Shown piece by piece: positions 1 through 64,000 of a stretch of 64,000 nucleotides of DNA (positions within the stretch are counted from its first letter, which is position 1; each line of letters starts with the position of its first letter). The DNA lies in assembly GCF_016907495.1 (NCBI RefSeq), contig NZ_JAFBCC010000001.1, positions 1,736,001 through 1,800,000 on the forward strand, read 5' to 3'. A model generated the notes under the pieces. That model was not told the origin of the DNA. It saw only the letters and a list, made by a program, of their open reading frames with translations, and searched no databases. The position numbers and the translations under genes are program-made. Source of the DNA: Arthrobacter tumbae (lineage in GTDB: Bacteria > Actinomycetota > Actinomycetes > Actinomycetales > Micrococcaceae).

Positions 1-1589
1 ACGCAGGGGTTGCCGCGATCCTGCACACGGGCTACCCGGTCCGCCACTGGGACGCTGACCTCGGCCCCTCGGAGCCCCGTTACTTCCTGATCGAGCAGGG
101 TGAGCCCGATGATGCCGGTCCGGTCACGGTTGACGACGAGCCGCACCTCACGCTCCGCAATGTGACCGGGGGCATCGGCTCCGCGTTGAGGAACGCGAGC
201 CCGCGCATCAGCCCGGACGGCACCTTCCTGCTCACTTCGCAGACCGTGCCCGTGGGAGGAGGGGACCAGCGGTCGGTGCTGGTACGCGTCGACACTGCCA
301 CCGGGGAGCGCTCGGTCATCCTCGAACATCCTGATTATGACTACGATGCGGGCCCAGTCAGCCCTGACAGCTCAACCGCCGTCGTGGTGGTCCGGCACCG
401 GACCGGCCCTGATACCCCGCCGAACGTGGAGCTCGGGCTGCTTCCCGCCGACGGAGGTTCCCTCGCGCCCCTTGCCTCCGGTTGGGACCGCTGGCCGGCC
501 CCTGCCGCCTGGCTTCCGGACGGAAGCGGACTGGTGGTCACAGCAGACGACGACGGCGCCTCTCCGGTCTTCACGATCGACGTCGCCACGGGCGGGGTAA
601 CGCAGGTGACGATGGACGCGGCGGCCTACACCGACGTCGTTATTTCACCTGACGGCTCGACCGCCTACGCGCTGCGCAGTTCCTACGAATTCCCGCCGGA
701 GGCCGTGCGCATCGAGCTCGCCACGGGAACGGTTGCGCCGCTGCCAGCACCGAGTGAGCGCCCGGCGCTTCCGGGAACGCTGGAGCGGGTTGAGGCTATC
801 GGCGCGGACGGGCATGCCGTGAAGTCCTATCTGGTTCTGCCGGAGGGAGCCGATGCATCCCACCCGGCGCCGCTGCTGCTCTGGATCCACGGCGGCCCGC
901 TCGGTTCCTGGAACGCCTGGACCTGGCGCTGGTCGCCGTGGCTGCTGGCCGCCAGGGGATACGCTGTCCTCCTGCCGGATCCCGCCCTTTCAACGGGCTA
1001 CGGGCAGCGGATGATCGAGCGCGGCTGGGGCGCGTGGGGAGACGCTCCGTACACGGATCTCATGGCCGCGACGGACGCCGTGGTGGCGCGTGCGGACATC
1101 GATGAGAGCCGCACGGCGGCGATGGGCGGTTCCTTCGGCGGCTACATGGCCAATTGGGTGGCCGGGCATACCGCCCGGTTCAACGCGATCGTCACGCATG
1201 CCAGCCTGTGGGCGCTGGACCAGTTCGGGCCCACAACCGATGCCTCCTTCTACTGGGAGAAGGAGATGACGCCCGAGATGGCGCTCGAAAATTCCCCGCA
1301 CACGCACGTGGGGAACATCAGTACTCCGATGCTGGTGATCCACGGTGACAAGGATTACCGGGTTCCCATCGGCGAAGGCTTGAGGCTTTGGTACGAGCTC
1401 CTGTCCAAGTCGCAGCTGCCCGCCGGCCCCGACGGCGAGACCGAGCACCGGTTCCTGTACTTCCCCGATGAGAACCACTGGATCCTCAAGCCGCAGCACG
1501 CGAAGATCTGGTACTCCGTCGTCGAGCATTTCCTGGCCCGGCATCTGCTGGGCGAAAAGGTGGACCTGCCTGCGGAGCTGGGAATCTGA
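1..1589 (+). CDS. S9 family (prolyl oligopeptidase-like) serine peptidase, 5'-truncated
   Basis: The reading frame is open from the window edge (first full codon at 3), so the true start lies outside. The C-terminal half is an alpha/beta-hydrolase. The nucleophile Ser sits in GGSFGGY (Ser codon 1131-1133), the charge-relay Asp in HGDKDYRVP (about 1353) and the His in DENHW (about 1476), which is the Ser-Asp-His order of peptidase family S9. The upstream part has repeated SPDG-type segments typical of the beta-propeller that gates these enzymes. It probably cleaves oligopeptides or acyl-peptides. No signal peptide can be judged because the N-terminus is missing. The next gene follows after about 30 nt. 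Confidence 0.9.
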   Translation, partial: AGVAAILHTGYPVRHWDADLGPSEPRYFLIEQGEPDDAGPVTVDDEPHLTLRNVTGGIGSALRNASPRISPDGTFLLTSQTVPVGGGDQRSVLVRVDTATGERSVILEHPDYDYDAGPVSPDSSTAVVVVRHRTGPDTPPNVELGLLPADGGSLAPLASGWDRWPAPAAWLPDGSGLVVTADDDGASPVFTIDVATGGVTQVTMDAAAYTDVVISPDGSTAYALRSSYEFPPEAVRIELATGTVAPLPAPSERPALPGTLERVEAIGADGHAVKSYLVLPEGADASHPAPLLLWIHGGPLGSWNAWTWRWSPWLLAARGYAVLLPDPALSTGYGQRMIERGWGAWGDAPYTDLMAATDAVVARADIDESRTAAMGGSFGGYMANWVAGHTARFNAIVTHASLWALDQFGPTTDASFYWEKEMTPEMALENSPHTHVGNISTPMLVIHGDKDYRVPIGEGLRLWYELLSKSQLPAGPDGETEHRFLYFPDENHWILKPQHAKIWYSVVEHFLARHLLGEKVDLPAELGI

Positions 1590-1619
1590 GGGGCCTTCAA
1601 GGTCTCTAGACTGGGTCGG

Positions 1620-2129
1620 ATGAGCCAATCCTTCCGAATTCGCCGTGCAACCACCGCTGACGTACCAGTGATCAAGCAGCTGGTGGCTCCGCTCGCCGAG
1701 GAGCGCATCCTGATTGCCAAGGAGACGGTCGCCTATTACGAAGGCCTCCAGGAGTTCAAGATCGCCGAAGACGACGACGGCGGCGTGCTGGGGTGCGGAG
1801 CCCTCCACGTCATGTGGGAGGACCTCGCGGAGATCCGCACCCTGGCCACCGCTGCCCAGGCGCGCGGCACCGGAGTCGGCAGCGCCCTGGTCAACGCGCT
1901 GCTGGACGAAGCGCGTGTGATCGGGGTGGGGCGGGTTTTCTGCCTCACCTTCGAGGAGGCATTCTTCCGCCGTCACGGGTTCACGGTGATGGAGGATCAG
2001 TCGGCGGTGGACCCCGTCGTGTACTCGGAGCTCCTGCGCTCGCATGACGAAGGGGTAGCGGAATTCCTGGACCTGGCGCGCGTGAAACCAAACACGCTCG
2101 GCAACACGAGGATGATCCGCACGCTCTGA
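1620..2129 (+). CDS. argA: Amino-acid N-acetyltransferase (GNAT, Rv2747-type ArgA)
   Basis: A 169-residue single-domain GNAT protein. The acetyl-CoA loop is seen as AQARGTGVGSAL (about residues 78-90). The stretches GCGALHVMWEDLAEIRTL and the C-terminal VKPNTLGNTRM match the short actinobacterial glutamate N-acetyltransferase (M. tuberculosis Rv2747) as I know it. That enzyme makes N-acetylglutamate, the first step of arginine synthesis, and lacks the kinase-like domain of enterobacterial ArgA. No other arg gene is adjacent. The ribosome binding site is weak, but the ATG fits the family start. Another amino-acid or amine acetyltransferase is possible. Confidence 0.8.
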   Translation: MSQSFRIRRATTADVPVIKQLVAPLAEERILIAKETVAYYEGLQEFKIAEDDDGGVLGCGALHVMWEDLAEIRTLATAAQARGTGVGSALVNALLDEARVIGVGRVFCLTFEEAFFRRHGFTVMEDQSAVDPVVYSELLRSHDEGVAEFLDLARVKPNTLGNTRMIRTL

Positions 2130-2241
2130 CAGTGAACTAGCCAGCGGCGTGCAGCGCCGATAAGCTAAGGGTGCTTGGTATGTAAACGCCAGGTGAGTCC
2201 TCCCCACAGGGGGACGGAACGTCGACGAAAGGCGGAAAGCC

Positions 2242-2415
2242 ATGGGTGCAGACGACAAGACACAGAACAACGCCGAGAAGTTGGGCGGCAAGGTTCAGGA
2301 AGGCCTGGGCAAGGCCACCGGCAACAAGGAAATGGAAGCCGAGGGCCAGCAGGACCAGAGCAAGGCCGACCTCAAGAATGCCGGCGAGAACATCAAGGAC
2401 GCGTTCAAGAAGTAG
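2242..2415 (+). CDS. CsbD family stress protein
   Basis: A 57-residue, strongly hydrophilic protein, rich in Lys, Glu, Gln, Asn and Gly. It has the CsbD signature: an N-terminal NAEKLGGKVQEGLGKATGNK segment followed by a repeated amphipathic KADLKNAGENIKDAFKK helix. CsbD proteins are general-stress (sigma-B type) proteins of unknown biochemical role, usually single-copy transcripts. The ATG follows an AAAGG-like site about 8 nt upstream, and a strong terminator lies 33 nt after the stop, so it is probably monocistronic. Confidence 0.9.
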   Translation: MGADDKTQNNAEKLGGKVQEGLGKATGNKEMEAEGQQDQSKADLKNAGENIKDAFKK

Positions 2416-2447
2416 CCGGCAGAACATTGGTGGCATCGGGCCGCCAG

Positions 2448-2482
2448 CTGTGGGAAGGACCCGTGTGGGGTCCTTCCCACAG
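2448..2482 (+). terminator. Perfect 15-bp hairpin terminator after the CsbD gene
   Basis: CTGTGGGAAGGACCC and its exact reverse complement are separated by a 5-nt loop (GTGTG). It starts 33 nt after the csbD-like stop. The T run afterwards is weak (TTATCT), as is common in high-GC actinobacteria. Confidence 0.8.
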
Positions 2483-2592
2483 TTATCTCCGGGGCTACTG
2501 GGAGAAAGGTCTGGGCAACCGTCGCTGGCGCAGAGTACTGTTCAATGGCCAACCGGTTTTGCAGCAGTCGATCGCCGTCCAAGGAGACTCGC

Positions 2593-3594
2593 ATGAAGAA
2601 GCTGATCAACGACCCGCAGTCAGTGGTAACTGAATCCGTCGAGGGGTTTGGTGCTGCCCATGCCGACCTGGTCGAGGTGCATACAGACCCGCTGTTCATC
2701 ACCCGTAAGGATGCTCCGGTCCAGGGCAAGGTGGGGCTGGTTTCAGGCGGTGGAAGCGGCCATGAACCCCTGCACGCCGGGTTCGTTGGCCGCGGAATGC
2801 TCGACGCCGCGGTTCCCGGTGCAGTGTTCACCTCGCCGACTCCGGATCAGATCATTCCCGCCACGCTTGCCGTGAACGGCGGCGCCGGAGTGCTCCACAT
2901 CGTCAAGAACTATACGGGCGACGTCCTCAACTTCGAGACCGCAGCCGAGATGGCTCAGGCCGAGGGTGTGGAGGTCCGGTCGGTCCTGATCAACGACGAC
3001 GTCGCCGTGGAAGATTCGCTGTACACCGCAGGCCGCCGGGGTGTGGGCGGGACAGTGCTCGTTGAACGTATCGCCGGAGCCGCAGCCGAGCGCGGTGACT
3101 CCCTCGATGGCGTGACCGGCATTGCCCAGCGGGTCAATGACAACGTGCGCTCGATGGGCGTTGCGCTCTCGGCCTGCACGGTTCCGCACGCCGGCGTGCC
3201 CAGCTTCGATCTGACCGAGGAAGAAATTGAAATCGGCATAGGGATTCACGGCGAACCCGGCAGGCACAAGATCGCCATGGAGAATGCGGACGGCATCACC
3301 GACCGCCTCCTCGAGCCGATCCTCGCTGACCTCGCGGCTGCAGAAGGCGATCGCGTGCTGCTCTTTGTCAACGGAATGGGCGGCACCCCTGCCAGTGAGC
3401 TCTACATCGTGTACCGACGCGCGCGTCAGGTACTCGCCGAGCGCGGTATCTCGGTTGAACGCTCCTTGGTCGGGAACTACATCACCGCGCTGGAAATGCA
3501 GGGGGCATCGATTTCGGTGCTGAAGCTGGACGATGAAATGGTGGAACTCTGGGACACGCCGGTGTGGACGCCGGCCCTGCGATGGGGAGTGTAA
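2593..3594 (+). CDS. dhaK: PEP-dependent dihydroxyacetone kinase, substrate-binding subunit DhaK
   Basis: 333 residues. It starts [12 protein letters not shown], the usual DhaK N-terminus, with an AAGGAG site (2581-2586) before this ATG; an in-frame start 48 nt upstream has no such support. [13 protein letters not shown] (about 53-65) is the substrate loop. His219 in GIHGEPG is the residue that binds dihydroxyacetone covalently as a hemiaminal in known DhaK proteins. It is the first gene of dhaKLM: the stop TAA touches the dhaL ATG, so translation is likely coupled. The cytoplasmic complex phosphorylates dihydroxyacetone to dihydroxyacetone phosphate. Confidence 0.96.
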
Positions 3595-4233
3595 ATGGCG
3601 TTGACTGTGCAGTGGGCTGAAGCCTGGATCCGGGAGTGCTCACAGGTCCTCACCGAGCATCGTTCCGAGCTGATAGAGCTGGACCGGGTGATCGGCGACG
3701 CTGATCACGGCGAGAATATGCAGCGCGGGTTCGCCGCGGTGGTAGGAAAGCTCGACGACAGTGGCCAGGAAACACCGGGCGCCGTCTTCAAACTGACCGC
3801 CATGACCCTGATGTCCACCGTGGGTGGTGCGGCCGGTCCGTTGTACGGCACCGCGTTCCTTCGCGCGGCCACAGCGCTGGGTGACGTGGCCGAGATCGAT
3901 CCTGCCGCCGTCGTCGTCTTCCTGACTGCAGCACGCGACGGCGTGGTGGCGCGCGGCAAAGCCGAGCCGGGGGACAAGACCATGATCGATGCGTGGACTC
4001 CGGCAGTCGAGGCTGCCGGCACTGCGCAGTCGGCCGGTGCATCGAGTGTTGAGGTGCTTGCGGCTGCAGCCAATGCCGCCCAGGCCGGGGCCCACGCAAC
4101 CGAGCCGCTCATTGCCAGGAAAGGCCGGGCCAGCTACCTGGGAGAGCGCAGTGCCGGGCATCGTGACCCGGGCGCGCAGTCCTCGGCGCTGATTCTCCAG
4201 GCAGCAGCTGACACCGCAGGGCGTCAACAGTGA
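3595..4233 (+). CDS. dhaL: Dihydroxyacetone kinase, ADP-binding subunit DhaL
   Basis: 212 residues. The Mg-ADP binding acidic cluster is seen as GDADHGENMQRGF (Asp35, Asp37, His38), followed by the GGAAGPLYGTAF loop and the C-terminal GRASYLGERSAGHRDPGA typical of DhaL. DhaL holds a permanently bound ADP that is rephosphorylated by DhaM and passes phosphate to DhaK-bound dihydroxyacetone. The ATG abuts the dhaK stop and the dhaL stop overlaps the dhaM start as GTGA, so the three subunits should be made in fixed proportion. Confidence 0.96.
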   Translation: MALTVQWAEAWIRECSQVLTEHRSELIELDRVIGDADHGENMQRGFAAVVGKLDDSGQETPGAVFKLTAMTLMSTVGGAAGPLYGTAFLRAATALGDVAEIDPAAVVVFLTAARDGVVARGKAEPGDKTMIDAWTPAVEAAGTAQSAGASSVEVLAAAANAAQAGAHATEPLIARKGRASYLGERSAGHRDPGAQSSALILQAAADTAGRQQ

Positions 4234-4958
4234 CGGTTGGCCTGGTGATCGTCTCGCACAGCAGCAAGATCGCCGAGGGCGTGATCGAGCTGGCTGCGCA
4301 GATGGCGCCCAACGTCCAGATGGCAGCTGCGGGCGGAACCAGCGATTCACCGTCGCGGATCGGCACCAGCCTCGAGAAGGTGCAGTCGGCGCTTGAGGAG
4401 GCTGAGCGGGGCGACGGCGTCGTGGTTCTCACCGACCTCGGTTCGGCTGTCATGACTGCGGAGATGACCCTCGAGTTCCTCTCCCCGGATACCCGGTCGA
4501 GGATCCGGTTGCCGCAGGCCGCGCTGGTTGAAGGAGCGGTGGCGGCGGCTGTGCAGGCGGAGTCGGGCGGAACGGTGGACGAGGTCGCTTCCGCTGCCGA
4601 GCGTGCCATCGTTTCCATTGATCCTGAATCGCTTGAGCCGTTCGTCTCCCACGGAGCCGCCGCTCCCGGCCCGCCGGCGCCGCTGGAAGCAGCTGCCGAG
4701 CCGGCGGTGACGGGTGCGTGGACGCTGCCCAACAAGATGGGCCTGCATGCTCGTCCTGCCGCCGTCATAGCAAGGGCGCTCACGGATCTGGACGCCGAAG
4801 TGACCATCAACGGCGTGGATGGCAAGTCGGTGATGCTGCTGATGTCGCTTGCCCTCGGCGAGGGCAAGGAGCTCCACGCTGAGGCCACCGGCCCGGACGC
4901 ACACAAGGCCATCGAGTATATCGGCGGTGAGGTGACGGCGGGGTTCGGGGAGCTCTAG
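4230..4958 (+). CDS. dhaM: Dihydroxyacetone kinase phosphotransfer subunit DhaM, EIIA-HPr fusion
   Basis: 242 residues with two PTS domains. Residues 1-130 are a mannose-type EIIA domain with the phospho-His at His10 (VIVSHSSKIAEG). An Ala/Pro-rich linker (about 145-160) leads to an HPr domain with His173 in GLHARPAA and the DGKSVMLLMSLALG regulatory region. It takes phosphate from PEP via Enzyme I and HPr and hands it to ADP on DhaL. Unlike E. coli DhaM it has no EI-like third domain, so it needs Enzyme I, which is encoded at about 24.5-26.2 kb. The GTG start overlaps the dhaL stop. Confidence 0.94.
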   Translation: MTVGLVIVSHSSKIAEGVIELAAQMAPNVQMAAAGGTSDSPSRIGTSLEKVQSALEEAERGDGVVVLTDLGSAVMTAEMTLEFLSPDTRSRIRLPQAALVEGAVAAAVQAESGGTVDEVASAAERAIVSIDPESLEPFVSHGAAAPGPPAPLEAAAEPAVTGAWTLPNKMGLHARPAAVIARALTDLDAEVTINGVDGKSVMLLMSLALGEGKELHAEATGPDAHKAIEYIGGEVTAGFGEL

Positions 4959-4960
4959 CC

Positions 4961-5023
4961 GAACTTTTGCGCAGGTTCGGCGGCTTCCGGGCGGCGGAAG
5001 TCGCCGGAGGTGCGCAAAAGTTC
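4961..5023. repeat. Inverted repeat GAACTTTTGCGCA / TGCGCAAAAGTTC between dhaM and mutY
   Basis: Two exact 13-bp arms, at 4961-4973 and 5011-5023, flank a GC-rich 37-nt spacer. A third partial copy (TGTGCGCAGAAGTTCCC) lies at about 5030-5047. The element fills the gap between two convergent genes, so it may end transcription from both sides. It differs in sequence from the CAGGACAC palindromes at 36-48 kb. Confidence 0.7.
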
Positions 5024-5052
5024 CCAGGATGTGCGCAGAAGTTCCCCCGGGG

Positions 5053-5976
5053 TCAGGCGGGGAGCCGCAACCCGCGCGGAGTCTCCTCGGCCAGTCCGTC
5101 CGCAAGAAGGCCGTCCAGGGCACGCTCGAGCTGCTCAAGCGGAGCGTTCAACCCATACAGTTTCTCGAGTGCCGCCGGCGTACCGTACGCCAGGTCCACC
5201 GGGCGCTCGCGGATCAGCGGCCGCGGCACGGGGCTGTCTGCATGCCGCAGCACATGCATGATCGCCCCGCGCACCTGCCGGTCCGTTCCCGCCCACGACT
5301 GGCCCTTGGGCACATACGTCGGCGCCGGCTTCCCGGCCGCCACCCAGGCGCATCTCTCGAGGACCGGGCACCGCTCACAGGATGGCGTGCGCGCAGTGCA
5401 GACCAACGCGCCCAGCTCCATCACGGCCACGTTCCAGCGGACGGAGGCGGCGTCGTCGTCGGGCAGGAGTGTGGCAGCCCGTTTCATCTCGGCGGCGGTC
5501 AGCGTCGGCGCAGGCAGCGCGGCACCGCCCACCAGGCGCGCCTGGACACGGCGGATGTTCGTGTCTACCACCGTCTCGCGACGACCGAAGGCAAACGCCG
5601 CGACGGCGGCAGCGGTGTAGGTGCCGACGCCCGGCAGGGCAAGGAGCTCCCCATAGGAACCGGGCACCCTGCCCTCATGATGAACGACGACGGCGGTCGC
5701 CGCCGCATGAAGGCGCAGCGCCCGTCGAGGGTAGCCCAGGCGCCCCCAGTGGCGGAGGGCATCCCCCGTTGGGGCTGCGGCGAGATCCGCCGGCGTCGGC
5801 CAGCGCGACATCCAGTCTTCCCACACGGGCAGGACCCGCGCCACGGGAGTCTGCTGGAGCATGAACTCGCTCACCAGAACGCCCCAGGGGGTGCGGGAGG
5901 GGAGCCGCCAGGGTAGGTCGCGGGCGGCGTCGTCGAACCAGTCGCTCAGGCGAGCATGCAGCACTGCGGCGTCCAC
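5053..5976 (-). CDS. mutY: A/G-specific adenine glycosylase MutY
   Basis: Removes adenine mispaired with 8-oxoguanine. I chose the GTG at 5976 because a GGAG site lies 7 nt upstream and because the numbering then gives Glu37 (SEFMLQQT) and Asp138 (VVDTNIRR), the catalytic positions of E. coli MutY. The open frame allows a GTG at 6015. The helix-hairpin-helix is LPGVGTYTAAAVAAFAFG. The [4Fe-4S] ligands are Cys193, Cys200, Cys203 and Cys209 (C-X6-C-X2-C-X5-C). At 307 residues the C-terminal 8-oxoG-recognition domain is short or degenerate. The disA and radA neighbours match the mycobacterial arrangement. Confidence 0.94.
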   Translation of the reverse strand: MDAAVLHARLSDWFDDAARDLPWRLPSRTPWGVLVSEFMLQQTPVARVLPVWEDWMSRWPTPADLAAAPTGDALRHWGRLGYPRRALRLHAAATAVVVHHEGRVPGSYGELLALPGVGTYTAAAVAAFAFGRRETVVDTNIRRVQARLVGGAALPAPTLTAAEMKRAATLLPDDDAASVRWNVAVMELGALVCTARTPSCERCPVLERCAWVAAGKPAPTYVPKGQSWAGTDRQVRGAIMHVLRHADSPVPRPLIRERPVDLAYGTPAALEKLYGLNAPLEQLERALDGLLADGLAEETPRGLRLPA

Positions 5977-6095
5977 GGTGAAACTCCAAATGTTCGACGA
6001 ATCGGCAGGATCCACCCTACCGAAGCGTCTGCGGATGTGATTGCCCGCGGCGTGGTGCGCACACCTGCCGGCGCCGGATCTCTTAGCCTTGAATC

Positions 6096-6791
6096 ATGAG
6101 CTCGGCAGGAGGTACAGGCAGCAGCCGGGTGAATAATCCCCGGCGGAAACCGAGCCCCCTGGTCTACAAGCGGCGCCGCTGGCTGGTCGCAGTCCTTGCG
6201 CTCCTGCTCATCGGAGGCCTGGTCTGGGCAGGTATCGCGATTGCCGGGCTCTTCCGTGCGGATCCGGGTCCCGCGCCGGCAGCCGCGGGTCCCACCAGTG
6301 CTGCGGCTGGCCCGCCTGCGTCATCAACTCCCTCGGCGACTGCGACCGCCTCAGCTTCCCCGACACCGACGCCGACGCCGACACCCACGGCGACGCCGAC
6401 CGAACCGGTGTGCAACCCGGCGTCGATCAAGGTCACCGGCAGTCTGGACGCCGAAACCTATGCGCCGGACCAGAATCCGATGCTGTCCCTCACGGTCAGC
6501 AACACGGGCGAGGTTCCCTGCCCGGTGAACGTCGGCACCTCGCAGATGGAGTTCCTGATCACCAGCGGCGAGGACCGGGTCTTCTCGTCCCGGGACTGCC
6601 AGGAGGGCGCGGAGGACCTCGAGGTGACCATAAAACCAGGAAAATCCGAGACCGCGCGCTTCACCTGGGAGCGGATCCGGAGCGCGCCCGAGTGCGCAGC
6701 AGCTGATGGGGTGCCAGGCCCCGGCCAGTATGCCTTCCAGACCCGCCTCGGCGAACGCACTAGCGACGAGATTGCGTTCACGCTTCAGTAG
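6096..6791 (+). CDS. Membrane-anchored extracytoplasmic protein of the mutY-disA locus (Rv3587c-like position)
   Basis: 231 residues. A short basic N-terminus (residues 1-30) precedes one transmembrane helix (about 30-52). Then comes a low-complexity Pro/Ala/Ser/Thr linker with repeated PT pairs (about 55-105), and an external beta-rich domain with three Cys (VCNPAS, SRDCQEG, APECAAA). The linker suggests spanning of the cell wall. A protein of this build lies between mutY and disA in mycobacteria (Rv3587c); equivalence is inferred from position and architecture, and the function is unknown. It is divergent from mutY and convergent with disA, whose stop is 24 nt away. Confidence 0.8.
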   Translation: MSSAGGTGSSRVNNPRRKPSPLVYKRRRWLVAVLALLLIGGLVWAGIAIAGLFRADPGPAPAAAGPTSAAAGPPASSTPSATATASASPTPTPTPTPTATPTEPVCNPASIKVTGSLDAETYAPDQNPMLSLTVSNTGEVPCPVNVGTSQMEFLITSGEDRVFSSRDCQEGAEDLEVTIKPGKSETARFTWERIRSAPECAAADGVPGPGQYAFQTRLGERTSDEIAFTLQ

Positions 6792-6815
6792 CGCTGAACT
6801 TCAGGCTCACGCGGG

Positions 6816-7892
6816 CTACATGAAGCGGTCGAGCAGACTGGTTTCCGCGATCCGTGAAAGGCCCTCACGGACGGTCCGCGCCCGCTGTTCGCCGATGCCG
6901 TCCACCGCCATGAGGTCATCGATGTTGGCGGCCATGAGGTTCTGCAATCCATCGAAGTGGTCCACGAGCCGGTTGGCGACCGTGGGAGGCATGGCCTTGA
7001 TCCCTGAGAGCAGTCGGTAACCCTTGGGCTGCACCACCGCGTCGAGGGAGTCTGTTGACGGGTTGAAGCCGAGCACGCTTGCGATGGTGCCGAGGTCAAT
7101 GAGGTCGGTGGAGCTGAACCCCTGGAGGCGTGCCAACTGGTCCTCGACCGGCGTGGAACTTGCGCCCAGTCCCGAGTAGTCGCGGAGCACCATTTCGCTG
7201 CCCGGGCCCAGGCCGGTTGTCAGCTCCTCGACCTGCAGGGAGAGAAGGCGGCCGTCGATGCCAAGCTCGAGCACGTACTGTGAAATTTCCTCGGAGATGC
7301 GGCGCACCATTTCCTGGCGCTGCAGGGTAACGGCGACGTCGCGGACCGTCACCATGGCTTCGATTTCCAGTGCCGAGAGTGATCCGGTGACCTGGTCGAG
7401 GCGCGCACGGTAACGCTCGAGGGTGGCGAGCGCCTGGTTGGCGCGTGCGAGTACGGGTTCGGATCCTTCCAGTACATAGCGGAGGCCGTCTATGTAGAGC
7501 GCGATGATCTGCATGGACTGGCTGACGGAGATGACGGGAACGCCGGTCTGGATGGCTACGCGCTCGGCCGTCCGGTGGCGGGTTCCCGACTCCTGCGTCT
7601 CGATCCGGTGGTCCGGCACCAGCTGCACGCCGGCACGCAGGATCTTGCCCGCGTCCCGGTCACAGACGATTGCACCGTCCATCTTTGCGAGCTCGCGCAG
7701 CCGCGTGGGGGAGAAGTCGATTCCGATGTCGAAGCCGCCCGAGCAGATTGAATCCACTGTGCGGTCGAACCCAAGGACGATCAGGGCGCCGGTGCGGCCG
7801 CGCAGGATCCGCTCAAGGCCGTCGCGCAACTGCGTACCCGGGGCTACCCGCGCCAGGGTTGCCTTCAGCGCGTCCTCCGGACTGCGTACCAT
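6816..7892 (-). CDS. disA: DNA integrity scanning diadenylate cyclase DisA
   Basis: 358 residues. The N-terminal DAC domain carries DGA (72-74) and RHRTAER (105-111), the motifs that bind two ATP to make cyclic di-AMP. A helical spine follows, and the C-terminal helix-hairpin-helix domain (ANRLVDHF...LMAVDGIGEQRARTVREGL) binds branched DNA. DisA links DNA status to c-di-AMP level and sits beside radA in many actinobacteria and bacilli. The ATG follows GGGAG. It is transcribed after radA with a 145-nt gap, so it may be in the same operon or have its own promoter. No c-di-AMP phosphodiesterase is seen in the window. Confidence 0.97.
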   Translation of the reverse strand: MVRSPEDALKATLARVAPGTQLRDGLERILRGRTGALIVLGFDRTVDSICSGGFDIGIDFSPTRLRELAKMDGAIVCDRDAGKILRAGVQLVPDHRIETQESGTRHRTAERVAIQTGVPVISVSQSMQIIALYIDGLRYVLEGSEPVLARANQALATLERYRARLDQVTGSLSALEIEAMVTVRDVAVTLQRQEMVRRISEEISQYVLELGIDGRLLSLQVEELTTGLGPGSEMVLRDYSGLGASSTPVEDQLARLQGFSSTDLIDLGTIASVLGFNPSTDSLDAVVQPKGYRLLSGIKAMPPTVANRLVDHFDGLQNLMAANIDDLMAVDGIGEQRARTVREGLSRIAETSLLDRFM

Positions 7893-8037
7893 CTCACTCC
7901 CTCTTCGAGCCGGACAGGCGAATGCACAGCCCGGCAGTTCCTAATCCTATGGGAGCACGGCTTGCGCTGACGGCCCAGTTTCCGCTCAAATGCGTAACGT
8001 TCGGGGTGCTGGGGCTTCGGAAAGGCGACGGGAAGCG

Positions 8038-9414
8038 TCAGAAGAGCAGTTCGAGGGCTTCCGTGAGGGTGCTGACCTGCTTCACGGTGAAGCCGGCCGG
8101 TATGCGGCCCGGCCCATTGGGGGACTCGGGCACGACGGCGTGGGTGAATCCAAGGCGCTCGGCCTCCTGGATGCGCCGTGAGATTCCGGGAACCGGACGG
8201 ACCTCACCGGCGAGTCCCACTTCCCCGAACGCGATCATGCGGGAGGGAAGCGCCTGGTTGGTCTTGGCGGAGGCAATGGCGAGCGCAACCGAGAGATCCG
8301 TTGCAGGTTCGCTCAGCTTTACGCCGCCTACCGTGGCCACGTAGCTGTCATCCTTGTGCAGCTGCAGCGATGCCCGGCGCTGCAGGACGGCGAGGAGCAT
8401 GGAGACCCTCGAGCTGTCCAGGCCGCTGGTCGCACGGCGCGGCTGTGAGTTTGCCGATTCGGCGAGCAGGGCCTGGACCTCCGCCAGCAGCGGACGCCTG
8501 CCCTCAAGGGTGACCGTGATGCAGGTTCCGGCCACCGGTTCCTTGGTGCGGGATACAAACAGCCCGCTTGGATCCGCGAGGCCCACAATCCCGGTATCGG
8601 TCAGGTCGAAGCACCCCACCTCATCTGTAGGTCCGTACCTGTTCTTCACCGCCCGCATCAGGCGGAGGCGCGAGTGCCGCTCACCCTCGAACTGGCACAC
8701 CACATCAACGAGGTGCTCAAGCAGCCGTGGGCCCGCGATAGAGCCGTCCTTGGTGACGTGCCCGACCAGCAGCGTGGTCATCCCGCGGGTCTTCGCCGCG
8801 TTGATGAGGGAGGCCGCCACTTCCCGCACCTGCGTGACCCCGCCAGCGCTGCCGTCCACGTCCGGGCTGCTGAGCGTCTGCACCGAGTCCACGATGAGCA
8901 AAGCCGGATCCACCTTCTCAACCTGACCCAGGGCCTGGCTGAGGTCCGACTCCGCCGTGAGGTACAGCGTGTCCGCCAGCGCGCCGATGCGTTCCGCCCG
9001 CAACTTCACCTGCGCGGACGATTCCTCACCGGTGACGTAGAGAACGGTGCGTCCCAGCCGGGCGACCCTGGCGGCGACGTCCAGCAGCAGCGTGGACTTG
9101 CCGACTCCGGGCTCGCCGGCCACGAGGATCACTGCGCCCGGAACCAGCCCGCCGCCGAGGACCCTGTCCAGCTCACCGATCTCAGTGGGCTGGTAGGACG
9201 CCGCGGTGGAGTCCACCTCAGCGATCCGGAGGGCAGGGCGCGCGACGGTAGTGGCCGCCGTCGTACGCGCCACTCCTGCCGCCGCGGCCTCCTCCACCGT
9301 GCCCCACGCCTGGCATTCACCGCACCGGCCCACCCACTTGGCCGTGGTCCAGCCGCACTCACCGCAACGGTAGGCGGGGGATTGCGTGCGCGATCGCGCG
9401 GTCTTTGTAGCCAT
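8038..9414 (-). CDS. radA: DNA repair protein RadA/Sms
   Basis: 458 residues. The N-terminal zinc finger is C17-X2-C20 / C31-X2-C34 (RCGECGWTTAKWVGRCGEC). Walker A is GEPGVGKST (100-108). The RadA-specific KNRFG motif is present as KNRYG, a conservative change, and the C-terminal Lon-like domain (about 330-458) has PGGGV-family features such as GGVKLSEPATDLSVALAIAS. RadA is a DnaB-like hexameric helicase that extends D-loops in RecA-mediated recombination. It precedes disA on the same strand. Confidence 0.97.
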   Translation of the reverse strand: MATKTARSRTQSPAYRCGECGWTTAKWVGRCGECQAWGTVEEAAAAGVARTTAATTVARPALRIAEVDSTAASYQPTEIGELDRVLGGGLVPGAVILVAGEPGVGKSTLLLDVAARVARLGRTVLYVTGEESSAQVKLRAERIGALADTLYLTAESDLSQALGQVEKVDPALLIVDSVQTLSSPDVDGSAGGVTQVREVAASLINAAKTRGMTTLLVGHVTKDGSIAGPRLLEHLVDVVCQFEGERHSRLRLMRAVKNRYGPTDEVGCFDLTDTGIVGLADPSGLFVSRTKEPVAGTCITVTLEGRRPLLAEVQALLAESANSQPRRATSGLDSSRVSMLLAVLQRRASLQLHKDDSYVATVGGVKLSEPATDLSVALAIASAKTNQALPSRMIAFGEVGLAGEVRPVPGISRRIQEAERLGFTHAVVPESPNGPGRIPAGFTVKQVSTLTEALELLF

Positions 9415-9469
9415 GGCTCAAACGTACCGGGTGCAACTGACAGTCCCGCTGAGGCTCAGCCGTTGATCC

Positions 9470-10597
9470 TCACAGTTTGGGCAGGTAGCCGGCGGCGTCC
9501 TCATGGGAGAGGCCGGTGGCCTCAAGGAGGTCGACGACAAGCGGCCGGTACAGGACAACCAGGCCCTCACCCTCGAGGCGCTTCACATTGAGGCGTGCGG
9601 GGTGCAGGACGGTGGCCACGGCAGCCAGCTCCTCCCGCGCCCTGCGCAGGTGCTGATCGCGTTCGGCCGTGGAGGAGGAGTGCAGGGCAAGCGCCAGCAC
9701 ATCCACGGCGTCGGCCGTTTCCTCGATCACCTGGGCAAGGGACTGCACCGCTTCGTCCGAGAGCGCAGCGTGATTGATCACCGAGGTCAGCCGCCGTGAG
9801 AACACGCGGCTGTTGCGGATTGCCAGGTCGATGTAGCTGATCGAACCGCGCAGCTCTCCGAGTTCACCCCGGTGCCGCCGATATGCCGGTGACAACCGCG
9901 CAACTTCAGCGGACGCCCGCATCGAACCCGACAGTCCGTCCATGAGCGGCTGACAGTTCCTCGCCCGGATCAGCGCGTGCCAGGCCTGCGTGGGATCGCT
10001 CGCGGACAGCGCGCTTGAGTTCTCGCGCAGCACCCCGGAGAGCTCTCCGAGCAGCTTGCGCACGTCGCCCTTCGGTTCACGGCGGGGATCCCGCGGTATG
10101 GCCATAGTGATCAGCAGCGCGCACGCACCGCCGATGATGGCGTCCACACTGCGCGTGAACGGTCCTCCTTCCGGGGCAGGCAGGAGCACAACGAGGAGGG
10201 ACTGCAGAGCCAGCTGGGTGGTGAAGATGGTCCCACTGTCCAGGAACCGGGCCAGTAGCACCGACACGAAAAGAACGACGGCGGCCTGCCACAGTCCCGT
10301 GCCCAGTACCGCCAGAAGCACGTCACCCACAGCAATGCCGAGCGTGCACCCGAACCCGACTTCCAGCACCCGACGCAGCCGCGGATCCCGCGAAAACCCC
10401 AGCGCGATGAGCGCGGAGGTGGCGGCGAAAAGCGGTCCATCATGTCCGAGCACCTGCTCGGCAAACGCATAGGCGCCCACCGCGCCGACGGTGATCTGGA
10501 CGGCCGGGAGCACGGAAGAGCGGCTGCGGCGCAGGCCGACGCGGGATCGGTTGCGCAGAAAGGAACGTGCGCGGTCCAGTCGCGAGCGCCGGGTCAT
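9470..10597 (-). CDS. FUSC-family (aromatic acid exporter-like) membrane protein
   Basis: 375 residues. The first half has six hydrophobic segments in two blocks (about 28-110 and 115-165) typical of the FUSC/DUF939 fold; the second half is a long helical cytoplasmic region. Characterised relatives include AaeB-type exporters of aromatic acids and proteins of unknown substrate. The very basic N-terminus (about 10 Arg in 25 residues) fits the positive-inside rule. It follows the gene at 10608-11369 after 10 nt, so the two form an operon. No regulator or periplasmic adaptor lies nearby, so the substrate is unknown. Confidence 0.8.
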   Translation of the reverse strand: MTRRSRLDRARSFLRNRSRVGLRRSRSSVLPAVQITVGAVGAYAFAEQVLGHDGPLFAATSALIALGFSRDPRLRRVLEVGFGCTLGIAVGDVLLAVLGTGLWQAAVVLFVSVLLARFLDSGTIFTTQLALQSLLVVLLPAPEGGPFTRSVDAIIGGACALLITMAIPRDPRREPKGDVRKLLGELSGVLRENSSALSASDPTQAWHALIRARNCQPLMDGLSGSMRASAEVARLSPAYRRHRGELGELRGSISYIDLAIRNSRVFSRRLTSVINHAALSDEAVQSLAQVIEETADAVDVLALALHSSSTAERDQHLRRAREELAAVATVLHPARLNVKRLEGEGLVVLYRPLVVDLLEATGLSHEDAAGYLPKL

Positions 10598-10607
10598 ACG
10601 CCTGACC

Positions 10608-11369
10608 CTACCGCCGGGAACGATCCATCAGGGTGAAGCTGGTGGACCTGCCCGCAGTCCGCGTCCGAACGGCCGCGAGCGGCGCAACGAGCAGGAGCGC
10701 GCCTGCCACCAGCTCCAGGAATTCCTCCAGGTGGTACAGCACTGCCAGTGCTGCGGTCGGAGCACCAAGGCGGATAACCTCCCCTGCCACGAATTCAAGC
10801 CCGACGGCGGCGAACAACAGGGTTGCTATGCCCAGCACGATCAGTCGGGTTGACCCTTCCGGCAGGTGGCGGGCGCTGACCACCGCCAGCAGGAGAACTA
10901 CAAGGCCGATGGGGATGCCGAAAACGAGCCAGACGAAGGTGAAATCAGCGACGTCAACGAACTGCCCTGCAAGGGCGTCGAGGCGTTCATGCAGCCAGGT
11001 TCCCTCGTCGAGGCACAGGAGGAACACCATGCCGGCGAGGATCCACCAGGCAGCAGCCCCCTTGATTCTCTGATGCCGGGCGAGTACGGCCACGAAGCTG
11101 AGGGTTGTCGTTGCCGCGGCCAGCTGCACCACTGCCCACCAGGTCGGGAAGTTGCCCTCATAGTTGACATCGAAATACACGCTGAAGAGGGTTTCGCCTC
11201 TTGCCTGACCGGTCAGTAGTGGTGCGATGAGGCTGAATCCGACAACCAGCGCATGAACCAGTCCCAGACCTACGAGCAGGCGGCGCCACCGCAACGGATG
11301 ACCCGGGCGCACAGCGGCGGCATCCTGGTGCTCCGCGTACCCGCCGTCAAGGCTGCTTTCCGTGGTCAT
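10608..11369 (-). CDS. Multi-pass membrane protein of unknown function
   Basis: 253 residues with about seven hydrophobic helices and hydrophilic tails. Charged residues within or next to the helices are striking: FYFDVNYEGNFPTWW-type loop (about 65-80), LDEGTWLHERLD (about 120) and YHLEEFLELVAG (about 215). Such Glu/His pairs in membrane helices could bind a metal, protons or lipid. I do not recognise the family. It is the first gene of a two-gene operon with the FUSC protein and is divergent from pstS. Confidence 0.75.
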   Translation of the reverse strand: MTTESSLDGGYAEHQDAAAVRPGHPLRWRRLLVGLGLVHALVVGFSLIAPLLTGQARGETLFSVYFDVNYEGNFPTWWAVVQLAAATTTLSFVAVLARHQRIKGAAAWWILAGMVFLLCLDEGTWLHERLDALAGQFVDVADFTFVWLVFGIPIGLVVLLLAVVSARHLPEGSTRLIVLGIATLLFAAVGLEFVAGEVIRLGAPTAALAVLYHLEEFLELVAGALLLVAPLAAVRTRTAGRSTSFTLMDRSRR

Positions 11370-11477
11370 ACCCCTAACGCTAGCGGCTGGCAGTGAGGAC
11401 GAAGGTGACAGCTCAATAACTCATTCCGCCCAAAGCACAAGGGTTGGCGGCAGGATCACGGCCAATGTCCTCCCGGC

Positions 11478-11499
11478 GTTCATCTTCCGTTCACTTTGA
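11478..11499 (+). promoter_or_regulatory. Candidate PHO box upstream of pstS (two 11-bp direct repeats)
   Basis: GTTCATCTTCC and GTTCACTTTGA are adjacent 11-mers. They match the direct-repeat-unit pattern (GTTCA-rich, 11-nt period) described for PhoP-type phosphate response regulators in Streptomyces. A weaker third unit may follow at about 11500-11510. The site is about 120 nt upstream of the pstS GTG. Regulator binding is inferred. Confidence 0.6.
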
Positions 11500-11616
11500 C
11501 CCGTCAATCTCGTTACCTGCGGTGCCTAGCGTGTGGTGAGTACCCGATCTCGTACACACAACGCGGGTGACATCCGAGCACCGACTGTTCAAAACCCTGG
11601 AAGGGGCAATATTCAC

Positions 11617-12732
11617 GTGAAGGCTCTTCGCTTTGGCCGCGCAGCGGCAGTTATCTCTGTGGCCGCCCTGGCCCTCACGGCGTGCGGTTCCGACGCCGCC
11701 GTCAACCCCGGTACCGACGGCGACGCAAGCGCTGCTCCCGAAAGCACGGTATCCGGTACCCTGACCGGCGCGGGAGCCTCCTCCCAGAACGCGGCGATGA
11801 CCGCGTGGAAGACCGGCTTCGAGGAACTGAATCCGGAAGCAACCATTCAGTACTCTCCGGACGGATCCGGCGCAGGCCGCGAAGCGTTCCTCGCCGAGGG
11901 CGTGCAGTTCGCCGGCTCGGACGCATTCCTGGACGATGAGGAATACGAGGCTTCCAAGGAGATCTGCGGTCCTGACGGCGCGATCAACATCCCCGCCTAC
12001 GTATCTCCCATCGCGGTAGCGTTCAACCTTCCCGAGATTCAGGAACTGAACCTGGACGCAACAACCATCGCCTCCATCTTCGCCGGTGAGATCACCAACT
12101 GGAATGACGAGGCAATTGCCTCCCAGAATGAGGGCGTGGAACTGCCCGATCTGCCGATCACCGTTGTGCACCGCGCGGATGACTCGGGTACCACCGAGAA
12201 CTTCGTCGAGTACCTGGCTGCGGCGGCACCTGATGTCTGGACCTACGAGGTTTCCGGTGACTGGCCGGCCGAGATCGTCGCAGAGAATGCACAGGGCACC
12301 AACGGCGTCGTCTCCACCACCTCCTCCACCGAAGGTGCCATCACCTACACCGACGCATCCGCCGTCGGCGACCTCGGGCAGGCCCTCGTCAAGGTTGGCG
12401 AGGAATACGTGCCGCTCAGCGCTGAAGCCGCCTCCCGCGCAGTGGAGGTTGCGGAGCCTGTTGAAGGACGCAGCGAAGTTGACATGTCCCTCGAGCTGCA
12501 GCGGGACACCACCGAGTCGGGTGCCTACCCGATCGTGCTCGTTTCCTACCACCTCTACTGCAGCGCGTATGAGGACCAGGAGACCGTGGACCTCGTCAAG
12601 GCTTTCGCCGGCTATGCAGTGAGCGAAGAGGGGCAGGCCACAGCGGAATCCTCCGCGGGCAATGCGCCCATCTCCGAGACCCTGCGCGAGCAGGCCATGG
12701 AAGCGATTGATTCCATCCAGATTGCTTCCTAA
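11617..12732 (+). CDS. pstS: Phosphate ABC transporter substrate-binding lipoprotein PstS
   Basis: 371 residues from the GTG at 11617, preceded by GGAAGGGG. This start gives a compact signal peptide (KALRFGRAAAVISVAALALTAC) with lipobox LTAC and Cys23 as the lipidated residue; the longer frame from 11533 would bury it. Phosphate-binding features include GAGASSQNAAM (about 50), DGSGAGREAF (about 80), GSDAFL and HRADDSGTTENF (about 185). It captures orthophosphate outside the cell for PstCAB. It is the first gene of pstSCAB, and a hairpin after its stop probably raises its level over the permease genes. Confidence 0.97.
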   Translation: MKALRFGRAAAVISVAALALTACGSDAAVNPGTDGDASAAPESTVSGTLTGAGASSQNAAMTAWKTGFEELNPEATIQYSPDGSGAGREAFLAEGVQFAGSDAFLDDEEYEASKEICGPDGAINIPAYVSPIAVAFNLPEIQELNLDATTIASIFAGEITNWNDEAIASQNEGVELPDLPITVVHRADDSGTTENFVEYLAAAAPDVWTYEVSGDWPAEIVAENAQGTNGVVSTTSSTEGAITYTDASAVGDLGQALVKVGEEYVPLSAEAASRAVEVAEPVEGRSEVDMSLELQRDTTESGAYPIVLVSYHLYCSAYEDQETVDLVKAFAGYAVSEEGQATAESSAGNAPISETLREQAMEAIDSIQIAS

Positions 12733-12744
12733 CAGGCCACAGAC

Positions 12745-12776
12745 GCCCCGCCAGGCCGAGAAGGCCCTGGCGGGGC
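12745..12776 (+). terminator. Intra-operon hairpin between pstS and pstC
   Basis: An 11-bp stem, GCCCCGCCAGG / CCTGGCGGGGC, begins 12 nt after the pstS stop and lacks a T run. Hairpins at this place in binding-protein operons commonly stabilise the upstream mRNA or let only part of the transcripts continue. Confidence 0.65.
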
Positions 12777-12880
12777 TGTTGGCTGTCTGCGTCCCGGCAG
12801 GGTTGCAGGTACCTTGTAAGAGCGGGACAGTTGCGTGAGCACTGTTCCAGACGTCCCCGCGCAGCGCCGAAAGGTCCCCC

Positions 12881-13813
12881 GTGTCCACGAATGCACTGAA
12901 ACGAGCAGGCGGTGCAGGTCAATCCGGAGACAAGATTTTCTCCGGCGCCAGCCTGGCCGCAGGCTGCCTGATCCTGGCAGCGCTCTTTAGCGTCGCAGTC
13001 TTCCTGATCATTGAGGCTCTGCCGGTCTTCGGCGCCGACCCAGCGGACATCACCGGCGGGGAAGGCTTCTTCACCTATATCTTCCCGATCGTCATCGGAA
13101 CCGTGATAGCGGCGGCCATTGCATTGCTGATCGCCACGCCGCTCGGTATCGGCGTTGCCTTGTTCATTTCGCACTACGCTCCGCGCCGTTTCGCGCAGGG
13201 ACTCGGCTACGTGATCGACCTGCTCGCGGCCATCCCGTCGGTGGTCTACGGAGCGTGGGGCTACGCCGTCCTCGCACCGCAGCTGGCCATCGCGTATGAC
13301 TGGCTGGCGCGCAACGCCGGCTGGATTCCAATCTTCGAGGGTCCCGCCAGCCAGACGGGACGCACCATGCTGACCGCCGGCATTGTGCTCGCTGTCATGG
13401 TCCTCCCGATCATCACCTCGCTCAGCCGGGAAATTTTCCTCCAGACGCCGAAACTCCATGAGGAAGCGGCGCTTGCCATGGGAGCCACCCGCTGGGAAAT
13501 GATCACCATGGCGGTTCTGCCCTTCGCCCGTCCGGGCATCATCAGCGCCGCAATGCTCGGCCTCGGCCGCGCATTGGGTGAGACCATGGCCGTTGCGCTG
13601 GTGCTCTCCGGCGGCGCCCTGACGGCCAGCCTCATCCAGTCCGGCAACCAGACCATCGCAGCCGAGATCGCGCTGAACTTCCCGGAGGCTTACGGGCTCC
13701 GGTTGGCCGAACTCATCGCCGCCGGCCTGGTCCTCTTCGTCATCACGCTAGCCGTCAACATCGTGGCGCGGTGGATCATCAGCCGTCACAAAGAATTCTC
13801 AGGGGCTAACTAA
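12881..13813 (+). CDS. pstC: Phosphate ABC transporter permease PstC
   Basis: 310 residues with six transmembrane helices. The first is at about 25-48. The ABC-permease coupling loop is HEEAALAMGATRWEM (about 198-212), and EALPVFG after helix 1 is typical of PstC. The GTG start follows GAAAGG. The TAA stop shares its last base with the pstA ATG. It forms the membrane channel with PstA. Confidence 0.96.
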   Translation: MSTNALKRAGGAGQSGDKIFSGASLAAGCLILAALFSVAVFLIIEALPVFGADPADITGGEGFFTYIFPIVIGTVIAAAIALLIATPLGIGVALFISHYAPRRFAQGLGYVIDLLAAIPSVVYGAWGYAVLAPQLAIAYDWLARNAGWIPIFEGPASQTGRTMLTAGIVLAVMVLPIITSLSREIFLQTPKLHEEAALAMGATRWEMITMAVLPFARPGIISAAMLGLGRALGETMAVALVLSGGALTASLIQSGNQTIAAEIALNFPEAYGLRLAELIAAGLVLFVITLAVNIVARWIISRHKEFSGAN

Positions 13814-14916
13814 TGGCCAACGCCACCTTGACTCCTCGCCGCTCCCAGCTGACCAAGGGCAGGATGCCCTCCTACACGCTTTGGGTGGTCCTGGCCGCTT
13901 CGATCGTTGTTGGGGCCGCACTGGCCGCGCTGGTCGGTTTCAGCCTGGTTCCCTTCGCCCTCTTCAGCGCGCTCATCTTCATCGTTGCCGGGACAGCCGT
14001 CACCGGCGTCGTCGAAGGCTCGCGCAAGGCCCGGAACCGGTTGGCCACGTTCCTGATCTACGGGTCATTCCTCGTTGCTCTCCTGCCGCTGCTCTCGGTC
14101 ATCTGGACCGTTCTGGAGCGCGGCGTTCCGGGCCTGACCTACAACTTCCTGTTCACGTCGATGAACGGCGTCACCGGAGCCATTGACAACCAGGTTGTCG
14201 AAGAAGGAACACCGGTTCTGGGAGGCGCGTACCACGCCATCGTCGGCACCCTGCAGATCACCCTGTGGGCAACCCTTATCTCCGTGCCGATCGGGCTGCT
14301 GTCGGCGGTCTATCTGGTGGAGTACTCCACGGGCGGGAAGCTTGCCCGGGCCATCACGTTCTTCGTCGACGTCATGACCGGTATCCCGTCCATCGTGGCT
14401 GGCCTCTTCGCTGCCGCGCTGTTCGGCCAACTGTTCGGGCCGGGCACGCGCACAGGCTTTGTTGCCGCCGTCGCGCTGTCCGTCCTGATGATCCCGGTTG
14501 TTGTGCGCTCCACGGAGGAAATGCTCAAGATCGTTCCTAATGAACTCCGTGAAGCGGCCTACGCGCTGGGCGTTCGCAAGTGGCGCACCATCACCCGCGT
14601 GGTCATTCCGACTGCGATCTCAGGTATCGCCTCCGGTGTCACTTTGGCCATCGCCCGGGTGATCGGCGAAACCGCTCCCATCCTGGTCACTGCGGGCTTT
14701 GCAAGCTCCATCAACTGGAACGTCTTCGGTGACTGGATGAGCACCCTGCCCACTTTTATCTACTACCAGATCCTCACGCCCACCTCGCCGACGGCCACAG
14801 ACCCCAGCACGCAGCGTGCCTGGGCGGCCGCGCTGGTGCTGATCATCATGGTCATGCTCCTGAACCTCGCGGCGCGCCTGATCGCCCGCCTCTTCGCTCC
14901 CAAGACCAGCCGCTGA
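13813..14916 (+). CDS. pstA: Phosphate ABC transporter permease PstA
   Basis: 367 residues. It has an extra N-terminal pair of helices (about 22-65) before the six core helices, as in many actinobacterial PstA proteins. The coupling loop is [17 protein letters not shown] (about 242-258). A large extracytoplasmic loop (about 105-140) precedes the core. The start overlaps the pstC stop by one base. pstB follows after 29 nt. Confidence 0.96.
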
Positions 14917-14945
14917 CCCGCCGGCACAACCCAGAAGGATCCCCA

Positions 14946-15725
14946 TTGTCCAAGCGAATCGACGTCAAGGACCTCAACGTCTACTACAGCAAGTTCCTCG
15001 CTGTGGAAGATGTGAACATCAGCATCGACGCACGTTCCGTCACGGCTTTCATCGGCCCGTCGGGCTGCGGAAAGTCCACCTTCCTGCGCACCCTGAACCG
15101 CATGCACGAGGTCATTCCCGGTGCGCGGGTTGAGGGGGAAGTGCTGCTCGATGGAGACAACCTGTATGACTCCGCGGTGGACCCCGTGACGGTCCGCAGC
15201 CAGATCGGCATGGTCTTCCAGCGGCCCAACCCGTTCCCCACGATGTCCATCCGCGACAACGTGCTGGCCGGCGTCAAGCTGAACAACAAGCGGATCTCGA
15301 AGTCAGACGCGGACGCACTGGTCGAGAAGTCGCTGCGCGGCGCCAACCTCTGGAACGAGGTGAAGGACCGCCTCGGCCGTCCCGGTTCCGGCCTGTCCGG
15401 CGGCCAGCAGCAGCGCCTGTGCATCGCGCGGGCCATCGCGGTTTCTCCCGAGGTCATCCTCATGGATGAGCCCTGCTCGGCACTCGACCCCATCTCCACC
15501 CTCGCTATCGAGGACCTCATCAACGAGCTCAAGAGCGAGTACACCGTGGTCATCGTTACCCACAACATGCAGCAGGCAGCCCGCGTTTCGGACAAGACGG
15601 CGTTCTTCAACATCGCCGGCACCGGCAAGCCCGGCAAGCTGATTGAATACGGCGAGACCACGAACATCTTCAACATGCCCTCGGAGAAGGCAACCGAGGA
15701 CTACGTCTCCGGCCGCTTCGGATGA
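14946..15725 (+). CDS. pstB: Phosphate ABC transporter ATPase PstB
   Basis: 259 residues, starting at TTG with an AGAAGGA site 7 nt upstream. Walker A is GPSGCGKST (about 37-45), the signature [14 protein letters not shown] and Walker [14 protein letters not shown]. The tail [11 protein letters not shown] is the usual PstB C-terminus. It hydrolyses ATP to drive phosphate import through PstCA. No phoU follows the operon here; the only PhoU-like gene is the DUF47 gene at 17.0 kb. Confidence 0.97.
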
Positions 15726-15768
15726 GGCCCTGCGTAAGCACTGAAGAGGAAGAGCTTCGAGGTCAGAA

Positions 15769-15954
15769 ATGAAAGCAGCGCCACCGACCTTATTTATCAG
15801 CATCACCTTCGTCGCCGCCGCGATCCTTTTTGCGACGTGGTCTCCAGTTGTCTGGTGGCGTGTACTGGCAGCAGTAGCGTTCTTGGTTCTCGGAGTATGG
15901 GGAGTAATTGTTGCCATCAGAGGCCGTCAATCACACGCGGTGCGAGAAGAATAG
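15769..15954 (+). CDS. Small two-helix membrane protein
   Basis: 61 residues with two hydrophobic helices (about 6-24 and 29-50) and a charged tail (RGRQSHAVREE). A GAGGTC site lies about 8 nt before the ATG. It follows pstB by 43 nt on the same strand and could be read through from the pst operon. I recognise no family. Translation is plausible but unproven. Confidence 0.55.
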   Translation: MKAAPPTLFISITFVAAAILFATWSPVVWWRVLAAVAFLVLGVWGVIVAIRGRQSHAVREE

Positions 15955-15996
15955 AAACCATTCCCCCTTCGGAGAGGGCCCTGCCCAGCCGGCAAT

Positions 15997-17007
15997 CTAG
16001 AGCAGCGGGCTCATCGCTAGGAAGAGGATGGCTGCGAGCAGCGCGGTGGCTGGCGCCGTCGTAATCCAGACCAGCAATACCGAGCGCACCACGCGTCCCC
16101 GAACGGTGGCGTAGCGCTGGTTCGCGCCGGCGCCCACAATCGCCGAGGTCATGGTGTGCGTGCTGGAGAGCGGCATGTTCAGCGACAGCGCGCCGACAAA
16201 AAGCATGACGGCGCTGACGCCCTGGGCCGCCATTCCGCGGAGGGGATCAATGCGCACCAGCCGGTTGGAAAGAGTGTGCGTGATGCGCCAGCCTCCAAGC
16301 AGTGATCCGCCCGCCAGCAGCACGGCGGCGAAGACCTGGACCCAGAGCGGAATATCGCTCCCGGAGTAGAGGCCGGCCCCCACCAGCGCCAGAACGATCA
16401 CGGCCATGGTGCGCTGGCCGTCCTGCAGCCCGTGGCCCAGGGCAAACGCGGCGGTCAGGACGGCTTGGGCCATCCGGTTCCCGTTGTTGACCTTGCGCGG
16501 GGAATTGTGCCGCAGCAGCCAGGTGGCAGGAAAGACAACCACGTAGGCGAGCAGGTACGCGATCAGCGGCGAGAGCAGCAGCGGCAGCCCGATCTCGAGG
16601 AGGAACACGCGGCCGGACCCGGCAATAGACTCCCCGCCAAGCACTGCCGCAGCGCCGCCGGCCCCGATCAGCCCGCCGATCAATGCATGCGTGGATGACG
16701 ACGGCTTGCCGCGGTACCAGGTGAAGATCCCCCAGGCGCACGCTGCCAGCAGGGCGGCGAGCAGGATGCCCAATCCGCTCTGCCCGGTGGGGAGGCTGAT
16801 GCTGTCGCCGGTGAAGAGCGTGGCCACGCTGGCGCTCATGAGGGCACCCACGAGGTTGAACAGCGCGGCGAGCAGGACGGCGACAGTGGGCGTCAGTGCG
16901 CGGGTTCGGATCGACGTGGCAATGGAGTTGGAGACATCGTGGAATCCATTGATGAAGGCGAAACCGCCTGCCAGGAACACGACGGCGCCGAGGAGGAAGA
17001 CCTCCAC
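15997..17007 (-). CDS. pit: Low-affinity inorganic phosphate transporter, Pit family
   Basis: 336 residues with about ten hydrophobic segments. The Pit/PiT signatures are seen twice: GFHDVSNSIATSIRTRAL (about 22-39) and the C-terminal LSLNMPLSSTHTMTSAIVGAG (about 268-288). GKPSSSTHALIGG (about 103) also fits. It imports phosphate (often as a metal-phosphate complex) with protons. The ATG directly follows the stop of the DUF47 gene, so the two are co-translated. It lies convergent to the pst operon, giving the cell both transport systems in one region. Confidence 0.94.
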   Translation of the reverse strand: MEVFLLGAVVFLAGGFAFINGFHDVSNSIATSIRTRALTPTVAVLLAALFNLVGALMSASVATLFTGDSISLPTGQSGLGILLAALLAACAWGIFTWYRGKPSSSTHALIGGLIGAGGAAAVLGGESIAGSGRVFLLEIGLPLLLSPLIAYLLAYVVVFPATWLLRHNSPRKVNNGNRMAQAVLTAAFALGHGLQDGQRTMAVIVLALVGAGLYSGSDIPLWVQVFAAVLLAGGSLLGGWRITHTLSNRLVRIDPLRGMAAQGVSAVMLFVGALSLNMPLSSTHTMTSAIVGAGANQRYATVRGRVVRSVLLVWITTAPATALLAAILFLAMSPLL

Positions 17008-17625
17008 CTACGATTCCTTGACGAGGATCGCTCCGACGTGGGTTGCCACCTTGCGGATGTCCTTTGTGACGTCGACGAGCTGGTTGGCGACGTCACGGTG
17101 CCGCGCGTAGACGAGCGGCTTGTGGTCGGCCAGCAGTTCCGAGCACCAGATCCGGTGCGTGCGTTCCGCGCGCTTGGCGAGGCGCAGGATCTCGATCCAG
17201 TAATCCTCGAGGTCATCGAGGGAATTGAGCTGCCGCATCGCCTCGGCGGTCAGTTCCGCCTGCCGGGTGATCACCTCGAGCTGCTCGGTTGCGCGCCGGC
17301 TGAGCTTGGTCAGCTTATAGAGGGCGATGAGCTCCGCAGCGCCGTCGAGCTTCTCCATGGCTTCGCTCAACAGACGTGACATGGAATAAAGGTCTTCACG
17401 CGGAAGCGGGTTGATGAAGCTCGTGCGCATCGAGGTCAACAGGGCAAAGTGCAGGTCCGTTGAGGTGCCTTCATACTGATGCAGCTCTTCGGCCAGCTGA
17501 TCATAGTCCTGGGGTGCGGCACCAAGGATGCCGGACATGCTGCGGACTCCGAGGACCAGCTGCTGGGCCATGCTGGAGAGCAGTTCAAGTCCTGCGTTTT
17601 CCTGGGGAAAGAGGCGGAGCTTCAC
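17008..17625 (-). CDS. DUF47 (PhoU-like) partner of the Pit transporter
   Basis: 205 residues, almost all helical, starting KLRLFPQENAGLELLSSMAQ, the standard DUF47 opening. The PhoU-related repeats have acidic Glu/Asp clusters (LYSMSRLLSEAMEKLDGAAELIALY, NSLDDLEDYWIEILRLAKRAE) that bind metals in relatives. The GTG at 17625 has an AGG 8 nt upstream; the open frame also has a GTG at 17634. DUF47 proteins pair with Pit and are thought to gate or regulate it. The stop abuts the pit start. Confidence 0.9.
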   Translation of the reverse strand: MKLRLFPQENAGLELLSSMAQQLVLGVRSMSGILGAAPQDYDQLAEELHQYEGTSTDLHFALLTSMRTSFINPLPREDLYSMSRLLSEAMEKLDGAAELIALYKLTKLSRRATEQLEVITRQAELTAEAMRQLNSLDDLEDYWIEILRLAKRAERTHRIWCSELLADHKPLVYARHRDVANQLVDVTKDIRKVATHVGAILVKES

Positions 17626-17634
17626 TAAAGTCAC

Positions 17635-18064
17635 CTAGGGTCGCACGGACGGTTGCCACCTAAGACTACCTGCGCCTCACTCAGGTGACCGGCCCTGTGC
17701 GGCCGGCCCCCTGAGGGCACAAAAGTGGCGCCGAACCGGGAGCGCCTCTCGGCGGAAGGCCGCTCGAAGCGGCTAAATGTTGAAGCCCGGGGGTTCCACG
17801 GTCCGACACCAGTTTCAGTCTGCTACTGACCCGCGTGCATGTCAACGAGCACCGTCTACTCGGCAGCAGAACGGGTGGCATCGGACTCCGGAGTCCACCA
17901 GGTCTTCGGCTCAACCACGGGGAATCGCCGGCCTGAAACGGAATCCGGAACGATCCGCACAAACCGATCTTTCTTTCCCGCCTGCCACGGAAAGAGGGGA
18001 AGCGAGAACGACTCAAGGACGTCATCACCGGGACAGGGCCGGCGGCCGGGCGTGCAGCGGAGCG
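17635..18064. other. 430-nt gene-free stretch upstream of the DUF47-pit operon
   Basis: I find no supported gene. Open frames on both strands have atypical composition (Arg/Ser/Pro-rich) and no ribosome binding site. It holds short hairpins such as GCCGCT-CGA-AGCGGC (about 17761-17775), and a somewhat AT-richer part at 17950-17990. The DUF47-pit promoter should be at its left end. Confidence 0.5.
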
Positions 18065-18712
18065 CTAGTCCAGCTCGCCGCGTCGCCACGAAGCGGCAGC
18101 GTGCTCCAGGTCCTCAGCGGTCTTGACCAGCTGGTGTGAACTGCGGGTGAGCTTGGTGGCGTGGGCGCCGTTGGAGGTGTCGGCGTCGTCGGCGTGGTTG
18201 GTCTGACCGAGCGCCACCACCCGGCAGAAGGCGGCGAAGCGCTCAAGCGCCACGTCGAACTCGCCGTCAAACGCGCCGGACAGAATGGTGTCCGCCATCT
18301 GCTGGACCTCGTCAGCGCCGGGAGGCTCGGCGACTCCCGCGACAACCTTCGACACCTGGGACACTTCCTTGCCGGCATTGAAAAAGGCGGCAATCTTCTC
18401 GGGGTTCTGCTGGGTAGCGGCACGAAGGGCGTAGAGGCGCCACAGCGCACCGGGAAGCGAGCGCGCAGGGCTCTCGGCCCACAGTTCGGCGATGGCCTCC
18501 AGCCCCTGTTGGTCAGCCAGTTGCACCAGGCGCTGCGTCACCACCGGGTCATCGGTCTCCCGGCCGTGGTGTACCAGTGCGTGCGCGGCGAGGTGGGCGG
18601 CTTCAGAGACCCGCGAGGGGTCAGCGCCGCCGGGGAAAACCTCGAAGTCTACGGGCGCGAACGGCTTGGGTTTGTGATGCCGAGGGCTGTTGTCTACATA
18701 TTCGCCGTCCAT
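18065..18712 (-). CDS. Conserved helical hypothetical protein
   Basis: 215 residues, cytoplasmic, with no signal or membrane helix. After a His/Lys/Pro-rich N-terminus (NSPRHHKPKPFAPVDFEVFPGG) the protein is a series of amphipathic helices, for example SEAAHLAAHALVHHG, LPGALWRLYALRAATQ and VALERFAAFCRVVALGQ. I do not recognise a domain. Codon use and Ala/Glu-rich helices are normal for this genome, so it is probably real. GGAG lies about 12 nt before the ATG. Confidence 0.7.
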   Translation of the reverse strand: MDGEYVDNSPRHHKPKPFAPVDFEVFPGGADPSRVSEAAHLAAHALVHHGRETDDPVVTQRLVQLADQQGLEAIAELWAESPARSLPGALWRLYALRAATQQNPEKIAAFFNAGKEVSQVSKVVAGVAEPPGADEVQQMADTILSGAFDGEFDVALERFAAFCRVVALGQTNHADDADTSNGAHATKLTRSSHQLVKTAEDLEHAAASWRRGELD

Positions 18713-19043
18713 GGATCGAGAATACTCCTGCGCCTATTGAGGGGCTAGGCGCTCACGAAACCCCCGCGGGTTCGCACCCATGGCACAGGTGATCCCTGGG
18801 GTCCTGCGGTGTACCGATGCCTCGGACTTGCCGGCGGGAGCAACCTGGACCGGGGTGGGCGAAATTTCCCTCACCTGCGTCTGGGTTGCTCCAGTGGACG
18901 TCCAGCTTGCTCCAGTGGAGGTCCAGCTTGCTCCCGCCGAGGTCCGGATCACTCAACGCGCGACCTCCGCCGGTCCGGCTTGCCTTATCGCCCGATCGGG
19001 TGCGATAAAGTAGACACGTTGTTCGGGCCTGCCCGGGTGACGT
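18713..19043. other. Gene-free stretch with tandem repeats ahead of tRNA-Lys
   Basis: 331 nt without a supported gene. It contains the 21-bp tandem repeat described separately (18886-18948) and the tRNA-Lys promoter region. There the palindrome TTATCGC...GCGATAA (about 18985-19008) overlaps the likely -10 region GATAAA/TAAAGT; a TTGCCT at 18980 could be the -35 box. Confidence 0.5.
18886..18948. repeat. Three tandem copies of a 21-bp repeat
   Basis: The unit is TTGCTCCAGTGGANGTCCAGC, beginning at 18886, 18907 and 18928. The first two copies are nearly identical and the third diverges in its middle. The period of 21 is two DNA helix turns, and also seven codons, but the open frames across it lack other support. 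Confidence 0.8.
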
Positions 19044-19116
19044 GGGCCTTTAGCTCAGTTGGTAGAGCATCGGACTTTTAATCCGTGGGTCGTGGGTTCG
19101 AGTCCCACAGGGCCCA
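19044..19116 (+). tRNA. tRNA-Lys (anticodon TTT)
   Basis: 73 nt folding as a cloverleaf. Acceptor GGGCCTT pairs with AGGGCCC with one G-U pair; the D-arm is GCTCAGTTGGTAGAGC; the anticodon loop is CTTTTAA; the T-arm is GTGGG-TTCGAGT-CCCAC; the discriminator is A. CCA is not encoded. Confidence 0.98.
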
Positions 19117-19131
19117 CCCGCGAGTACGAGG

Positions 19132-19171
19132 AGCGCGCCCCCGCCGAGGTATCGGTGAGGGCGCGCTTTTT
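19132..19171 (+). terminator. Terminator after tRNA-Lys
   Basis: AGCGCGCCC pairs with GGGCGCGCT, followed by five T. It lies 16 nt after the tRNA, so the tRNA is transcribed alone. Confidence 0.85.
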
Positions 19172-19301
19172 CGTGGGAGTTAGTCCGCTTCCCCAGGTTG
19201 CTTTCCCGCAACAGCCATTGACTCCCGCGCTCCGGAAGCCTGTACTGGAAGGGCAGATCCTTTCCATCAAGCGGCACGGGAAAGTGCCGGGAGGAAATCC
19301 G

Positions 19302-19922
19302 ATGCCCGCACTGTTGGCGTTACCCGTTCAGACGACGCTCGCCGTCGCAGTGATTGGTGCGCTCATCGCGCTGACTGCCTTTGCGGTGTCACGCGGGCTG
19401 GTTACGGACAAGGACCGCGACGGCGTCTTCTGGTACGGCTTCACGGGTGGGTTCGCCTGCCTCGGCGCCATCATGGGAGCAATGGTGCTCATCCCCGAGA
19501 CCGCGGCGGTGACCGGGCTGGCAGGTGTGCTCGGCGTCGGACTGGCCGGAGGCTGGGTCTGGCGCGGCGAGCAGGAGCGGGCGGCGCGCCGTCGTCGTCG
19601 GTCGGTGGAAGAGGCGTGCTCAGCGCTGCGGGCGCGCCATGAATCGGTGCTGCAGCGGTGGGTGAGCTATGAACTGGATCCGGCCGTCGCCATCGACTAC
19701 CCGGACATGACTGACGTGAAGCGTCCGGAGACCGCGCAGTTGGTGCGCGCCATGCGGCAAGCGGCGGTGCTGCGCGAGCAGGAAGACACGGAACAGAAAA
19801 ACACGGACGACGGCGGCGCTGCGCCGGCTTATGCGTCCGCGGTCACCGACCTGGAGGCGGCCTTCGAGAAGGCCGAGCGCGCTGCCGGTGCCCACTCGAC
19901 CCCTCACCGCCGGGACAGTTAG
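19302..19922 (+). CDS. Membrane protein with helical cytoplasmic tail, unknown function
   Basis: 206 residues from the ATG at 19302, with GGGAGGAAA just upstream. The frame stays open through the tRNA, but a longer N-terminus is not credible. Three hydrophobic segments (about 8-30, 44-62 and 68-85) are followed by a basic stretch (ERAARRRRRS) and a coiled, charged tail with DLEAAFEKAERAAG. No domain is recognised. The next gene starts 37 nt downstream on the same strand. Confidence 0.7.
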   Translation: MPALLALPVQTTLAVAVIGALIALTAFAVSRGLVTDKDRDGVFWYGFTGGFACLGAIMGAMVLIPETAAVTGLAGVLGVGLAGGWVWRGEQERAARRRRRSVEEACSALRARHESVLQRWVSYELDPAVAIDYPDMTDVKRPETAQLVRAMRQAAVLREQEDTEQKNTDDGGAAPAYASAVTDLEAAFEKAERAAGAHSTPHRRDS

Positions 19923-19959
19923 GCTGGACCGGTCACTGGGGGATCGGAGGGGGAAGTAA

Positions 19960-21228
19960 ATGTATTCAGCACGTGTACCTCGCCGTAGGGCGGCAGCCAT
20001 TCTGGTCACGCTCGCCGTCGCCGCTGCTGGCGTGGCGGTGCCGTCAACGGCGACAGCTGCCCACAAACCGAACGTTGCGCAGCAGGGCCAGGGCAAGCAG
20101 GAATTGCGCTTCGCCACCTACAACGCAAGCCTGAACCGGTCCGCCGAGGGTGCGCTCGTCGAAGACCTGAGCACCGGCCATGATGAGCAGGCCGGGCGGA
20201 TCGCCGAGGTGATCCAGATCAACAACCCTGACGTGGTGCTGCTCAACGAATTCGATTACGACCCCGGCCACGAGGCCGCCGAACTCTTCCGGACCAACTA
20301 CCTTGAGGTGGGCCAGAACGGTAAGGCTCCGGTCCGCTACCCGTACGTCTACACGGCCCCGTCCAACACCGGTGTTCCCAGCGGGATGGACCTGAACAAT
20401 GACGGCACCGTGGGCGGTCCGGACGATGCGCTGGGATTCGGCCAGTTCGAGGGCCAGTACGGAATGGTTCTCTACTCCAGGTACCCCATCGATACCGGGA
20501 ATGTCCGCACCTTCCAGAACTTCCTCTGGGCTGACATGCCGGGTGCGCTCCTGCCCGATGACCCTGCTACAGACCGCGCCGCTGACTGGTTCACCGAGGA
20601 GGAACTGGCCGCTGTCCGCCTGTCCAGCAAATCGCACTGGAACGTACCGGTGACCGTCGGTAGTTCTACGGTGCATGTTCTCGCCAGCCACCCCACGCCG
20701 CCGGTCTTCGACGCTGAGGAAGACCGCAACGGCAGGCGGAACAGCGATGAGATCCGCTTCTGGGCGGACTACATCCATGGCGGCGGGAAGGCGCGCTACA
20801 TCTATGACGACGACGGCGACCGCGGTGGACTCGATCGGCGCGCCGACTTTGTTGTGCTGGGAGACCTCAACAGTGATCCGGCTGACGGCGATTCCCGCCC
20901 GGGCTCGATCAGCCAGCTGCTCGGGCTGAAGCAACTCCAGGACCCCCAGCCCGCGGCGGAAGGCGCTGCTGAAGCCTCAGTCCTGCAGGGCCGGGTGAAT
21001 TCGGAGCACCGCGGCGACCCCGCCCTGGATACCGCCGACTTCGAGGACGCTGATGCCGGAAACATCCGGGTGGACTACGTGCTGCCGTCCAAGTCCCTCA
21101 AGGTGCGCGGCGCCGGCATCTTCTGGCCGCGGGCAGGGACGCCCGGTTCAGAGCTCACGGGCATTTTCCCCTTCCCCACGAGCGACCACCGGCTGGTGTA
21201 CGTCGATGTCGACGTCAAGAAGCGCTGA
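19960..21228 (+). CDS. Secreted endonuclease/exonuclease/phosphatase-fold protein
   Basis: 422 residues. A Sec signal peptide (about 1-32, with basic RRRAAAILVTLAVAAAGVAV and an ATAAH-type cleavage site) precedes an EEP hydrolase domain. Visible motifs are RFATYNASLN (about 49), LLNEFDYD with the metal-binding Glu (about 93), GMVLYSRYPI, SHPTPPVFD with an active-site His, LGDLNSDP (about 305), VDYVLPS and the terminal SDHRLVYVDVDV with the catalytic Asp-His. The family covers secreted nucleases and phosphoesterases, and a role in phosphate scavenging is possible but not shown. GGAGGGG precedes the ATG. Confidence 0.88.
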   Translation: MYSARVPRRRAAAILVTLAVAAAGVAVPSTATAAHKPNVAQQGQGKQELRFATYNASLNRSAEGALVEDLSTGHDEQAGRIAEVIQINNPDVVLLNEFDYDPGHEAAELFRTNYLEVGQNGKAPVRYPYVYTAPSNTGVPSGMDLNNDGTVGGPDDALGFGQFEGQYGMVLYSRYPIDTGNVRTFQNFLWADMPGALLPDDPATDRAADWFTEEELAAVRLSSKSHWNVPVTVGSSTVHVLASHPTPPVFDAEEDRNGRRNSDEIRFWADYIHGGGKARYIYDDDGDRGGLDRRADFVVLGDLNSDPADGDSRPGSISQLLGLKQLQDPQPAAEGAAEASVLQGRVNSEHRGDPALDTADFEDADAGNIRVDYVLPSKSLKVRGAGIFWPRAGTPGSELTGIFPFPTSDHRLVYVDVDVKKR

Positions 21229-21273
21229 CCCGATCGTTTCAGCCGAAGTTGTCGGAAACTGCGGAAAACCCAG

Positions 21274-21759
21274 TCATTCCCGCTGATTGGATGTGTGCCG
21301 GCGCCGCCGGTCCCAGAAGACCGCGCTGAGCGCGCCTGCCGTGGCGAGCAGGATGCTGCCGCTGACAACGATCCCGCCAGCCGACTGGCTGATGATGAAG
21401 ATCCACTGCGGGAATGGCCCGTTGATCGCTGTTTGGTCGACCTGGAGGGGTGCAAACACCGCCCACAACCCCAGCGCAAGCACTGCTGCCCCGAGCAGCC
21501 AGAGCACCAGCACGAATGGGTTGATCCACTTATCCGCCGGCCCGGTATCCGGCCGGACCGCTCCTGTCGGCATGACCTCAACGACATTCGCAGGCTCGTC
21601 GGGCGAGGACGGTGCGGGCGCCTCCTCGGCTACTGCCGGGCGCTGCGGCGCTTCCTTCGGTGAGGACCAGCGGCCGCCCTGGGAGGCTGACGATGCGCCG
21701 CCGCCCCGCTGATAGATGGAACTGTACCGATTGTCGATGTTCGGCGTGTTCTCGCCCAT
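21274..21759 (-). CDS. Two-helix membrane protein of unknown function
   Basis: 161 residues. I chose the ATG at 21759 because GGAGG lies 6 nt upstream; the frame is open 33 codons further. The first 80 residues are disordered and rich in Ser, Pro, Ala and Glu. Two helices follow (about 83-105 and 122-145) with a basic end (RRRRHTSNQRE). A likely membrane anchor with an unknown partner. It is convergent with the secreted EEP protein, 45 nt away. Confidence 0.7.
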   Translation of the reverse strand: MGENTPNIDNRYSSIYQRGGGASSASQGGRWSSPKEAPQRPAVAEEAPAPSSPDEPANVVEVMPTGAVRPDTGPADKWINPFVLVLWLLGAAVLALGLWAVFAPLQVDQTAINGPFPQWIFIISQSAGGIVVSGSILLATAGALSAVFWDRRRRHTSNQRE

Positions 21760-22166
21760 TGTGCCTCCCTGGCCCTCTGTTGGAAATCTACTAGTTCTGC
21801 TGCGCCGGGGTAAGTGGCCGCTGCCCGCTGGACCAAAAAGTGCCGGTCCTCTGGCCAAGGCTCCGGATGCTCGTGTAGGTTGAAACGCATGGGAACAATA
21901 ATTTTCGAGTAATTGTGCCGGCCGGGTGCTTGGCGCACCCGTCCAAACAACAACAGAACCATTCGAAAAAAGACCGTGTTGAGGCCTTCGCCTCCATGTT
22001 TGTTTCCACTTCTCCTGTGTGACATACGGTTCGGGGTTTGCCCGGACCGGTCGGTCAGTGCATCAGGATCCCCTACGGAATCGGCAGAGCAGCAGCGGCC
22101 GGCAAGCGCCGTCGTCGTTGCCTGTAGGTGAGTGGCCCAGCCGGTCGAAGCCATTGAAGGAGAGCC
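21760..22166. other. 407-nt intergenic region with two hairpins
   Basis: No supported gene. The stretch 21880-22020 is AT-richer than its surroundings. Two hairpins are visible, CGGGTGC-TTGGC-GCACCCG at 21923-21941 and GAGGC-CTTC-GCCTC at 21981-21994. On the minus strand the second is followed by TCTTTTTTCG after 7 nt, which resembles a terminator for a short minus-strand RNA. Promoters for the two divergent genes should be here. Confidence 0.45.
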
Positions 22167-22379
22167 ATGACCCAGCAAGAAGACCAACAGCCGCTCAACG
22201 TACACCTCACCGAAGACGCTGCAAAGAAACTGGTGGACGATCCTCGTGCGCGCGATGCGCTGGCCCGGAAGAACCCTGCCTTTGGGGAGCTGGACAGCGC
22301 ACACAGCACGGGGCGCAGGAACAAATCCGTTCATGCCAGCAACCGGCAGGGAAAGCGGGAGAAGAAGGTGCGCTGGTAG
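22167..22379 (+). CDS. Small hydrophilic protein of unknown function
   Basis: 70 residues, with an ideal AAGGAG site 5-6 nt before the ATG. It is highly charged, with a basic end (GRRNKSVHASNRQGKREKKVRW), and has no membrane helix or Cys. The strong translation signal and a structured element just downstream suggest an expressed, independent gene. I recognise no family. Confidence 0.65.
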   Translation: MTQQEDQQPLNVHLTEDAAKKLVDDPRARDALARKNPAFGELDSAHSTGRRNKSVHASNRQGKREKKVRW

Positions 22380-22424
22380 GGCGGCAGCCTTAGCTGATGC
22401 GTCCCAGGGGAGGTTAAAGTGAAA

Positions 22425-22471
22425 CTGGCTCCGCGTTCTGCGTATGGGGGAATCGCAGAATGGGGAGCCAG
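22425..22471. promoter_or_regulatory. Two-tier stem-loop between the small gene and the HTH gene
   Basis: The outer stem CTGGCTCC / GGAGCCAG (22425-22432, 22464-22471) and the inner stem TTCTGCG / CGCAGAA (22436-22442, 22454-22460) enclose the loop TATGGGGGAAT. No T run follows. A TATACT (22481-22486), a possible -10 box for the HTH gene, starts 9 nt later. It could be a terminator for the gene upstream, an operator or a leader structure. Confidence 0.5.
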
Positions 22472-22533
22472 CTCTCCAACTATACTTCACAGTAGGGGTA
22501 AAAAGTCCAGTCGAATCCGCCTGAAGGGTGATG

Positions 22534-23268
22534 ATGACAGTCACAGCTAAAGCATTCCAGCTGTGGCGTACCCAGATAGCTCCGGAAGCGACCGTTTCCG
22601 ATCTCTGCCGGAAAGCGGACATCAAACGGTCCACCCTCGCGCAGCAGCTGGTTCGCGGCAAAGTTTCAATCGAGACGGTCATCAGTATCGCCCGCGCCTA
22701 TGGGGTTCCGCCGGTTCAGGCACTGAGCGGGTTCGACGGTTACCGGGATCTCGCGGAAGGGCTCCTGCCCCCGACTTCCGGGGAATATCTCAGCCAGGTT
22801 TCCTCGATGGACCTGCTGCGGTTGATCCTCGGGCGCAGTGAGGAAACCGATTGGGTGGGCGGTCCGCTGAGTTTCCAGCTCGCACCCCTGCCTCACCGCT
22901 ATTCCGTGCGCTCGTGGTTCGATTCGGTCGACGACGGTGAACTCCGCCAGGCGCTGACGGCGCGCACCGGGATTGCTCCGCAGAACCTTTCGGCGCAACT
23001 CAGTGCCGGTCGGTTGAGCACCCAGTTGTGCGTCGAAGTTGCCAGGGTGTCCGGGGTTTCGCTCGCGAACGGCCTGGTTGTCACCGGGCTGCTCACCCCG
23101 CAGGAAGGCGGCTGGGCAGGCGACGGCCGTGAGCAGGTGCTGAGCTCCCTGCCGGATTCAAGACTCATCCTGATAGCGCGGGACCGTCTTGACGGGCTGG
23201 GCAAGCGGCTCCGCAAACAGGAGCAGGACAACACTCGTGACCAGACCTTATGGGAGAACCTCGGATGA
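22534..23268 (+). CDS. Helix-turn-helix (XRE-like) regulatory protein
   Basis: 244 residues. Three start codons lie in a row (GTG, ATG, ATG from 22528); I chose the third because GAAGGG then sits 5 nt upstream. The N-terminus has a lambda-repressor-like HTH: TVSDLCRKADIKRSTLAQQLVRGKVSIETVISIARAYG with residues about 18-55. A second, weaker copy appears at about 130-175 (LRQALTARTGIAPQNLSAQLSAGRLSTQLCVEVARVSG), so the protein seems to hold two related helical domains. The stop overlaps the start of a multi-pass membrane gene as ATGA, so the pair is probably made together. Targets are unknown. Confidence 0.7.
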   Translation: MTVTAKAFQLWRTQIAPEATVSDLCRKADIKRSTLAQQLVRGKVSIETVISIARAYGVPPVQALSGFDGYRDLAEGLLPPTSGEYLSQVSSMDLLRLILGRSEETDWVGGPLSFQLAPLPHRYSVRSWFDSVDDGELRQALTARTGIAPQNLSAQLSAGRLSTQLCVEVARVSGVSLANGLVVTGLLTPQEGGWAGDGREQVLSSLPDSRLILIARDRLDGLGKRLRKQEQDNTRDQTLWENLG

Positions 23269-24005
23269 GCGTCGGAACATTTATCCAGTGGCTGGCGCTG
23301 GCGCTGTGCGTGATCTTCGCGGCTACACGCCTCCCTGACGCCATACGGGGCAAAGGACGGAGCGTCTTCGCCGTGCTGGTGCTGCTGTGCGTGGCCGTGG
23401 GCCTGAGCCTGTCGCCAATTTACCTCTTTGTGGACGGCTTGCTCGGCGGCGCCAATCTTGCCAATCTCCTCATCCGGTTCAGCCTGTACGCCATCATGCT
23501 GCTCCTGGGGCTGCGTGGCGCGGCTGCGTTCAGCTCTGAACGGGCGCTGAGGCTCATCAGCGGGCCACTGGGTACTGCTGTACTGGGCCTAACGGTTTTG
23601 GCTACGGTGATTTTGTTCGGATTGAGTGATCTTCCAGAATCCTCAACGGGGCTGCGGGAATACGCGGACCAACCCACCGTGCACTGGTACTCGCATCTGG
23701 GGAGAATTTACCCGGCGTTTGTCGGCGCCTGCCTGCTTGGCCCGGCGATCGCAAGCGCGCGGGACACGTCGGCACGTGCTTTCCACCGTGTTGCCGCGGC
23801 GTTCATGGCATGCGGATTCGCGATGGTGCTGGCCCATACCGTCCTCAAGTTCACCGGGGTCAGGACCGGGGCGGCGGACCTCATTCTGCCGTTCGGTGCA
23901 ATTGTCCTCGTCACTACCGGCCTCACCATGATCTGGCTGTCCCGCAGGCGTGCCGTCCGCGACCGGTCCGCCAACTTCCTGGCAAAGGAACACCGGCGTA
24001 ACTGA
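23265..24005 (+). CDS. Seven-helix membrane protein coupled to the HTH gene
   Basis: 246 residues with about seven transmembrane helices and short loops. The start ATG overlaps the stop of the HTH gene by 4 nt, and the C-terminus is basic (SRRRAVRDRSANFLAKEHRRN). WYSHLGRIYPAFVGACLLGP (about 140-160) and MACGFAMVLAHTVLKF are distinctive. I recall actinobacterial families of multi-pass proteins (MAB_1171c-like) paired with HTH or ImmA/IrrE regulators, which this resembles in layout, but I cannot confirm the family. A membrane sensor or transporter working with the cytoplasmic HTH partner is an inference. Confidence 0.65.
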   Translation: MSVGTFIQWLALALCVIFAATRLPDAIRGKGRSVFAVLVLLCVAVGLSLSPIYLFVDGLLGGANLANLLIRFSLYAIMLLLGLRGAAAFSSERALRLISGPLGTAVLGLTVLATVILFGLSDLPESSTGLREYADQPTVHWYSHLGRIYPAFVGACLLGPAIASARDTSARAFHRVAAAFMACGFAMVLAHTVLKFTGVRTGAADLILPFGAIVLVTTGLTMIWLSRRRAVRDRSANFLAKEHRRN

Positions 24006-24135
24006 TCGACCTTTAGTCTCTTCGCCGGATTATTTCGACCAATATCGCTCACACTGTTCACGTTTTCATCATGGTGTGTCAAAATTATGATTATGTAACT
24101 CCCGGTGTCCGTGGGGGGTCAACGGGTTACACAGC

Positions 24136-24173
24136 AATAGGTGCGTCCATTAGAACGGGTGGACGCACCTATT
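24136..24173 (+). terminator. Terminator after the HTH-membrane pair
   Basis: A perfect 14-bp stem, AATAGGTGCGTCCA / TGGACGCACCTATT, with a 10-nt loop, is followed by TCATTTT. It lies 130 nt after the stop. Confidence 0.85.
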
Positions 24174-24177
24174 TCAT

Positions 24178-24205
24178 TTTCAGGCGGGGTCATCCCCGCC
24201 TGAAA
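24178..24205. terminator. Second hairpin, 3' of ptsH
   Basis: TTTCAGGCGGGG / CCCCGCCTGAAA, a 12-bp stem with loop TCAT, is 8 nt past the ptsH stop on the minus strand. It may end the fru-pts operon, though no T run follows on that strand. Confidence 0.7.
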
Positions 24206-24213
24206 GCCCGCTG

Positions 24214-24489
24214 TCAGGCGTCGTGATCGGTTTCGAGGATACGGACCAGCGAGTCGAGTGCGTCCCCCGCGCCGTCGTCCTCGGAGCGGAGCACCACAAC
24301 GTTGCCGTGCTCGGCGCCCAGGCTCATCAGCGACAGGATGCTTGATGCGTCCAGGGCTTCGTCCGCCGGGCTCCCCTCCAGGGCAATAGTGATTTCAGCC
24401 GGGAGTTCTCCCGCCGCTTCGGCGAAGATGGCGGCTGGCCGGGCGTGGAGCCCCACCCGGCTGGCTACGGTTGCTTTGCGTTCGATCAT
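24214..24489 (-). CDS. ptsH: PTS phosphocarrier protein HPr
   Basis: 91 residues. His15 in GLHARPAA is the phosphorylated residue and the SSILSLMSLG region matches the HPr second signature. It takes phosphate from Enzyme I and passes it to sugar EIIA domains, here FruA and possibly DhaM. It is the last gene of the operon fruR-fruK-fruA-ptsI-ptsH, 30 nt after ptsI. Confidence 0.96.
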   Translation of the reverse strand: MIERKATVASRVGLHARPAAIFAEAAGELPAEITIALEGSPADEALDASSILSLMSLGAEHGNVVVLRSEDDGAGDALDSLVRILETDHDA

Positions 24490-24519
24490 GATCTTCCTTC
24501 CGGTTGCTTTTGTGCGAGC

Positions 24520-26238
24520 CTACAGGCCCAGGGTTCCGAGGATCGGCAAACCGGCACGCACAGCTGCGCGTGCCTCGAGCGCGGTGGGTGCCGCCAGAGC
24601 CTGTTGTGCCAGCCCCTGTGCTTCGGTGAGGGACACCGAACCGATCACGGCGGCCACGGCGGCCAGCGCCCGTGAACTCATGGACAGCGAAGTGACGCCC
24701 AGACCCACCAGCACGACGGCGAGGGCCGGATCGGCGGCCGCCTCGCCGCATACGCCCACAGACTTGCCGTTGTCACTGTTGAGTTCCTTGCTCGAGGATT
24801 CACTCCCACGGGCAGCCTCGGCGCCGGCCACCGTATGCCGAATCAGCTGCAGGACAGCCGGCTGCCAGGGGTCGTTGAGGGCGGCCAGAGGTCCGAGCTG
24901 GCGGTCTGCCGCCATGACGTACTGCGTGAGGTCATTGGTTCCGATTGACGCGAAGTCCACACGCTGCAGGATTGCCCCTGCCGTCAGGGCTGCGGACGGC
25001 ACCTCCACCATGACGCCGGGCACCTTCAACCCCGCTGCTGCGCACGATTCAGCGAAGTGCTGGGCCTCCTGCGCGGTGGAGATCATCGGTGCCATGACCC
25101 AGATATCCGTGGTTGCGCCGTCGGCTGCTTCGCTGATTGCCTTCAGCTGACGGTCCAGCACACCGGGCGTCGAGAGCTCGGTGCGGTAGCCGCGAACACC
25201 GAGCGCCGGGTTCGGTTCCGAGGCGTCAGTAAGGAAAGGCAGGGGCTTGTCTGCGCCGGCGTCGAGCGTGCGAACCACTACCTTGCCGGCGGGAAACGCG
25301 TCAAAGACCTGGCGGTAGGCCACCGACTGCTCGGCCACCGTCGGCTCGGTCTCGCGGTCGAGGAAGCAGAACTCGGTGCGCAGAAGTCCGACGCCCTCAG
25401 CTCCTGCCTCGGCTGCTTTGCGGGCGTCGGCACCGGACCCCACGTTGGCGAGGAGCGGCACCCGGTGCCCGTCCGTCGTCGTGCAGGTTCCGCTGTAGGT
25501 ACCGAGCGAGCGTGCCTGCTCCGTCCAGATGGCCGCTGCCGTCCGTTCGGCGTCGCCAGGTCCGGTGAGTACGGTTCCGGCTGCTCCGTCGACAAACACT
25601 TCAGTCCCGTCGTCGATATCCTCGACGCCCCGGGCGGCGACGACGGCGGGCAGCCCCAGCGCACGAGCGAGGATCGCCGTGTGGGACTGGGGGCCCCCGG
25701 AGCTGGTGATCAAAGCGATGACCAGCTCCGGGTTGAGCGTGGCGGTATCGGCCGGGGCCAGATCCTCCGCCGCAAGGACGAACGGATGGTCGGCTGTCGG
25801 GATACCGGGCGCGGGCAGTCCCCGCAGCTCGGCGACGACCCGCGAACGGACGTCCAGGACGTCCTGCGTGCGCTCGGCCATGTAACCGCCGAGGCCTCTC
25901 AGCATGTCTGCGACCTGGGCGCCGGCCTCCCACACCGCGCGCTCGGCCGAGGTGCCGGCCACAATGAGCGCGTTCGCAGACTTCAGGAGCATGGGGTCCG
26001 CCGCCATCATGGCCGTAGCCTCAAGGATTGCCTTCGCGTCTCCGGTTGCGGAGTCGGCGCGTCGCTGGAGCTCGGCCTGGACTTTTTTCGCTGCAGTCTT
26101 CAGCCGGGCCGTCTCATCATCGACCGTGGTGTTGGACCATTTCTCCCCGGCGGATGGTTCTGCCACCGGGCGCGGCATCTGCTGCACCGGTCCAATGATC
26201 CTGCCGGGGCTCACTCCTACGCCGGTGAAGGTGCTCAA
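24520..26238 (-). CDS. ptsI: PTS Enzyme I (PEP-protein phosphotransferase)
   Basis: 572 residues, a normal length. His186 in GGPQSHTAILARALGLPAVV is the phospho-His. The C-terminal PEP-binding TIM barrel has GVGLLRTEFCFLDR, SIGTNDLTQYVMAADR and GVCGEAAADP with the active-site Cys. It phosphorylates HPr from PEP in the cytoplasm. The gene sits 23 nt after fruA and 30 nt before ptsH. As the only Enzyme I in view it probably also serves DhaM. Confidence 0.97.
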   Translation of the reverse strand: MSTFTGVGVSPGRIIGPVQQMPRPVAEPSAGEKWSNTTVDDETARLKTAAKKVQAELQRRADSATGDAKAILEATAMMAADPMLLKSANALIVAGTSAERAVWEAGAQVADMLRGLGGYMAERTQDVLDVRSRVVAELRGLPAPGIPTADHPFVLAAEDLAPADTATLNPELVIALITSSGGPQSHTAILARALGLPAVVAARGVEDIDDGTEVFVDGAAGTVLTGPGDAERTAAAIWTEQARSLGTYSGTCTTTDGHRVPLLANVGSGADARKAAEAGAEGVGLLRTEFCFLDRETEPTVAEQSVAYRQVFDAFPAGKVVVRTLDAGADKPLPFLTDASEPNPALGVRGYRTELSTPGVLDRQLKAISEAADGATTDIWVMAPMISTAQEAQHFAESCAAAGLKVPGVMVEVPSAALTAGAILQRVDFASIGTNDLTQYVMAADRQLGPLAALNDPWQPAVLQLIRHTVAGAEAARGSESSSKELNSDNGKSVGVCGEAAADPALAVVLVGLGVTSLSMSSRALAAVAAVIGSVSLTEAQGLAQQALAAPTALEARAAVRAGLPILGTLGL

Positions 26239-26261
26239 TGGTCCAACTCCTCAGTCAGGGA

Positions 26262-28304
26262 CTAGACGGCAACCGACTCGGAGGCAGCGGCCGGGGCCGG
26301 CTTGCGCACGGCGAACCGCTTCAGGGCCACCACGGCAAGGGCTGAGATGACCATGCCCACGAGGATCGATAGAACAAACATAGCGACATTACCGATCGCA
26401 AAGAATACAAAGATTCCACCGTGCGGTGCCTGGGAGGTGACGCCGGTACCCATGATCATCGCGCCGGTGACCGCGGATCCCAGCATCCCTGCGGGAATGA
26501 CGCGCAGCGGATCAGCCGCAGCGAACGGGATGGCGCCTTCGGAGATGAATGCCGAACCGAGGAGCCACGCAGCCTTGCCGTTCTCGCGCTCTGCAAGGGA
26601 GAAGCGGCGACGGTCGATCACGGTTGCCAGGGCCATCGCCAGCGGCGGGACCATGCCGGCGGCCATGACGGCTGCCATGATCTGCCACGGAGCCTGGTTG
26701 TCGATGGCGCCGGCACCGAGGCCGGCCACGGCGAAGGCGTAGGCGACCTTGTTGATGGGGCCGCCCAGGTCAATTGCCATCATGAGTCCGAGGATGATGC
26801 CGAGGAGAACAGCGCCGGTGCCGGTCAGCCCGGACAGCCAGTCGTTGAGCGCAACGGTGAGGGCGGCGATCGGGCCACCGAGGACCAGGATCATCAGCCC
26901 GGAGGCCACGATGGAGGCCACCAGCGGAATGATGACCACCGGCATCAGGCCTCGCAGCCAGCGGGGAACTGCCAGCTTGCCGATCTTCATGGCGACGTAG
27001 CCGGCCAGGAGGCCGCCGACGATCGCGCCCAGGAACCCGGCACCCATGAAGCCTGCAACAGCACCGGCAACGAAGCCCGGAGCAATACCGGGACGATCAG
27101 CGAGCGCATAGGCGATATAGCCGGCAAGGGCGGGAACCAGGAAGCCCATCGACAGGGAGCCGATCTTGAAGAACACCGCACCGAGGTACGCGCCCAGAGC
27201 GCCCTGCGCTGTCTCGGGGAACTCGGTGGGGAGGTTCCAGAGGCTGTTGTTGACCACCATGTCGTCAGCGAAGCCGGTGATGTCATAACCGCCGAGGAGG
27301 AAGCCCAGAGCGATGAGGAGCCCGCCGCCTGCAACAAACGGAATCATGTAGCTGACGCCGGTGAGCAGCGCACGCTTCAACTGTCCACCGACTCCTTCGC
27401 GTGGGCCGTCGTCATCGGAGCCCGGCATGGAGGAGTCAGCGACGCGGCGGGCGTTGGGGTTGTCCGCCGCCGCAAGCGCTTCCTCGACCATGACTCCGGG
27501 CTCGTCGATACCGCGCTTGACCGGCGCATTGATGACCGGCTTGCCGGCGAAGCGGTGCTTGTCGCGGACGTCGACGTCGACGGCGAAGATCACCGCGTCC
27601 GCAGCAGCGATCACTGACGGGTCGAGGGGAGTGGATGCTGAGGAACCCTGCGTCTCGACCTGCAGGTCGATACCGCGTTCCTTCGCAGCCGCGACCAGGG
27701 AGTCCGCTGCCATGTAGGTGTGGGCAATGCCGGTGGGGCACGCTGTCACGGCTACCAGCCGCTTTGTCCGTGCCGCGTCGGGAGGCGTGGTGGTTCCCGG
27801 GTCCGCGGACTCAGGGTTCACGGCAGTAGCGCCGCCTTCTTTCCTGGCAGGAGCGGCTTCGAGTGCTTCCTCCACCAGGGCCACGACCTCCTGCTCGGTG
27901 GATGCGGAGCGCAACGCGGCGGTGAAGTCCTTCTTGATCAGGGAGCGGGCGAGCTTCGACAGGAGCTTGAGGTGCTGCTGATCGGCGCCTTCCGGAGCCG
28001 CGATGAAGAACACCAGGTCTGCCGGGCCGTCCTTGGCGCCGAAGTCCACCTTCGGCTCGAGGCGCGCCATCGCCAGGGTCGGTTCAAGAACGGCGGTGGA
28101 CCGGCAGTGCGGGATGGCGATTCCACCCGGAATCCCGGTGGCTGTCTTCTCCTCGCGGGCCAGTGCATCAGCGAAGAGCCCTTCCACCTGGTCGGCGCGA
28201 CCCTGCGCCACCACAAGTTCGGCTAGCCGCCGGATGACGTCGGCTCGGTCGTTGCCCAGCGACGTGTCGAGGACGACAAGTTCGGGCGTAATCATTGCGG
28301 ACAT
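26262..28304 (-). CDS. fruA: Fructose-specific PTS transporter, EIIABC fusion
   Basis: 680 residues from the ATG at 28304 (AAAGGA 7-8 nt upstream; the frame is open far into fruK but the extension is nonsense). Domain order is EIIA with His66 (AIPHCRST), a linker at about 150-178, EIIB with Cys189 (TACPTGIAHTYMAA), then EIIC from about 300 with roughly nine helices (SYMIPFVAGGGLLIALGFLLGG). The A-B-C order in one chain is the usual actinobacterial fructose form. It imports fructose as fructose 1-phosphate, the substrate of FruK encoded just upstream. Confidence 0.96.
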   Translation of the reverse strand: MSAMITPELVVLDTSLGNDRADVIRRLAELVVAQGRADQVEGLFADALAREEKTATGIPGGIAIPHCRSTAVLEPTLAMARLEPKVDFGAKDGPADLVFFIAAPEGADQQHLKLLSKLARSLIKKDFTAALRSASTEQEVVALVEEALEAAPARKEGGATAVNPESADPGTTTPPDAARTKRLVAVTACPTGIAHTYMAADSLVAAAKERGIDLQVETQGSSASTPLDPSVIAAADAVIFAVDVDVRDKHRFAGKPVINAPVKRGIDEPGVMVEEALAAADNPNARRVADSSMPGSDDDGPREGVGGQLKRALLTGVSYMIPFVAGGGLLIALGFLLGGYDITGFADDMVVNNSLWNLPTEFPETAQGALGAYLGAVFFKIGSLSMGFLVPALAGYIAYALADRPGIAPGFVAGAVAGFMGAGFLGAIVGGLLAGYVAMKIGKLAVPRWLRGLMPVVIIPLVASIVASGLMILVLGGPIAALTVALNDWLSGLTGTGAVLLGIILGLMMAIDLGGPINKVAYAFAVAGLGAGAIDNQAPWQIMAAVMAAGMVPPLAMALATVIDRRRFSLAERENGKAAWLLGSAFISEGAIPFAAADPLRVIPAGMLGSAVTGAMIMGTGVTSQAPHGGIFVFFAIGNVAMFVLSILVGMVISALAVVALKRFAVRKPAPAAASESVAV

Positions 28305-28321
28305 GGGATTTCCTTTGGAGG

Positions 28322-29302
28322 TTATGGGTGATTGGGGGAGGTGTGGGCTGTGACAATCGCCTGGACTGTGACGGCGTCCGGTGTGGTCTGGTGCATTGCC
28401 GGCACTGTGGATCCCGGTAGGGACGCAGCGGCTGAGCCATGGGCCACCGCCTGACGGAGGCAGTCGGGGGCACTGGCGCCTCGGGTATGCGCCAGGAGGT
28501 AGCCGGCAAGCGCGGAGTCTCCGGCGCCGACGGTGGAGATCGCGGTGATGGGTGGATGCTGTGCGTGCCACGCGCCGTCGGCTGTGACCAGCAGTGCGCC
28601 CTTGGAGCCGAGGGTTGCAAGGACGGTGCGGACGCCGCGGGCAAGCAGTCGCGTGGCTGCTTCCACCGCAAGGTCCTCCTGGTCTTCGAGACTGTCTCCC
28701 ACTCCAAGCCCGGTGAGCTGGGAGAGTTCCTCGGCGTTCGGTTTGAGGAGGTCCGGAGCGGCGTTGCCGTCGATCGCCGCGATGAGCGCCGCTTCGGATG
28801 CGTCCAGTGCGATCAGCGGAGCGCGGTCGCCGTGGCGGTCCCTTACTGCGCGAACGACTGCAGCGTAATAGTCGGATGCAAGGCCCGGTGGAAGGGATCC
28901 TGCGAGAACCAGCCACTGTGCGCCTGTCGACAGTTCCACCACCAGGTCAATGAGGGCGTCGGCTTCGCGCTGGTTCAGTGCCGGACCGGGTTCATTGATC
29001 TTGGTGGTGGTGCCATCAGGCTCAGTCAGGGTGACGTTGCTGCGCAGTGCCGCCGCGATGGACAGGTTGCGGTAGGGGACCTGCGCGGATCGGAGGCCGG
29101 TGAGAACCGGATCATCCTCGCGGCCGGGAAGGATTGCGAGGGCCTCGGCGCCGCCTGCGGACAGTGCCCGGCAGACGTTGACCCCCTTGCCGCCGGATTC
29201 CTGGCGGTTGGCCGTTGCACGCTGCACCGCGCCGCGGGCGAGGGGAGCGGCGAGCTCGATGGTGCGGTCCAGGCTGGGATTGGCCGTGAGCGTGATGATC
29301 AT
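28322..29302 (-). CDS. fruK: 1-phosphofructokinase
   Basis: 326 residues of the PfkB/ribokinase family. It starts IITLTANPSLDRTIEL and has the GGKGVNVCRALSAGG sugar site (about 38-52) and the C-terminal STVGAGDSALAGYL with the catalytic Asp. It phosphorylates fructose 1-phosphate to fructose 1,6-bisphosphate. Its ATG overlaps the regulator's stop as ATGA and fruA starts 17 nt downstream. Confidence 0.96.
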   Translation of the reverse strand: MIITLTANPSLDRTIELAAPLARGAVQRATANRQESGGKGVNVCRALSAGGAEALAILPGREDDPVLTGLRSAQVPYRNLSIAAALRSNVTLTEPDGTTTKINEPGPALNQREADALIDLVVELSTGAQWLVLAGSLPPGLASDYYAAVVRAVRDRHGDRAPLIALDASEAALIAAIDGNAAPDLLKPNAEELSQLTGLGVGDSLEDQEDLAVEAATRLLARGVRTVLATLGSKGALLVTADGAWHAQHPPITAISTVGAGDSALAGYLLAHTRGASAPDCLRQAVAHGSAAASLPGSTVPAMHQTTPDAVTVQAIVTAHTSPNHP

Positions 29303-30066
29303 GCGACCACCAGCTCGACGTCCGCCTCGGCGAGGGCGCGGGTGAGTCCGGCGTCCGGCTGGACGTCGGTGACGAGGGCGTCTATCTCGCTGAGTTCAGC
29401 GAACCCGACGAGCGTCTCTGCGTTCAGTTTTGACGCGTCCGCCAGTACGACGACGCGGCGCGCTGATCGAACGATTGCAGCCTTCACTGAGGCCTCCTCC
29501 GGGTCGGGAGTGCTGAGCCCGAATTCCGGGTGCACTCCATTGGTTCCGATGAAAACGACGTCCGGGCGGAATCCGCTGTACCGTGCGACAGTGCCGCTGC
29601 CGACGCAGGCGCTGGTCAGGCCGCGGACCCGGCCACCGATGAATTCGAGCTGAAGGGCCGAGCCGATGAGCGTGGAGGCAACCGGCACGGAGTGGGTAAT
29701 GACGAGAAGCTGATCCGCCGCCTCCTGCACCAGGAGCGCAGCGAGGGCGCTCGTGGTGGTGCCGCCGTCCAGCACGATTGACCCTTCGGCGGGAACCATC
29801 GCCAGCGCGGCTTTGGCGATTCGCGTCTTCTCTGCCTGATTGCGGCCTTCACGGCTTGTGAGGCTCAGCTCGGTGGTGCTCGCGCTCGCCGCGGGAACGG
29901 CACCGCCGTGCACCCGACGCAGGAGCCCGTCCTGCTCCAGCAGTGCGAGATCACGCCGGACGGTTTCCTTGGTGATGTTGAATCGAGCTGCCAGCTGGGC
30001 CACAGTGACCCGGCCCTCGGACGCAACCAGCGCGGCAATCCTGTTGTAGCGTTCCTCGGCGAACAC
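29299..30066 (-). CDS. fruR: DeoR/GlpR-family transcriptional regulator of the fructose operon
   Basis: 255 residues from the GTG at 30066, which has GAGGAGGG 8 nt upstream; an upstream start at 30102 is less likely. The N-terminal winged HTH reads VTVAQLAARFNITKETVRRDLALLEQDGLLRRVHGGA (about 20-56). The C-terminal sugar-phosphate sensor domain has VLDGGTTTSALAALL and FIGTNGVHPEFGLSTPDPEEASVK. In related bacteria such repressors respond to fructose 1-phosphate or fructose bisphosphate. It is the first gene of its own operon, so autoregulation is likely. Palindromes lie directly upstream. Confidence 0.92.
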   Translation of the reverse strand: MFAEERYNRIAALVASEGRVTVAQLAARFNITKETVRRDLALLEQDGLLRRVHGGAVPAASASTTELSLTSREGRNQAEKTRIAKAALAMVPAEGSIVLDGGTTTSALAALLVQEAADQLLVITHSVPVASTLIGSALQLEFIGGRVRGLTSACVGSGTVARYSGFRPDVVFIGTNGVHPEFGLSTPDPEEASVKAAIVRSARRVVVLADASKLNAETLVGFAELSEIDALVTDVQPDAGLTRALAEADVELVVA

Positions 30067-30082
30067 TGGCCCTCCTCGCTGG

Positions 30083-30120
30083 GTGACTATCGTCACAACC
30101 ATTTCCGTTTCAGTGACTAT
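30083..30120 (-). promoter_or_regulatory. Candidate FruR operator region
   Basis: The palindrome GTGAC-TATC-GTCAC at 30083-30096 shares GTGACTAT with a second site at 30113-30120. Both lie 17-55 nt upstream of the fruR start, in an AT-rich stretch (30110-30170) suited to a promoter. Binding by FruR is inferred. Confidence 0.5.
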
Positions 30121-30240
30121 ATCTGTGTTTATGTTTGGTTGTCAACGAAAAACGGAGAAAAAAGAAGAAGCCACCGGCGCTGGGGCGCGGGTGGCTTCTC
30201 AGGTGTCTGGACTGCGGGTCAGTCCAAGAGGAAGGCTGGG

Positions 30241-30498
30241 TCAGATCCCGCCGTCGCGGGTCTCGTTTCGGGTGATCCGCTCGCCGGTGTTGGGATCCTG
30301 GACGGTACGCGACTCGCTGACCCGCTTCTGGTTGCGCGGCGCGTTCATGAGGAGCGAGATGATGAGCCCCAGAACGCCGACTCCCATCAGGATGTAACCC
30401 ACGAGGGTGAGGTCGATGAAGTTCACCAGATTATCCGCGACGGCGAAGGCCAATATTGCACCAAGTGCAATGAGGACGATGGAGGAACCGATTCTCAT
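30241..30498 (-). CDS. DUF6458-like small membrane protein
   Basis: 85 residues. Two helices (about 4-22 and 32-52) with GYILMGVGVLGLIISLLMNA, then a charged tail (NQKRVSESRTVQDPNTGERI). The layout matches the short actinobacterial DUF6458 membrane proteins as I remember them; function is unknown. AGGAGTAGTTG precedes the ATG. It stands alone between the fru operon and the GlsB-like gene. Confidence 0.75.
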   Translation of the reverse strand: MRIGSSIVLIALGAILAFAVADNLVNFIDLTLVGYILMGVGVLGLIISLLMNAPRNQKRVSESRTVQDPNTGERITRNETRDGGI

Positions 30499-30851
30499 AC
30501 CAACTACTCCTTGATTTGACCCGCTTCAGCAATTTGTCTGTTAGATCCAGTAATCGCGGCGGGTTGCGATAATAACGCGTTAGGTAATCAGCATACTGGC
30601 ATTCGCTTCGGTTGCCCGGCACCGTGCCGGGTCGAACTGCCCCTTCTTTCCGTTACCGAACACGTCTCCGGTGAAGTTTTGATCACAAGGGGTTGCAAAG
30701 TTCCCGAGCAGGAGTTTAATGGTTCCACCGGTAAGGCGTATGCTATTACTAAGCTCACTTATCAAGTAGGGTAGTGTGCAGTTGCACTTCGGTGCATCGT
30801 CGAAATCGACATATATGTTGCGCAGTTAGAAGTTCGATAAAGGAGCACTTC
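30499..30851. other. 353-nt intergenic region, AT-richer
   Basis: No supported gene. It separates two divergent stress-type membrane genes and is visibly AT-richer than the coding DNA. It holds the hairpin CCCGGCA-CCG-TGCCGGG at 30615-30631 and, nearer the right-hand gene, the palindromes GTCGAAATCGAC and CATATATG (about 30808-30826). Promoters for both genes, perhaps stress-regulated, are expected here. Confidence 0.5.
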
Positions 30852-31118
30852 ATGAATTTCCTGGCATTTCTTCTTCTCGGCCTTATTGCAGGCGCCATCG
30901 CCAAACTGATTCTGCCCGGTAAGCAGGCCGGCGGCTGGATCATGACGCTGATCCTTGGCGTGATCGGTGCCCTCCTTGGAGGCTTCCTCGGCAACCTCCT
31001 CTTCAACGTCGGCGTGAACGAATTCTTCTCCCTGTCTTCCTGGCTGCTGGCCATTGGTGGGGCGATCATCGTTCTCCTCGTCTACGGAGCTATCACCAAG
31101 AATCGTTCGCACGCATAG
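30852..31118 (+). CDS. GlsB/YeaQ/YmgE family stress response membrane protein
   Basis: 88 residues, starting at the ATG with AAAGGAGC 7 nt upstream. Three helices with many Gly (LGLIAGAIAKLILPGKQAGGW, LILGVIGALLGGFLGNLLF) match the YeaQ/transglycosylase-associated family. Members are induced by general stress; the biochemical role is unknown. It is followed by a strong terminator, so it is monocistronic. Confidence 0.92.
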   Translation: MNFLAFLLLGLIAGAIAKLILPGKQAGGWIMTLILGVIGALLGGFLGNLLFNVGVNEFFSLSSWLLAIGGAIIVLLVYGAITKNRSHA

Positions 31119-31135
31119 CCTGGGCACCATAGACT

Positions 31136-31170
31136 AAACGCCCCGTCGGCCCCATCCGACGGGGCGTTTT
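31136..31170 (+). terminator. Rho-independent terminator after the GlsB-like gene
   Basis: AAACGCCCCGTCGG / CCGACGGGGCGTTT form a perfect 14-bp stem with a 6-nt loop and four T at the end, 17 nt after the stop. Confidence 0.93.
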
Positions 31171-31227
31171 GCGTGGTAAGGAAACGTCCCTAAACCAGAC
31201 ATGGGCAGCTCGATGGAAGGATCAGCA

Positions 31228-32001
31228 ATGGCACGCTTCAACCCCGCGGGAAAATTAGCCAGCGGAGCGGTATTCGACCGCCACGGCCAACCAAAACCGG
31301 GCGTCCAGCGCGCGGTGGAACGGGCCATCGACATTCAACGCCCGTTGGTTCTCGCCAACCTGCGACGATTGCGCAGGAAAAACCCGGCTGCCACCGGCGC
31401 CGAGTTGAACGCAAAACTGGAGCGCGACTATCTCGTTGCGATTACAACCGCGGGCGCGGCTGTCGGTGGCACCGCCGTCGTACCGGCAATTGGAACAGTG
31501 GTCTCGCTGGGGCTTTCCGCTGCCGCCACGGTTGGATTTCTCGAGGCAACGGCGCTGTATGCGCAATCGGTAGCGGAACTTCACGGCATCTCCACCGAGG
31601 ACCCCGAACGAACACGCACTCTGGTCATGGCCATCCTCATGGGAGAAGAGGGCTCGGCGCTGATTCAGGCCACCATCGGCTCCTCGGCGGGCGGGGTGAC
31701 GCGTCACTGGGGCAACGTGGTCGGGGGATCGATGTCCTCTTCCGCAGTGCGCGGCATCGGCGCAAGCATCCGCAAACGATTCCTCAAGCGCATGCTTGCA
31801 CGCCAGGGCGGGGCCCTGCTGGGCCGTGCGCTCCCGTTCGGAGTGGGTGCAGCTGTGGGAGGAGTGGCCAACCACAAGATGGGGCGTACGGTGATCGACG
31901 CAACCCGGCAAGCCTTCGGCCCGCCGCCCACCGTCCTTCCGGGCGAACTGCTCACGGAACTTGAGAAGCTTCCGGAGATTGGCACTGACCCGCAGCCCTG
32001 A
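31228..32001 (+). CDS. Gly/Ala-rich membrane-associated hypothetical protein
   Basis: 257 residues from the ATG at 31228 with GGAAGG upstream. A basic, helical N-terminal part (ERAIDIQRPLVLANLRRLRRKN) is followed by weakly hydrophobic Gly-rich stretches (GAAVGGTAVVPAIGTVVSLGLSAAATVGFLEATALYAQSV, about 80-120; and GGALLGRALPFGVGAAVGGVAN, about 200-225). The pattern recalls EcsC-type or pore-forming glycine-zipper proteins, but I cannot assign a family. It ends 3 nt from the stop of the convergent DUF445 gene. Confidence 0.65.
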   Translation: MARFNPAGKLASGAVFDRHGQPKPGVQRAVERAIDIQRPLVLANLRRLRRKNPAATGAELNAKLERDYLVAITTAGAAVGGTAVVPAIGTVVSLGLSAAATVGFLEATALYAQSVAELHGISTEDPERTRTLVMAILMGEEGSALIQATIGSSAGGVTRHWGNVVGGSMSSSAVRGIGASIRKRFLKRMLARQGGALLGRALPFGVGAAVGGVANHKMGRTVIDATRQAFGPPPTVLPGELLTELEKLPEIGTDPQP

Positions 32002-32003
32002 GA

Positions 32004-33257
32004 TCAGCCGAACAGTGCGTGCGCCAGGGAGAAGATACCCAGCCCGGCAAGAGAGCCGACCACCGTGCCGTTGATCCGGATGAACTGAAGGTCCTTGCCC
32101 ACCTGGAGTTCGATCTTCCGCGAGGTTTCCTCCGCGTCCCAGCGCTCCACGGTTTCGGAGATGATGCCCGCGATGTCGCTGCGGTACGTCCGCACGAGGT
32201 AGCCGGCGCCGTCGGAAATCCACTTGTTGATCCTGCCCGCAAGATCCTCGTCCGTGGTGAGGCGGCGTCCGAAATCGCGAACCGCGGCCTTGAAGTTGCG
32301 GGTCAGCTCACTATCGGGATCATTGACCGCTTCCAGCAGCGCGGTCTTGATGGTGGTCCAGGCCCGGGCGGCAACGTCATGCAGGCGCGGGTCATCGAGG
32401 ATCCCGGCCTTGATCTCCTCGGCCTTCGCGATGATCACCGGGTCATGCTGTAGATCCTGGGCGAGGTCCTTGAGGTACTTGTCGATGGAGAGCCGGACAT
32501 CATGCTGCGGATCTGCCTGGACTGCACGCACGAACTTGAGGAACTCCGCATAGACCTTGTCGCCGACGAGCCCGTCCACGAAGTGCGGCACCCACGTGGG
32601 CGAGCGTTGGGACACCACGCGGGAGACGACGTCGTAATTGCCGTCCACCCACTCGGCCGCGCGGTCCACCAGCAGGTCAACGAGCCGGTGGTGGTGTCCC
32701 TCCTCGAAGACGCGCTCGGCCATACGACCAACCGGCGGACCCCACGGTGGGTCTACAACGTGCTTGCGCACCATTGATTCGATGACCTTCTGGACGGCGT
32801 CGTCATCCAGCACGGTGAACGCGCCGCGGATCAGCGCGGCACCCTCAACGGCTACCCGGTCCGCGCCCTCCGGGCGGGAGAGCCACGTGCCGGCGCGCTG
32901 GGCGAGGCCAAGGGAGGACAGCTTCTGCTGCACCACTGACTCCGAAAGGAAGTTCTCCTCCACAAATTGCCCCAGCGATGTGCCGATCTGGTCCTTCTTG
33001 CGGGGAATGATCGCTGTATGGGGGATCCTGAGCCCCATCGGGTACTTGAACAGGGCCGTCACCGCGAACCAGTCGGCCAGGGCACCCACCATGCCACCCT
33101 CCGCAGCGGCCCGGACATACTGCAGCCACGGGTACTGCTCCTGAAAGGCGAAGGCAACCAGGAAAATTACCGCCATGACGGCGAGCAGGCCCGTCGCAAC
33201 GGTCTTCATCCGCCTCAGACCGGCCGCGCGCTCCGTATCGGTCAACGCAATGCTCAC
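32004..33257 (-). CDS. DUF445 family membrane protein (YjiN/YheB-like)
   Basis: 417 residues. One helix at about 19-38, then EGGMVGALADWFAVTALFKYPMGLRIPHTAIIPRKKDQIG, which is the DUF445 hallmark, then a long helical region and a C-terminal hydrophobic helix (NGTVVGSLAGLGIFSLAHALFG). The topology is a large domain held between two membrane anchors. Function is not known. The GTG has GGAGG 5 nt upstream. It is divergent from the phosphodiesterase gene, 84 nt apart. Confidence 0.93.
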   Translation of the reverse strand: MSIALTDTERAAGLRRMKTVATGLLAVMAVIFLVAFAFQEQYPWLQYVRAAAEGGMVGALADWFAVTALFKYPMGLRIPHTAIIPRKKDQIGTSLGQFVEENFLSESVVQQKLSSLGLAQRAGTWLSRPEGADRVAVEGAALIRGAFTVLDDDAVQKVIESMVRKHVVDPPWGPPVGRMAERVFEEGHHHRLVDLLVDRAAEWVDGNYDVVSRVVSQRSPTWVPHFVDGLVGDKVYAEFLKFVRAVQADPQHDVRLSIDKYLKDLAQDLQHDPVIIAKAEEIKAGILDDPRLHDVAARAWTTIKTALLEAVNDPDSELTRNFKAAVRDFGRRLTTDEDLAGRINKWISDGAGYLVRTYRSDIAGIISETVERWDAEETSRKIELQVGKDLQFIRINGTVVGSLAGLGIFSLAHALFG

Positions 33258-33341
33258 TTAGTCCTCCGCATCGATGCTGAATTCCCATCTAACCAGCCGT
33301 CCGGAGGACAGTCACGCCGCCGATTCGCTAGCGTAAGGCCT

Positions 33342-34232
33342 GTGACAGAACAACAAGCAGTGAAGCACCTGGTTTTCGCGCACCGCGGGGCGAGCAAGCA
33401 ATACGCGGAACATACCCGCGCTGCGTTCCTGCAGGCGCTCGCGGAAGGTGCGGACGGTGTTGAATGCGACGTCCACCTCACTGAGGACCTGGAACTTGTC
33501 TGCATCCACGACACCACCCTTGACCGCACCTCCAGCGGAACGGGCGACGTGGGAGACCATACGCTGCGTCAGTTGCGTGAACTGGACTTCGCGTCATGGA
33601 AGGGCGCCAATATCCCGCCGCAGTATGGCGGTGTGGCCGATCAGCTGCTCACGCTCGAGGACCTGGTGGATCTCCTGCGTGCGGATGGACGCCAGTTGGA
33701 GCTCGCGATCGAGCTGAAGCACCCGAGTCCTTTCGGCCTCAAACTGGAGGAACGGTTGATTGCCTTCCTGATGAGGGAAGGCTATGACCCGGAGACGTCC
33801 CGCCTGGCCAATCTCCACATTACTTTCATGAGCTTCAACCCCGACTCCGTCCGGCACCTCCTGGAGCGTGTGCCCGCCGACGTCGTCTGCCAGCTGGTGG
33901 CCGACGTCAAGCCCGATGATGTGCGCCAAACCCTGGGACCCCTCACAGCGGCCGCCGTGATGAACCTTCTCCGGCGTGCGCTGCACGAGGGAGAGCGGAT
34001 TATCGCGAGCGGAGCGGTGGGGATTGCCGGTCCGGGCATCAAGTATGTGCGTGCCCACCCCGACAGGATTGCCGGGTGGCTTGAGTCCGGGCTTCGCCTG
34101 CGTGTGTGGACGGTTGACACGGACGACGACGTCGACCTCCTCCACACGCTCGGCGTCCAGGAAATCACGACCAACCGCCCGGCGTACGTTCTTCGCCGGC
34201 TCAAGGGGGAGTCCTCTCCCGGCCGGGTGTGA
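33342..34232 (+). CDS. Glycerophosphodiester phosphodiesterase
   Basis: 296 residues from the GTG at 33342; the frame is open upstream but overlaps the divergent DUF445 gene. The active-site motifs are AHRGASKQYAEHT (His14, Arg15), then ECDVHLTEDLELVCIHD with the metal-binding Glu/Asp and general-acid His, and the late VWTVDTDDDVDLLHTLG. It has no signal peptide, so it acts in the cytoplasm, releasing glycerol 3-phosphate from glycerophosphodiesters. The GH15 gene starts 12 nt later and may be co-transcribed. Confidence 0.93.
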   Translation: MTEQQAVKHLVFAHRGASKQYAEHTRAAFLQALAEGADGVECDVHLTEDLELVCIHDTTLDRTSSGTGDVGDHTLRQLRELDFASWKGANIPPQYGGVADQLLTLEDLVDLLRADGRQLELAIELKHPSPFGLKLEERLIAFLMREGYDPETSRLANLHITFMSFNPDSVRHLLERVPADVVCQLVADVKPDDVRQTLGPLTAAAVMNLLRRALHEGERIIASGAVGIAGPGIKYVRAHPDRIAGWLESGLRLRVWTVDTDDDVDLLHTLGVQEITTNRPAYVLRRLKGESSPGRV

Positions 34233-34244
34233 TTGAGTTAACGC

Positions 34245-36050
34245 ATGGCTATGCCGATTGAAGATTATGCGCTGATTTCCGATCTCCATACCGGCGCGCT
34301 CGTTTCCCGGGGTGGAAGCGTGGACTGGCTCTGCTACCCGCGGTTCGACTCGGCATCGGTCTTTTCCGCGCTCCTGGGCAACGAGAACCATGGACGGTGG
34401 CTGGTGGCACCTGCGCACGCCGCCGGCGTTGCCGACCTGGTGGAGTGGAAGTACATCGACTCCACCTTCGTGCTGCAGTCCAGATGGCGCACCGAAGCCG
34501 GTGAAGTCCTCGTGACCGACTACATGCCTATCCACGACCGGCGAGCCTCCCTTGCACGCCGCATCGAGGGCATCAGCGGATCAGTGCCGATGCGCCAGGA
34601 GCTGGTGGTGCGCTTCGGCTACGGCGAGGTACTGCCATGGGTACGGCGCACCCATGAGAAGGGTGGTCCCGGAATTCTCGCGATGGCCGGACCGGATGCC
34701 CTGCTCCTGCGCGGTGCCCACCTTCCGCACGCCGCCGATCACCGCCATGTGGGCGAGTTCACGGTTGAAGCCGGTGAAAAAGTGGATCTTGAGCTGGTCT
34801 GGTACCCATCGCACCGTCCGCAACCAACGCCCTTGGACTTCGACGCCACGCTTCAGGCAACCATCGACTACTGGCAGGGCTGGGCGGAAAGCTGCGAGAA
34901 GCAGGGCGAGTATGACGCCATCGTCAAGCGCTCACTCCTGGTGCTGCGCGCCCTGACGCATGAAGACACCGGCGGCATCGTCGCGGCTCCCACCACGTCG
35001 CTGCCCGAGGCCTTCGGCGGCGAGCGGAACTGGGACTACCGGTTCTGCTGGCTACGGGATGCCGCGCTGACCCTCGAAGCGATGATGACGCACGGCTACG
35101 AGGATGAAGCCTCCCAATGGCGGGACTGGTTGCTCCGTGCGGTCGCCGGTGACCCGGAGGATCTCCAGATCATGTACAGCGTTTCGGGTGAGCGGAACCT
35201 GCCGGAGAAAGTCCTTGGGCACCTGCCCGGCTATGCGGACTCCGCTCCCGTCCGGATAGGCAACGGAGCCGTGAGCCAGTACCAGGCCGACGTCGTGGGT
35301 GAAGTGATGGTGGCACTGGAGAAGCTGCGCGAGCGCGGTGTGAAGGAGGACCAATTCTCCTGGCCGCTGCAGCACGCACTGCTGGGTTTCCTGGAGAAAC
35401 ACCTGAACGCCAAGGACCACGGCATCTGGGAGATGCGTGGCGAACCTGCGTACTTCACGCACTCCCGGGTGATGATGTGGGCGGCGTTCGACCGCGGCAC
35501 CCGCGCCGTCCGGGAACACGGGCTCAAGGGTGAGGCGGACCGGTGGGAACAGCTTCGCGATCAGCTCCGCACCGAGATCCTCGAGCAGGGTTTCAGCAGC
35601 GAAGTGAACTCTTTCACGCAGTTCTACGGCACACCGCTGGTGGACGCGTCACTGCTGCAGCTGCCGCAGGTCGGCTTCCTTGACTACGACGACCCGATGA
35701 TGCTCGGTACCGTGGCAAGGCTTGAGGAAGAGCTGCTCGATGACCACGGGCTGCTGCTCCGCTACCGCACCGAATCGTCGATCGATGGTCTGGCGCCCGG
35801 GGAGCATCCATTCCTCGCCTGCTCGTTCTGGCTCGTTGAGCAGTACGCGCATACCGGCCGCCTTCAGGACGCCAAGAAGCTGATGGACCAGCTGGTGGGC
35901 TATGCCAACCAGCTTGGCCTGCTGTCCGAGGAGTACGACGCCGGGAACGCCAGGATGGCGGGGAACTTCCCGCAGGCGTTTTCTCACCTGGGCTTGGTGC
36001 GGGCCGCCGACGCGATCCACGCGGCCCAGCAGGTCTCCCTCGCACGTTGA
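34245..36050 (+). CDS. Glycoside hydrolase family 15 (glucoamylase / trehalase-like)
   Basis: 601 residues without a signal peptide. The N-terminal beta-sandwich opens with PIEDYALISDLHTGALVSRGGSVDWLCYPRFDS, usual for the bacterial GH15 group. The (alpha/alpha)6 barrel has ERNWDYRFCWLRDAALTLEAMM (about 262-283) and, near the C-terminus, EEYDAGNARMAGNFPQAFSH with a catalytic Glu. Relatives act on trehalose (mycobacterial type) or on alpha-1,4-glucans. I cannot tell which substrate applies here. The gene ends 6 nt before the first CAGGACAC palindrome. Confidence 0.92.
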   Translation: MAMPIEDYALISDLHTGALVSRGGSVDWLCYPRFDSASVFSALLGNENHGRWLVAPAHAAGVADLVEWKYIDSTFVLQSRWRTEAGEVLVTDYMPIHDRRASLARRIEGISGSVPMRQELVVRFGYGEVLPWVRRTHEKGGPGILAMAGPDALLLRGAHLPHAADHRHVGEFTVEAGEKVDLELVWYPSHRPQPTPLDFDATLQATIDYWQGWAESCEKQGEYDAIVKRSLLVLRALTHEDTGGIVAAPTTSLPEAFGGERNWDYRFCWLRDAALTLEAMMTHGYEDEASQWRDWLLRAVAGDPEDLQIMYSVSGERNLPEKVLGHLPGYADSAPVRIGNGAVSQYQADVVGEVMVALEKLRERGVKEDQFSWPLQHALLGFLEKHLNAKDHGIWEMRGEPAYFTHSRVMMWAAFDRGTRAVREHGLKGEADRWEQLRDQLRTEILEQGFSSEVNSFTQFYGTPLVDASLLQLPQVGFLDYDDPMMLGTVARLEEELLDDHGLLLRYRTESSIDGLAPGEHPFLACSFWLVEQYAHTGRLQDAKKLMDQLVGYANQLGLLSEEYDAGNARMAGNFPQAFSHLGLVRAADAIHAAQQVSLAR

Positions 36051-36055
36051 GTTCG

Positions 36056-36097
36056 CAGGACACGCCCCTTATGGAAGCTCATAAGGGGCGTGTCCTG
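36056..36097. repeat. Convergent-junction palindrome, copy 1
   Basis: A perfect 17-bp stem: CAGGACACGCCCCTTAT / ATAAGGGGCGTGTCCTG with an 8-nt loop. It is preceded by TGAGTTCG and followed by ATGAATGAACGGG. It fills the gap between the converging GH15 and alcohol dehydrogenase genes and probably stops transcription from both sides. Three related copies lie at 38.5, 44.7 and 48.0 kb. Confidence 0.9.
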
Positions 36098-36113
36098 ATG
36101 AATGAACGGGCAA

Positions 36114-37289
36114 TTAAGGCTTGAGTACCACCTTGATGCAGCTGTCCTCCTTCTTCTGGAAGATCTTGTAGGCATTCGGCGCCTCGGTGAGGGGCACTTC
36201 ATGCGTCTTGAGGTCCATCACGCCTAGTGGGTCCGAGGGATCCTCGACGATCGGCAGCAGTTCGTCCGTCCAGCGCCGCACATTGCATTGGCCCATCCGG
36301 GTCTGGATCTGCTTGTCGAACATGGTCAGCAGCGGCATGGGACTTGCGGTTCCGCCATAAACGCCGCTGAGTGAAACAGTGCCGCCGCGGCGCACGGAGT
36401 CGATGCAGGCGTGAAGTACGGTCAGCCGGTCAACGCCCGCTGTCTCCATCGCCTTTCGGGCAACAGGGTCAGGCAACAGCCCGACGGCGTGCTGCGCGAA
36501 GGCTCCCAGTGGTGAGTTGTGTGCCTCCATGCCGACGGCGTCGACGACGGCGTCCGGTCCGCGCCCGTTGGTCATCTCGCGAAGGACATCACCCGTCTCC
36601 TTGGTGAAGTCGATGGTCTCGATCCCGTGCCTCTCAGCCATCGCCCGCCGCTCGGGGACCGGCTCAACGGCAATGACGCGGTGACCCAGATACTTGCCGA
36701 TTCTGCTTGCGAACTGCCCAACCGGGCCGAGTCCGAAAACGGCGAGCGTACCGCCGTCGGGCACGTCCGCGTACCGGACGCCCTGCCAGGCCGTGGGAAG
36801 AATGTCGGAAAGGTACAGGTATCGCTCATCGGGGAGTTCAGCGCCCACCTTCACCGGACCGTAGTCCGCGTGCGGAACCCGGAGGTATTCAGCCTGCCCA
36901 CCCGGGACGGAGCCATACAGCGCGGAGAATCCAAACAGGGCGGCGCCCGTGCCCTGTTCGTGGACCTGCGTGGTTTCACACTGCGACTGAAGCCCGTGAT
37001 TGCACATCCAGCAATGGCCGCAGGAGATGTTGAACGGGATCACTACGCGGTCACCGGGCTTGAGATTTGCCACGCTGCTGCCGACGGCTTCCACGATTCC
37101 CATGGGTTCGTGCCCCAGGACATCGCCCTTGTGCATGTAGGGTCCCAAAACCTCGTACAGGTGGAGATCCGATCCGCAGATGGCTGTCGAGGTGATGCGG
37201 ACAATGGCGTCCGTCGTGTCCTCGATGCGCGGATCGGGGACTTCCTCAACGCTCACTGATCGCTTGCCCTGCCAGGTAAGTGCCTTCAT
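36114..37289 (-). CDS. Zinc-dependent alcohol dehydrogenase (FDH-like MDR family)
   Basis: 391 residues from the ATG at 37289 with GGAGGA upstream; a longer frame to 37544 is not credible. Catalytic zinc ligands are Cys38 and His60-Glu61 (VLGHEPMGIVEAVG). The structural zinc site is Cys90, Cys93, Cys96 and Cys104. The NAD site is AVFGLGPVGQFASRIGKYLG. The region LGAFAQHAVGLLPDPVARKAME is a long insertion typical of glutathione-independent formaldehyde-dehydrogenase-like MDR enzymes. The substrate is unknown. Three tandem 14-bp repeats lie in its leader. Confidence 0.9.
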   Translation of the reverse strand: MKALTWQGKRSVSVEEVPDPRIEDTTDAIVRITSTAICGSDLHLYEVLGPYMHKGDVLGHEPMGIVEAVGSSVANLKPGDRVVIPFNISCGHCWMCNHGLQSQCETTQVHEQGTGAALFGFSALYGSVPGGQAEYLRVPHADYGPVKVGAELPDERYLYLSDILPTAWQGVRYADVPDGGTLAVFGLGPVGQFASRIGKYLGHRVIAVEPVPERRAMAERHGIETIDFTKETGDVLREMTNGRGPDAVVDAVGMEAHNSPLGAFAQHAVGLLPDPVARKAMETAGVDRLTVLHACIDSVRRGGTVSLSGVYGGTASPMPLLTMFDKQIQTRMGQCNVRRWTDELLPIVEDPSDPLGVMDLKTHEVPLTEAPNAYKIFQKKEDSCIKVVLKP

Positions 37290-37302
37290 CGATACTCCTC
37301 CA

Positions 37303-37344
37303 TGGGTTGGTAAGTATGGGTTGGTAAGTATGGGTTGGTAAGTA
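37303..37344. repeat. 14-bp tandem repeat, three perfect copies, upstream of the dehydrogenase
   Basis: The unit TGGGTTGGTAAGTA starts at 37303, 37317 and 37331 with no mismatch. In the gene's orientation it reads TACTTACCAACCCA, ending 13 nt before the ATG and right next to its ribosome binding site. Confidence 0.92.
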
Positions 37345-37417
37345 TGCTGACCATCTTCAGTATTGCGGCCATGACGCCCGAAGGAAAGAGAGGGCGGGTA
37401 AGGCATACGCTTGGCCG

Positions 37418-38137
37418 GTGGAGTTTTCGAGATCCCCGGCTGTGCGGGTTGGACTGTCAATTGCCGTGGCGACCGGCCTCTACGGGGTGTCTTTCGGTGC
37501 CCTGTCGGTGGCCTCCGGGCTCGACCTCCTGCAAACCATGGCACTGAGCCTCCTGCTGTTCAGCGGCGGTTCACAATTCGCGTTCATCGGCGTGGTGGCC
37601 GGCGGCGGGACCGGGGTGGCCGCGATGTCCGCAGCTTCCCTGCTGGGTATCCGCAATGCCGTCTACGGCATGCAGATGAACGCGATGCTCCGACCGCGCG
37701 GCCTGCGCAGGTTCGCCGCCGCCCAGGTGACCATCGACGAGTCGACGGCGACAGCCACCGGACAGAGCGAGCCGCAGGAACAGTCGCGGGGGTTCTGGGT
37801 GGCCGGCATCGGCATATACGTCTTGTGGAATGTATTGACGCTCGCCGGCGCGCTGCTCGGCAACGCACTCGGTGACCCTGCGCAATGGGGACTGGACGGC
37901 GCTGCCGTCGCTGCCTTCCTCGGGCTGCTGTGGCCACGGTTGAAGGCGCGTGAGCCGGCCGCCATCGCCGTCGTCTGTGCGCTGGTCACCCTGCTCACCG
38001 TTCCGTTTGTGCCTGCCGGCATTCCGATCCTCGTTGCCGCCGCTGTTGCTGCGCTGGCCGGCTGGTTCAGTTCCGGCCCGCCGCGCGAGGGTCTCGAGCC
38101 TGATGTTGAGCCCTACCCCACGGAAGGACACCGGTGA
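37418..38137 (+). CDS. azlC: AzlC family branched-chain amino acid exporter, large subunit
   Basis: 239 residues from a GTG, with about six helices. SIAVATGLYGVSFGALSVASGL and LLFSGGSQFAFIGVVAGGG are AzlC signatures, as is GIRNAVYGMQMNAML. With AzlD it forms a two-component exporter of branched-chain amino acids or their analogues. The gene overlaps azlD as GTGA. No Lrp-type regulator is seen next to it. Confidence 0.93.
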   Translation: MEFSRSPAVRVGLSIAVATGLYGVSFGALSVASGLDLLQTMALSLLLFSGGSQFAFIGVVAGGGTGVAAMSAASLLGIRNAVYGMQMNAMLRPRGLRRFAAAQVTIDESTATATGQSEPQEQSRGFWVAGIGIYVLWNVLTLAGALLGNALGDPAQWGLDGAAVAAFLGLLWPRLKAREPAAIAVVCALVTLLTVPFVPAGIPILVAAAVAALAGWFSSGPPREGLEPDVEPYPTEGHR

Positions 38138-38445
38138 ACCTCTGGATCTGGATCCTCATTGCCTGCGGTATCAGCTACCTCACGAAGCTTGCCGGCTACC
38201 TGGTTCCCGCGCGGCTCATGGAGAACCCGCATATGACCCGCGTTGCCGGCACGTTGACGATCGGGCTGCTTGCGTCCCTGACCGCCGTGAACACCTTTTC
38301 GAGTGGGCAGTCGCTGGTGGTTGATGCGCGCCTCGCGGCCCTTGTTGCAGCAGGGGTGGCGTTGTGGCTGCGGGCGCCGTTCCTCGTCGTCGTGCTGGTG
38401 GGGGCTGGCGCCGCAGCAGTCGCGCGCCTGCTTGGCGCCCCCTAG
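38134..38445 (+). CDS. azlD: AzlD family exporter, small subunit
   Basis: 103 residues with four helices. It starts NLWIWILIACGISYLTKLAGYLVP, and VARLLGAP is the end. The conserved AAGVALWLRAPFLVVVLVGAGAAA matches AzlD proteins. The GTG overlaps the azlC stop by 4 nt. The stop is followed 14 nt later by the second convergent-junction palindrome. Confidence 0.92.
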   Translation: MNLWIWILIACGISYLTKLAGYLVPARLMENPHMTRVAGTLTIGLLASLTAVNTFSSGQSLVVDARLAALVAAGVALWLRAPFLVVVLVGAGAAAVARLLGAP

Positions 38446-38458
38446 CCCCGTGAGTTGG

Positions 38459-38500
38459 CAGGACACACCCCTTTTGCGTCCGCTTTCGGGGTGTGTCCTG
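38459..38500. repeat. Convergent-junction palindrome, copy 2
   Basis: A 13-bp stem, CAGGACACACCCC / GGGGTGTGTCCTG. The left arm has A in place of the G seen in copies 1 and 3, and the right arm carries the matching T change, so the pairing is kept. The flanks TGAGTTGG and CGAAATGAACGG match the other copies. It lies between azlD and ackA. Confidence 0.88.
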
Positions 38501-38518
38501 CGAAATGAACGGTGGGTG

Positions 38519-39646
38519 TCAGGCAGAGCCGACGACGGCGGCAGTCGCCTCCGCGATGGCCGCCTCTTCGTCGGTGGGCACCACGAGGACCGGAAAGGCC
38601 GATTCCTCTGTGCTGATCTCCCGTGGCGAGCCGCCCTGCTTCTGGTTCTCGGCGTCGTCAACGAACACTCCGAGCGCGCCCAGGCGGTTGACCACGCGCT
38701 CCCGGAAACGCCAGGAGTTCTCCCCGATGCCCGCCGTGAACACGAGCGCCTGCGCGCCTCCAACGGCCACGTGGTATCCGCCGATGTACTTCGCAAGACG
38801 GTAGGACGCGATGTCCAACGCCATGGTGCCGGCGGCGTCTCCGGACTCCTCGATCGAACGCATGTCATTGTGCCCGGTGAGGCCCTTGAGCCCGGATTCG
38901 CGGTTGAGCAGCTGATCGAGGTCCTTTTCGGTGTAGCCCTCGCGGCTCAGGAACAGCAGAATCGACGGGTCGATGTCACCGGACCGCGTTCCCATGACCA
39001 GGCCCTCCAGCGGAGTGAACCCCATGGAGGTATCGATGCTGTGGCCATTCTGCACGGCGGTGATGGACGCGCCGTTGCCAAGGTGCGCAATGATGCCCGT
39101 GAACTCCTCCGCCGGCATTCCCAGCAGCGCCGCGGCATGCCTCGTCACATATTCGAAGGACGTGCCGTGAAATCCGTACCTGCGGATGCCGAACTTCTTG
39201 TACAGCTCATCCGGAACGGCGTACCGCCACGCATGCTCGGGCAGGGTGCGGTGGAAGGCCGTATCAAACACCGCCACCTGCGGCATGTCCGGCCACCGCT
39301 CCGCGATAGCGCGCAGGCCCTGCACATTCGCCGGGTTGTGCAGGGGCGCCAGGGGATTGAGCCGGTCGATCGCGCGGATGATCTCGTTGGTGATCAGCAC
39401 GGGTTCACTGAACCGCTCGCCGCCGTGGACCACGCGGTGGCCGACGGCGTCGATGGACTTGCCCTGCAGGGTGGCGTCCAGCTCCTCAGTCACCCGGTCC
39501 AGCGCTTCGGTGTGATCCTTGGGGCCGCCGTTCGCGGTATCACCGATGCGCTCGATCAGCCCGTTGGCCAGGCGTTCCCCGCTCACGGAATCCCGTACCT
39601 GGTACTTGAGTGACGACGAGCCCGAGTTGATGACGAGGATGATCAT
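38519..39646 (-). CDS. ackA: Acetate kinase
   Basis: 375 residues from the ATG at 39646, which overlaps the pta stop as ATGA. It starts IILVINSGSSSLKYQV, the family N-terminus, and has NPANVQGLRAI, VFDTAFH, YGFHGTSFEYV, AHLGNGASI with a catalytic His region, and FTAGIGENSW. It converts acetyl phosphate and ADP to acetate and ATP, or the reverse. It is coupled to pta. Confidence 0.97.
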   Translation of the reverse strand: MIILVINSGSSSLKYQVRDSVSGERLANGLIERIGDTANGGPKDHTEALDRVTEELDATLQGKSIDAVGHRVVHGGERFSEPVLITNEIIRAIDRLNPLAPLHNPANVQGLRAIAERWPDMPQVAVFDTAFHRTLPEHAWRYAVPDELYKKFGIRRYGFHGTSFEYVTRHAAALLGMPAEEFTGIIAHLGNGASITAVQNGHSIDTSMGFTPLEGLVMGTRSGDIDPSILLFLSREGYTEKDLDQLLNRESGLKGLTGHNDMRSIEESGDAAGTMALDIASYRLAKYIGGYHVAVGGAQALVFTAGIGENSWRFRERVVNRLGALGVFVDDAENQKQGGSPREISTEESAFPVLVVPTDEEAAIAEATAAVVGSA

Positions 39647-41736
39647 GGTGCCTCCTGCGCTGGTGTGCCCTGCGCCTGCACGGCCGTGATGGCGACGGTA
39701 TTCACAATATCTTCGACGGTACAACCCCTCGAGAGGTCATTGACCGGCTTGCGCAAACCTTGAAGAACCGGTCCGACGGCGACTGCACCGGCTGACTGCT
39801 GGACCGCCTTGTACGTGTTGTTGCCTGTATTCAGATCGGGGAATATAAACACCGTGGCCTGTCCCGCGACCGACGATCCGGGGAGCTTGGACTGGGCTAC
39901 GGAAGCATCCACCGCGGCGTCGTACTGGATGGGCCCTTCGACCGGCAGGTCAGGGCGGATCGAGCGCACCAGCTCCGTTGCCCGCCGCACCTCGTCCACC
40001 GCGCCTCCGTAACCCGACTCCCCGGTGGAGTAGGAGAGCATGGCCACCCGCGGTTCGACCCCGAATTGGGCAGCCGTTTCAGCCGACGCCACGGCGATAT
40101 CCGCCAGTTGTTCCTCCGTGGGGTCCGGATTCACCGCGCAGTCTCCATAGACCAGGACGCGGTCGCGGAGCAGCATCAGGAACACCGAGGACACAATTGT
40201 CACGCCCTTCTTCGTTTTCACGAACTCGAGCGCCGGCCGGATGGTGTTCGCGGTGGTGTGGGCTGCGCCGGAGACCATGCCGTCAACGTAACCGAGCTGG
40301 ACCATCATGGTTCCGAAGTACGAGCCATCGAGCATGCGGTCCCGCGCGTCGTCGAGCGAGACGTTCTTGTGTGCACGCAGCCGCGCGTACTCCGCAGCGA
40401 ATTCCTCGCGCAGGTCCGAGGTTGCCGGGTCCAGCAGGGTCAGCCCGGTCAGGTCCACGCCGAGGCCTGCGGCACGCTCGCGCAGCTGCCCCTCCGGTCC
40501 GAGGATCGTCAGGTCGCAGACATCCCGGCGCCGCAGGATCTCAGCCGCACGAAGAATGCGTTCGTCCAGGCCCTCCGGCAGAACCACATGCTTGCGGTCC
40601 GCGCGGGCCTTCTCAATGAGCTCGTGCAGGAAGCGCAGCGGAGTCATCTTCACCGGCCGGGGCAGCTCAAGCCGCTCCAGCAGCTCCGTCGCATCCACCT
40701 GCCGTGCCCACACACCGAGCGCCGCGGCGGACTTCCGGCGCAGGCCGGTCGCTATCTCGCCGCGCACCTCACTGACGCGTTTGGCGGCGGTGTAGGTGTC
40801 GTCGTCGACCGCGAAGACCGGGAAGGTGGCGTGTGCAAGCAGGGCAAGAATATTCGGGTCCGGCGTCAGGCCGCCGGTAAGAATCATGCCGGAGGGTACG
40901 GGGAATTCAGGCGAGAACGACGACGCCACGGTCGCTACCAGCACATCCGCCCGGTCTCCGGGAACAATCACCAGGGCGCCGTCGGTGAGCAGTTCAAGGA
41001 AGTGACCCACGTTCATGGCGGCAACACGGATGGAGGAAACGTCCCGCTCGAGGGTCGCGCCGCCGGCGATGTGGCGCGCGTTCAGGGCGCCCGCAACCTC
41101 GGCCATGGTTGGCTGGGAGATCTCGCTCAGTTCCGGGATGACATACACCGGCCGGCCGGACTTCCCCGGGCGCACCTGCTCGCGGATTGCATCAACGGCG
41201 CCCTCCCCGGCGCGGTTCACCATCATCGCCAGCAGGGACACCTCCGCTGCGTCCAGTTCCCTGCGCGCGACGTCGACGGCGTCAGCAGCCTCAGCGGCCG
41301 TCATGTCCTTCGCGCTCACCACGGCAAGCACCATGGCGCCAAGGTTGTTTGCCAGCCGTGCGTTGAGATCAAACTCGACGGCGGCGTCCTGGCCGCTCAG
41401 ATCGGTTCCCTCCACGATGATGACGTCGCAGGACTGCGCCATCTCGCTGTACACAGCGACGGAGCGCGCATCGATTTCCTCGCGCTCGCCGGACACGAGC
41501 AGCGCCCGGGCCTCCGCCCGCGTCATGCCGCTCCTTGCGGTCTTCTCATCCAGCCCGAACGCCCGCCGCATCAGGAGGACCATCGGATCGTCATTGCCGT
41601 CCTCCGCTTCCGAGATAGGCCGAAGGAAGCCGATCCGGTCTGCGTGCCCCTGCAGCATGCTGGCCAACCCCAGGGAGATGAGCGACTTGCCGGACCCGGG
41701 GGCCATGGCGCTGACATAAATTCCGCGGGTGGTCAT
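39643..41736 (-). CDS. pta: Phosphate acetyltransferase (long form)
   Basis: 697 residues from the ATG at 41736, preceded by CAGGATGAAGGA. Residues 1-200 are a BioD-like P-loop domain (APGSGKSLISLGL near residue 12), followed by a DRTGG domain (about 215-330) and the catalytic PTA_PTB domain (about 375-697) with YGDCAVNPDPT and SYSTGESGYGG. It makes acetyl phosphate from acetyl-CoA. With AckA it forms the acetate overflow and uptake route. It is divergent from the thiamine-binding gene, whose ATG is 136 nt away. Confidence 0.96.
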   Translation of the reverse strand: MTTRGIYVSAMAPGSGKSLISLGLASMLQGHADRIGFLRPISEAEDGNDDPMVLLMRRAFGLDEKTARSGMTRAEARALLVSGEREEIDARSVAVYSEMAQSCDVIIVEGTDLSGQDAAVEFDLNARLANNLGAMVLAVVSAKDMTAAEAADAVDVARRELDAAEVSLLAMMVNRAGEGAVDAIREQVRPGKSGRPVYVIPELSEISQPTMAEVAGALNARHIAGGATLERDVSSIRVAAMNVGHFLELLTDGALVIVPGDRADVLVATVASSFSPEFPVPSGMILTGGLTPDPNILALLAHATFPVFAVDDDTYTAAKRVSEVRGEIATGLRRKSAAALGVWARQVDATELLERLELPRPVKMTPLRFLHELIEKARADRKHVVLPEGLDERILRAAEILRRRDVCDLTILGPEGQLRERAAGLGVDLTGLTLLDPATSDLREEFAAEYARLRAHKNVSLDDARDRMLDGSYFGTMMVQLGYVDGMVSGAAHTTANTIRPALEFVKTKKGVTIVSSVFLMLLRDRVLVYGDCAVNPDPTEEQLADIAVASAETAAQFGVEPRVAMLSYSTGESGYGGAVDEVRRATELVRSIRPDLPVEGPIQYDAAVDASVAQSKLPGSSVAGQATVFIFPDLNTGNNTYKAVQQSAGAVAVGPVLQGLRKPVNDLSRGCTVEDIVNTVAITAVQAQGTPAQEAP

Positions 41737-41872
41737 TCCTTCATCCTGCACGATCGAAGGGGCATAGTCACTGCCGAAGCCGCTCCCGGCGGCTTCATCC
41801 GCCGGCCTGTTGAACGAATCAAAACGTCCGGAACGGGTGACCGGCGCGGCCAAACCTGACAGACTGTGTCCC

Positions 41873-42226
41873 ATGCTCGTAGCCTTCTCAGTAGCACCTT
41901 CCGGCCGGCCCAGCGGGGCGCATCAGGACACCACCGGGAACGGCGACGGCTCGGTTCACGCCGCGGTGGCCGAAGCGGTCAAGATCGTGCGTGACTCCGG
42001 CCTGCCGAACTCCACCAGTTCCATGTTCACCGAGATCGAGGGTGAGTGGGATGAAGTGATGGACGTGGTCAAACGCGCTACTGAGGCAGTGGCCAAGTAC
42101 GGAAGCCGCGTCTCCCTGGTCCTCAAGGCGGACATCCGCCCAGGTCATACGGGCGAACTTGCCGGAAAAGTGGAGCGCCTTGAGCGCGCGATCGATGAGA
42201 TGGACGAGTACCAGGGTCACTCATGA
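41873..42226 (+). CDS. Thiamine-binding protein, MTH1187/YkoF family (DUF77)
   Basis: 117 residues from the ATG at 41873. It has VAFSVAPSG, then VAEAVKIVRDSGLPNSTSSMFTEIEGEWDEVMDVVKRA, and SLVLKADIRPG, all standard for this ferredoxin-fold family. Relatives bind thiamine or hydroxymethylpyrimidine in the cytoplasm; some act with thiamine-precursor transport. The stop overlaps the start of an O-methyltransferase gene as ATGA, a pairing of unclear meaning. Confidence 0.88.
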   Translation: MLVAFSVAPSGRPSGAHQDTTGNGDGSVHAAVAEAVKIVRDSGLPNSTSSMFTEIEGEWDEVMDVVKRATEAVAKYGSRVSLVLKADIRPGHTGELAGKVERLERAIDEMDEYQGHS

Positions 42227-42867
42227 CTAAGTGGGCAGAGGTGGACGGCTACCTGAACCGCACGGTGGTCCGGCCTGACGACGCACTCCTCGCGGCCGTC
42301 GAAAATACCCGAACTGCAGGAATGCCTGCCATTGAAGTCACGGCCGGGCAAGGCAAGTTCCTGATGCTGCTTGCCCGTATTCATCAGGCGAAGAGGGTGC
42401 TGGAAATCGGCACGCTGGGCGGCTTCAGCACCACCTGGCTCGCACGGGGCCTTCCTGAGGACGGCACCGTTGATACCTGCGAATACGAGCCGGCCCACGC
42501 AGAGGTGGCCCGGCGCAATCTGGAGGCGGCCGGCGTCGGACACAAGGTGACTGTTCACGTGGGAGCGGCTCTGGAGACGCTGCCGACGCTCACAGGGCCC
42601 TATGACCTGTTCTTCATTGACGCCGACAAGGCGAACAATCCCAACTATCTGGAGTGGGCGGTGAAGCTGTCCCGCCCGGGATCGGTCATTGTGCTGGACA
42701 ACGTGGTGCGCGGAGGCGGCGTGCTGGACGAGAGCGGCGACGACGACATCCAAGGCACCCGCAGGGCGCTGGAACTGCTCGGCAGCCATCCGCGCCTGGA
42801 AGCGACAGCCCTGCAGACAGTTGGATCCAAGGACTGGGATGGGTTCGCGGTCGCCATCGTCAACTAG
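42223..42867 (+). CDS. Class I SAM-dependent O-methyltransferase (family 3, CCoAMT-like)
   Basis: 214 residues. The SAM loop is RVLEIGTLGGFSTTWLA (about 60-76), then CEYEPAHAEVARRNLEAAG. The metal-binding FFIDADKANNPNYLEWA (about 130-146) and LDNVVRGGGVLD match caffeoyl-CoA-type O-methyltransferases, which use Mg2+ and act on catechol-like hydroxyls. The physiological acceptor is unknown. Its ATG overlaps the preceding thiamine-binding gene. Confidence 0.9.
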   Translation: MTKWAEVDGYLNRTVVRPDDALLAAVENTRTAGMPAIEVTAGQGKFLMLLARIHQAKRVLEIGTLGGFSTTWLARGLPEDGTVDTCEYEPAHAEVARRNLEAAGVGHKVTVHVGAALETLPTLTGPYDLFFIDADKANNPNYLEWAVKLSRPGSVIVLDNVVRGGGVLDESGDDDIQGTRRALELLGSHPRLEATALQTVGSKDWDGFAVAIVN

Positions 42868-42917
42868 AGCGCACCTACAACCACTGCACGTGAGGAACCG
42901 GCGTCGTTCCCGATAGC

Positions 42918-43481
42918 ATGAACGGCATGGCCACTATCCGTCCGCTCCGCAGCGAGGAGACCGAAGCTGCGCTGCGCATGAAGAACCAGGGGTGGCGCCA
43001 GGCCTACCGGGGGAAGGTCCGCGAAGAGATCCTGGATGACCTGGATGACGGCATCGAGGCGATCGCGGAAGCGTGGAGGCAGGGGTTCGATGAGAGCGGG
43101 AGCGTGCCGTTTGTAGCGGTCGACGACGACGGCGCGATTGTCGGTATTGCTGCGGGCGGTGAGGCGAGGGGTGATAACCCTCCTGCCGCCGTCGAACTTT
43201 TCATGCTGTACGTGCTGGAGGAGTATTACGGCACCGGTCTGGGCCGGGCGCTGGCCGATGCCGCGATCGGCGGCGCCGCCGCATGCGTCTGGGTCCTTGA
43301 GGGCAACGAACGCGCCACCGCCTTCTACCGCAAGCTCGGCTTTGTTCCCGACGGCGAGCGTGAGCAGCTGTCCGAACGGTGGAACGGCCTTCATGAGATT
43401 CGGATGGTGCGCACTGCCTGCGCCGTCGATCCGCCGCGCATCAGCGCTGCCGCACCGGGTTCACAACTGACAGGGGAATGA
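42918..43481 (+). CDS. GNAT family N-acetyltransferase
   Basis: 187 residues. ATIRPLRSEETEAALRMKNQGWRQAYRG opens the fold, and the acetyl-CoA loop follows YVLEEYYGTGLGRALADAAIGG (about 98-118). FYRKLGFVPDGE is the usual C-terminal signature. Substrate unknown. No clear ribosome binding site is seen, so the start could be the ATG at 42927. The TM2 gene starts 1 nt after the stop. Confidence 0.85.
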   Translation: MNGMATIRPLRSEETEAALRMKNQGWRQAYRGKVREEILDDLDDGIEAIAEAWRQGFDESGSVPFVAVDDDGAIVGIAAGGEARGDNPPAAVELFMLYVLEEYYGTGLGRALADAAIGGAAACVWVLEGNERATAFYRKLGFVPDGEREQLSERWNGLHEIRMVRTACAVDPPRISAAAPGSQLTGE

Positions 43482-43482
43482 C

Positions 43483-43797
43483 GTGTCCAACTACTACGGG
43501 AACCAGCCGCCTCAACACGTGGTGGTGTACGCCGCGAAGGAAAGCTGGCTCGCCTATCTGCTCTGGTTCCTGCTTGGGAACTTCGGCGCCCACAAGTTCT
43601 ACCTGCGCCAGAACGGGATGGGCTTCCTCTACCTGGGTCTGGGCCTGATCGGCTACGCCACGGCGTGGTTCGTGCTCGGGTTCCTGTTCCTGATACCGCT
43701 GTGGATCATGATGGTCATTGACCTGTTCACCATTCCGGGCAGGGTGCGGCAGGTCAACGGCCACCTGCACTACCAGGGTGCAGTCCGTCCGTACTAG
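43483..43797 (+). CDS. TM2 domain-containing membrane protein
   Basis: 104 residues from a GTG with AGGGGAA upstream. The TM2 hallmark is seen: KESWLAYLLWFLLGNFGAHKFYLRQNGMGFLYLG, then a second hydrophobic hairpin ending WIMMVIDLFTIPGRV with the conserved Asp. Function is unknown. Tightly packed after the GNAT gene. Confidence 0.9.
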   Translation: MSNYYGNQPPQHVVVYAAKESWLAYLLWFLLGNFGAHKFYLRQNGMGFLYLGLGLIGYATAWFVLGFLFLIPLWIMMVIDLFTIPGRVRQVNGHLHYQGAVRPY

Positions 43798-43831
43798 CGA
43801 AGAGCGCCACCAGTTGAAAGCGTAAGGATCA

Positions 43832-44668
43832 GTGGGACGTCAACGGGAACGCAAAGGAACGGCGGGCACCGACGGCGGTCCGGTTCCCGGCCTTCACACC
43901 ATCGACACCGGTACGTGTGAACTGGTCCCGGACCGGTTCAATCCGAATGGCTGGGTGCTCCACGTCAACGGTGTGCCGAGCTCGCACATAGACCTGACCG
44001 ATCCTGCCCGGCTCGACTTCGAGTACATGCGCTGGATCAGTTCGCTGGCAACCTCGCAGTGGCCGTCCACGTTCCGGCTGCGAGCGCTGCATCTCGGCGG
44101 AGGGGCGTGCTCCCTGGCGCGGAGTTTTGCCGTGACCTTTCCCGATGCACGGCAGGTGGTCGTCGAGCTCGACGGCGCGCTCGCGGCCCTGGTGCGCGAG
44201 TGGTTCGACCTGCCCCGGGCGCCGCTGCTGCGGATCCGCGTGGGGGAGGCCCGTGAGGTCACTGAATCGCTGTCCGCGAGCAGCCGGGACCTCATCATCC
44301 GGGACGCCTTCGCAGGCAGCCGCACTCCAGCCCCGCTGACCACCGTCGAGTTCGTTGAGCACGCCAAGCGGGTCCTGGACGCGACCGGCGTCTATGTCGT
44401 CAACTGTGGGGACGCACCTGACCTGGTGATGGCCCGACGCGAGGCAGCGACCATCTCCGCGGCCTTCGCCCATACCGTGATCATTGCGGACCCGGCGATG
44501 CTCAAGGGCCGGCGCTACGGGAACGTCATTCTTGCCGGAAGCGATGCACCACTGGGTGAAGATCCCGGCCTGGCCCGCGAGTTGCTCGGCGGCGGCGTTC
44601 CTGCCCACCTGTTGCGGAACGCGCAGGTGACCCGCTTCATTAGCGGCGCCGCAGTCCTCACGGACTAG
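43832..44668 (+). CDS. Spermidine synthase-like (polyamine aminopropyltransferase-fold) protein
   Basis: 278 residues. The Rossmann nucleotide site reads ALHLGGGACSLARSFAVTFPDARQVVVELDGAL (about 87-120) and the equivalent of the catalytic Asp region is LIIRDAFAGSRTP (about 152). VYVVNCGDAPDL follows. It lacks the N-terminal membrane helices found in some actinobacterial homologues. The family includes true aminopropyltransferases and methyltransferase-like proteins, so polyamine synthesis is not certain. GTG start with AAGGA close by. Confidence 0.78.
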   Translation: MGRQRERKGTAGTDGGPVPGLHTIDTGTCELVPDRFNPNGWVLHVNGVPSSHIDLTDPARLDFEYMRWISSLATSQWPSTFRLRALHLGGGACSLARSFAVTFPDARQVVVELDGALAALVREWFDLPRAPLLRIRVGEAREVTESLSASSRDLIIRDAFAGSRTPAPLTTVEFVEHAKRVLDATGVYVVNCGDAPDLVMARREAATISAAFAHTVIIADPAMLKGRRYGNVILAGSDAPLGEDPGLARELLGGGVPAHLLRNAQVTRFISGAAVLTD

Positions 44669-44678
44669 CTTGAGTTTG

Positions 44679-44720
44679 CAGGACACGCCCCTAATGCAGC
44701 GTCAAAAGGGGCGTGTCCTG
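44679..44720. repeat. Convergent-junction palindrome, copy 3
   Basis: A perfect 14-bp stem, CAGGACACGCCCCT / AGGGGCGTGTCCTG, loop AATGCAGCGTCAAA. The flanks are TGAGTTTG and CCAATTCGACGGG. It separates the converging spermidine-synthase-like and LysR genes. Confidence 0.9.
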
Positions 44721-44734
44721 CCAATTCGACGGGT

Positions 44735-45631
44735 TCAGTCCCTACCCAGCAGCCTGCCCTCGAAGGCGTCCGTCGCCTCCCGAAGCGCACCGACGACGGC
44801 GGCAACCGCCGGTTGCCGGAGCGAATCGGGACGCGCCACCAGCCAGTAACCCAACCGCTCGGCGACCTCCTCAGGCAGCAGCCGAACCAGGTCGCTATGC
44901 AGGTTGGCCATGAAGCACGGCAGCAGGCCGATGCCGGCACCGGCACGCGTGGCTTCTACATGGACGAACACGTTGGTCGAACTCAGCGAATCCTTCATGC
45001 TCGGCAGCAGGCGCCGCGGCGCGTCAAGGCTGTCGACCTGCAGCATCGAGTCGATGAAGTAGACGAGCGGGTGGGCCAGGACCTCCTCGATCGTCGACGG
45101 CCTGCCGTACTCGGCCAGATAGTCCCGCGAAGCGTACAGGCCCAGCACATACTCACCCAGCCGGATTGCCTCGGCACGGTGGACCTGCGGACGCCCGACA
45201 ACCACCTCGAGATCCAGCCCGCTGCGGGTCTGCGACGCCCGCCGGGTCGCCGCGACGATCTCGACGCTGAGCTGCGGGTGATCGCGCCTCAGCCGCGCAA
45301 AAGCCGGCGCCGCGATATAGGCACTGAAACCGTCAGTGGCACTGATGCGCACGACGCCGGAGAGCCGGCTTGCGCCGTCGTCGTTCGCTTCCAGCGCCGA
45401 AAGCGCGCGCTCGACCTCCTCCGCGGCGGCAACCGCGCGCAATCCAAGGTCCGTCAGCTCCCAACCGCCGCTCGCGCGCACGAGCACGTGCCCGCCCAGG
45501 GAGCGCTCGAGGACGGAGATGCGCCGGGAGACCGTGGTGTGGTTCAGCCCCAGGCTCTCGGCCGCTGAGGTGAAACGGCCGGTATGGGAAACAGCAAGGA
45601 GGATGAGCAGATCATCGGGCTGAAGGGACAT
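44735..45631 (-). CDS. LysR family transcriptional regulator
   Basis: 298 residues. The start at ATG 45631 begins SLQPDDLLILLAVSHTGRFTSAAESLGLNHTTVSRRISVLERSLG, the family's winged HTH; the frame is open 13 codons more. The effector domain follows from about residue 90. The gene is divergent from an MHS-family transporter and a 3-hydroxybutyrate dehydrogenase-like gene, so these are its likely targets. An inverted repeat fitting a LysR box lies directly before its start. Confidence 0.92.
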   Translation of the reverse strand: MSLQPDDLLILLAVSHTGRFTSAAESLGLNHTTVSRRISVLERSLGGHVLVRASGGWELTDLGLRAVAAAEEVERALSALEANDDGASRLSGVVRISATDGFSAYIAAPAFARLRRDHPQLSVEIVAATRRASQTRSGLDLEVVVGRPQVHRAEAIRLGEYVLGLYASRDYLAEYGRPSTIEEVLAHPLVYFIDSMLQVDSLDAPRRLLPSMKDSLSSTNVFVHVEATRAGAGIGLLPCFMANLHSDLVRLLPEEVAERLGYWLVARPDSLRQPAVAAVVGALREATDAFEGRLLGRD

Positions 45632-45658
45632 ATCTGCATTTTCGCAGATTAGGTCTGC
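45632..45658. promoter_or_regulatory. Candidate LysR-type operator
   Basis: ATCTGC-ATTTTC-GCAGAT (45632-45649) is a perfect palindrome with AT-rich centre, and GCAGA-TTAGG-TCTGC overlaps it (45644-45658). It lies at the 5' end of the lysR gene, as is usual for autoregulatory LysR sites. Confidence 0.6.
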
Positions 45659-45717
45659 GCAACTGGTCATTGAAGTGCCTTTGACTGTGCAGCCATACTC
45701 AATGAGGCCCGAACCCG

Positions 45718-45768
45718 GTGACAGTCGTCACAAACGTCTCATCAGACGGAAAGTGTCAGCGCCGACAC
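45718..45768 (+). promoter_or_regulatory. Palindromes in the MHS transporter promoter region
   Basis: GTGAC-AGTC-GTCAC at 45718-45731 and GTGTC-AGCGCC-GACAC at 45753-45768 lie 15-65 nt upstream of the transporter start. The first has the same half-sites as the fruR palindrome. They may be LysR or other regulator sites; not proven. Confidence 0.45.
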
Positions 45769-45782
45769 AGAAGGAGCAACAC

Positions 45783-47189
45783 ATGAGCGTCAGTTCCCGT
45801 CCAGCCCGCCCCGGAGGGGGAAAAGCCGGCAATCCGGCTGGAAACACCGACGAGGCACCAACAGGCCTCAAGAAGATCGTCGCGGCCTCAATGGTCGGCA
45901 CAGTCGTCGAGTGGTACGAATTCTTCCTCTACGCAACGGCCGCCTCGCTGGTATTCGGCATCGTGTTCTTCCCCAACGCGGACACCCCGCTGGATGCGAT
46001 CATCGCGGCCTTCCTGACCTACGCCGTCGGCTTCATCGCCCGCCCTCTCGGAGGTATCTTCTTCGGGCAGATCGGTGACAAGCTGGGCCGCAAGCACACG
46101 CTTCAGGTCACCATCATCCTGGTTGGCGTAGCCACGTTCCTCATGGGCTGCCTGCCCGGGTTCAACTCGATCGGCTACTGGGCGCCGGCACTGCTGGTGA
46201 TCCTCCGCTTCGTCCAGGGCTTCGCGGTGGGAGGCGAGTGGGGCGGTGCAGTCCTGCTGGTCGCCGAACACAGCCCCAACAAGTCCCGCGGATTCTGGTC
46301 CAGCTGGCCGCAGGCCGCTGTGCCCGTCGGGAACCTGCTGGCAACCGTGGTGCTGCTGACGATGTCCTCGATCCTGCCGGAGGACGAGTTCATCAGCTGG
46401 GGCTGGCGCGTGGCCTTCTGGCTCTCAGCCATCATCGTGGTCATCGGCTACTACATCCGCACCCACGTGAGTGAATCGCCAATCTTCCTTGAGGCACGCG
46501 AGCAGGTCGAGCGCGAAAAGGCAATCAGCTACGGCGTCTTCGAGGTAGTGAAGAAGTACCCCAAGGGCATCCTCGGCGCCATGGGCCTGCGGTTCGCGGA
46601 GAACATCCTCTACTACATCATCGTCAGCTTCTCCATCGTCTACCTCTCCCAGGTCCACGAGTACAACACCAGTTCACTGCTCCTGGCGCTGCTGATCGCC
46701 CACGTGGTGCACTTCTTCGTGATCCCGCAGGTCGGCCGGCTGTCGGACAAGTTCGGACGCAAGCCCGTGTACCTCGCGGGTGCTGTCCTCGGCGCAAGCT
46801 GGGCATTCTTCGCCTTCCCGATGTTCGACACCCAGAACCCCGTGATCATCATCCTGGCCGTGACGATCGGACTGTGCTTCCACGCCCTGATGTACGCCGG
46901 CCAGCCCGCGATCATGGCGGAGATGTTCCCCACCCGCATGCGCTACTCCGGTGTGTCCCTCGGCTATCAGGTCACGTCGATCCTTGCGGGATCGCTCGCG
47001 CCGATCATCGCCACCGCGATCCTGCAGGAAACCGGATCATGGCTCGGCGTGGCACTCTATGTCCTCGGCGCCTGCGTTGTGACGGCGATTGCCGTCCTCA
47101 CCCTGCGCGAAACGCGCGGAGCGTCGCTGCGGGACATCGATGCTGCCGACGCTGAGCGCCACGGCATTTCGGTCGGCAGGGACAGCTAG
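45783..47189 (+). CDS. MFS transporter, metabolite:H+ symporter (MHS) family
   Basis: 468 residues from the ATG at 45783 with AGAAGGAGC upstream. Twelve helices. The MHS features are MVGTVVEWYEFFLYATAASLVFG (helix 1), FGQIGDKLGRKHTL (loop 2-3), FVQGFAVGGEWGGAVLL and ARPLGG. The substrate is unknown; the family carries organic acids such as citrate, ketoglutarate and related compounds. The dehydrogenase gene follows after 2 nt, so the pair suggests uptake and oxidation of a hydroxy acid such as 3-hydroxybutyrate. Confidence 0.92.
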   Translation: MSVSSRPARPGGGKAGNPAGNTDEAPTGLKKIVAASMVGTVVEWYEFFLYATAASLVFGIVFFPNADTPLDAIIAAFLTYAVGFIARPLGGIFFGQIGDKLGRKHTLQVTIILVGVATFLMGCLPGFNSIGYWAPALLVILRFVQGFAVGGEWGGAVLLVAEHSPNKSRGFWSSWPQAAVPVGNLLATVVLLTMSSILPEDEFISWGWRVAFWLSAIIVVIGYYIRTHVSESPIFLEAREQVEREKAISYGVFEVVKKYPKGILGAMGLRFAENILYYIIVSFSIVYLSQVHEYNTSSLLLALLIAHVVHFFVIPQVGRLSDKFGRKPVYLAGAVLGASWAFFAFPMFDTQNPVIIILAVTIGLCFHALMYAGQPAIMAEMFPTRMRYSGVSLGYQVTSILAGSLAPIIATAILQETGSWLGVALYVLGACVVTAIAVLTLRETRGASLRDIDAADAERHGISVGRDS

Positions 47190-47191
47190 GG

Positions 47192-48016
47192 ATGCCTGCG
47201 GCACACCAGAACGACGACGGCGGCTTGCGCCCCATCGCACAGTCGCCGTCGTTTCACTCACCCGCTCCAGCCGGATTGCTCGCCGGGCGGCGTGCGATCG
47301 TCACCGGCGGGGCGAGCGGCATAGGCGCCGCCTGCGCGCGCGACTTGGCAGCACAGGGCGCGTACGTGGTGGTGGCGGACCGGGACGCGGAGGGTGCCGG
47401 CGTCGTCGCCAAGGAAATCAAGGGCGAAGCGTGGGCCGTTGACCTGCTGGACACGGCGGCGCTGGAGGACTTGACCCTCGACGCGGACATCCTGGTGAAC
47501 AACGCCGGGATCCAGGTCGTCCAGCCTATTGAGGAGTTTGATCCGGCTGACTTCCGGCGTATCCACACGCTCATGCTTGAGGTGCCGTTCCTCCTGATGC
47601 GTGCCACCCTGCCGTCGATGTACGCGAAGAACTTCGGCCGGATCATCAACGTGTCTTCGGTGCACGGGCTGCGGGCGTCCGCCTTCAAGTCCGCCTACGT
47701 GTCCGCCAAGCACGGGCTGGAGGGGCTTTCCAAGGTTGCGGCGCTGGAAGGCGGGCCACACGGAGTTACGAGCAACTGCGTTAACCCCGGCTACGTGCGG
47801 ACGCCGCTCGTGGAGAACCAGATCGCCGACCAGGCGCGGCTGCATGACATCAGCGAGGATGAGGTCCTCGAGCAGATCATGCTCACCGAGAGCGCAATCA
47901 AGCGCCTGGTGGAGCCGTCGGAGGTTGCCTCACTCGTTGCATGGCTGGCGTCCGGGCAGGCCGGGATGGTGACCGGCGCGTCCTACACCATGGACGGCGG
48001 CTGGTCCGCGCGCTGA
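47192..48016 (+). CDS. SDR oxidoreductase, 3-hydroxybutyrate dehydrogenase-like
   Basis: 274 residues with an unconserved extension of about 30 before the SDR core. TGGASGIG (38-45) binds NAD(P); NNAG is at 103-106; the catalytic Ser155/156, Tyr169 and Lys173 (YVSAK) are present. Segments such as ALEGGPHGVTSNCVNPGYVRTPLVENQIADQA and the C-terminal TGASYTMDGGWSAR match D-3-hydroxybutyrate dehydrogenases, which yield acetoacetate. A role in polyhydroxybutyrate or hydroxybutyrate use is inferred. The stop is followed by a palindrome. Confidence 0.85.
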   Translation: MPAAHQNDDGGLRPIAQSPSFHSPAPAGLLAGRRAIVTGGASGIGAACARDLAAQGAYVVVADRDAEGAGVVAKEIKGEAWAVDLLDTAALEDLTLDADILVNNAGIQVVQPIEEFDPADFRRIHTLMLEVPFLLMRATLPSMYAKNFGRIINVSSVHGLRASAFKSAYVSAKHGLEGLSKVAALEGGPHGVTSNCVNPGYVRTPLVENQIADQARLHDISEDEVLEQIMLTESAIKRLVEPSEVASLVAWLASGQAGMVTGASYTMDGGWSAR

Positions 48017-48030
48017 GCCCGATGAGTTGG

Positions 48031-48072
48031 CAGGACACCCCCCTGATGCGCGTGCAAAAGGGGCGTGTCCTG
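48031..48072. repeat. Convergent-junction palindrome, copy 4
   Basis: CAGGACACCCCCCT / AGGGGCGTGTCCTG, 13 of 14 pairs, 14-nt loop GATGCGCGTGCAAA. The flanks are TGAGTTGG and CCGAATCAACGGGTGGG. It lies between the SDR gene and the converging NCS2 permease gene. Confidence 0.88.
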
Positions 48073-48089
48073 CCGAATCAACGGGTGGG

Positions 48090-49541
48090 TCAGGCGACGC
48101 CGAGCAGCTGCTCGATCGGGCCGATGCCGAAGAACACCACGAACGCGCCCGCCACGGCCCACATGAGCGGGTGGATCTCCTTCGCCCTGCCCTGGAACGT
48201 GCGGACCAGAACGTACGCGATGAATCCGGCGCCCAGTCCGTTGGCAATCGAGTAGGTGAACGGCATCAGCGTGAACGTCAGGAAGGCAGGAATGGCGATA
48301 CCCCAGTCCTGCCAGTCGATTCGGCCCACCTGGGACACCATCATGAAACCGACGACGACGAGGGCCGGCGCCACCGCCTCGAACGGTACCAGCGAGATCA
48401 GCGGCGTGAAGAACATGGCCACGAGGAACAGCATGCCCGTCACGATGTTGGCGATGCCGGTGCGTGCGCCTTCACCGATACCCGCGCCGGATTCCACGTA
48501 GATCTGGTTCGAGGAGACTGATCCCGCTCCGCCGGCCACCGCTCCGAGAGCGTCAACGATGAGGACGCGGTTGACGCCGGGAATGTTGCCCTGCCTGTCC
48601 ACCAGCTTTGCTTCGTTGGCCAGGCCCACCATGGTGCCCATGGCGTCGAAGAAGATGCTGAGCAGGATGGTGAAGGTGAGCAGCAGGGCGGCGGTGGCGC
48701 CGAGGCTGCCGAACGCACCGAAGACGCTGACGCTGCCGACGAGGCTCAGGTCGGGAAGCCCGATCCACGCTCCGGAGGGAAGCTCCGGAACAACGAGCGA
48801 CCAGCCCTGCGGGTTGGAGCCGTCCGGTCCCACGCTGGGCCCGACGTTTGCCACGGCTTCGATGATGACAGCGAGGAGGGTCGCAGCGATGACACCGATC
48901 AGGATGCCGCCGCGAACCTTCCGGACCACCAGCGCGATGGTGAGGATGAGGCCGAAGACAAACACCAGGGTGGGCCAGCCGAGGAGCACGCCCTCGAAAC
49001 CCAACCCGACCGGGACTGTGGTCTGCGCGACATCCGGAACGCGCCGTACAAAGCCCGCGTTCACCAGTCCGATCAGGGCGATGAAGAGCCCGATGCCGAC
49101 GACGATCGCTGTCTTCAGGCTCTCCGGCACCGCGTTGAAAACGGCGGTCCGGAAGCCGGTGAGGACCAGCACAAGCATGGTGAGGCCGGCAAGAACCACG
49201 AGACCCATCATGTCCGGCCAGGTGAGCTCCGGATTGGTGGCCACCGTAATGGCCACGAAGGCGTTGACGCCCAGTCCGGTGGCCAGGGCGAAGGGGTACT
49301 TCGCCCAGGCGCCCATGAGGATGGTGAGCAGCCCCGCAACGAGGGCGGTCACCGCCGCCACGCGTTCAAATCCCAGACTGCCTCCGCTCGCGTCCGCTCC
49401 GGCAAGGATCAGGGGGTTGAGCACCACGATGTAGCTCATGGCGAAGAAGGTGGCGATGCCGCCCCTGATCTCGCGCGAGTAGGTTGATCCGCGGGCGGTG
49501 AGCTGGAAGTAGCGGTCCGTCGCGGTGCGCAGTTCAGGCAC
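48090..49541 (-). CDS. NCS2 family purine permease (guanine/hypoxanthine AzgA-like)
   Basis: 483 residues from the GTG at 49541 with AGAGGA upstream; the open frame extends 52 codons further but without family support. About twelve to fourteen helices. It begins FQLTARGSTYSREIRGGIATFFAMSYIVVLNPLIL, an AzgA-type opening, and has AKYPFALATGLGVNAFVAITV and FFDAMGTMVGLANEA. Relatives import adenine, guanine or hypoxanthine with protons. No riboswitch motif was seen upstream. Confidence 0.93.
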   Translation of the reverse strand: MPELRTATDRYFQLTARGSTYSREIRGGIATFFAMSYIVVLNPLILAGADASGGSLGFERVAAVTALVAGLLTILMGAWAKYPFALATGLGVNAFVAITVATNPELTWPDMMGLVVLAGLTMLVLVLTGFRTAVFNAVPESLKTAIVVGIGLFIALIGLVNAGFVRRVPDVAQTTVPVGLGFEGVLLGWPTLVFVFGLILTIALVVRKVRGGILIGVIAATLLAVIIEAVANVGPSVGPDGSNPQGWSLVVPELPSGAWIGLPDLSLVGSVSVFGAFGSLGATAALLLTFTILLSIFFDAMGTMVGLANEAKLVDRQGNIPGVNRVLIVDALGAVAGGAGSVSSNQIYVESGAGIGEGARTGIANIVTGMLFLVAMFFTPLISLVPFEAVAPALVVVGFMMVSQVGRIDWQDWGIAIPAFLTFTLMPFTYSIANGLGAGFIAYVLVRTFQGRAKEIHPLMWAVAGAFVVFFGIGPIEQLLGVA

Positions 49542-49634
49542 GGGTATTCCTCTGTTGGTGGTGGGGTTTCGCTCAAGGAGTCTATCCAATGACCGATTCA
49601 GGATCCTGCCAGTTCGCTCCCGTAGGCTTAAGTC

Positions 49635-50276
49635 ATGAAGCCTTCCGCAGTAGTTGCAGCACGCCCGGCGCGCATTACAGGTACGCATCCCATCCAACGC
49701 ATCGCCGTGCTTCTGGCCGGTGTACTTCTGGTTGCGTTCACCCTGGTGTTCGGATCAGCCTCAGGCGCCTCAGCGCATGACGAGCTGAGCTCCTCGACGC
49801 CGGAGCCGGGTGCAACGCTTGAGACCGTACCCCAGGCGATTGAACTCACGTTCACCAACGTTCCTGCGACGATCGGCTCGCAGGTCCAGGTGCTCGACGC
49901 CGCGGGCGAGGACTGGGCAGAGGGCGACGTCACCATCACAGACACTGTGGCCACGCAGGCAATCCGTGCCGGCGCGCCCGCCGGAACCTACACGGTGAAC
50001 TGGCGGGTAGTGTCCTCCGATTCGCACCCTATCGAGGGCACCTTCGACTTCACGGCTTCGGACGGCGGCGCTGCTGCGGAAACCCCTGAGGCGTCGGCGG
50101 GCACCGCAGGCCCGATCGAAACCGCCGACCCGGGCGCGCTTGACCAGGAGCCGGCAGCAGATTCCGGTGTTTCCTGGGGGGTCATCCTGATGATAGCCGT
50201 GCTGATTTCGCTCGCGATAGTGCTGGCACTTGGAGCCAGGCGGCGGCTGAAGCAGGGCAATAACGACGCCGCGTAG
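49635..50276 (+). CDS. CopC domain copper-binding membrane-anchored protein
   Basis: 213 residues. A signal peptide ends at ASA, leaving His48 (HDELSSSTPEPGATL) as the mature N-terminus, and HP in SSDSHPIEGTFDF (His131) completes the Cu(II) site of CopC proteins. The usual FTNVPATIGSQVQVLD core is present. A disordered Ala/Glu/Pro stretch leads to a C-terminal helix (VILMIAVLISLAIVLALG) and basic tail, so it is anchored outside the membrane. No CopD or sensor is next to it. Confidence 0.92.
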   Translation: MKPSAVVAARPARITGTHPIQRIAVLLAGVLLVAFTLVFGSASGASAHDELSSSTPEPGATLETVPQAIELTFTNVPATIGSQVQVLDAAGEDWAEGDVTITDTVATQAIRAGAPAGTYTVNWRVVSSDSHPIEGTFDFTASDGGAAAETPEASAGTAGPIETADPGALDQEPAADSGVSWGVILMIAVLISLAIVLALGARRRLKQGNNDAA

Positions 50277-50284
50277 GCGCCTTC

Positions 50285-50977
50285 TCAGGCGCTGATAGCG
50301 GGTGGACGCCTGGTTGATCCCGCTAAGGCGGCGGCCATCACGGAAGCTTTCACGGGTTGGATTACCTGACCCGCGAGAGCTCCCTGCGAGACGATCGCGT
50401 CGCTGATGACCTTGGCCTGCCGAACAATTTCCCGCGTTGTTGGCGTCAGCATCTCGCCCACCCCGATGAGGTAGAGACCGATGGCCCTCAGTGCCGCCTT
50501 GATGTCGCTTCCCACGGCCAGGCCGAGGGACTGCACAAAACGCCGCAGCTGGTTCTGTGGATACTTGGTCAGGACCACGTGGTCCGCGAGCAGGACGCCG
50601 TTGCGGGTCTGCACTGCCCACTTCTTGGAGCCCAGCACCGGCGCCGGAAGCAGCTGGGAATAACCCACCATGCACAATCCCTCCGCCACCGTCTCCTGAC
50701 GCACGTCCAGCGAGTGGCTGGACGCGTAGCACCGCAGCAGCCGCAGGAGTTCCGTGCGTTCGGACAGGGATACCGAGTCCGTCATCACGGTCCGGTTCGA
50801 GCCGGAATTCAGACACTCGATGCTCTCGACCACGATGGACTGGACGCCACGGCGGCTCAATTCGCTTGCGACAGCCAGGCCGGATAATCCGGAGCCGATC
50901 ACCACGGTTGTGGTCATCTCTGCTGCGGGCGGCACGGAAGAGTCAGCGGCGACGTGGGTGATCGGCTTCGGCAGCAT
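50285..50977 (-). CDS. Short Rossmann FAD/NAD(P)-binding protein
   Basis: 230 residues from the ATG at 50977, with a perfect AGGAGG 8 nt upstream; the frame is open 43 codons further. Residues about 22-50 are a dinucleotide-binding fold (TTTVVIGSGLSGLAVASELSRRGVQSIVVES). The middle keeps flavoprotein-like pieces (SERTELLRLLRCYASSH, ADHVVLTKYPQNQLRRFVQSLGLAVGSDIKAALRAIGLYLIGVG), but the protein is only about half the size of common FAD monooxygenases and lacks a clear catalytic domain. It could be a complete but reduced family. Two hairpins in its leader suggest translational control. Divergent from the universal stress protein. Confidence 0.75.
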   Translation of the reverse strand: MLPKPITHVAADSSVPPAAEMTTTVVIGSGLSGLAVASELSRRGVQSIVVESIECLNSGSNRTVMTDSVSLSERTELLRLLRCYASSHSLDVRQETVAEGLCMVGYSQLLPAPVLGSKKWAVQTRNGVLLADHVVLTKYPQNQLRRFVQSLGLAVGSDIKAALRAIGLYLIGVGEMLTPTTREIVRQAKVISDAIVSQGALAGQVIQPVKASVMAAALAGSTRRPPAISA

Positions 50978-50980
50978 CGA

Positions 50981-51040
50981 TGAAACCTCCTGAAGGAAGG
51001 AGAATTCCGCACAGCCCGGCGCCTCTTCCGGGCTGTGCGG
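50981..51040 (-). promoter_or_regulatory. Structured 5' leader of the Rossmann gene
   Basis: On the minus strand, CCGCACAGCCCGG / CCGGGCTGTGCGG (13 bp, at 51007-51040) is followed by CTCCT-N6-AGGAG, in which the ribosome binding site AGGAGG pairs with an upstream CTCCT. The start codon follows 8 nt later. The sequence layout is that of a translation switch; no known riboswitch class was recognised. Confidence 0.5.
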
Positions 51041-51240
51041 ACACTTGGCTGCGAACGGGTCAACCAAGCGCACTGAAATCGGGCGGGAACCTTTGTTGGA
51101 GACCATCCGCCCGATAACGATTCTCGAAGCCTATATAACTTTTTGGGTGCTGAATAGTCCTCCTACTGGCGAGTAGGCTAGAAATATCCGGCCGGCTGAG
51201 CGAAGGTGTCAATTGAGGTTCAACCGCGAGGAGGCGGGAC

Positions 51241-52257
51241 ATGAGTGAGGCTCGTATGTCGGGTGCGCCAGGGCATTCCCAGGGGCGCGGACTGGTTGTG
51301 GGAGTTGATGGCTCCGACCAGAGCATGTGTGCCCTGGTGTGGGCCGCACAAGAGGCCGAGCGCCGCCAATCTCCGCTCCATGTAGTCACTGCCTATACCG
51401 TTCCGGTCTTCGCGGCGTCGAGCATGGACGCAGGCTACGCGACCGTGGATGACTCGGTGATCCGTGAGGGGGCGCAGGCGGTCCTCGATCAGTCCATCAG
51501 CAAGATAGCCAGTCACCACAACATCGAGATTGTGCCGCGCGTGGAGAGCGGAGACGCCGCGGGTGTGCTCCTTGAGCTCTCGGAGGAAGCCGAACTCATG
51601 GTCGTCGGTTCGCGCGGCAGGGGAGGCTTCGTCGGACGGCTCCTGGGCTCAGTGAGCGCCGCGCTGCCGGCGCATTCGAAGTGCCCCACGGTGGTTGTGC
51701 CGCTGTACTGCGCTCCGCGCCTCGATGAGGCCGGCGTATCGGCTCCGAAGTCGAAGGGCGAGCCGTGCCCACGCGCGGAAGAGGTGGAGAAGGTGGTTGT
51801 GGTCGGCGTTGACGGCTCGGAGCAGGCACGCATGGCTTCACTGATCGCAGCTGAGCAGGCGCAGTCCCGTGGTCTGCCCCTGCGGGTGGAGTGTTCGCTG
51901 CCGCCCTTCACGGGGTCTCTCGCATGGATGCCGACGCCGGTTGACCGGGACGCGCTCCACGCCGAGATCATGGTTCAACTCAACGCTGGGAAGGCGTGGC
52001 TGCAGAGCCATTTCCCGCAACTGGACGTATCAGTCGAACTCCTCGACGGGCCTCCCGTCGAGGTGCTCATCGAGGCATCGCGAACTGCCGAGCTGGTTGT
52101 GCTCGGCACCCGCGGCCGTGGCGGGTTCGCCGGTATGCTGCTCGGCTCCACCAGCCAGGGCGTGCTGCACCACGCAAAGGGACCGGTTCTGGTGGTGCCG
52201 GACCGCGAGGATCCGCGTCTGACGGACCGCGCGAACTTCGGACCGATGGCGGCCTAG
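51241..52257 (+). CDS. Tandem universal stress protein
   Basis: 338 residues with two Usp domains (about 18-155 and 180-325). Each has the ATP-binding pair: GVDGSDQSM with GSRGRGGFVGRLLGSVSAAL, and GVDGSEQAR with GTRGRGGFAGMLLGSTSQGV. The domains are joined by a linker rich in Lys, Glu and Pro. In actinobacteria such proteins respond to dormancy, hypoxia or stationary phase. GAGGAGG precedes the ATG by 7 nt. The TAG stop overlaps the stop of the convergent NlpC/P60 gene within a CTAG. Confidence 0.95.
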   Translation: MSEARMSGAPGHSQGRGLVVGVDGSDQSMCALVWAAQEAERRQSPLHVVTAYTVPVFAASSMDAGYATVDDSVIREGAQAVLDQSISKIASHHNIEIVPRVESGDAAGVLLELSEEAELMVVGSRGRGGFVGRLLGSVSAALPAHSKCPTVVVPLYCAPRLDEAGVSAPKSKGEPCPRAEEVEKVVVVGVDGSEQARMASLIAAEQAQSRGLPLRVECSLPPFTGSLAWMPTPVDRDALHAEIMVQLNAGKAWLQSHFPQLDVSVELLDGPPVEVLIEASRTAELVVLGTRGRGGFAGMLLGSTSQGVLHHAKGPVLVVPDREDPRLTDRANFGPMAA

Positions 52258-53774
52258 AACCGCGCAGCGAGCGGGTTGAGTGCGCCCATCCCGCTCATGT
52301 TGGCGAGATTCACCTCGAGAATGCCCTGCTTGGGGTTGAGGGCATTGACCACGGTGTTGTTGCCCACATAGATGGCAACGTGCCAGATCCCCGCGCCCTC
52401 TCCCCAGAAGACGAGGTCGCCGAATTGCGCCTGCGACAGCGGGACATGGGTCCGTGCCGCATGGAACTGCGCGGATGCCGTCCGAGGCAATGAGATGCCA
52501 CCTGAGGCGAAGGCCTGCTGGACCAGCCCGGAGCAGTCATAGCCCCGGGGCCCGTTGCCGCCCCACTGATAGAAGTACGGTGCTCCAACGCGGGCGCGGG
52601 CGTAGCTGACGGCCGCGGCGACTCCGCCGGTGTTGGTCGCCGGCGGTGCTGGGGCGGGAGCCGGTTCCGGTGCCGGGGCGGGAGCAGGTGCCGGTGCTGG
52701 GACAGGTGCCGGGGCGGGAGCAGGTGCCGGTGCCGGTGCCGGTCGCGGCACAACGGGAGCGGGGGCGGGCGCGGGCGCCGGGCGCGGCGCAACGGGGGCA
52801 GGCGCGGGAGCAGGAGCCGGCGTCGTCGGACGCGGAGCAGGAATGGTGGGCCGCTCGGTCACGGGGGCGGGGGCCGGCGCGGGTGCTTGCGGCGTGTTTT
52901 GTGCCGGCGGCACCAGCGTGGGTGCTGCAGCAAGCGGTGCTGCGGAGCGCGGAGCGGGGGCCGCCGCGGCAGCCGCCTCAGCTGATGCGGCGAGAACCCG
53001 TGCGAGCTCCTCCTCGCGCCGTTCCTGTTCAAGGCCGGCGATGCGCTGTTCCTCAAGGGCCGCGGTGGTGTCCCGCAGCTGCGCCAACTGTGCAACCAGG
53101 GTTTCGCGTTCGGCCTGCTTCTCCTCCACCAGGCCGGCGGCAGTCGCCATCGCGGATTCGGTGGCGGCCCCGGCTTGTTCCGCGGCCTCTGCTGCGTCGG
53201 TCGCGGCCTGCTCCGCATGGCGTGCATCGGCCTGCAGGGACTCGAGCGACTTCGCCGCAGTTTCAGCCTGGTTGACTGTCCGTGACCGGGAAGCAGCCAT
53301 CCCCTCGACCGTGGAGGCCTGGTACATGATGCTGCCTGGATCCTGGGCGAAGGAAAGAAGGCTGCTGTTCGGCATGATGCCGCCCGCGCGATAGATGTCC
53401 CCGGCAAGCTGACCGAGCTCCGTGGAGGCAGTGCGGTAGGTCTGCTCAGCCTGCAGGGCCAGCGCTGAAAGCCGCTGGGCGGCCGATTGCCGCTCATCGA
53501 GTTCCGCGAGTGCATCAATGTAGGCGCCCTGCGACTTCATGGCCTCAACCTGTGCATCCTGCAAATCCGCAGAAGCATTCTCCAGGATGCCTTCGATCTC
53601 CGTGACGAGTTCAGCGGCTGCCGCTGTGTCCTCCTCCGCGGCGGAAATCTCGGCGGGGCTCGGCAGCTCCGGTGCTGCGAAAGCTGACGACGGCGGCAAT
53701 CCCAAGGTGAGCAGCGACCCTACGAGCATGGCAGCGAGCGCGGGGAACCCGCGCTGTGAGAAGGTTTGCGGCAT
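52254..53774 (-). CDS. Secreted NlpC/P60 (C40) peptidoglycan hydrolase, RipA-like
   Basis: 506 residues from the ATG at 53774. A signal peptide ends near ASAFAAPELP (about 32). Residues about 40-270 form a coiled coil with many Ala, Glu, Gln; a long Ala-Pro repeat linker (about 290-385) follows; then the C40 domain with Cys414 (GYDCSGLVQQAF) and His465 (IWHVAIYVGNNTVVNA). The build matches RipA-type enzymes that cleave the cross-link peptide of peptidoglycan during division. Its ribosome binding site lies in a strong hairpin. The 3' ends of this gene and the Usp gene overlap by 4 nt. Confidence 0.94.
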   Translation of the reverse strand: MPQTFSQRGFPALAAMLVGSLLTLGLPPSSAFAAPELPSPAEISAAEEDTAAAAELVTEIEGILENASADLQDAQVEAMKSQGAYIDALAELDERQSAAQRLSALALQAEQTYRTASTELGQLAGDIYRAGGIMPNSSLLSFAQDPGSIMYQASTVEGMAASRSRTVNQAETAAKSLESLQADARHAEQAATDAAEAAEQAGAATESAMATAAGLVEEKQAERETLVAQLAQLRDTTAALEEQRIAGLEQERREEELARVLAASAEAAAAAAPAPRSAAPLAAAPTLVPPAQNTPQAPAPAPAPVTERPTIPAPRPTTPAPAPAPAPVAPRPAPAPAPAPVVPRPAPAPAPAPAPAPVPAPAPAPAPAPEPAPAPAPPATNTGGVAAAVSYARARVGAPYFYQWGGNGPRGYDCSGLVQQAFASGGISLPRTASAQFHAARTHVPLSQAQFGDLVFWGEGAGIWHVAIYVGNNTVVNALNPKQGILEVNLANMSGMGALNPLAARF

Positions 53775-53780
53775 AACTCG

Positions 53781-53813
53781 ATCCTCGGACGGCAACCAGA
53801 CTTGTCCGAGGAT
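53781..53813 (-). promoter_or_regulatory. Hairpin that covers the ribosome binding site of the NlpC/P60 gene
   Basis: ATCCTCGGAC / GTCCGAGGAT are exact 10-bp arms with a 13-nt loop. On the mRNA the second arm contains GAGG, the only ribosome binding site candidate, and ends 6 nt before the AUG. Translation could depend on melting this stem. No match to the c-di-AMP (ydaO) motif was seen. Confidence 0.6.
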
Positions 53814-53914
53814 AGAGCCACAAATGTCACTTTAGCAACATTCGTCACACCAGTATCGTAAACAACAGAGGTGTCATTCGCTGCGCGAACACCATCTACG
53901 GCGTGTCGCGGCCG

Positions 53915-54832
53915 TTAGGCGTGCTGCCGGCTCTCGTGCACGGCATGCTCCAGCGGTTCAAGCTGGAACGTGCAGTGTTCCGTATCGAAATGGTTGCTGA
54001 GGCAGTGCGCAAGGCGGTCGAGCATGCGGTCAACACCCTCGGCGTTCAGGCTTTGGGTATCCACCACGACGTGGGCTGAAAAAACGGGAACGCCGGACGT
54101 GATGGTCCACGCGTGGATATCGTGTGCATCGACCACTCCCTGCACTTTCAGGATGTGCTCCCGGATCATCGCCGGATCCACTCCCTTGGGCGCGGACTCC
54201 AGCAGCACGTTGATCACGTCTCTCAGCAGGCTCCATGCGCGCGGCAGGATCATGGCCGCGATGAGGATGGAGGCGATGGCATCAGCCTGCAGGAACCCGG
54301 TCACCGCAATGACGACGGCGGCAATCACCACAGCGATTGACCCCAGCAGGTCTCCCAGCACCTCCAGATAGGCGCCCCGAAGGTTGAGGCTTTCCTTGTG
54401 TCCACCGTGCAGGATCAGCAGGCAGGCGAGGTTCGCTGCGCCGCCGAGCAGCGCGGCGATCAGCATGATGTCCGTATGCACCTCTGTGGGCGCACCCAGC
54501 CTGCGGAATGCCTCGATGGCGATGACGATCGCGATCACCACCAGGATGACGGCGTTGGCGAGGGCGGCCAGCACCTCCGCCCGCTGGTAACCGTAGGTGC
54601 TGCGGACTGTAGCGGGCCGGGTTGCTATCCAGGAGGCCAGTAACGCTATGAAGACGCCGGCGGCATCGGAAAGCATGTGCCCCGCATCAGCGAGCAGGGC
54701 CAGCGATCCGGATAGTGCAGCACCGATCACCTGAACGACGACGACGGCGAGCGTGATCACCACGACCAGCACCAACGACTTGCGGTGCTTCCCCGTCGCC
54801 GTGACGTGTTGCCCATGAGAATGTGCGCCCAT
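53915..54832 (-). CDS. Cation diffusion facilitator (CDF) metal exporter
   Basis: 305 residues from the ATG at 54832. Six helices with metal site residues in helix 2 (LADAGHMLSDA, His and Asp) and helix 5 (GSIAVVIAAVVI region), followed by a cytoplasmic domain with VDAHDIHAWTITSGVPVFSAHVVVD. The N-terminal HSHGQH and C-terminal HAVHESRQHA His-rich ends support zinc or cobalt export with proton exchange. The ribosome binding site is unclear. It stands alone. Confidence 0.93.
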   Translation of the reverse strand: MGAHSHGQHVTATGKHRKSLVLVVVITLAVVVVQVIGAALSGSLALLADAGHMLSDAAGVFIALLASWIATRPATVRSTYGYQRAEVLAALANAVILVVIAIVIAIEAFRRLGAPTEVHTDIMLIAALLGGAANLACLLILHGGHKESLNLRGAYLEVLGDLLGSIAVVIAAVVIAVTGFLQADAIASILIAAMILPRAWSLLRDVINVLLESAPKGVDPAMIREHILKVQGVVDAHDIHAWTITSGVPVFSAHVVVDTQSLNAEGVDRMLDRLAHCLSNHFDTEHCTFQLEPLEHAVHESRQHA

Positions 54833-54869
54833 ATAACCAGTATGAAGCCCGGACGGTGGCCGGGTCGGG

Positions 54870-55241
54870 TTATCCCCAGCCCAGCTCGTGGAGCCGCTCG
54901 TCGTCAATCCCGAAGTGATGTGCAACTTCGTGGATCACAGTGACAAGGATTTCCTGCACGAGTTCCTCCCGGCTCCCGCACATCCGCAGCAGCGGCTGCC
55001 GGAAGATGCTGATGCGGTCGGGCAGGGACCCGGCGTCCCACCAGGAGTCCCTCTCGGTCAGCGGGGTTCCCTCATAGAGGCCCAGGAGGTCGGGATCCGC
55101 TTCTTCTCCCGGGCCCGGCTCAAACTCCTCCTTGACGAAAATCGCCACGTTGTTCATGGCCCTGGCCAACCTGTCCGGGATCTGGTCGATCGCGTCGTCG
55201 ACTGCCGATTCGAAGTCCTCGAGGCTCATATCAATGGGCAC
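54870..55241 (-). CDS. Minimal zincin-like metallopeptidase family protein
   Basis: 123 residues. HEVAH (104-108) followed by HFGIDDERLHELGWG is the catalytic helix of the short gluzincin-like family common in actinobacteria. The earlier LLGLYEGTPLTERDSW and PDRISIFRQPLLRMC are typical of it. It is cytoplasmic and substrates are unknown. The start may be GTG 55241 or ATG 55229; neither has a good ribosome binding site. The CDF gene follows 37 nt downstream. Confidence 0.9.
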   Translation of the reverse strand: MPIDMSLEDFESAVDDAIDQIPDRLARAMNNVAIFVKEEFEPGPGEEADPDLLGLYEGTPLTERDSWWDAGSLPDRISIFRQPLLRMCGSREELVQEILVTVIHEVAHHFGIDDERLHELGWG

Positions 55242-55298
55242 GGAGGAAACTCTACTGCCGTCGGTTCCGGAGCACGTCTTGCCGGTGATTCGGGGGTT

Positions 55299-55327
55299 TT
55301 GTGTAATCGAGATCGAAGCCCTATAGT
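55299..55327 (+). promoter_or_regulatory. Promoter of the tRNA-Glu-Asp-Phe cluster
   Basis: TTGTGT (55299-55304) and TATAGT (55322-55327) are separated by exactly 17 nt and lie about 45 nt upstream of the first tRNA. Confidence 0.7.
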
Positions 55328-55370
55328 TTTAGAGGTCCACAACGAGGAGTAAAGCACTTGTGTGGTCCTG

Positions 55371-55443
55371 GCCCCCATCGTCTAGCGGCCTAGGACACCG
55401 CCCTTTCACGGCGGCGGCACGGGTTCGAATCCCGTTGGGGGTA
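55371..55443 (+). tRNA. tRNA-Glu (anticodon TTC)
   Basis: 73-nt cloverleaf. Acceptor GCCCCCA pairs with TGGGGGT, including one G-U pair; the anticodon loop is CTTTCAC; the T-loop TTCGAAT is normal. CCA is not encoded. First gene of a three-tRNA cluster. Confidence 0.97.
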
Positions 55444-55507
55444 CGCAGGAGAGTGGTTCGAAACACCGTTTCGGTGCTGATAAGATCAAACTCTTGCAAA
55501 ATCGCAA

Positions 55508-55581
55508 GGCCCTGTAGCGCAGTTGGTTAGCGCGCCGCCCTGTCACGGCGGAGGTCGCGGGTTCAAGTCCCGTCAGGGTCG
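55508..55581 (+). tRNA. tRNA-Asp (anticodon GTC)
   Basis: 74-nt cloverleaf. Acceptor GGCCCTG / CAGGGTC with a G-U pair, anticodon loop CTGTCAC, T-arm CGGG-TTCAAGT-CCCG, discriminator G. CCA is not encoded. Confidence 0.97.
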
Positions 55582-55638
55582 CTGAAGGCGGCCGGAGCAA
55601 TCCGGGTGTCGACGGTGATCATCACACGATGGTTGCAA

Positions 55639-55714
55639 GGCTCTGTAGCTCAGTTGGTAGAGCGTTCGACTGAAAATCGAAAGGTCACCGGATCGACGCC
55701 GGTCGGAGCCACCA
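55639..55714 (+). tRNA. tRNA-Phe (anticodon GAA), CCA encoded
   Basis: 76 nt with CCA in the DNA. Acceptor GGCTCTG / CGGAGCC, D-arm GCTCAGTTGGTAGAGC, anticodon loop CTGAAAA. The T-stem ACCGG / CCGGT is intact, but the T-loop reads ATCGACG, so position 54 is A where nearly all tRNAs have T. Confidence 0.96.
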
Positions 55715-55717
55715 CTG

Positions 55718-55743
55718 AAAGCCCCCGGGACACCGGGGGCTTT
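55718..55743 (+). terminator. Terminator of the tRNA cluster
   Basis: AAAGCCCCCGG / CCGGGGGCTTT, an 11-bp stem with a 4-nt loop and a T run, starts 4 nt after the tRNA-Phe CCA. Confidence 0.93.
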
Positions 55744-55877
55744 TGCTTTGCCTGACGGTTTCCCCGGCGAGCCAATCCTCCCGCGCTGCAGCGACGAATC
55801 GTTTCAGGGCCGCCGGCTGTGGATTAGGCTGGGTCTGGGAACGGGGCAACATGCAAGGATTGCGGGGAGGATCGGCA

Positions 55878-56246
55878 ATGCCACACAAGATTCTGGTTGT
55901 TGACGACGACGCGGACATCCGCGATCTCGTCTCCACCAAGCTCGAATCCAGCGGTTACGAGGTTGAGACCGCCGGTGACGGGGTCGCCGGGCTGGAACTG
56001 GCCACCAACAACGAATACAGCCTCGTGATCTCAGACGTCATGATGCCCGGTATGTCCGGCGTGGACATGGTGCGGATGATGCGTTCAGCAGAACCTCCGA
56101 TCTCCGTGCCCGTGATCCTCCTGACCGCCAAGAACCAGGAACGCGACATAGAGAACGGGTTCGCTGCCGGAGTCACCGACTACGTCGTCAAACCCTTCAG
56201 CCCGCGCGAACTCGCAGCCCGGGTTGCCGGCATCCTGGCACGCTAA
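55878..56246 (+). CDS. Single-domain response regulator (CheY-like receiver)
   Basis: 122 residues from the ATG at 55878, with GGGGAGG 7 nt upstream; an earlier in-frame ATG at 55851 would add nine residues. The receiver residues are all there: acidic pocket Asp9-Asp11 (VVDDDAD), phospho-Asp53 (VISDVMMPG), Thr83 (LLTAKN) and Lys105 (VVKPFSP). There is no output domain, so it must signal by protein contact. The HEAT-repeat gene starts 5 nt after its stop and the GT2 gene follows. The likely kinase is the GAF histidine kinase at 58.7-59.9 kb. Confidence 0.92.
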   Translation: MPHKILVVDDDADIRDLVSTKLESSGYEVETAGDGVAGLELATNNEYSLVISDVMMPGMSGVDMVRMMRSAEPPISVPVILLTAKNQERDIENGFAAGVTDYVVKPFSPRELAARVAGILAR

Positions 56247-56251
56247 AAGCC

Positions 56252-57223
56252 GTGCTGGTCTCATGGGATGTGCTGGCGGTCGCCGTCATCGTGCTGGGTG
56301 CGGCATGCGTGCTGGCGCTCGCCGCCGTCGTTCTCATCAAAGCGGGACGCCATGCGCGTGAGCGCGGGCGGTCTGTCCATGACGAGGCAATCCGCGGACG
56401 CATCATGATGCTCGCGGTCGCCGAGGACGACGCGCTGGATGAACTGGTGTCGGAACTCTCACGCACGTCAGGTGCCCGCGGTGAACGCGTGGAGGAAACC
56501 CTGCTGCGCATGATCCCCGAAGTCCGCGGCGATGTACGCGAGGCCATGATCCGGGTCCTCGCCGGTCGCGGTCTGCTCAGGCGCTCCCTCGACCGCATTC
56601 ATTCCCGAAGCGCCATTCAGCGGGCCGCTGCTGCCGAACTCCTTGGAATTCTTGGCGGCAGGGAGGTCATCGATCCCCTGACGGCTGCGCTCCGGGACAA
56701 GAGCCTCGAGGTCCGTCTCGTGGCGGCGCGCGCCCTCGGCGTCGCTGCCCAGCCGGAAGCCGGAGGGCACCTCGTCGACGCGCTTTCGCTCACCAGCGGG
56801 ATCCCGCATTCGGTTGCCGCCACGGCGTTGCTCAACCTGCCCGAGCAGGATCCCGCCGTGTACATCGAGGGTCTACAGGACCGGGACGCCGGGATCCGCT
56901 ACGGTTCTGCCGCCGTCGTGGGTCTGCTGCTCATGTCGGAAGCTGCGGACGCATTGTTCGACTGCATGGTGGCGGAGCGCGGCCGCCAAGACGCGTCCGA
57001 CGTCGTCATCGCGGCGTGCGCCAGATCGCTCGGACGGCTCGGCCACAAGCCGGCCACCACCGAACTTGCGGACATCTCCTGCTCAAGCGCTGCGTCGTCG
57101 TCGGTCCGGCAGGCAGCGGGTGAGGCGCTCAGGGCGATGCCCGGAGCCGAGGCGCGCGACGTGCGCCGGCGCGTCATCGAGCACGCGGACCCGGATGTCC
57201 GCCGCATTCTCGTGGATGCTTAG
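56252..57223 (+). CDS. HEAT-repeat membrane protein between a receiver and a GT2 synthase
   Basis: 323 residues. One N-terminal helix (about 6-30), then a cytoplasmic solenoid of paired helices. HEAT-like units include SAIQRAAAAELLGILGGREV, DPLTAALRDKSLEVRLVAARALG, GSAAVVGLLLMSEAADALFDCM and VRQAAGEALRAMPG. HEAT solenoids bind other proteins. Packed 5 nt after the response regulator and 8 nt before the glycosyltransferase, it is well placed to connect the two at the membrane. This is inference from layout. The GTG start has no strong site, so coupling to the upstream gene is likely. Confidence 0.82.
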   Translation: MLVSWDVLAVAVIVLGAACVLALAAVVLIKAGRHARERGRSVHDEAIRGRIMMLAVAEDDALDELVSELSRTSGARGERVEETLLRMIPEVRGDVREAMIRVLAGRGLLRRSLDRIHSRSAIQRAAAAELLGILGGREVIDPLTAALRDKSLEVRLVAARALGVAAQPEAGGHLVDALSLTSGIPHSVAATALLNLPEQDPAVYIEGLQDRDAGIRYGSAAVVGLLLMSEAADALFDCMVAERGRQDASDVVIAACARSLGRLGHKPATTELADISCSSAASSSVRQAAGEALRAMPGAEARDVRRRVIEHADPDVRRILVDA

Positions 57224-57231
57224 GGGAGCGG

Positions 57232-58680
57232 ATGGAGAACGTGCTTGAGCCGCTGAGATCGGCAATCCGGTTGCTCTTCGAGATCACGGCGTACCCCGTC
57301 CTCGCCTACTTCATTGTGATCAACACGTTCCTGCTGCTGCTGATCATCTTCGCGAGCGTTAATTTCACCGCGCATCTTCGGCGTCAGTCCTTTGCAGGCG
57401 CGCGCATTACCGCCGCATCTCCGCTCAGCCCGGGCATCTCCGTCCTGATGCCGGCGTATAACGAGGGCGCGGTGATCGCCACGTCCGTCCGCTCGGTGCT
57501 CGACCTCCGCTACCCGGATCACGAAGTCGTGGTGATCAACGACGGCAGCTCCGATGAGACGCTGCAAACGCTGATCGACGTGTATGACCTCGTCGAAGAC
57601 CGGCGGGAAGTTTCCATCAAGGTTCCTGTCCGCGGAACCATCCGGGCCATCTACCGTGCGCGGGATACCGCGCTGCCCATCGTCGTTATCGACAAGGAAA
57701 ACTCCGGCCGGTCGGATTCCCTTAACATGGGCCTGAATGTCGCGTCGAAGGACCTCGTGGTGATGGTCGACGCCGACAGCCTGCTGGATCCCGATTCCCT
57801 CCTTGTAGTGTCCAAGCCCTTCACCGATGATCCCGAGCACGTGATTGCAACCGGCGGCGTGGTGCGCGTGGCCAACGGATGCGAAGTCGTGGCGGGCCGC
57901 GTGGTCAGCGTGAACATGCCGAAGAACTACTTTGCCCGCATTCAGATCGTGGAGTACCTGCGATCCTTCCTCCTCGGGCGGGCCGGGTGGTCCCAGCTGA
58001 ATTCCCTGATTCTCATCTCCGGCGCCTTCGGTATGTTCCGGCGTGACCTGGTGACCCAGGCCGGCGGTCTGGACCCGGACTGCATCGGGGAGGACTTCGA
58101 ACTGGTCATGCGGCTGCACCGGATGATGCGCCAGTCAAAACGGAAATACCGCGTCATTTTTATCGCCGAACCGGTGTGCTGGACGGAAGTTCCCTCAACG
58201 GCAGCGGTCCTTGCCCGACAACGACGGCGGTGGCACCGCGGTCTGTGGGAAGTCCTGATCAAATACCGCGGCATGACGTTCAACCCCCGTTATGGGACGG
58301 TCGGGATGATCGCACTGCCCTACTACTGGATCTTTGAGCTCATCGCTCCAGCCATCGAGCTCTTCGGCCTCATTGTCGTTCCGCTGGGACTGCTGCTCGG
58401 GGTGGTGAACGTGCCCTATGCACTCGCGTTCATTGCCGTTGCGTACCTTTACGCCATCTTCGTTTCCCTGATGGCGCTGCTGGTGGAGGAGGCCTCCTTC
58501 CACCGCTACAACCGGTGGCGTGACCTGTGGGTGGCCCTGTTCGTGTCCGTCCAGGAGAACATCGGATACCGTCAGCTCACCGCAATCTGGCGGATCCAGG
58601 GCTGGTGGGCAGCGCTTCGCGGCAAAAAACAGGTTTGGGGCACCATGACCAGGACGGGTTTCGAGAGCTCGTCACCGTAG
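57232..58680 (+). CDS. Processive family 2 glycosyltransferase, exopolysaccharide synthase-like
   Basis: 482 residues. An N-terminal helix (about 20-45) is followed by the GT-A domain: MPAYNEGAVI (73-82), Asp104 in NDGSSDE, Asp180/Asp182 in MVDADS, the catalytic base Asp288 in IGEDFEL and QRRRW (330-334). Four or so helices (about 355-430) complete the channel. This D, DxD, D, QxxRW set marks processive synthases of the cellulose, hyaluronan, chitin and poly-GlcNAc type. The polymer is unknown. GGGGAG precedes the ATG. The last 9 nt overlap the convergent histidine kinase gene. Confidence 0.9.
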   Translation: MENVLEPLRSAIRLLFEITAYPVLAYFIVINTFLLLLIIFASVNFTAHLRRQSFAGARITAASPLSPGISVLMPAYNEGAVIATSVRSVLDLRYPDHEVVVINDGSSDETLQTLIDVYDLVEDRREVSIKVPVRGTIRAIYRARDTALPIVVIDKENSGRSDSLNMGLNVASKDLVVMVDADSLLDPDSLLVVSKPFTDDPEHVIATGGVVRVANGCEVVAGRVVSVNMPKNYFARIQIVEYLRSFLLGRAGWSQLNSLILISGAFGMFRRDLVTQAGGLDPDCIGEDFELVMRLHRMMRQSKRKYRVIFIAEPVCWTEVPSTAAVLARQRRRWHRGLWEVLIKYRGMTFNPRYGTVGMIALPYYWIFELIAPAIELFGLIVVPLGLLLGVVNVPYALAFIAVAYLYAIFVSLMALLVEEASFHRYNRWRDLWVALFVSVQENIGYRQLTAIWRIQGWWAALRGKKQVWGTMTRTGFESSSP

Positions 58681-59916
58681 CCGAAGCCCGGCCCGCGAGT
58701 CGCCCCCGGCAAACCATGCAACGACGGTCAGACCGCCGCTGTCGCTTTCCTTCAGCTCCAGGAAACCGCCATGCGCCTGGACGATACGATTGCAGGTGGC
58801 CAGGCCGAGCCCCGTGCCGGGTGCTGCGTTGCTCTCCAGCCGCACCAGCGGTTCAAGCACCCGCTGCCGGTCCTCGGGCGCTATGCCGATGCCATTGTCC
58901 TCGAAGGTCAGGCACCAATAATCCTCGGTGGCATCGCCGGCGCTGATCCGTAATATTGGAGACCTGTCGGGATGACGGTAGTTCAGGGCATTCTGCAGCA
59001 GGTTTTGCAGCAGCGTGTGCAGCTGGGTGGGATCAGCCAGGCCGACGAAGTCCTCCACCTCCAAGTGCGCTCCGGCCGCAGAGATGGCAGCAGCGAGGTC
59101 ATCCTGCACGGCTCTCACCGTTGAAGCCAAGCTGACGGGTTGAACCCGCAGTGCTCCGTTCGAGCGCGCAAAAGCGAGGAGCTCTTCAATCATCGACGTC
59201 ATTCGGCCGGCGCTTGCACCGATGCGCTCGAGATATGCGCGGCTGTCGCTGCCGGCGGGAATCGCAGCATCATCCTCAAGCATCTCCGCGAAGCCGCGGA
59301 TACTGGTCAGCGGGCCCTGAAGGTCGTGGCTCACGCGTCCCGCGAATTCTGCGAGGAGTTCATTGCTGCGGCTCAGTTCCCGCAGCGCGGTGCCCAGTTC
59401 CCGTGTTCGCAGCTGCAGGTCCAGGATGTCCATGATTTGGGCGGCCAGGATTTCGAGGCTGTGGCTCTGCTGCGGAGTGATCGAACCGGGCGAATCATCG
59501 AAGACGCACAGTGTTCCGAGCGCATCGCCCGCCGCGGTGACAAGCGGAGTGGAAGCATAGAAGCGAACCTCGGCGATCTCGCCGGTGACAAAGGGGTTCC
59601 CAAGGAACCGCGGGTCCTCCAGGCAATCCTCCACAATAATCGTGTGCCCATAGCGGAAGACCTGGGCACACATTGAGTCTTCCCGGGAACACACACTGGC
59701 CTCGATGCCCCTCGCGGCAATCTGGTGCTGCTGGTCTGCGGTGATGATGTTGATGACGCCGAAGGGAACCCCGCAGACTTCAGCGGCGAGTAGAACGAGG
59801 TTGTCGAGATCCTCGTCATAGGAACCGCCGCGGTCGGACGGCTGGTCCGCGAGGGCATAGCGTTCAAGGGTGACAAGCCTTTTCGCCTCGCTTCGGCCCC
59901 CTACCTCAATCGACAC
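58672..59916 (-). CDS. GAF domain sensor histidine kinase
   Basis: 414 residues, no membrane helix. GAF domain at about 35-170, with CGVPFGVINIITADQQHQIAARG and two Cys (VCSREDSMC). Dimerisation helix with phospho-His197 (RVSHDLQGPLTSIRGFAEML), then the HATPase with N-box LLQNLLQNALNY (Asn305/Asn309), G1 FEDNGIGI (Asp340) and GTGLGLATCNRIV (367-379). The HDLQGPL form is typical of the phytochrome-like class. GTG start with GGGGAG 9 nt upstream. It converges on the GT2 operon that holds a lone receiver, which suggests they are partners. Confidence 0.92.
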   Translation of the reverse strand: MSIEVGGRSEAKRLVTLERYALADQPSDRGGSYDEDLDNLVLLAAEVCGVPFGVINIITADQQHQIAARGIEASVCSREDSMCAQVFRYGHTIIVEDCLEDPRFLGNPFVTGEIAEVRFYASTPLVTAAGDALGTLCVFDDSPGSITPQQSHSLEILAAQIMDILDLQLRTRELGTALRELSRSNELLAEFAGRVSHDLQGPLTSIRGFAEMLEDDAAIPAGSDSRAYLERIGASAGRMTSMIEELLAFARSNGALRVQPVSLASTVRAVQDDLAAAISAAGAHLEVEDFVGLADPTQLHTLLQNLLQNALNYRHPDRSPILRISAGDATEDYWCLTFEDNGIGIAPEDRQRVLEPLVRLESNAAPGTGLGLATCNRIVQAHGGFLELKESDSGGLTVVAWFAGGDSRAGLRLR

Positions 59917-60085
59917 GATGTGATTCTCCCCTCCTGCACGTCACTGAGGAAGTCTAACGGCTCGAGCGTCCTGCCCCGGTTGCGGGAGAAGACTCACGCT
60001 GCTGACCGTTAGAGAGGTGGAGCCCCTGTCTGCAGGCAGCCGGCACTCCATCAGCCACTACCCGTCAACGGAAGGACCGCCAGGC

Positions 60086-60565
60086 GTGAGACTCCAGTTC
60101 GCCATGGCCCTTTCCGGCGCACTCACCCTGGCCCTGTCCGGGTGCGCCGGTACTGCGCCGGAGGCGACAAGCAGCCTGAGCATGCCTCCCCTGCCTTCCG
60201 AATCACCGCAACCTTCACCATCCGTTCCGCAGACACCGGACCCACGGCTCGCGGAGGGGGCGGAGAACACCGAAGCGGTCATGGGAGACTGCCTGGTCGT
60301 GGCCGCCGGAATTTCCTCCATACTGCTGGCCCCGCTCAGCTTCAGAGGGGACGAAGACCCTGAGACCATGACGAAGCTCGAGGATCAGCTGCATCACCTC
60401 CACGGGAAGGTGCCCGACGAGCTCAAGCCGCACTTCGTCCGGGTGGCGGACGCCGCCGAGAGCGGCCCGCACGGCACCGGCCAGTTCGATGAACCCGCAT
60501 TCCGGGAGGCGCTGCAACCGGTGCAGGATTGGCTCAGGAAGCACTGCAGCGAGCCCTCCGGCTGA
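60086..60565 (+). CDS. Small lipoprotein of unknown function
   Basis: 159 residues from the GTG at 60086 with GGAAGGA upstream. The signal peptide (RLQFAMALSGALTLALSGC) has lipobox LSGC. A Ser/Pro-rich linker (about 25-55) is followed by a helical domain with two Cys (MGDCLVVAAG and the final KHCSEPSG). Secreted and lipid-anchored; no family recognised. The next gene is 67 nt downstream. Confidence 0.75.
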   Translation: MRLQFAMALSGALTLALSGCAGTAPEATSSLSMPPLPSESPQPSPSVPQTPDPRLAEGAENTEAVMGDCLVVAAGISSILLAPLSFRGDEDPETMTKLEDQLHHLHGKVPDELKPHFVRVADAAESGPHGTGQFDEPAFREALQPVQDWLRKHCSEPSG

Positions 60566-60632
60566 GCTTTTCCGGCGCATGTCAAAGGTTCAGCGGAAGG
60601 GTTAGGCTGGGCGAAAGAGAAAGGGCGCCAGC

Positions 60633-61073
60633 ATGGAGCACGAGCAGGAAGTACGGCAGGGGAGCATAGCGCCCCTTCCCGACTCCGCCACCGGCAGGAC
60701 CACCATCTCGGAAACTGCCGCCGCCAAGATTGCCGCGATCGCCGCCCGCAAGGTGCCGGGGGTCTACGCCCTGGGCAGCGGCACCGGACGCGCGCTCGGT
60801 GCGCTTCGCGATGTGGTCGGTGGCAGCGACCTGGCCCAGGGCGTGCACGTGGAGGTGGGGGAAGTTCAAGCCGCTGTTGATATCAACCTCGTCGCTGAAT
60901 ACGGCTACCCCCTCACCGCGGTGGCCGACCAGGTGCGGGCAGCCGTGTTCACTGCTGTCGGTGAGCTGGTGGGCCTGAGGGTGATCGAAGTCAACGTCGA
61001 AATCAATGACGTGCACGTCCCCGGCCTGAATGATCCCAAGAGCACTGACAAGCCTCGCCCGGCGGCGAGCTAA
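60633..61073 (+). CDS. Asp23/Gls24 family envelope stress protein
   Basis: 146 residues. The Asp23 core is clear: GRTTISETAAAKIAAIAARKVPGVYAL (about 20-48), then VHVEVGEVQAAVDINLVAEYGYPLTAVADQVRAAV and VIEVNVEINDVHVP. Such proteins sit under the membrane, tethered by AmaP-like anchors. It heads a tight run of five genes: DUF2273-like, a short Asp23-related protein, DUF6286 and an AmaP-like anchor. Confidence 0.93.
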   Translation: MEHEQEVRQGSIAPLPDSATGRTTISETAAAKIAAIAARKVPGVYALGSGTGRALGALRDVVGGSDLAQGVHVEVGEVQAAVDINLVAEYGYPLTAVADQVRAAVFTAVGELVGLRVIEVNVEINDVHVPGLNDPKSTDKPRPAAS

Positions 61074-61082
61074 GGAGACACC

Positions 61083-61274
61083 ATGAACCTCACCGTCATC
61101 GGGATTCTCGTGGGCACCATTCTGGCTTTCGCTGCGCTTATCTTCCACTTCTGGGGCTTCCTTTTGGTGGCCCTTTTCATGGCTATCGGCGCCTTTGTCG
61201 GTCGGGTTGCGGAGGGCAAGCTCGATTTGCGCAGCGTGCGTGATGCCCTGGCCGGACGCCGCTCATCATCGTGA
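61083..61274 (+). CDS. DUF2273-like small membrane protein
   Basis: 63 residues with two adjacent helices (about 4-22 and 24-42) and a short basic tail (KLDLRSVRDALAGRRSSS). AAGGAG precedes the ATG. Proteins of this size and topology occur next to Asp23 genes. The stop overlaps the next GTG by 4 nt. Confidence 0.82.
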   Translation: MNLTVIGILVGTILAFAALIFHFWGFLLVALFMAIGAFVGRVAEGKLDLRSVRDALAGRRSSS

Positions 61275-61645
61275 CCGCCGCAGCCGCAGCACCTGAGCGG
61301 TTGGCCGGACACAACCGGATCAGCACGCAGGCACTCACCAGCACAGCCTGCGCCGTTGCGGCCGAGGTGCTCCGCGTTCCCGTCCGGGAGGTCCGCGCCA
61401 GCTGGTTCGACGAAGCCGGCCTGCTCGCTCTCAGCCTGGCCCTGCCCATCACAGTCCCTTCCCTGAACCGGGTGGCAGCGGATCCGGCAGCAGTGGGGGT
61501 GCTCGGCGGATCAGTTGAGGACCGCGTACATCGGGCCAAGGGGGAGATTCTGGAGCGGGTTGCGCAGCTGAGCGGATCCCGTCTGAGCCGCGTGGACATC
61601 CGCATCACGGGCGCCCGAGTAAGCGAGCGCGGGAGGGCAAAGTGA
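61271..61645 (+). CDS. Short Asp23-operon protein, divergent family member
   Basis: 124 residues, soluble. The order of elements (helix STACAVAAEVLRVPVREVRASW, a strand LALSLALPITVP, a helix EDRVHRAKGEILERVAQLSG, and a strand VDIRITGARV) follows the Asp23 fold, but the hallmark TISE opening is weak. Its GTG overlaps the previous stop and its own stop overlaps the next start, so translation is coupled at both ends. Confidence 0.72.
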   Translation: MTAAAAAPERLAGHNRISTQALTSTACAVAAEVLRVPVREVRASWFDEAGLLALSLALPITVPSLNRVAADPAAVGVLGGSVEDRVHRAKGEILERVAQLSGSRLSRVDIRITGARVSERGRAK

Positions 61646-62229
61646 ATGATGAGACCAACCGCCTGACCGCGGACGTCATTCGGCGGGAAACCCACGCATC
61701 CCGGGCGGTGCCGGCCATGATCGTTGCCGTCCTGGTCATTCCCGTCTGCCTGTATGTGATGCTCGAGGCCGCGCTGAAGGCACTCGGCCAAAACCCCTGG
61801 CTGCTGGGACCGGAAGCAACCGCAGGGTGGCTGGGTGCGCTTCCGGCCGGTGTATCCGCCTCGGTGCTTGCCGCGGCGGGAGTGCTGATCTTCCTGGTGG
61901 GGCTCCTGTTCTTCCTCGCCGCGATCCTTCCCGGCAGGAAGGCGCGGCTCAGCATTCCCAACGGGCGTGCCGCCGTCGTCGTCGATGCTGAGGTGCTGGC
62001 ATCATCGCTGGCGCGCCGCGCGCGTGTGGCCGCAGGCGTGACGCCGGAGCAGGTGCTGGTGACCATCGGCCGGCGGCTTGTCGAGGTGCAGGTGCGGCCG
62101 ACGTCGGGCATCCCCGTAAACAGGGAATCCGTCCAGGCCGCGGTGGAGGACGAGCTTCGCCGGACCGCCATTGATCCCGTGCCGGAAGTCCAGGTGGCAA
62201 TCGCGCAGTCGGGGGTGATCGGGCAGTGA
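61642..62229 (+). CDS. DUF6286 domain protein
   Basis: 195 residues. Two helices (about 22-42 and 68-92) are followed by a cytoplasmic domain, VVVDAEVLASSLARRARVAAGVTPEQVLVTIGRRLVEVQVRPTSG, the DUF6286 pattern found beside Asp23 genes in actinobacteria. Function unknown; probably an envelope scaffold partner. Coupled by 4-nt overlaps on both sides. Confidence 0.82.
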   Translation: MNDETNRLTADVIRRETHASRAVPAMIVAVLVIPVCLYVMLEAALKALGQNPWLLGPEATAGWLGALPAGVSASVLAAAGVLIFLVGLLFFLAAILPGRKARLSIPNGRAAVVVDAEVLASSLARRARVAAGVTPEQVLVTIGRRLVEVQVRPTSGIPVNRESVQAAVEDELRRTAIDPVPEVQVAIAQSGVIGQ

Positions 62230-62834
62230 ACCAGACTCCGCGGACCATCAACCGCATCCTGCTCGCGCTGTTCGGGCTGGTACTGATGCTCGCCGGTGCC
62301 CTGGCCATGGCGCTCGTTGTGCCCGCCGTTGCCCGCTGGTGGCAGTCAACGGCTGCGCAGGCCGGTCAGTGGATCAGTAACGCCCTGACGGCCACCACCC
62401 TCCCCGGCCAGCGGGACAGCTGGCTCTGGATCGTTGTAGCCCTGCTGATGGTGCTGCTGATCATCCTCATGTTCGCCTGGGTGGCGAACCAGGGGAAGGG
62501 GCGGTCAGGCACGCTTGCCTATGACGACGACGATCATCCGGTTCCCGGCAGCGTCACGATCAACGCGGCGGTAGCGGAGCAGGCGCTGAAAGCTGCCCTG
62601 AATGAGCGGGTGGACCTCGTGAACTCGGCCGTGTCCACCTATGAGTTCCGTGGCCGGCCCGCGCTGAAGGTGAAGGTCTCTCCGCGGCAGGGCGTAGCGC
62701 CCTATGTGGTGGCGGAGGAGGTGTCCGCGCTCGTGTCCGCGCTGGATGCCGTACTCGGCGTGCAGACACCGGTGCTGATCAGCATCAGCTCCGGTGCCCG
62801 CTCGCGTTTCACGCGCGCCGAGAGGGTGCGCTAG
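62226..62834 (+). CDS. AmaP-like alkaline-shock membrane anchor
   Basis: 202 residues. Two helices (about 10-34 and 63-87) with a loop that holds Trp and Gln residues, then a cytoplasmic part with GSVTINAAVAEQALKAALNERVDLVNSAVSTYEFRGRPALKVKVSPRQG, an Asp23-like strand pattern. In Firmicutes AmaP tethers Asp23 to the membrane, and the same role is inferred here. It ends the operon; a 14-bp palindrome lies between it and the convergent GH13 gene. Confidence 0.82.
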   Translation: MNQTPRTINRILLALFGLVLMLAGALAMALVVPAVARWWQSTAAQAGQWISNALTATTLPGQRDSWLWIVVALLMVLLIILMFAWVANQGKGRSGTLAYDDDDHPVPGSVTINAAVAEQALKAALNERVDLVNSAVSTYEFRGRPALKVKVSPRQGVAPYVVAEEVSALVSALDAVLGVQTPVLISISSGARSRFTRAERVR

Positions 62835-62848
62835 GCGCAGTGCCCGCT

Positions 62849-62862
62849 CACCGCGCGCGGTG
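62849..62862. terminator. Short palindrome between the Asp23 operon and the GH13 gene
   Basis: CACCGCGCGCGGTG is a perfect 14-bp palindrome that touches the GH13 stop codon. It can form only a short stem, so its role as a terminator is uncertain. Confidence 0.4.
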
Positions 62863-64000
62863 TCAGGACCGCTCGATCCATACCGCGCTGTCCGGCTGCA
62901 GCAGCTTGGCGGACCCTGCTTCAGATACGGCATCTTCCGCGCTGGCAATAACGACGACGCCGGCAGGCAGCTCGATGGGCTTCTCGCCCATGTTCGCAAC
63001 CACCAGCACCGAGCCGTTGGTGAGGGCGACCACGCCGCCGCCGGGGCGGTGCTCCGGCGCCCACTCCAGCGATCCGCGCCCCAGTCCACGCGACGAGCGC
63101 TCGGTCAGCGCTGACTTCACCAACTCGTGCACTGAGCCGGGACGGTCAACCTGCATGTCCGCTACGTACGCCGCGAAGCCGGCGGGCTGGGGCAGCCAGG
63201 GGGCGGCGCCGTCGTCGTCGGTCTGATCTTCCGGGCTGTCGCTGAAGCCGAAGCCCGGCGCGTCAGCTTTCCACGGAAGGGGAACCCGGCAGCCGTCGCG
63301 GCCGCGTTCGACGCCCTCGGTCCGGAAGAACGCCGGGTCCTGGCGGACGGTGTCATCCAGCAGGGTGTGCTCGGGCAGGCCGAGCTCGTCTCCCTGGTAG
63401 AGGTAGGCGGACCCGGGCAGCGCCAGCATGGTCAGAATCCCCGCACGTCCGCGGCGCAGGCCCAGCGCCTCGTCAGGCTGCTCATCCTGCGGCCCGACGC
63501 CCTTGGGAAGCTGCGTGGGGTCCTGCAGGCCGAAGCGCGTGGTGTGCCGGACGGTGTCGTGGTTGGAGAGGACCCAGGTGCTGGGTGCGCCGACGTTGCC
63601 CGCCTGCGCAAGGGACTCGGTGATGCTTGCGCTCAGGCGCTTCGCATCCCAACCGGCGCGCAGGAAGTCGAAGTTGAAGGCCTGCTGCATCTCGTCGGGA
63701 CGGACGTAGTGGAAGAGGCGCTCGGCCGGTTCCACCCACGCTTCCGCCACAAGCATGCGGTCGCCGGGGTATTCGGCCAGGACACGGTTCCAGTCGCGGT
63801 AGATCGCGTGGACGCCCGGCTGGTCGAAGTACGGCGGAGTCGGTTCGGTCGCCGCTGCTTCCTCCACCGCGTCCGGGTTATGCACGTCTCCCACCATGCT
63901 CTCGCGGCCGGCCCAGTCGGGGAGTCCCTCTGCCTTGACCAGGCCGTGCGCCACGTCGATTCGGAAGCCGTCCACGCCGCGGTCCAGCCAGAAACGCAGG
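62863..64000 (-). CDS. GH13 alpha-glucosidase-like glycoside hydrolase, 5'-truncated at the window edge
   Basis: About 379 residues of the C-terminal part are present; the frame runs off the window. The nucleophile Asp is in DGFRIDVAHG, the acid/base Glu in MLVAEAWVEP and the third catalytic Asp in VLSNHDTVRH. LYQGDELGLPEHTL, DPAFFRTEGVERGRDGCRVPLPW and the final beta-sandwich (NGSVLVVANMGEKPIELPAG) mark GH13 enzymes of the alpha-glucosidase / oligo-1,6-glucosidase type. It acts on maltose-like oligosaccharides in the cytoplasm. Substrate preference cannot be read from this fragment. Confidence 0.93.
   Translation of the reverse strand, partial: LRFWLDRGVDGFRIDVAHGLVKAEGLPDWAGRESMVGDVHNPDAVEEAAATEPTPPYFDQPGVHAIYRDWNRVLAEYPGDRMLVAEAWVEPAERLFHYVRPDEMQQAFNFDFLRAGWDAKRLSASITESLAQAGNVGAPSTWVLSNHDTVRHTTRFGLQDPTQLPKGVGPQDEQPDEALGLRRGRAGILTMLALPGSAYLYQGDELGLPEHTLLDDTVRQDPAFFRTEGVERGRDGCRVPLPWKADAPGFGFSDSPEDQTDDDGAAPWLPQPAGFAAYVADMQVDRPGSVHELVKSALTERSSRGLGRGSLEWAPEHRPGGGVVALTNGSVLVVANMGEKPIELPAGVVVIASAEDAVSEAGSAKLLQPDSAVWIERS

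Follow-up and report, generated by a model that had tools for sequence, protein, structure and literature searches.

The window analysed here, a 64-kb stretch of the Arthrobacter tumbae genome, contains a palindrome that recurs in gaps between genes pointing at each other. This raises the question of what the palindrome marks, and what it could do for the genes on either side.

The palindromes of the window

The four palindromes described in a sequence-only reading of this region (family A; Table 1) are real, and carry the flanks TGAGTTNG and ACGG that had been reported. All four convergent gaps between 36051 and 48089 hold a copy, which nearly fills each gap of 63-73 nt. However, the claim that every gap is filled depends on the interval, since it is bounded by its own first and last copy. 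With our own codon-score gene caller, whose start positions are rough, 14 convergent gaps were called in the window; the other 10 lack family A, as previously stated, and one of them holds a second, related-looking palindrome of similar size (family B). No Rfam match reached its gathering score at the four window copies, and one family A copy (L007) gave matches to microRNA families only, all under their cut-offs.

Table 1. Palindromes of the window and the genes flanking the family A copies
Feature	Position	Strand	Remarks
Family A palindrome, copy 1	36042..36111 (core 36056-36097)	.	Left arm includes TGA 36048-36050, at which the upstream gene stops
Gene ending at copy 1	34251..36050	+	Glycosyl hydrolase family 15; start from codon-score caller
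Gene facing copy 1	36114..37289	-	Zinc alcohol dehydrogenase
Family A palindrome, copy 2	38445..38514 (core 38459-38500)	.	Core position 8 is A/T, not G/C
Gene ending at copy 2	38134..38445	+	AzlD-like
Gene facing copy 2	38519..39646	-	Acetate kinase
Family A palindrome, copy 3	44665..44734 (core 44679-44720)	.	
Gene ending at copy 3	43832..44668	+	Without Pfam match
Gene facing copy 3	44735..45631	-	LysR-type regulator
Family A palindrome, copy 4	48017..48086 (core 48031-48072)	.	
Gene ending at copy 4	47192..48016	+	Short-chain dehydrogenase
Gene facing copy 4	48090..49541	-	Pfam Xan_ur_permease
Family B palindrome	4960..5024	.	GGAACTTTTGCGCAG..., 65 nt; inside convergent gap 4959-5052

Placement at gene ends in A. 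tumbae and its relatives

Family A was found at 38 places in the A. tumbae genome, each an inverted repeat of about 66-70 nt with a slowly changing core, CAGGACACRCCC, in each arm. The 14-mer alone was barely above chance (18 matches at up to three mismatches versus 12.4 expected, with 3 of 100 shuffles reaching 18). The paired arrangement of the core is not chance: 8 exact occurrences and 30 at up to three mismatches were present in the whole genome, compared with none for a reversed control pattern. Of 61 half-site matches at up to one mismatch, a single one was a lone half-site outside a palindrome.

DNA uptake signals are often unpaired. A reading of family A as uptake signals doubling as terminators, a combination known from Neisseria and Pasteurellaceae, would account for a hairpin built from two inverted copies of a conserved word and for the tail-to-tail preference; Kingsford et al. 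(PMC1852404) describe paired inverted copies in tail-to-tail gaps of Neisseria. However, the same paper gives words of 9-11 nt in generally at least 1,000 copies per genome, against 38 places and one unpaired half-site in 61 here, and these copy counts make such a role very improbable.

Eighteen of the 38 places are convergent, 18 are co-directional, past the stop of the upstream gene, one is inside a coding sequence and none is divergent; the last (site 2877109), whose left gene is beyond the stretch, was left unclassified, and its orthologues in two congeners, G025 and G018, are convergent. The background of 241 gaps in 264 kb, which contains the window itself, consisted of 156 co-directional, 44 convergent and 41 divergent gaps, and 40 of the 132 gaps of at least 40 nt were divergent. 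Divergent copies were also lacking in G025 (44 places: 19 convergent, 24 co-directional, 1 inside a gene), in the 12 of about 39 places examined in G018 (7 convergent, 4 co-directional, 1 inside a gene) and in 20 of about 72 examined, among the better-scoring, in a sister genus, g53 (G168; 16 convergent, 4 co-directional), where both copy counts rest on a scoring of 150 candidates and could be underestimates. The distance from the nearest stop codon to the start of the core is 4-40 nt, except for one copy at 81 nt. Family A marks gene 3' ends, not convergent gaps as such. The genome-wide count against gene orientation proposed in the sequence-only reading therefore showed non-random placement, with no divergent copy among 38 places; the strong orientation preference stood, whereas its restriction to convergent gaps did not, as about half of the copies lie between co-directional genes.

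The distribution in the genus is patchy. Among 34 genus-mates sampled, six had 9-44 copies, six had 1-2 and 22 had none. In a part of the survey in which 12 candidates were scored per genome, copy counts are lower bounds. Same-sized palindromes with different words, their pairing kept by compensatory changes, were found in eight other genera of the family, identified as Micrococcaceae by its named members. With related genera carrying versions of their own, this seems to be a rapidly changing family of gene-end markers and no isolated oddity. Among open-licence papers, no title or abstract start described these elements in Arthrobacter; PMC12306157 lists a single Arthrobacter species in one of its tables, which gives counts.

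Gain, loss and pairing of the arms

Copies are clustered, with 9 neighbouring pairs less than 7 kb apart compared to 2.6 expected (p 0.0004), and neighbouring copies are somewhat more similar inside (permutation p 0.014). Both observations, and the patchiness in the genus, could be explained by a purely selfish miniature element, REP- or MITE-like and mobilised by some transposase, that is tolerated at 3' ends because insertion elsewhere is harmful. Presence/absence differences between A. tumbae and G025 point the same way: by their flanks, 29 of the 44 G025 places have an A. tumbae orthologue and 5 are absent from A. tumbae with both flanks found, while the remaining 10 were unassignable in the A. 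tumbae stretches compared. So does an in-frame 25-codon insert, consisting of one copy, in a carboxyltransferase gene of three species (G000, G025 and G018); the 17 further genomes in the set of 20 inspected lack this insert. However, the five sites empty in A. tumbae showed deletion or replacement and no decayed core, and aligned polymorphic sites gave no clear target-site duplication, with blurred boundaries and arm remnants at two sites. The REP-associated transposase that had been suggested did not materialise, as no Y1/RAYT protein (PF01797) was detected in A. tumbae or in any of 12 carriers by a search that was positive in 5 of 14 control genomes. One A. tumbae copy had no match in phage and plasmid records.

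Divergence within the element also argues against selfishness. Differences between 23 orthologous pairs affected 9 of 506 core positions, but 80 of the 506 positions of the outer arm and 99 of the 368 lying inside, whereas dead copies would drift evenly; the core change may be understated, because 6 of 29 pairs, with copies of other lengths, were left out. A purely selfish element is therefore unlikely. Judging from these alignments, each arm's core is conserved in sequence too.

As an RNA hairpin alone does not require the core to change so much less than the other parts of the palindrome, a nucleoid-protein role was retained, in which the element would be the binding site of a nucleoid or insulating protein dimer and its gene-end position would be secondary, for example absorbing supercoils between convergent genes. 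Per-arm core conservation with genus-specific replacement could reflect a co-evolving binding protein, and the inverted arms and scarcity of lone half-sites would suit a dimer. Against a binding site, roughly half of the copies have co-directional neighbours and lie near a single stop, and the compensation seen along the arm, both in g53 and across genera, favours a folded strand over a duplex site, making this explanation quite unlikely.

The evidence for folding differs with evolutionary distance. The paired change in copy 2, previously taken as a sign of selected structure, is real (A/T for G/C within the core), but covariation was at chance over 30 copies, which were picked by a symmetric pattern, and at this position the arms agree in 37 of 90 copies from three genomes, below the 46.8 expected; this change alone therefore does not show a selected structure. 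Compensatory change was likewise rejected as proof of RNA structure within A. tumbae, where only the loop-proximal pairs 17-18 were clearly above shuffles. Changes in the 23 orthologous pairs were 127 one-sided, 9 compensatory and 11 other two-sided. In g53, 14 of 28 stem pairs changed on both sides (44 such cells), and across genera 24 of 27 (106 cells), with 0 of 500 shuffles as high in either case, although foreign and g53 copies are biased toward pairing because the models that found them contain the stem. The cross-genus alignment comprised 14 of 20 fetched foreign copies (six further g53 copies omitted) and one A. tumbae copy. For co-directional copies, G.U versus A.C mismatches in the sense RNA numbered 33 to 19 in A. 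tumbae (site 3315795 omitted) and 28 to 24 in G025; a G025 subset treated as unshared, which includes one shared site (C2:16768), gave the opposite, 7 to 18, so that no strand signal emerged. A preferential pairing of two half-site types, AA with TT, was weak (p 0.046 in A. tumbae, 0.008 in G025 and 0.35 in G018, the genomes being non-independent).

Gene-end hairpins and known systems

A GC-rich hairpin lies just beyond the stop, with a mean fold energy of -41.7 kcal/mol over 34 copies, and transcripts of either strand would form a similar long stem. The bidirectional terminator proposed from sequence is consistent with this, as the palindrome and its stop-proximal position fit a two-way 3'-end hairpin. 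One 3' end, at which A. tumbae has lost its copy, was compared across 30 of the 38 genomes of the genus. Of the 26 genus-mates that lack the element at this site, 21 have a different hairpin, its stem spanning 13-27 positions (6 of the 21 with a T-run of 4 or more), and 5 show no strong hairpin; the hairpin finder misses mismatched stems and failed on a filled G018 site and two of the four window copies. In A. tumbae control gaps of at least 40 nt, strong hairpins occurred in 7 of 18 convergent gaps (two being family A), 10 of 74 co-directional and 1 of 40 divergent gaps.

We consider family A to be, with a probability of roughly 60%, a lineage-specific, REP-like repeat family of bidirectional 3'-end terminator hairpins that lack a U-tract. 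The hairpin would most likely end transcription, or shield the mRNA 3' end after termination slightly downstream, and in a convergent gap a single copy could serve both genes. From the sequence-level hold on the core we infer a protein or RNA-polymerase contact reading it, or continuing homogenisation. Gain of a copy, by insertion as a unit, would be rare, with a neighbour a few kb away as a possible source in some cases, and loss would be by deletion.

Counted for termination were the absence of divergent copies, the stems kept in g53 and across genera, and the replacement hairpins in relatives. Counted against it were the missing U-tract (a mean of 2.4 T among the 12 nt that follow the element, the largest value being 5, on both sides of 34 copies), within-genus arms not covarying beyond chance except at two loop-proximal pairs, the mostly one-sided orthologue changes, the G.U/A.C strand counts, the one copy within a gene, the 5 genus-mates without a strong hairpin and the copies that begin 4-5 nt past the stop. 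According to PMC4824070, a terminator a few bp beyond a gene was almost inactive in E. coli.

A broader and more tentative possibility, which we hold to be doubtful, is a Micrococcaceae system of 3'-end 'spelling', in which each genus would have its own 64-70 nt palindrome, a co-evolving sequence-specific RNA- or DNA-binding factor would read it and terminate transcripts arriving from either side with no U-tract, and machinery other than RAYT would copy the words from one gene end to another and even into a coding frame.

How transcripts end at hairpins lacking a U-tract is still debated for actinobacteria. As members of the family are easily found, and close relatives differ in having them at orthologous gene ends, they offer natural experiments, in which the same gene end has the element, an ordinary hairpin or neither. 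With no REP transposase found, the genus-specific cores and the in-frame insert also prompt one to ask which factors copy and recognise these elements.

Family A shares with canonical intrinsic (Rho-independent) terminators a GC-rich hairpin past the stop, but not the U-tract. TRIT, said to come from the RNIE work of Gardner and colleagues in 2011, is reportedly a repeated, sequence-conserved 3'-end hairpin of Mycobacterium tuberculosis that was read as a terminator; by description only, it resembles family A as a repeated conserved hairpin at gene 3' ends in an actinobacterial lineage. The name TRIT occurs in PMC3526491. PMC10969869 mentions SPRITE, a pneumococcal rho-independent terminator-like element, also alike by description only as a repeated element with a terminator-like hairpin, and describes Rickettsia palindromic elements, which resemble family A in the in-frame insertion of a palindrome into a protein gene (one locus in three species here) but measure about 150 bp and frequently lie within genes, compared with 1 of 38 places.

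The earlier likening to REP elements was right as to distribution. According to Di Nocera et al. (2013, PMC3733652), REPs are short palindromes, numerous in each genome and of several types there, each typical of a genus or species; most lie past gene ends where the neighbouring genes are convergent or co-directional, and a few within genes. All of this is shared by family A; the words Arthrobacter and actinobacteria are absent from the main text of that paper. The likeness fails in the transposase and in the tag: REPs are 20-40 bp with one unpaired tetranucleotide tag, whereas family A is 64-70 nt and symmetric, lacks an unpaired GTAG/CGTC tag (its outer arm ends mostly in CGTT, paired in most copies) and has no Y1/RAYT transposase in the carriers searched, although CGTC REPs apparently also occur without this enzyme (same paper).

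Placement of the family A palindrome

The sequence-only reading had placed four copies of a palindrome, here called family A, in the window and had every convergent gap of that section filled, and both points held on re-checking: all four convergent gaps between 36051 and 48089 contain a copy, and ten of the window's 14 convergent gaps, by our own gene calls, have none.

Palindromes and tRNA genes in the window
Feature	Window position	Remark
Family B palindrome	4960-5024	65 nt; occupies much of a convergent gap
One tRNA gene	19044-19116	ordinary
Family A copy 1	36042-36111	
Family A copy 2	38445-38514	
Family A copy 3	44665-44734	
Family A copy 4	48017-48086	
Three consecutive tRNA genes	55371-55711	ordinary

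The bare 14-mer was hardly enriched. The 3.70 Mb chromosome has eight exact occurrences of the paired word with fixed spacing, 30 occurrences at three or fewer mismatches and none of the reversed control pattern, and a covariance model found 38 places in the A. tumbae genome (37 strong, one weak). The element exceeds the core: in 30 copies it is about 66-70 nt long, with the arm reading inward CGTTGA[GTA]TTGG-CAGGACAC[GA]CCCC[TG]... and a variable centre. Stop distances and alignment columns put the arm-internal TGA where the neighbouring gene's stop codon lies in at least five A. tumbae copies, and at one copy in the genus-mate G025 (C8:91499) the TGA of both arms fits as a stop codon.

The proposed placement in convergent gaps stood only as placement at gene 3' ends, because 18 A. 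tumbae copies are convergent and another 18 co-directional (one more is within a reading frame, one is unclassified), and none is divergent there, among the 44 of G025 or among 12 of G018, another genus-mate. Divergent gaps make up 41/241 of the background overall and 40/132 of its gaps 40 nt or longer. For the 18 co-directional copies, the distance from the upstream stop to the start of the core is 4-81 nt, and in 14 of them 10-30 nt. Copies are clustered, with nine neighbour pairs less than 7 kb apart against 2.6 expected, and such neighbours are somewhat more similar inside. A gene row found in G025 and G018 (L202, L216) has one member bracketed by two nearly identical copies; naming by eye from the sequences, we take the row to comprise dihydrodipicolinate-synthase-like, short-chain dehydrogenase, fumarylacetoacetate-hydrolase-like and CoA-transferase genes.

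Relatives, stem pairing and core

The window's genome lies near Arthrobacter, the closest named species being A. subterraneus (89% for the gene whose 3' end is at copy 1). Family A was matched in 15 of 57 genomes sampled, its own included; the 34 genus-mates divide into 22 with no place, six with 1-2 and six with 9-44 (G025 44, G018 37, G002 21, G004 17, G023 14, G022 9). Across the bacterial family, at least 47 of 395 genomes and at least 12 of 32 genera have a match. Twenty foreign copies from eight other genera are inverted repeats of about 61-70 nt whose words differ from family A; in most, the stem is 24-32 bp long and pairs almost perfectly. A model of the word of the sister genus g53 (for example CATCGAGATGGCAGAAACTGCCCGTATGA) located about 73 copies in one g53 genome and about 72 in another; of two genus-mates of the window that lack family A, one gave a single match and the other none. 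The 20 places examined in one g53 genome, among the better-scoring of about 72, were 16 convergent, four co-directional and none divergent.

Pairing of the stem is clearly preserved in g53, with both-sided change in 14/28 pairs (0/500 shuffles as high), and between genera such change affects 24/27 stem pairs. The paired changes of copy 2, earlier read as a sign of a selected structure, gained no such support within the genus, where covariation is at chance except in near-loop pairs. The core is conserved there as sequence: in 23 of 29 A. tumbae-G025 orthologous pairs (six of other length left out), 9/506 core positions differ, against 80/506 in the outer arm and 99/368 in the inside part; one core-internal position (G/A) differs at 12/46. 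A hairpin alone needs no such conservation; it would be accounted for by a factor that reads the core, or by ongoing homogenisation.

Gain, loss and a second family

All four window copies have a G018 orthologue. By their flanks, 29 of the 44 G025 copies have an A. tumbae orthologue, five are absent from A. tumbae and ten are unassigned. Two of the five absent sites keep an arm remnant in A. tumbae, two gaps hold unrelated sequence, and one shows a near-clean 68-nt difference. At this last site A. tumbae more likely lost a copy than lacked a gain, since G018 has the element and G002 an empty site with what may be a remnant of an arm. Its 3' end carries another hairpin (stem 13-27 positions) in 21 of 26 genus-mates without the element there, compared on the gap's right-hand gene alone.

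A copy forms a 25-codon in-frame insert in a CT_C_D/CT_A_B (carboxyltransferase) fusion gene (L139:4491-6260; genome 2550789-2552558). Of 20 genomes compared, those of three species (A. tumbae, G025 and G018) have the segment and the remaining 17 lack it, so this copy shows a gain. Exchange or precise loss must also have happened, because the G002 gene, very near that of A. tumbae, lacks the segment and has ancestral-looking residues there.

Several draft contigs of G025 (C4, C5, C8, C18 and C19) stop no more than about 3 kb from an element, which may reflect assembly breaks at palindromes.

Family B (word GGAACTTTTGCGCAG...) comprises eight palindromes of 65-66 nt in ~0.56 Mb of the A. tumbae genome, three convergent, five co-directional and none divergent; both arms match the pattern in five and one arm in three. 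G018 has a further copy (L213:45-105), and one A. tumbae copy is missing from the orthologous G025 gap. Imperfect short repeats resembling CTATCCCATTAGCAGG occur in G025 (L181:1-100) near a family B site of A. tumbae and G018. A degenerate copy includes GTTTTGTACAG, similar to a g31 copy (L172), a likeness that suggests, without proving, common descent.

Function and comparison with known systems

The best explanation for family A, at a probability of roughly 0.6, is a bidirectional 3'-end hairpin, favoured by its size, symmetry, stop-proximal placement and absence from divergent gaps, together with the compensatory stems in sister genera and the alternative strong hairpins that relatives have at the compared gene end. 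Such a hairpin would terminate transcription, a step that we infer.

Tagged REPs are defined by their tag (GTAG/CGTC) and the associated Y1 transposase (RAYT), and canonical terminators by a U-tract; tests of family A found neither the tag nor, in the A. tumbae genome and 12 carriers, a RAYT, and no U-tract follows the element, so it is assigned to neither class. Although outside both, family A appears to work like tagged REPs and canonical terminators alike.
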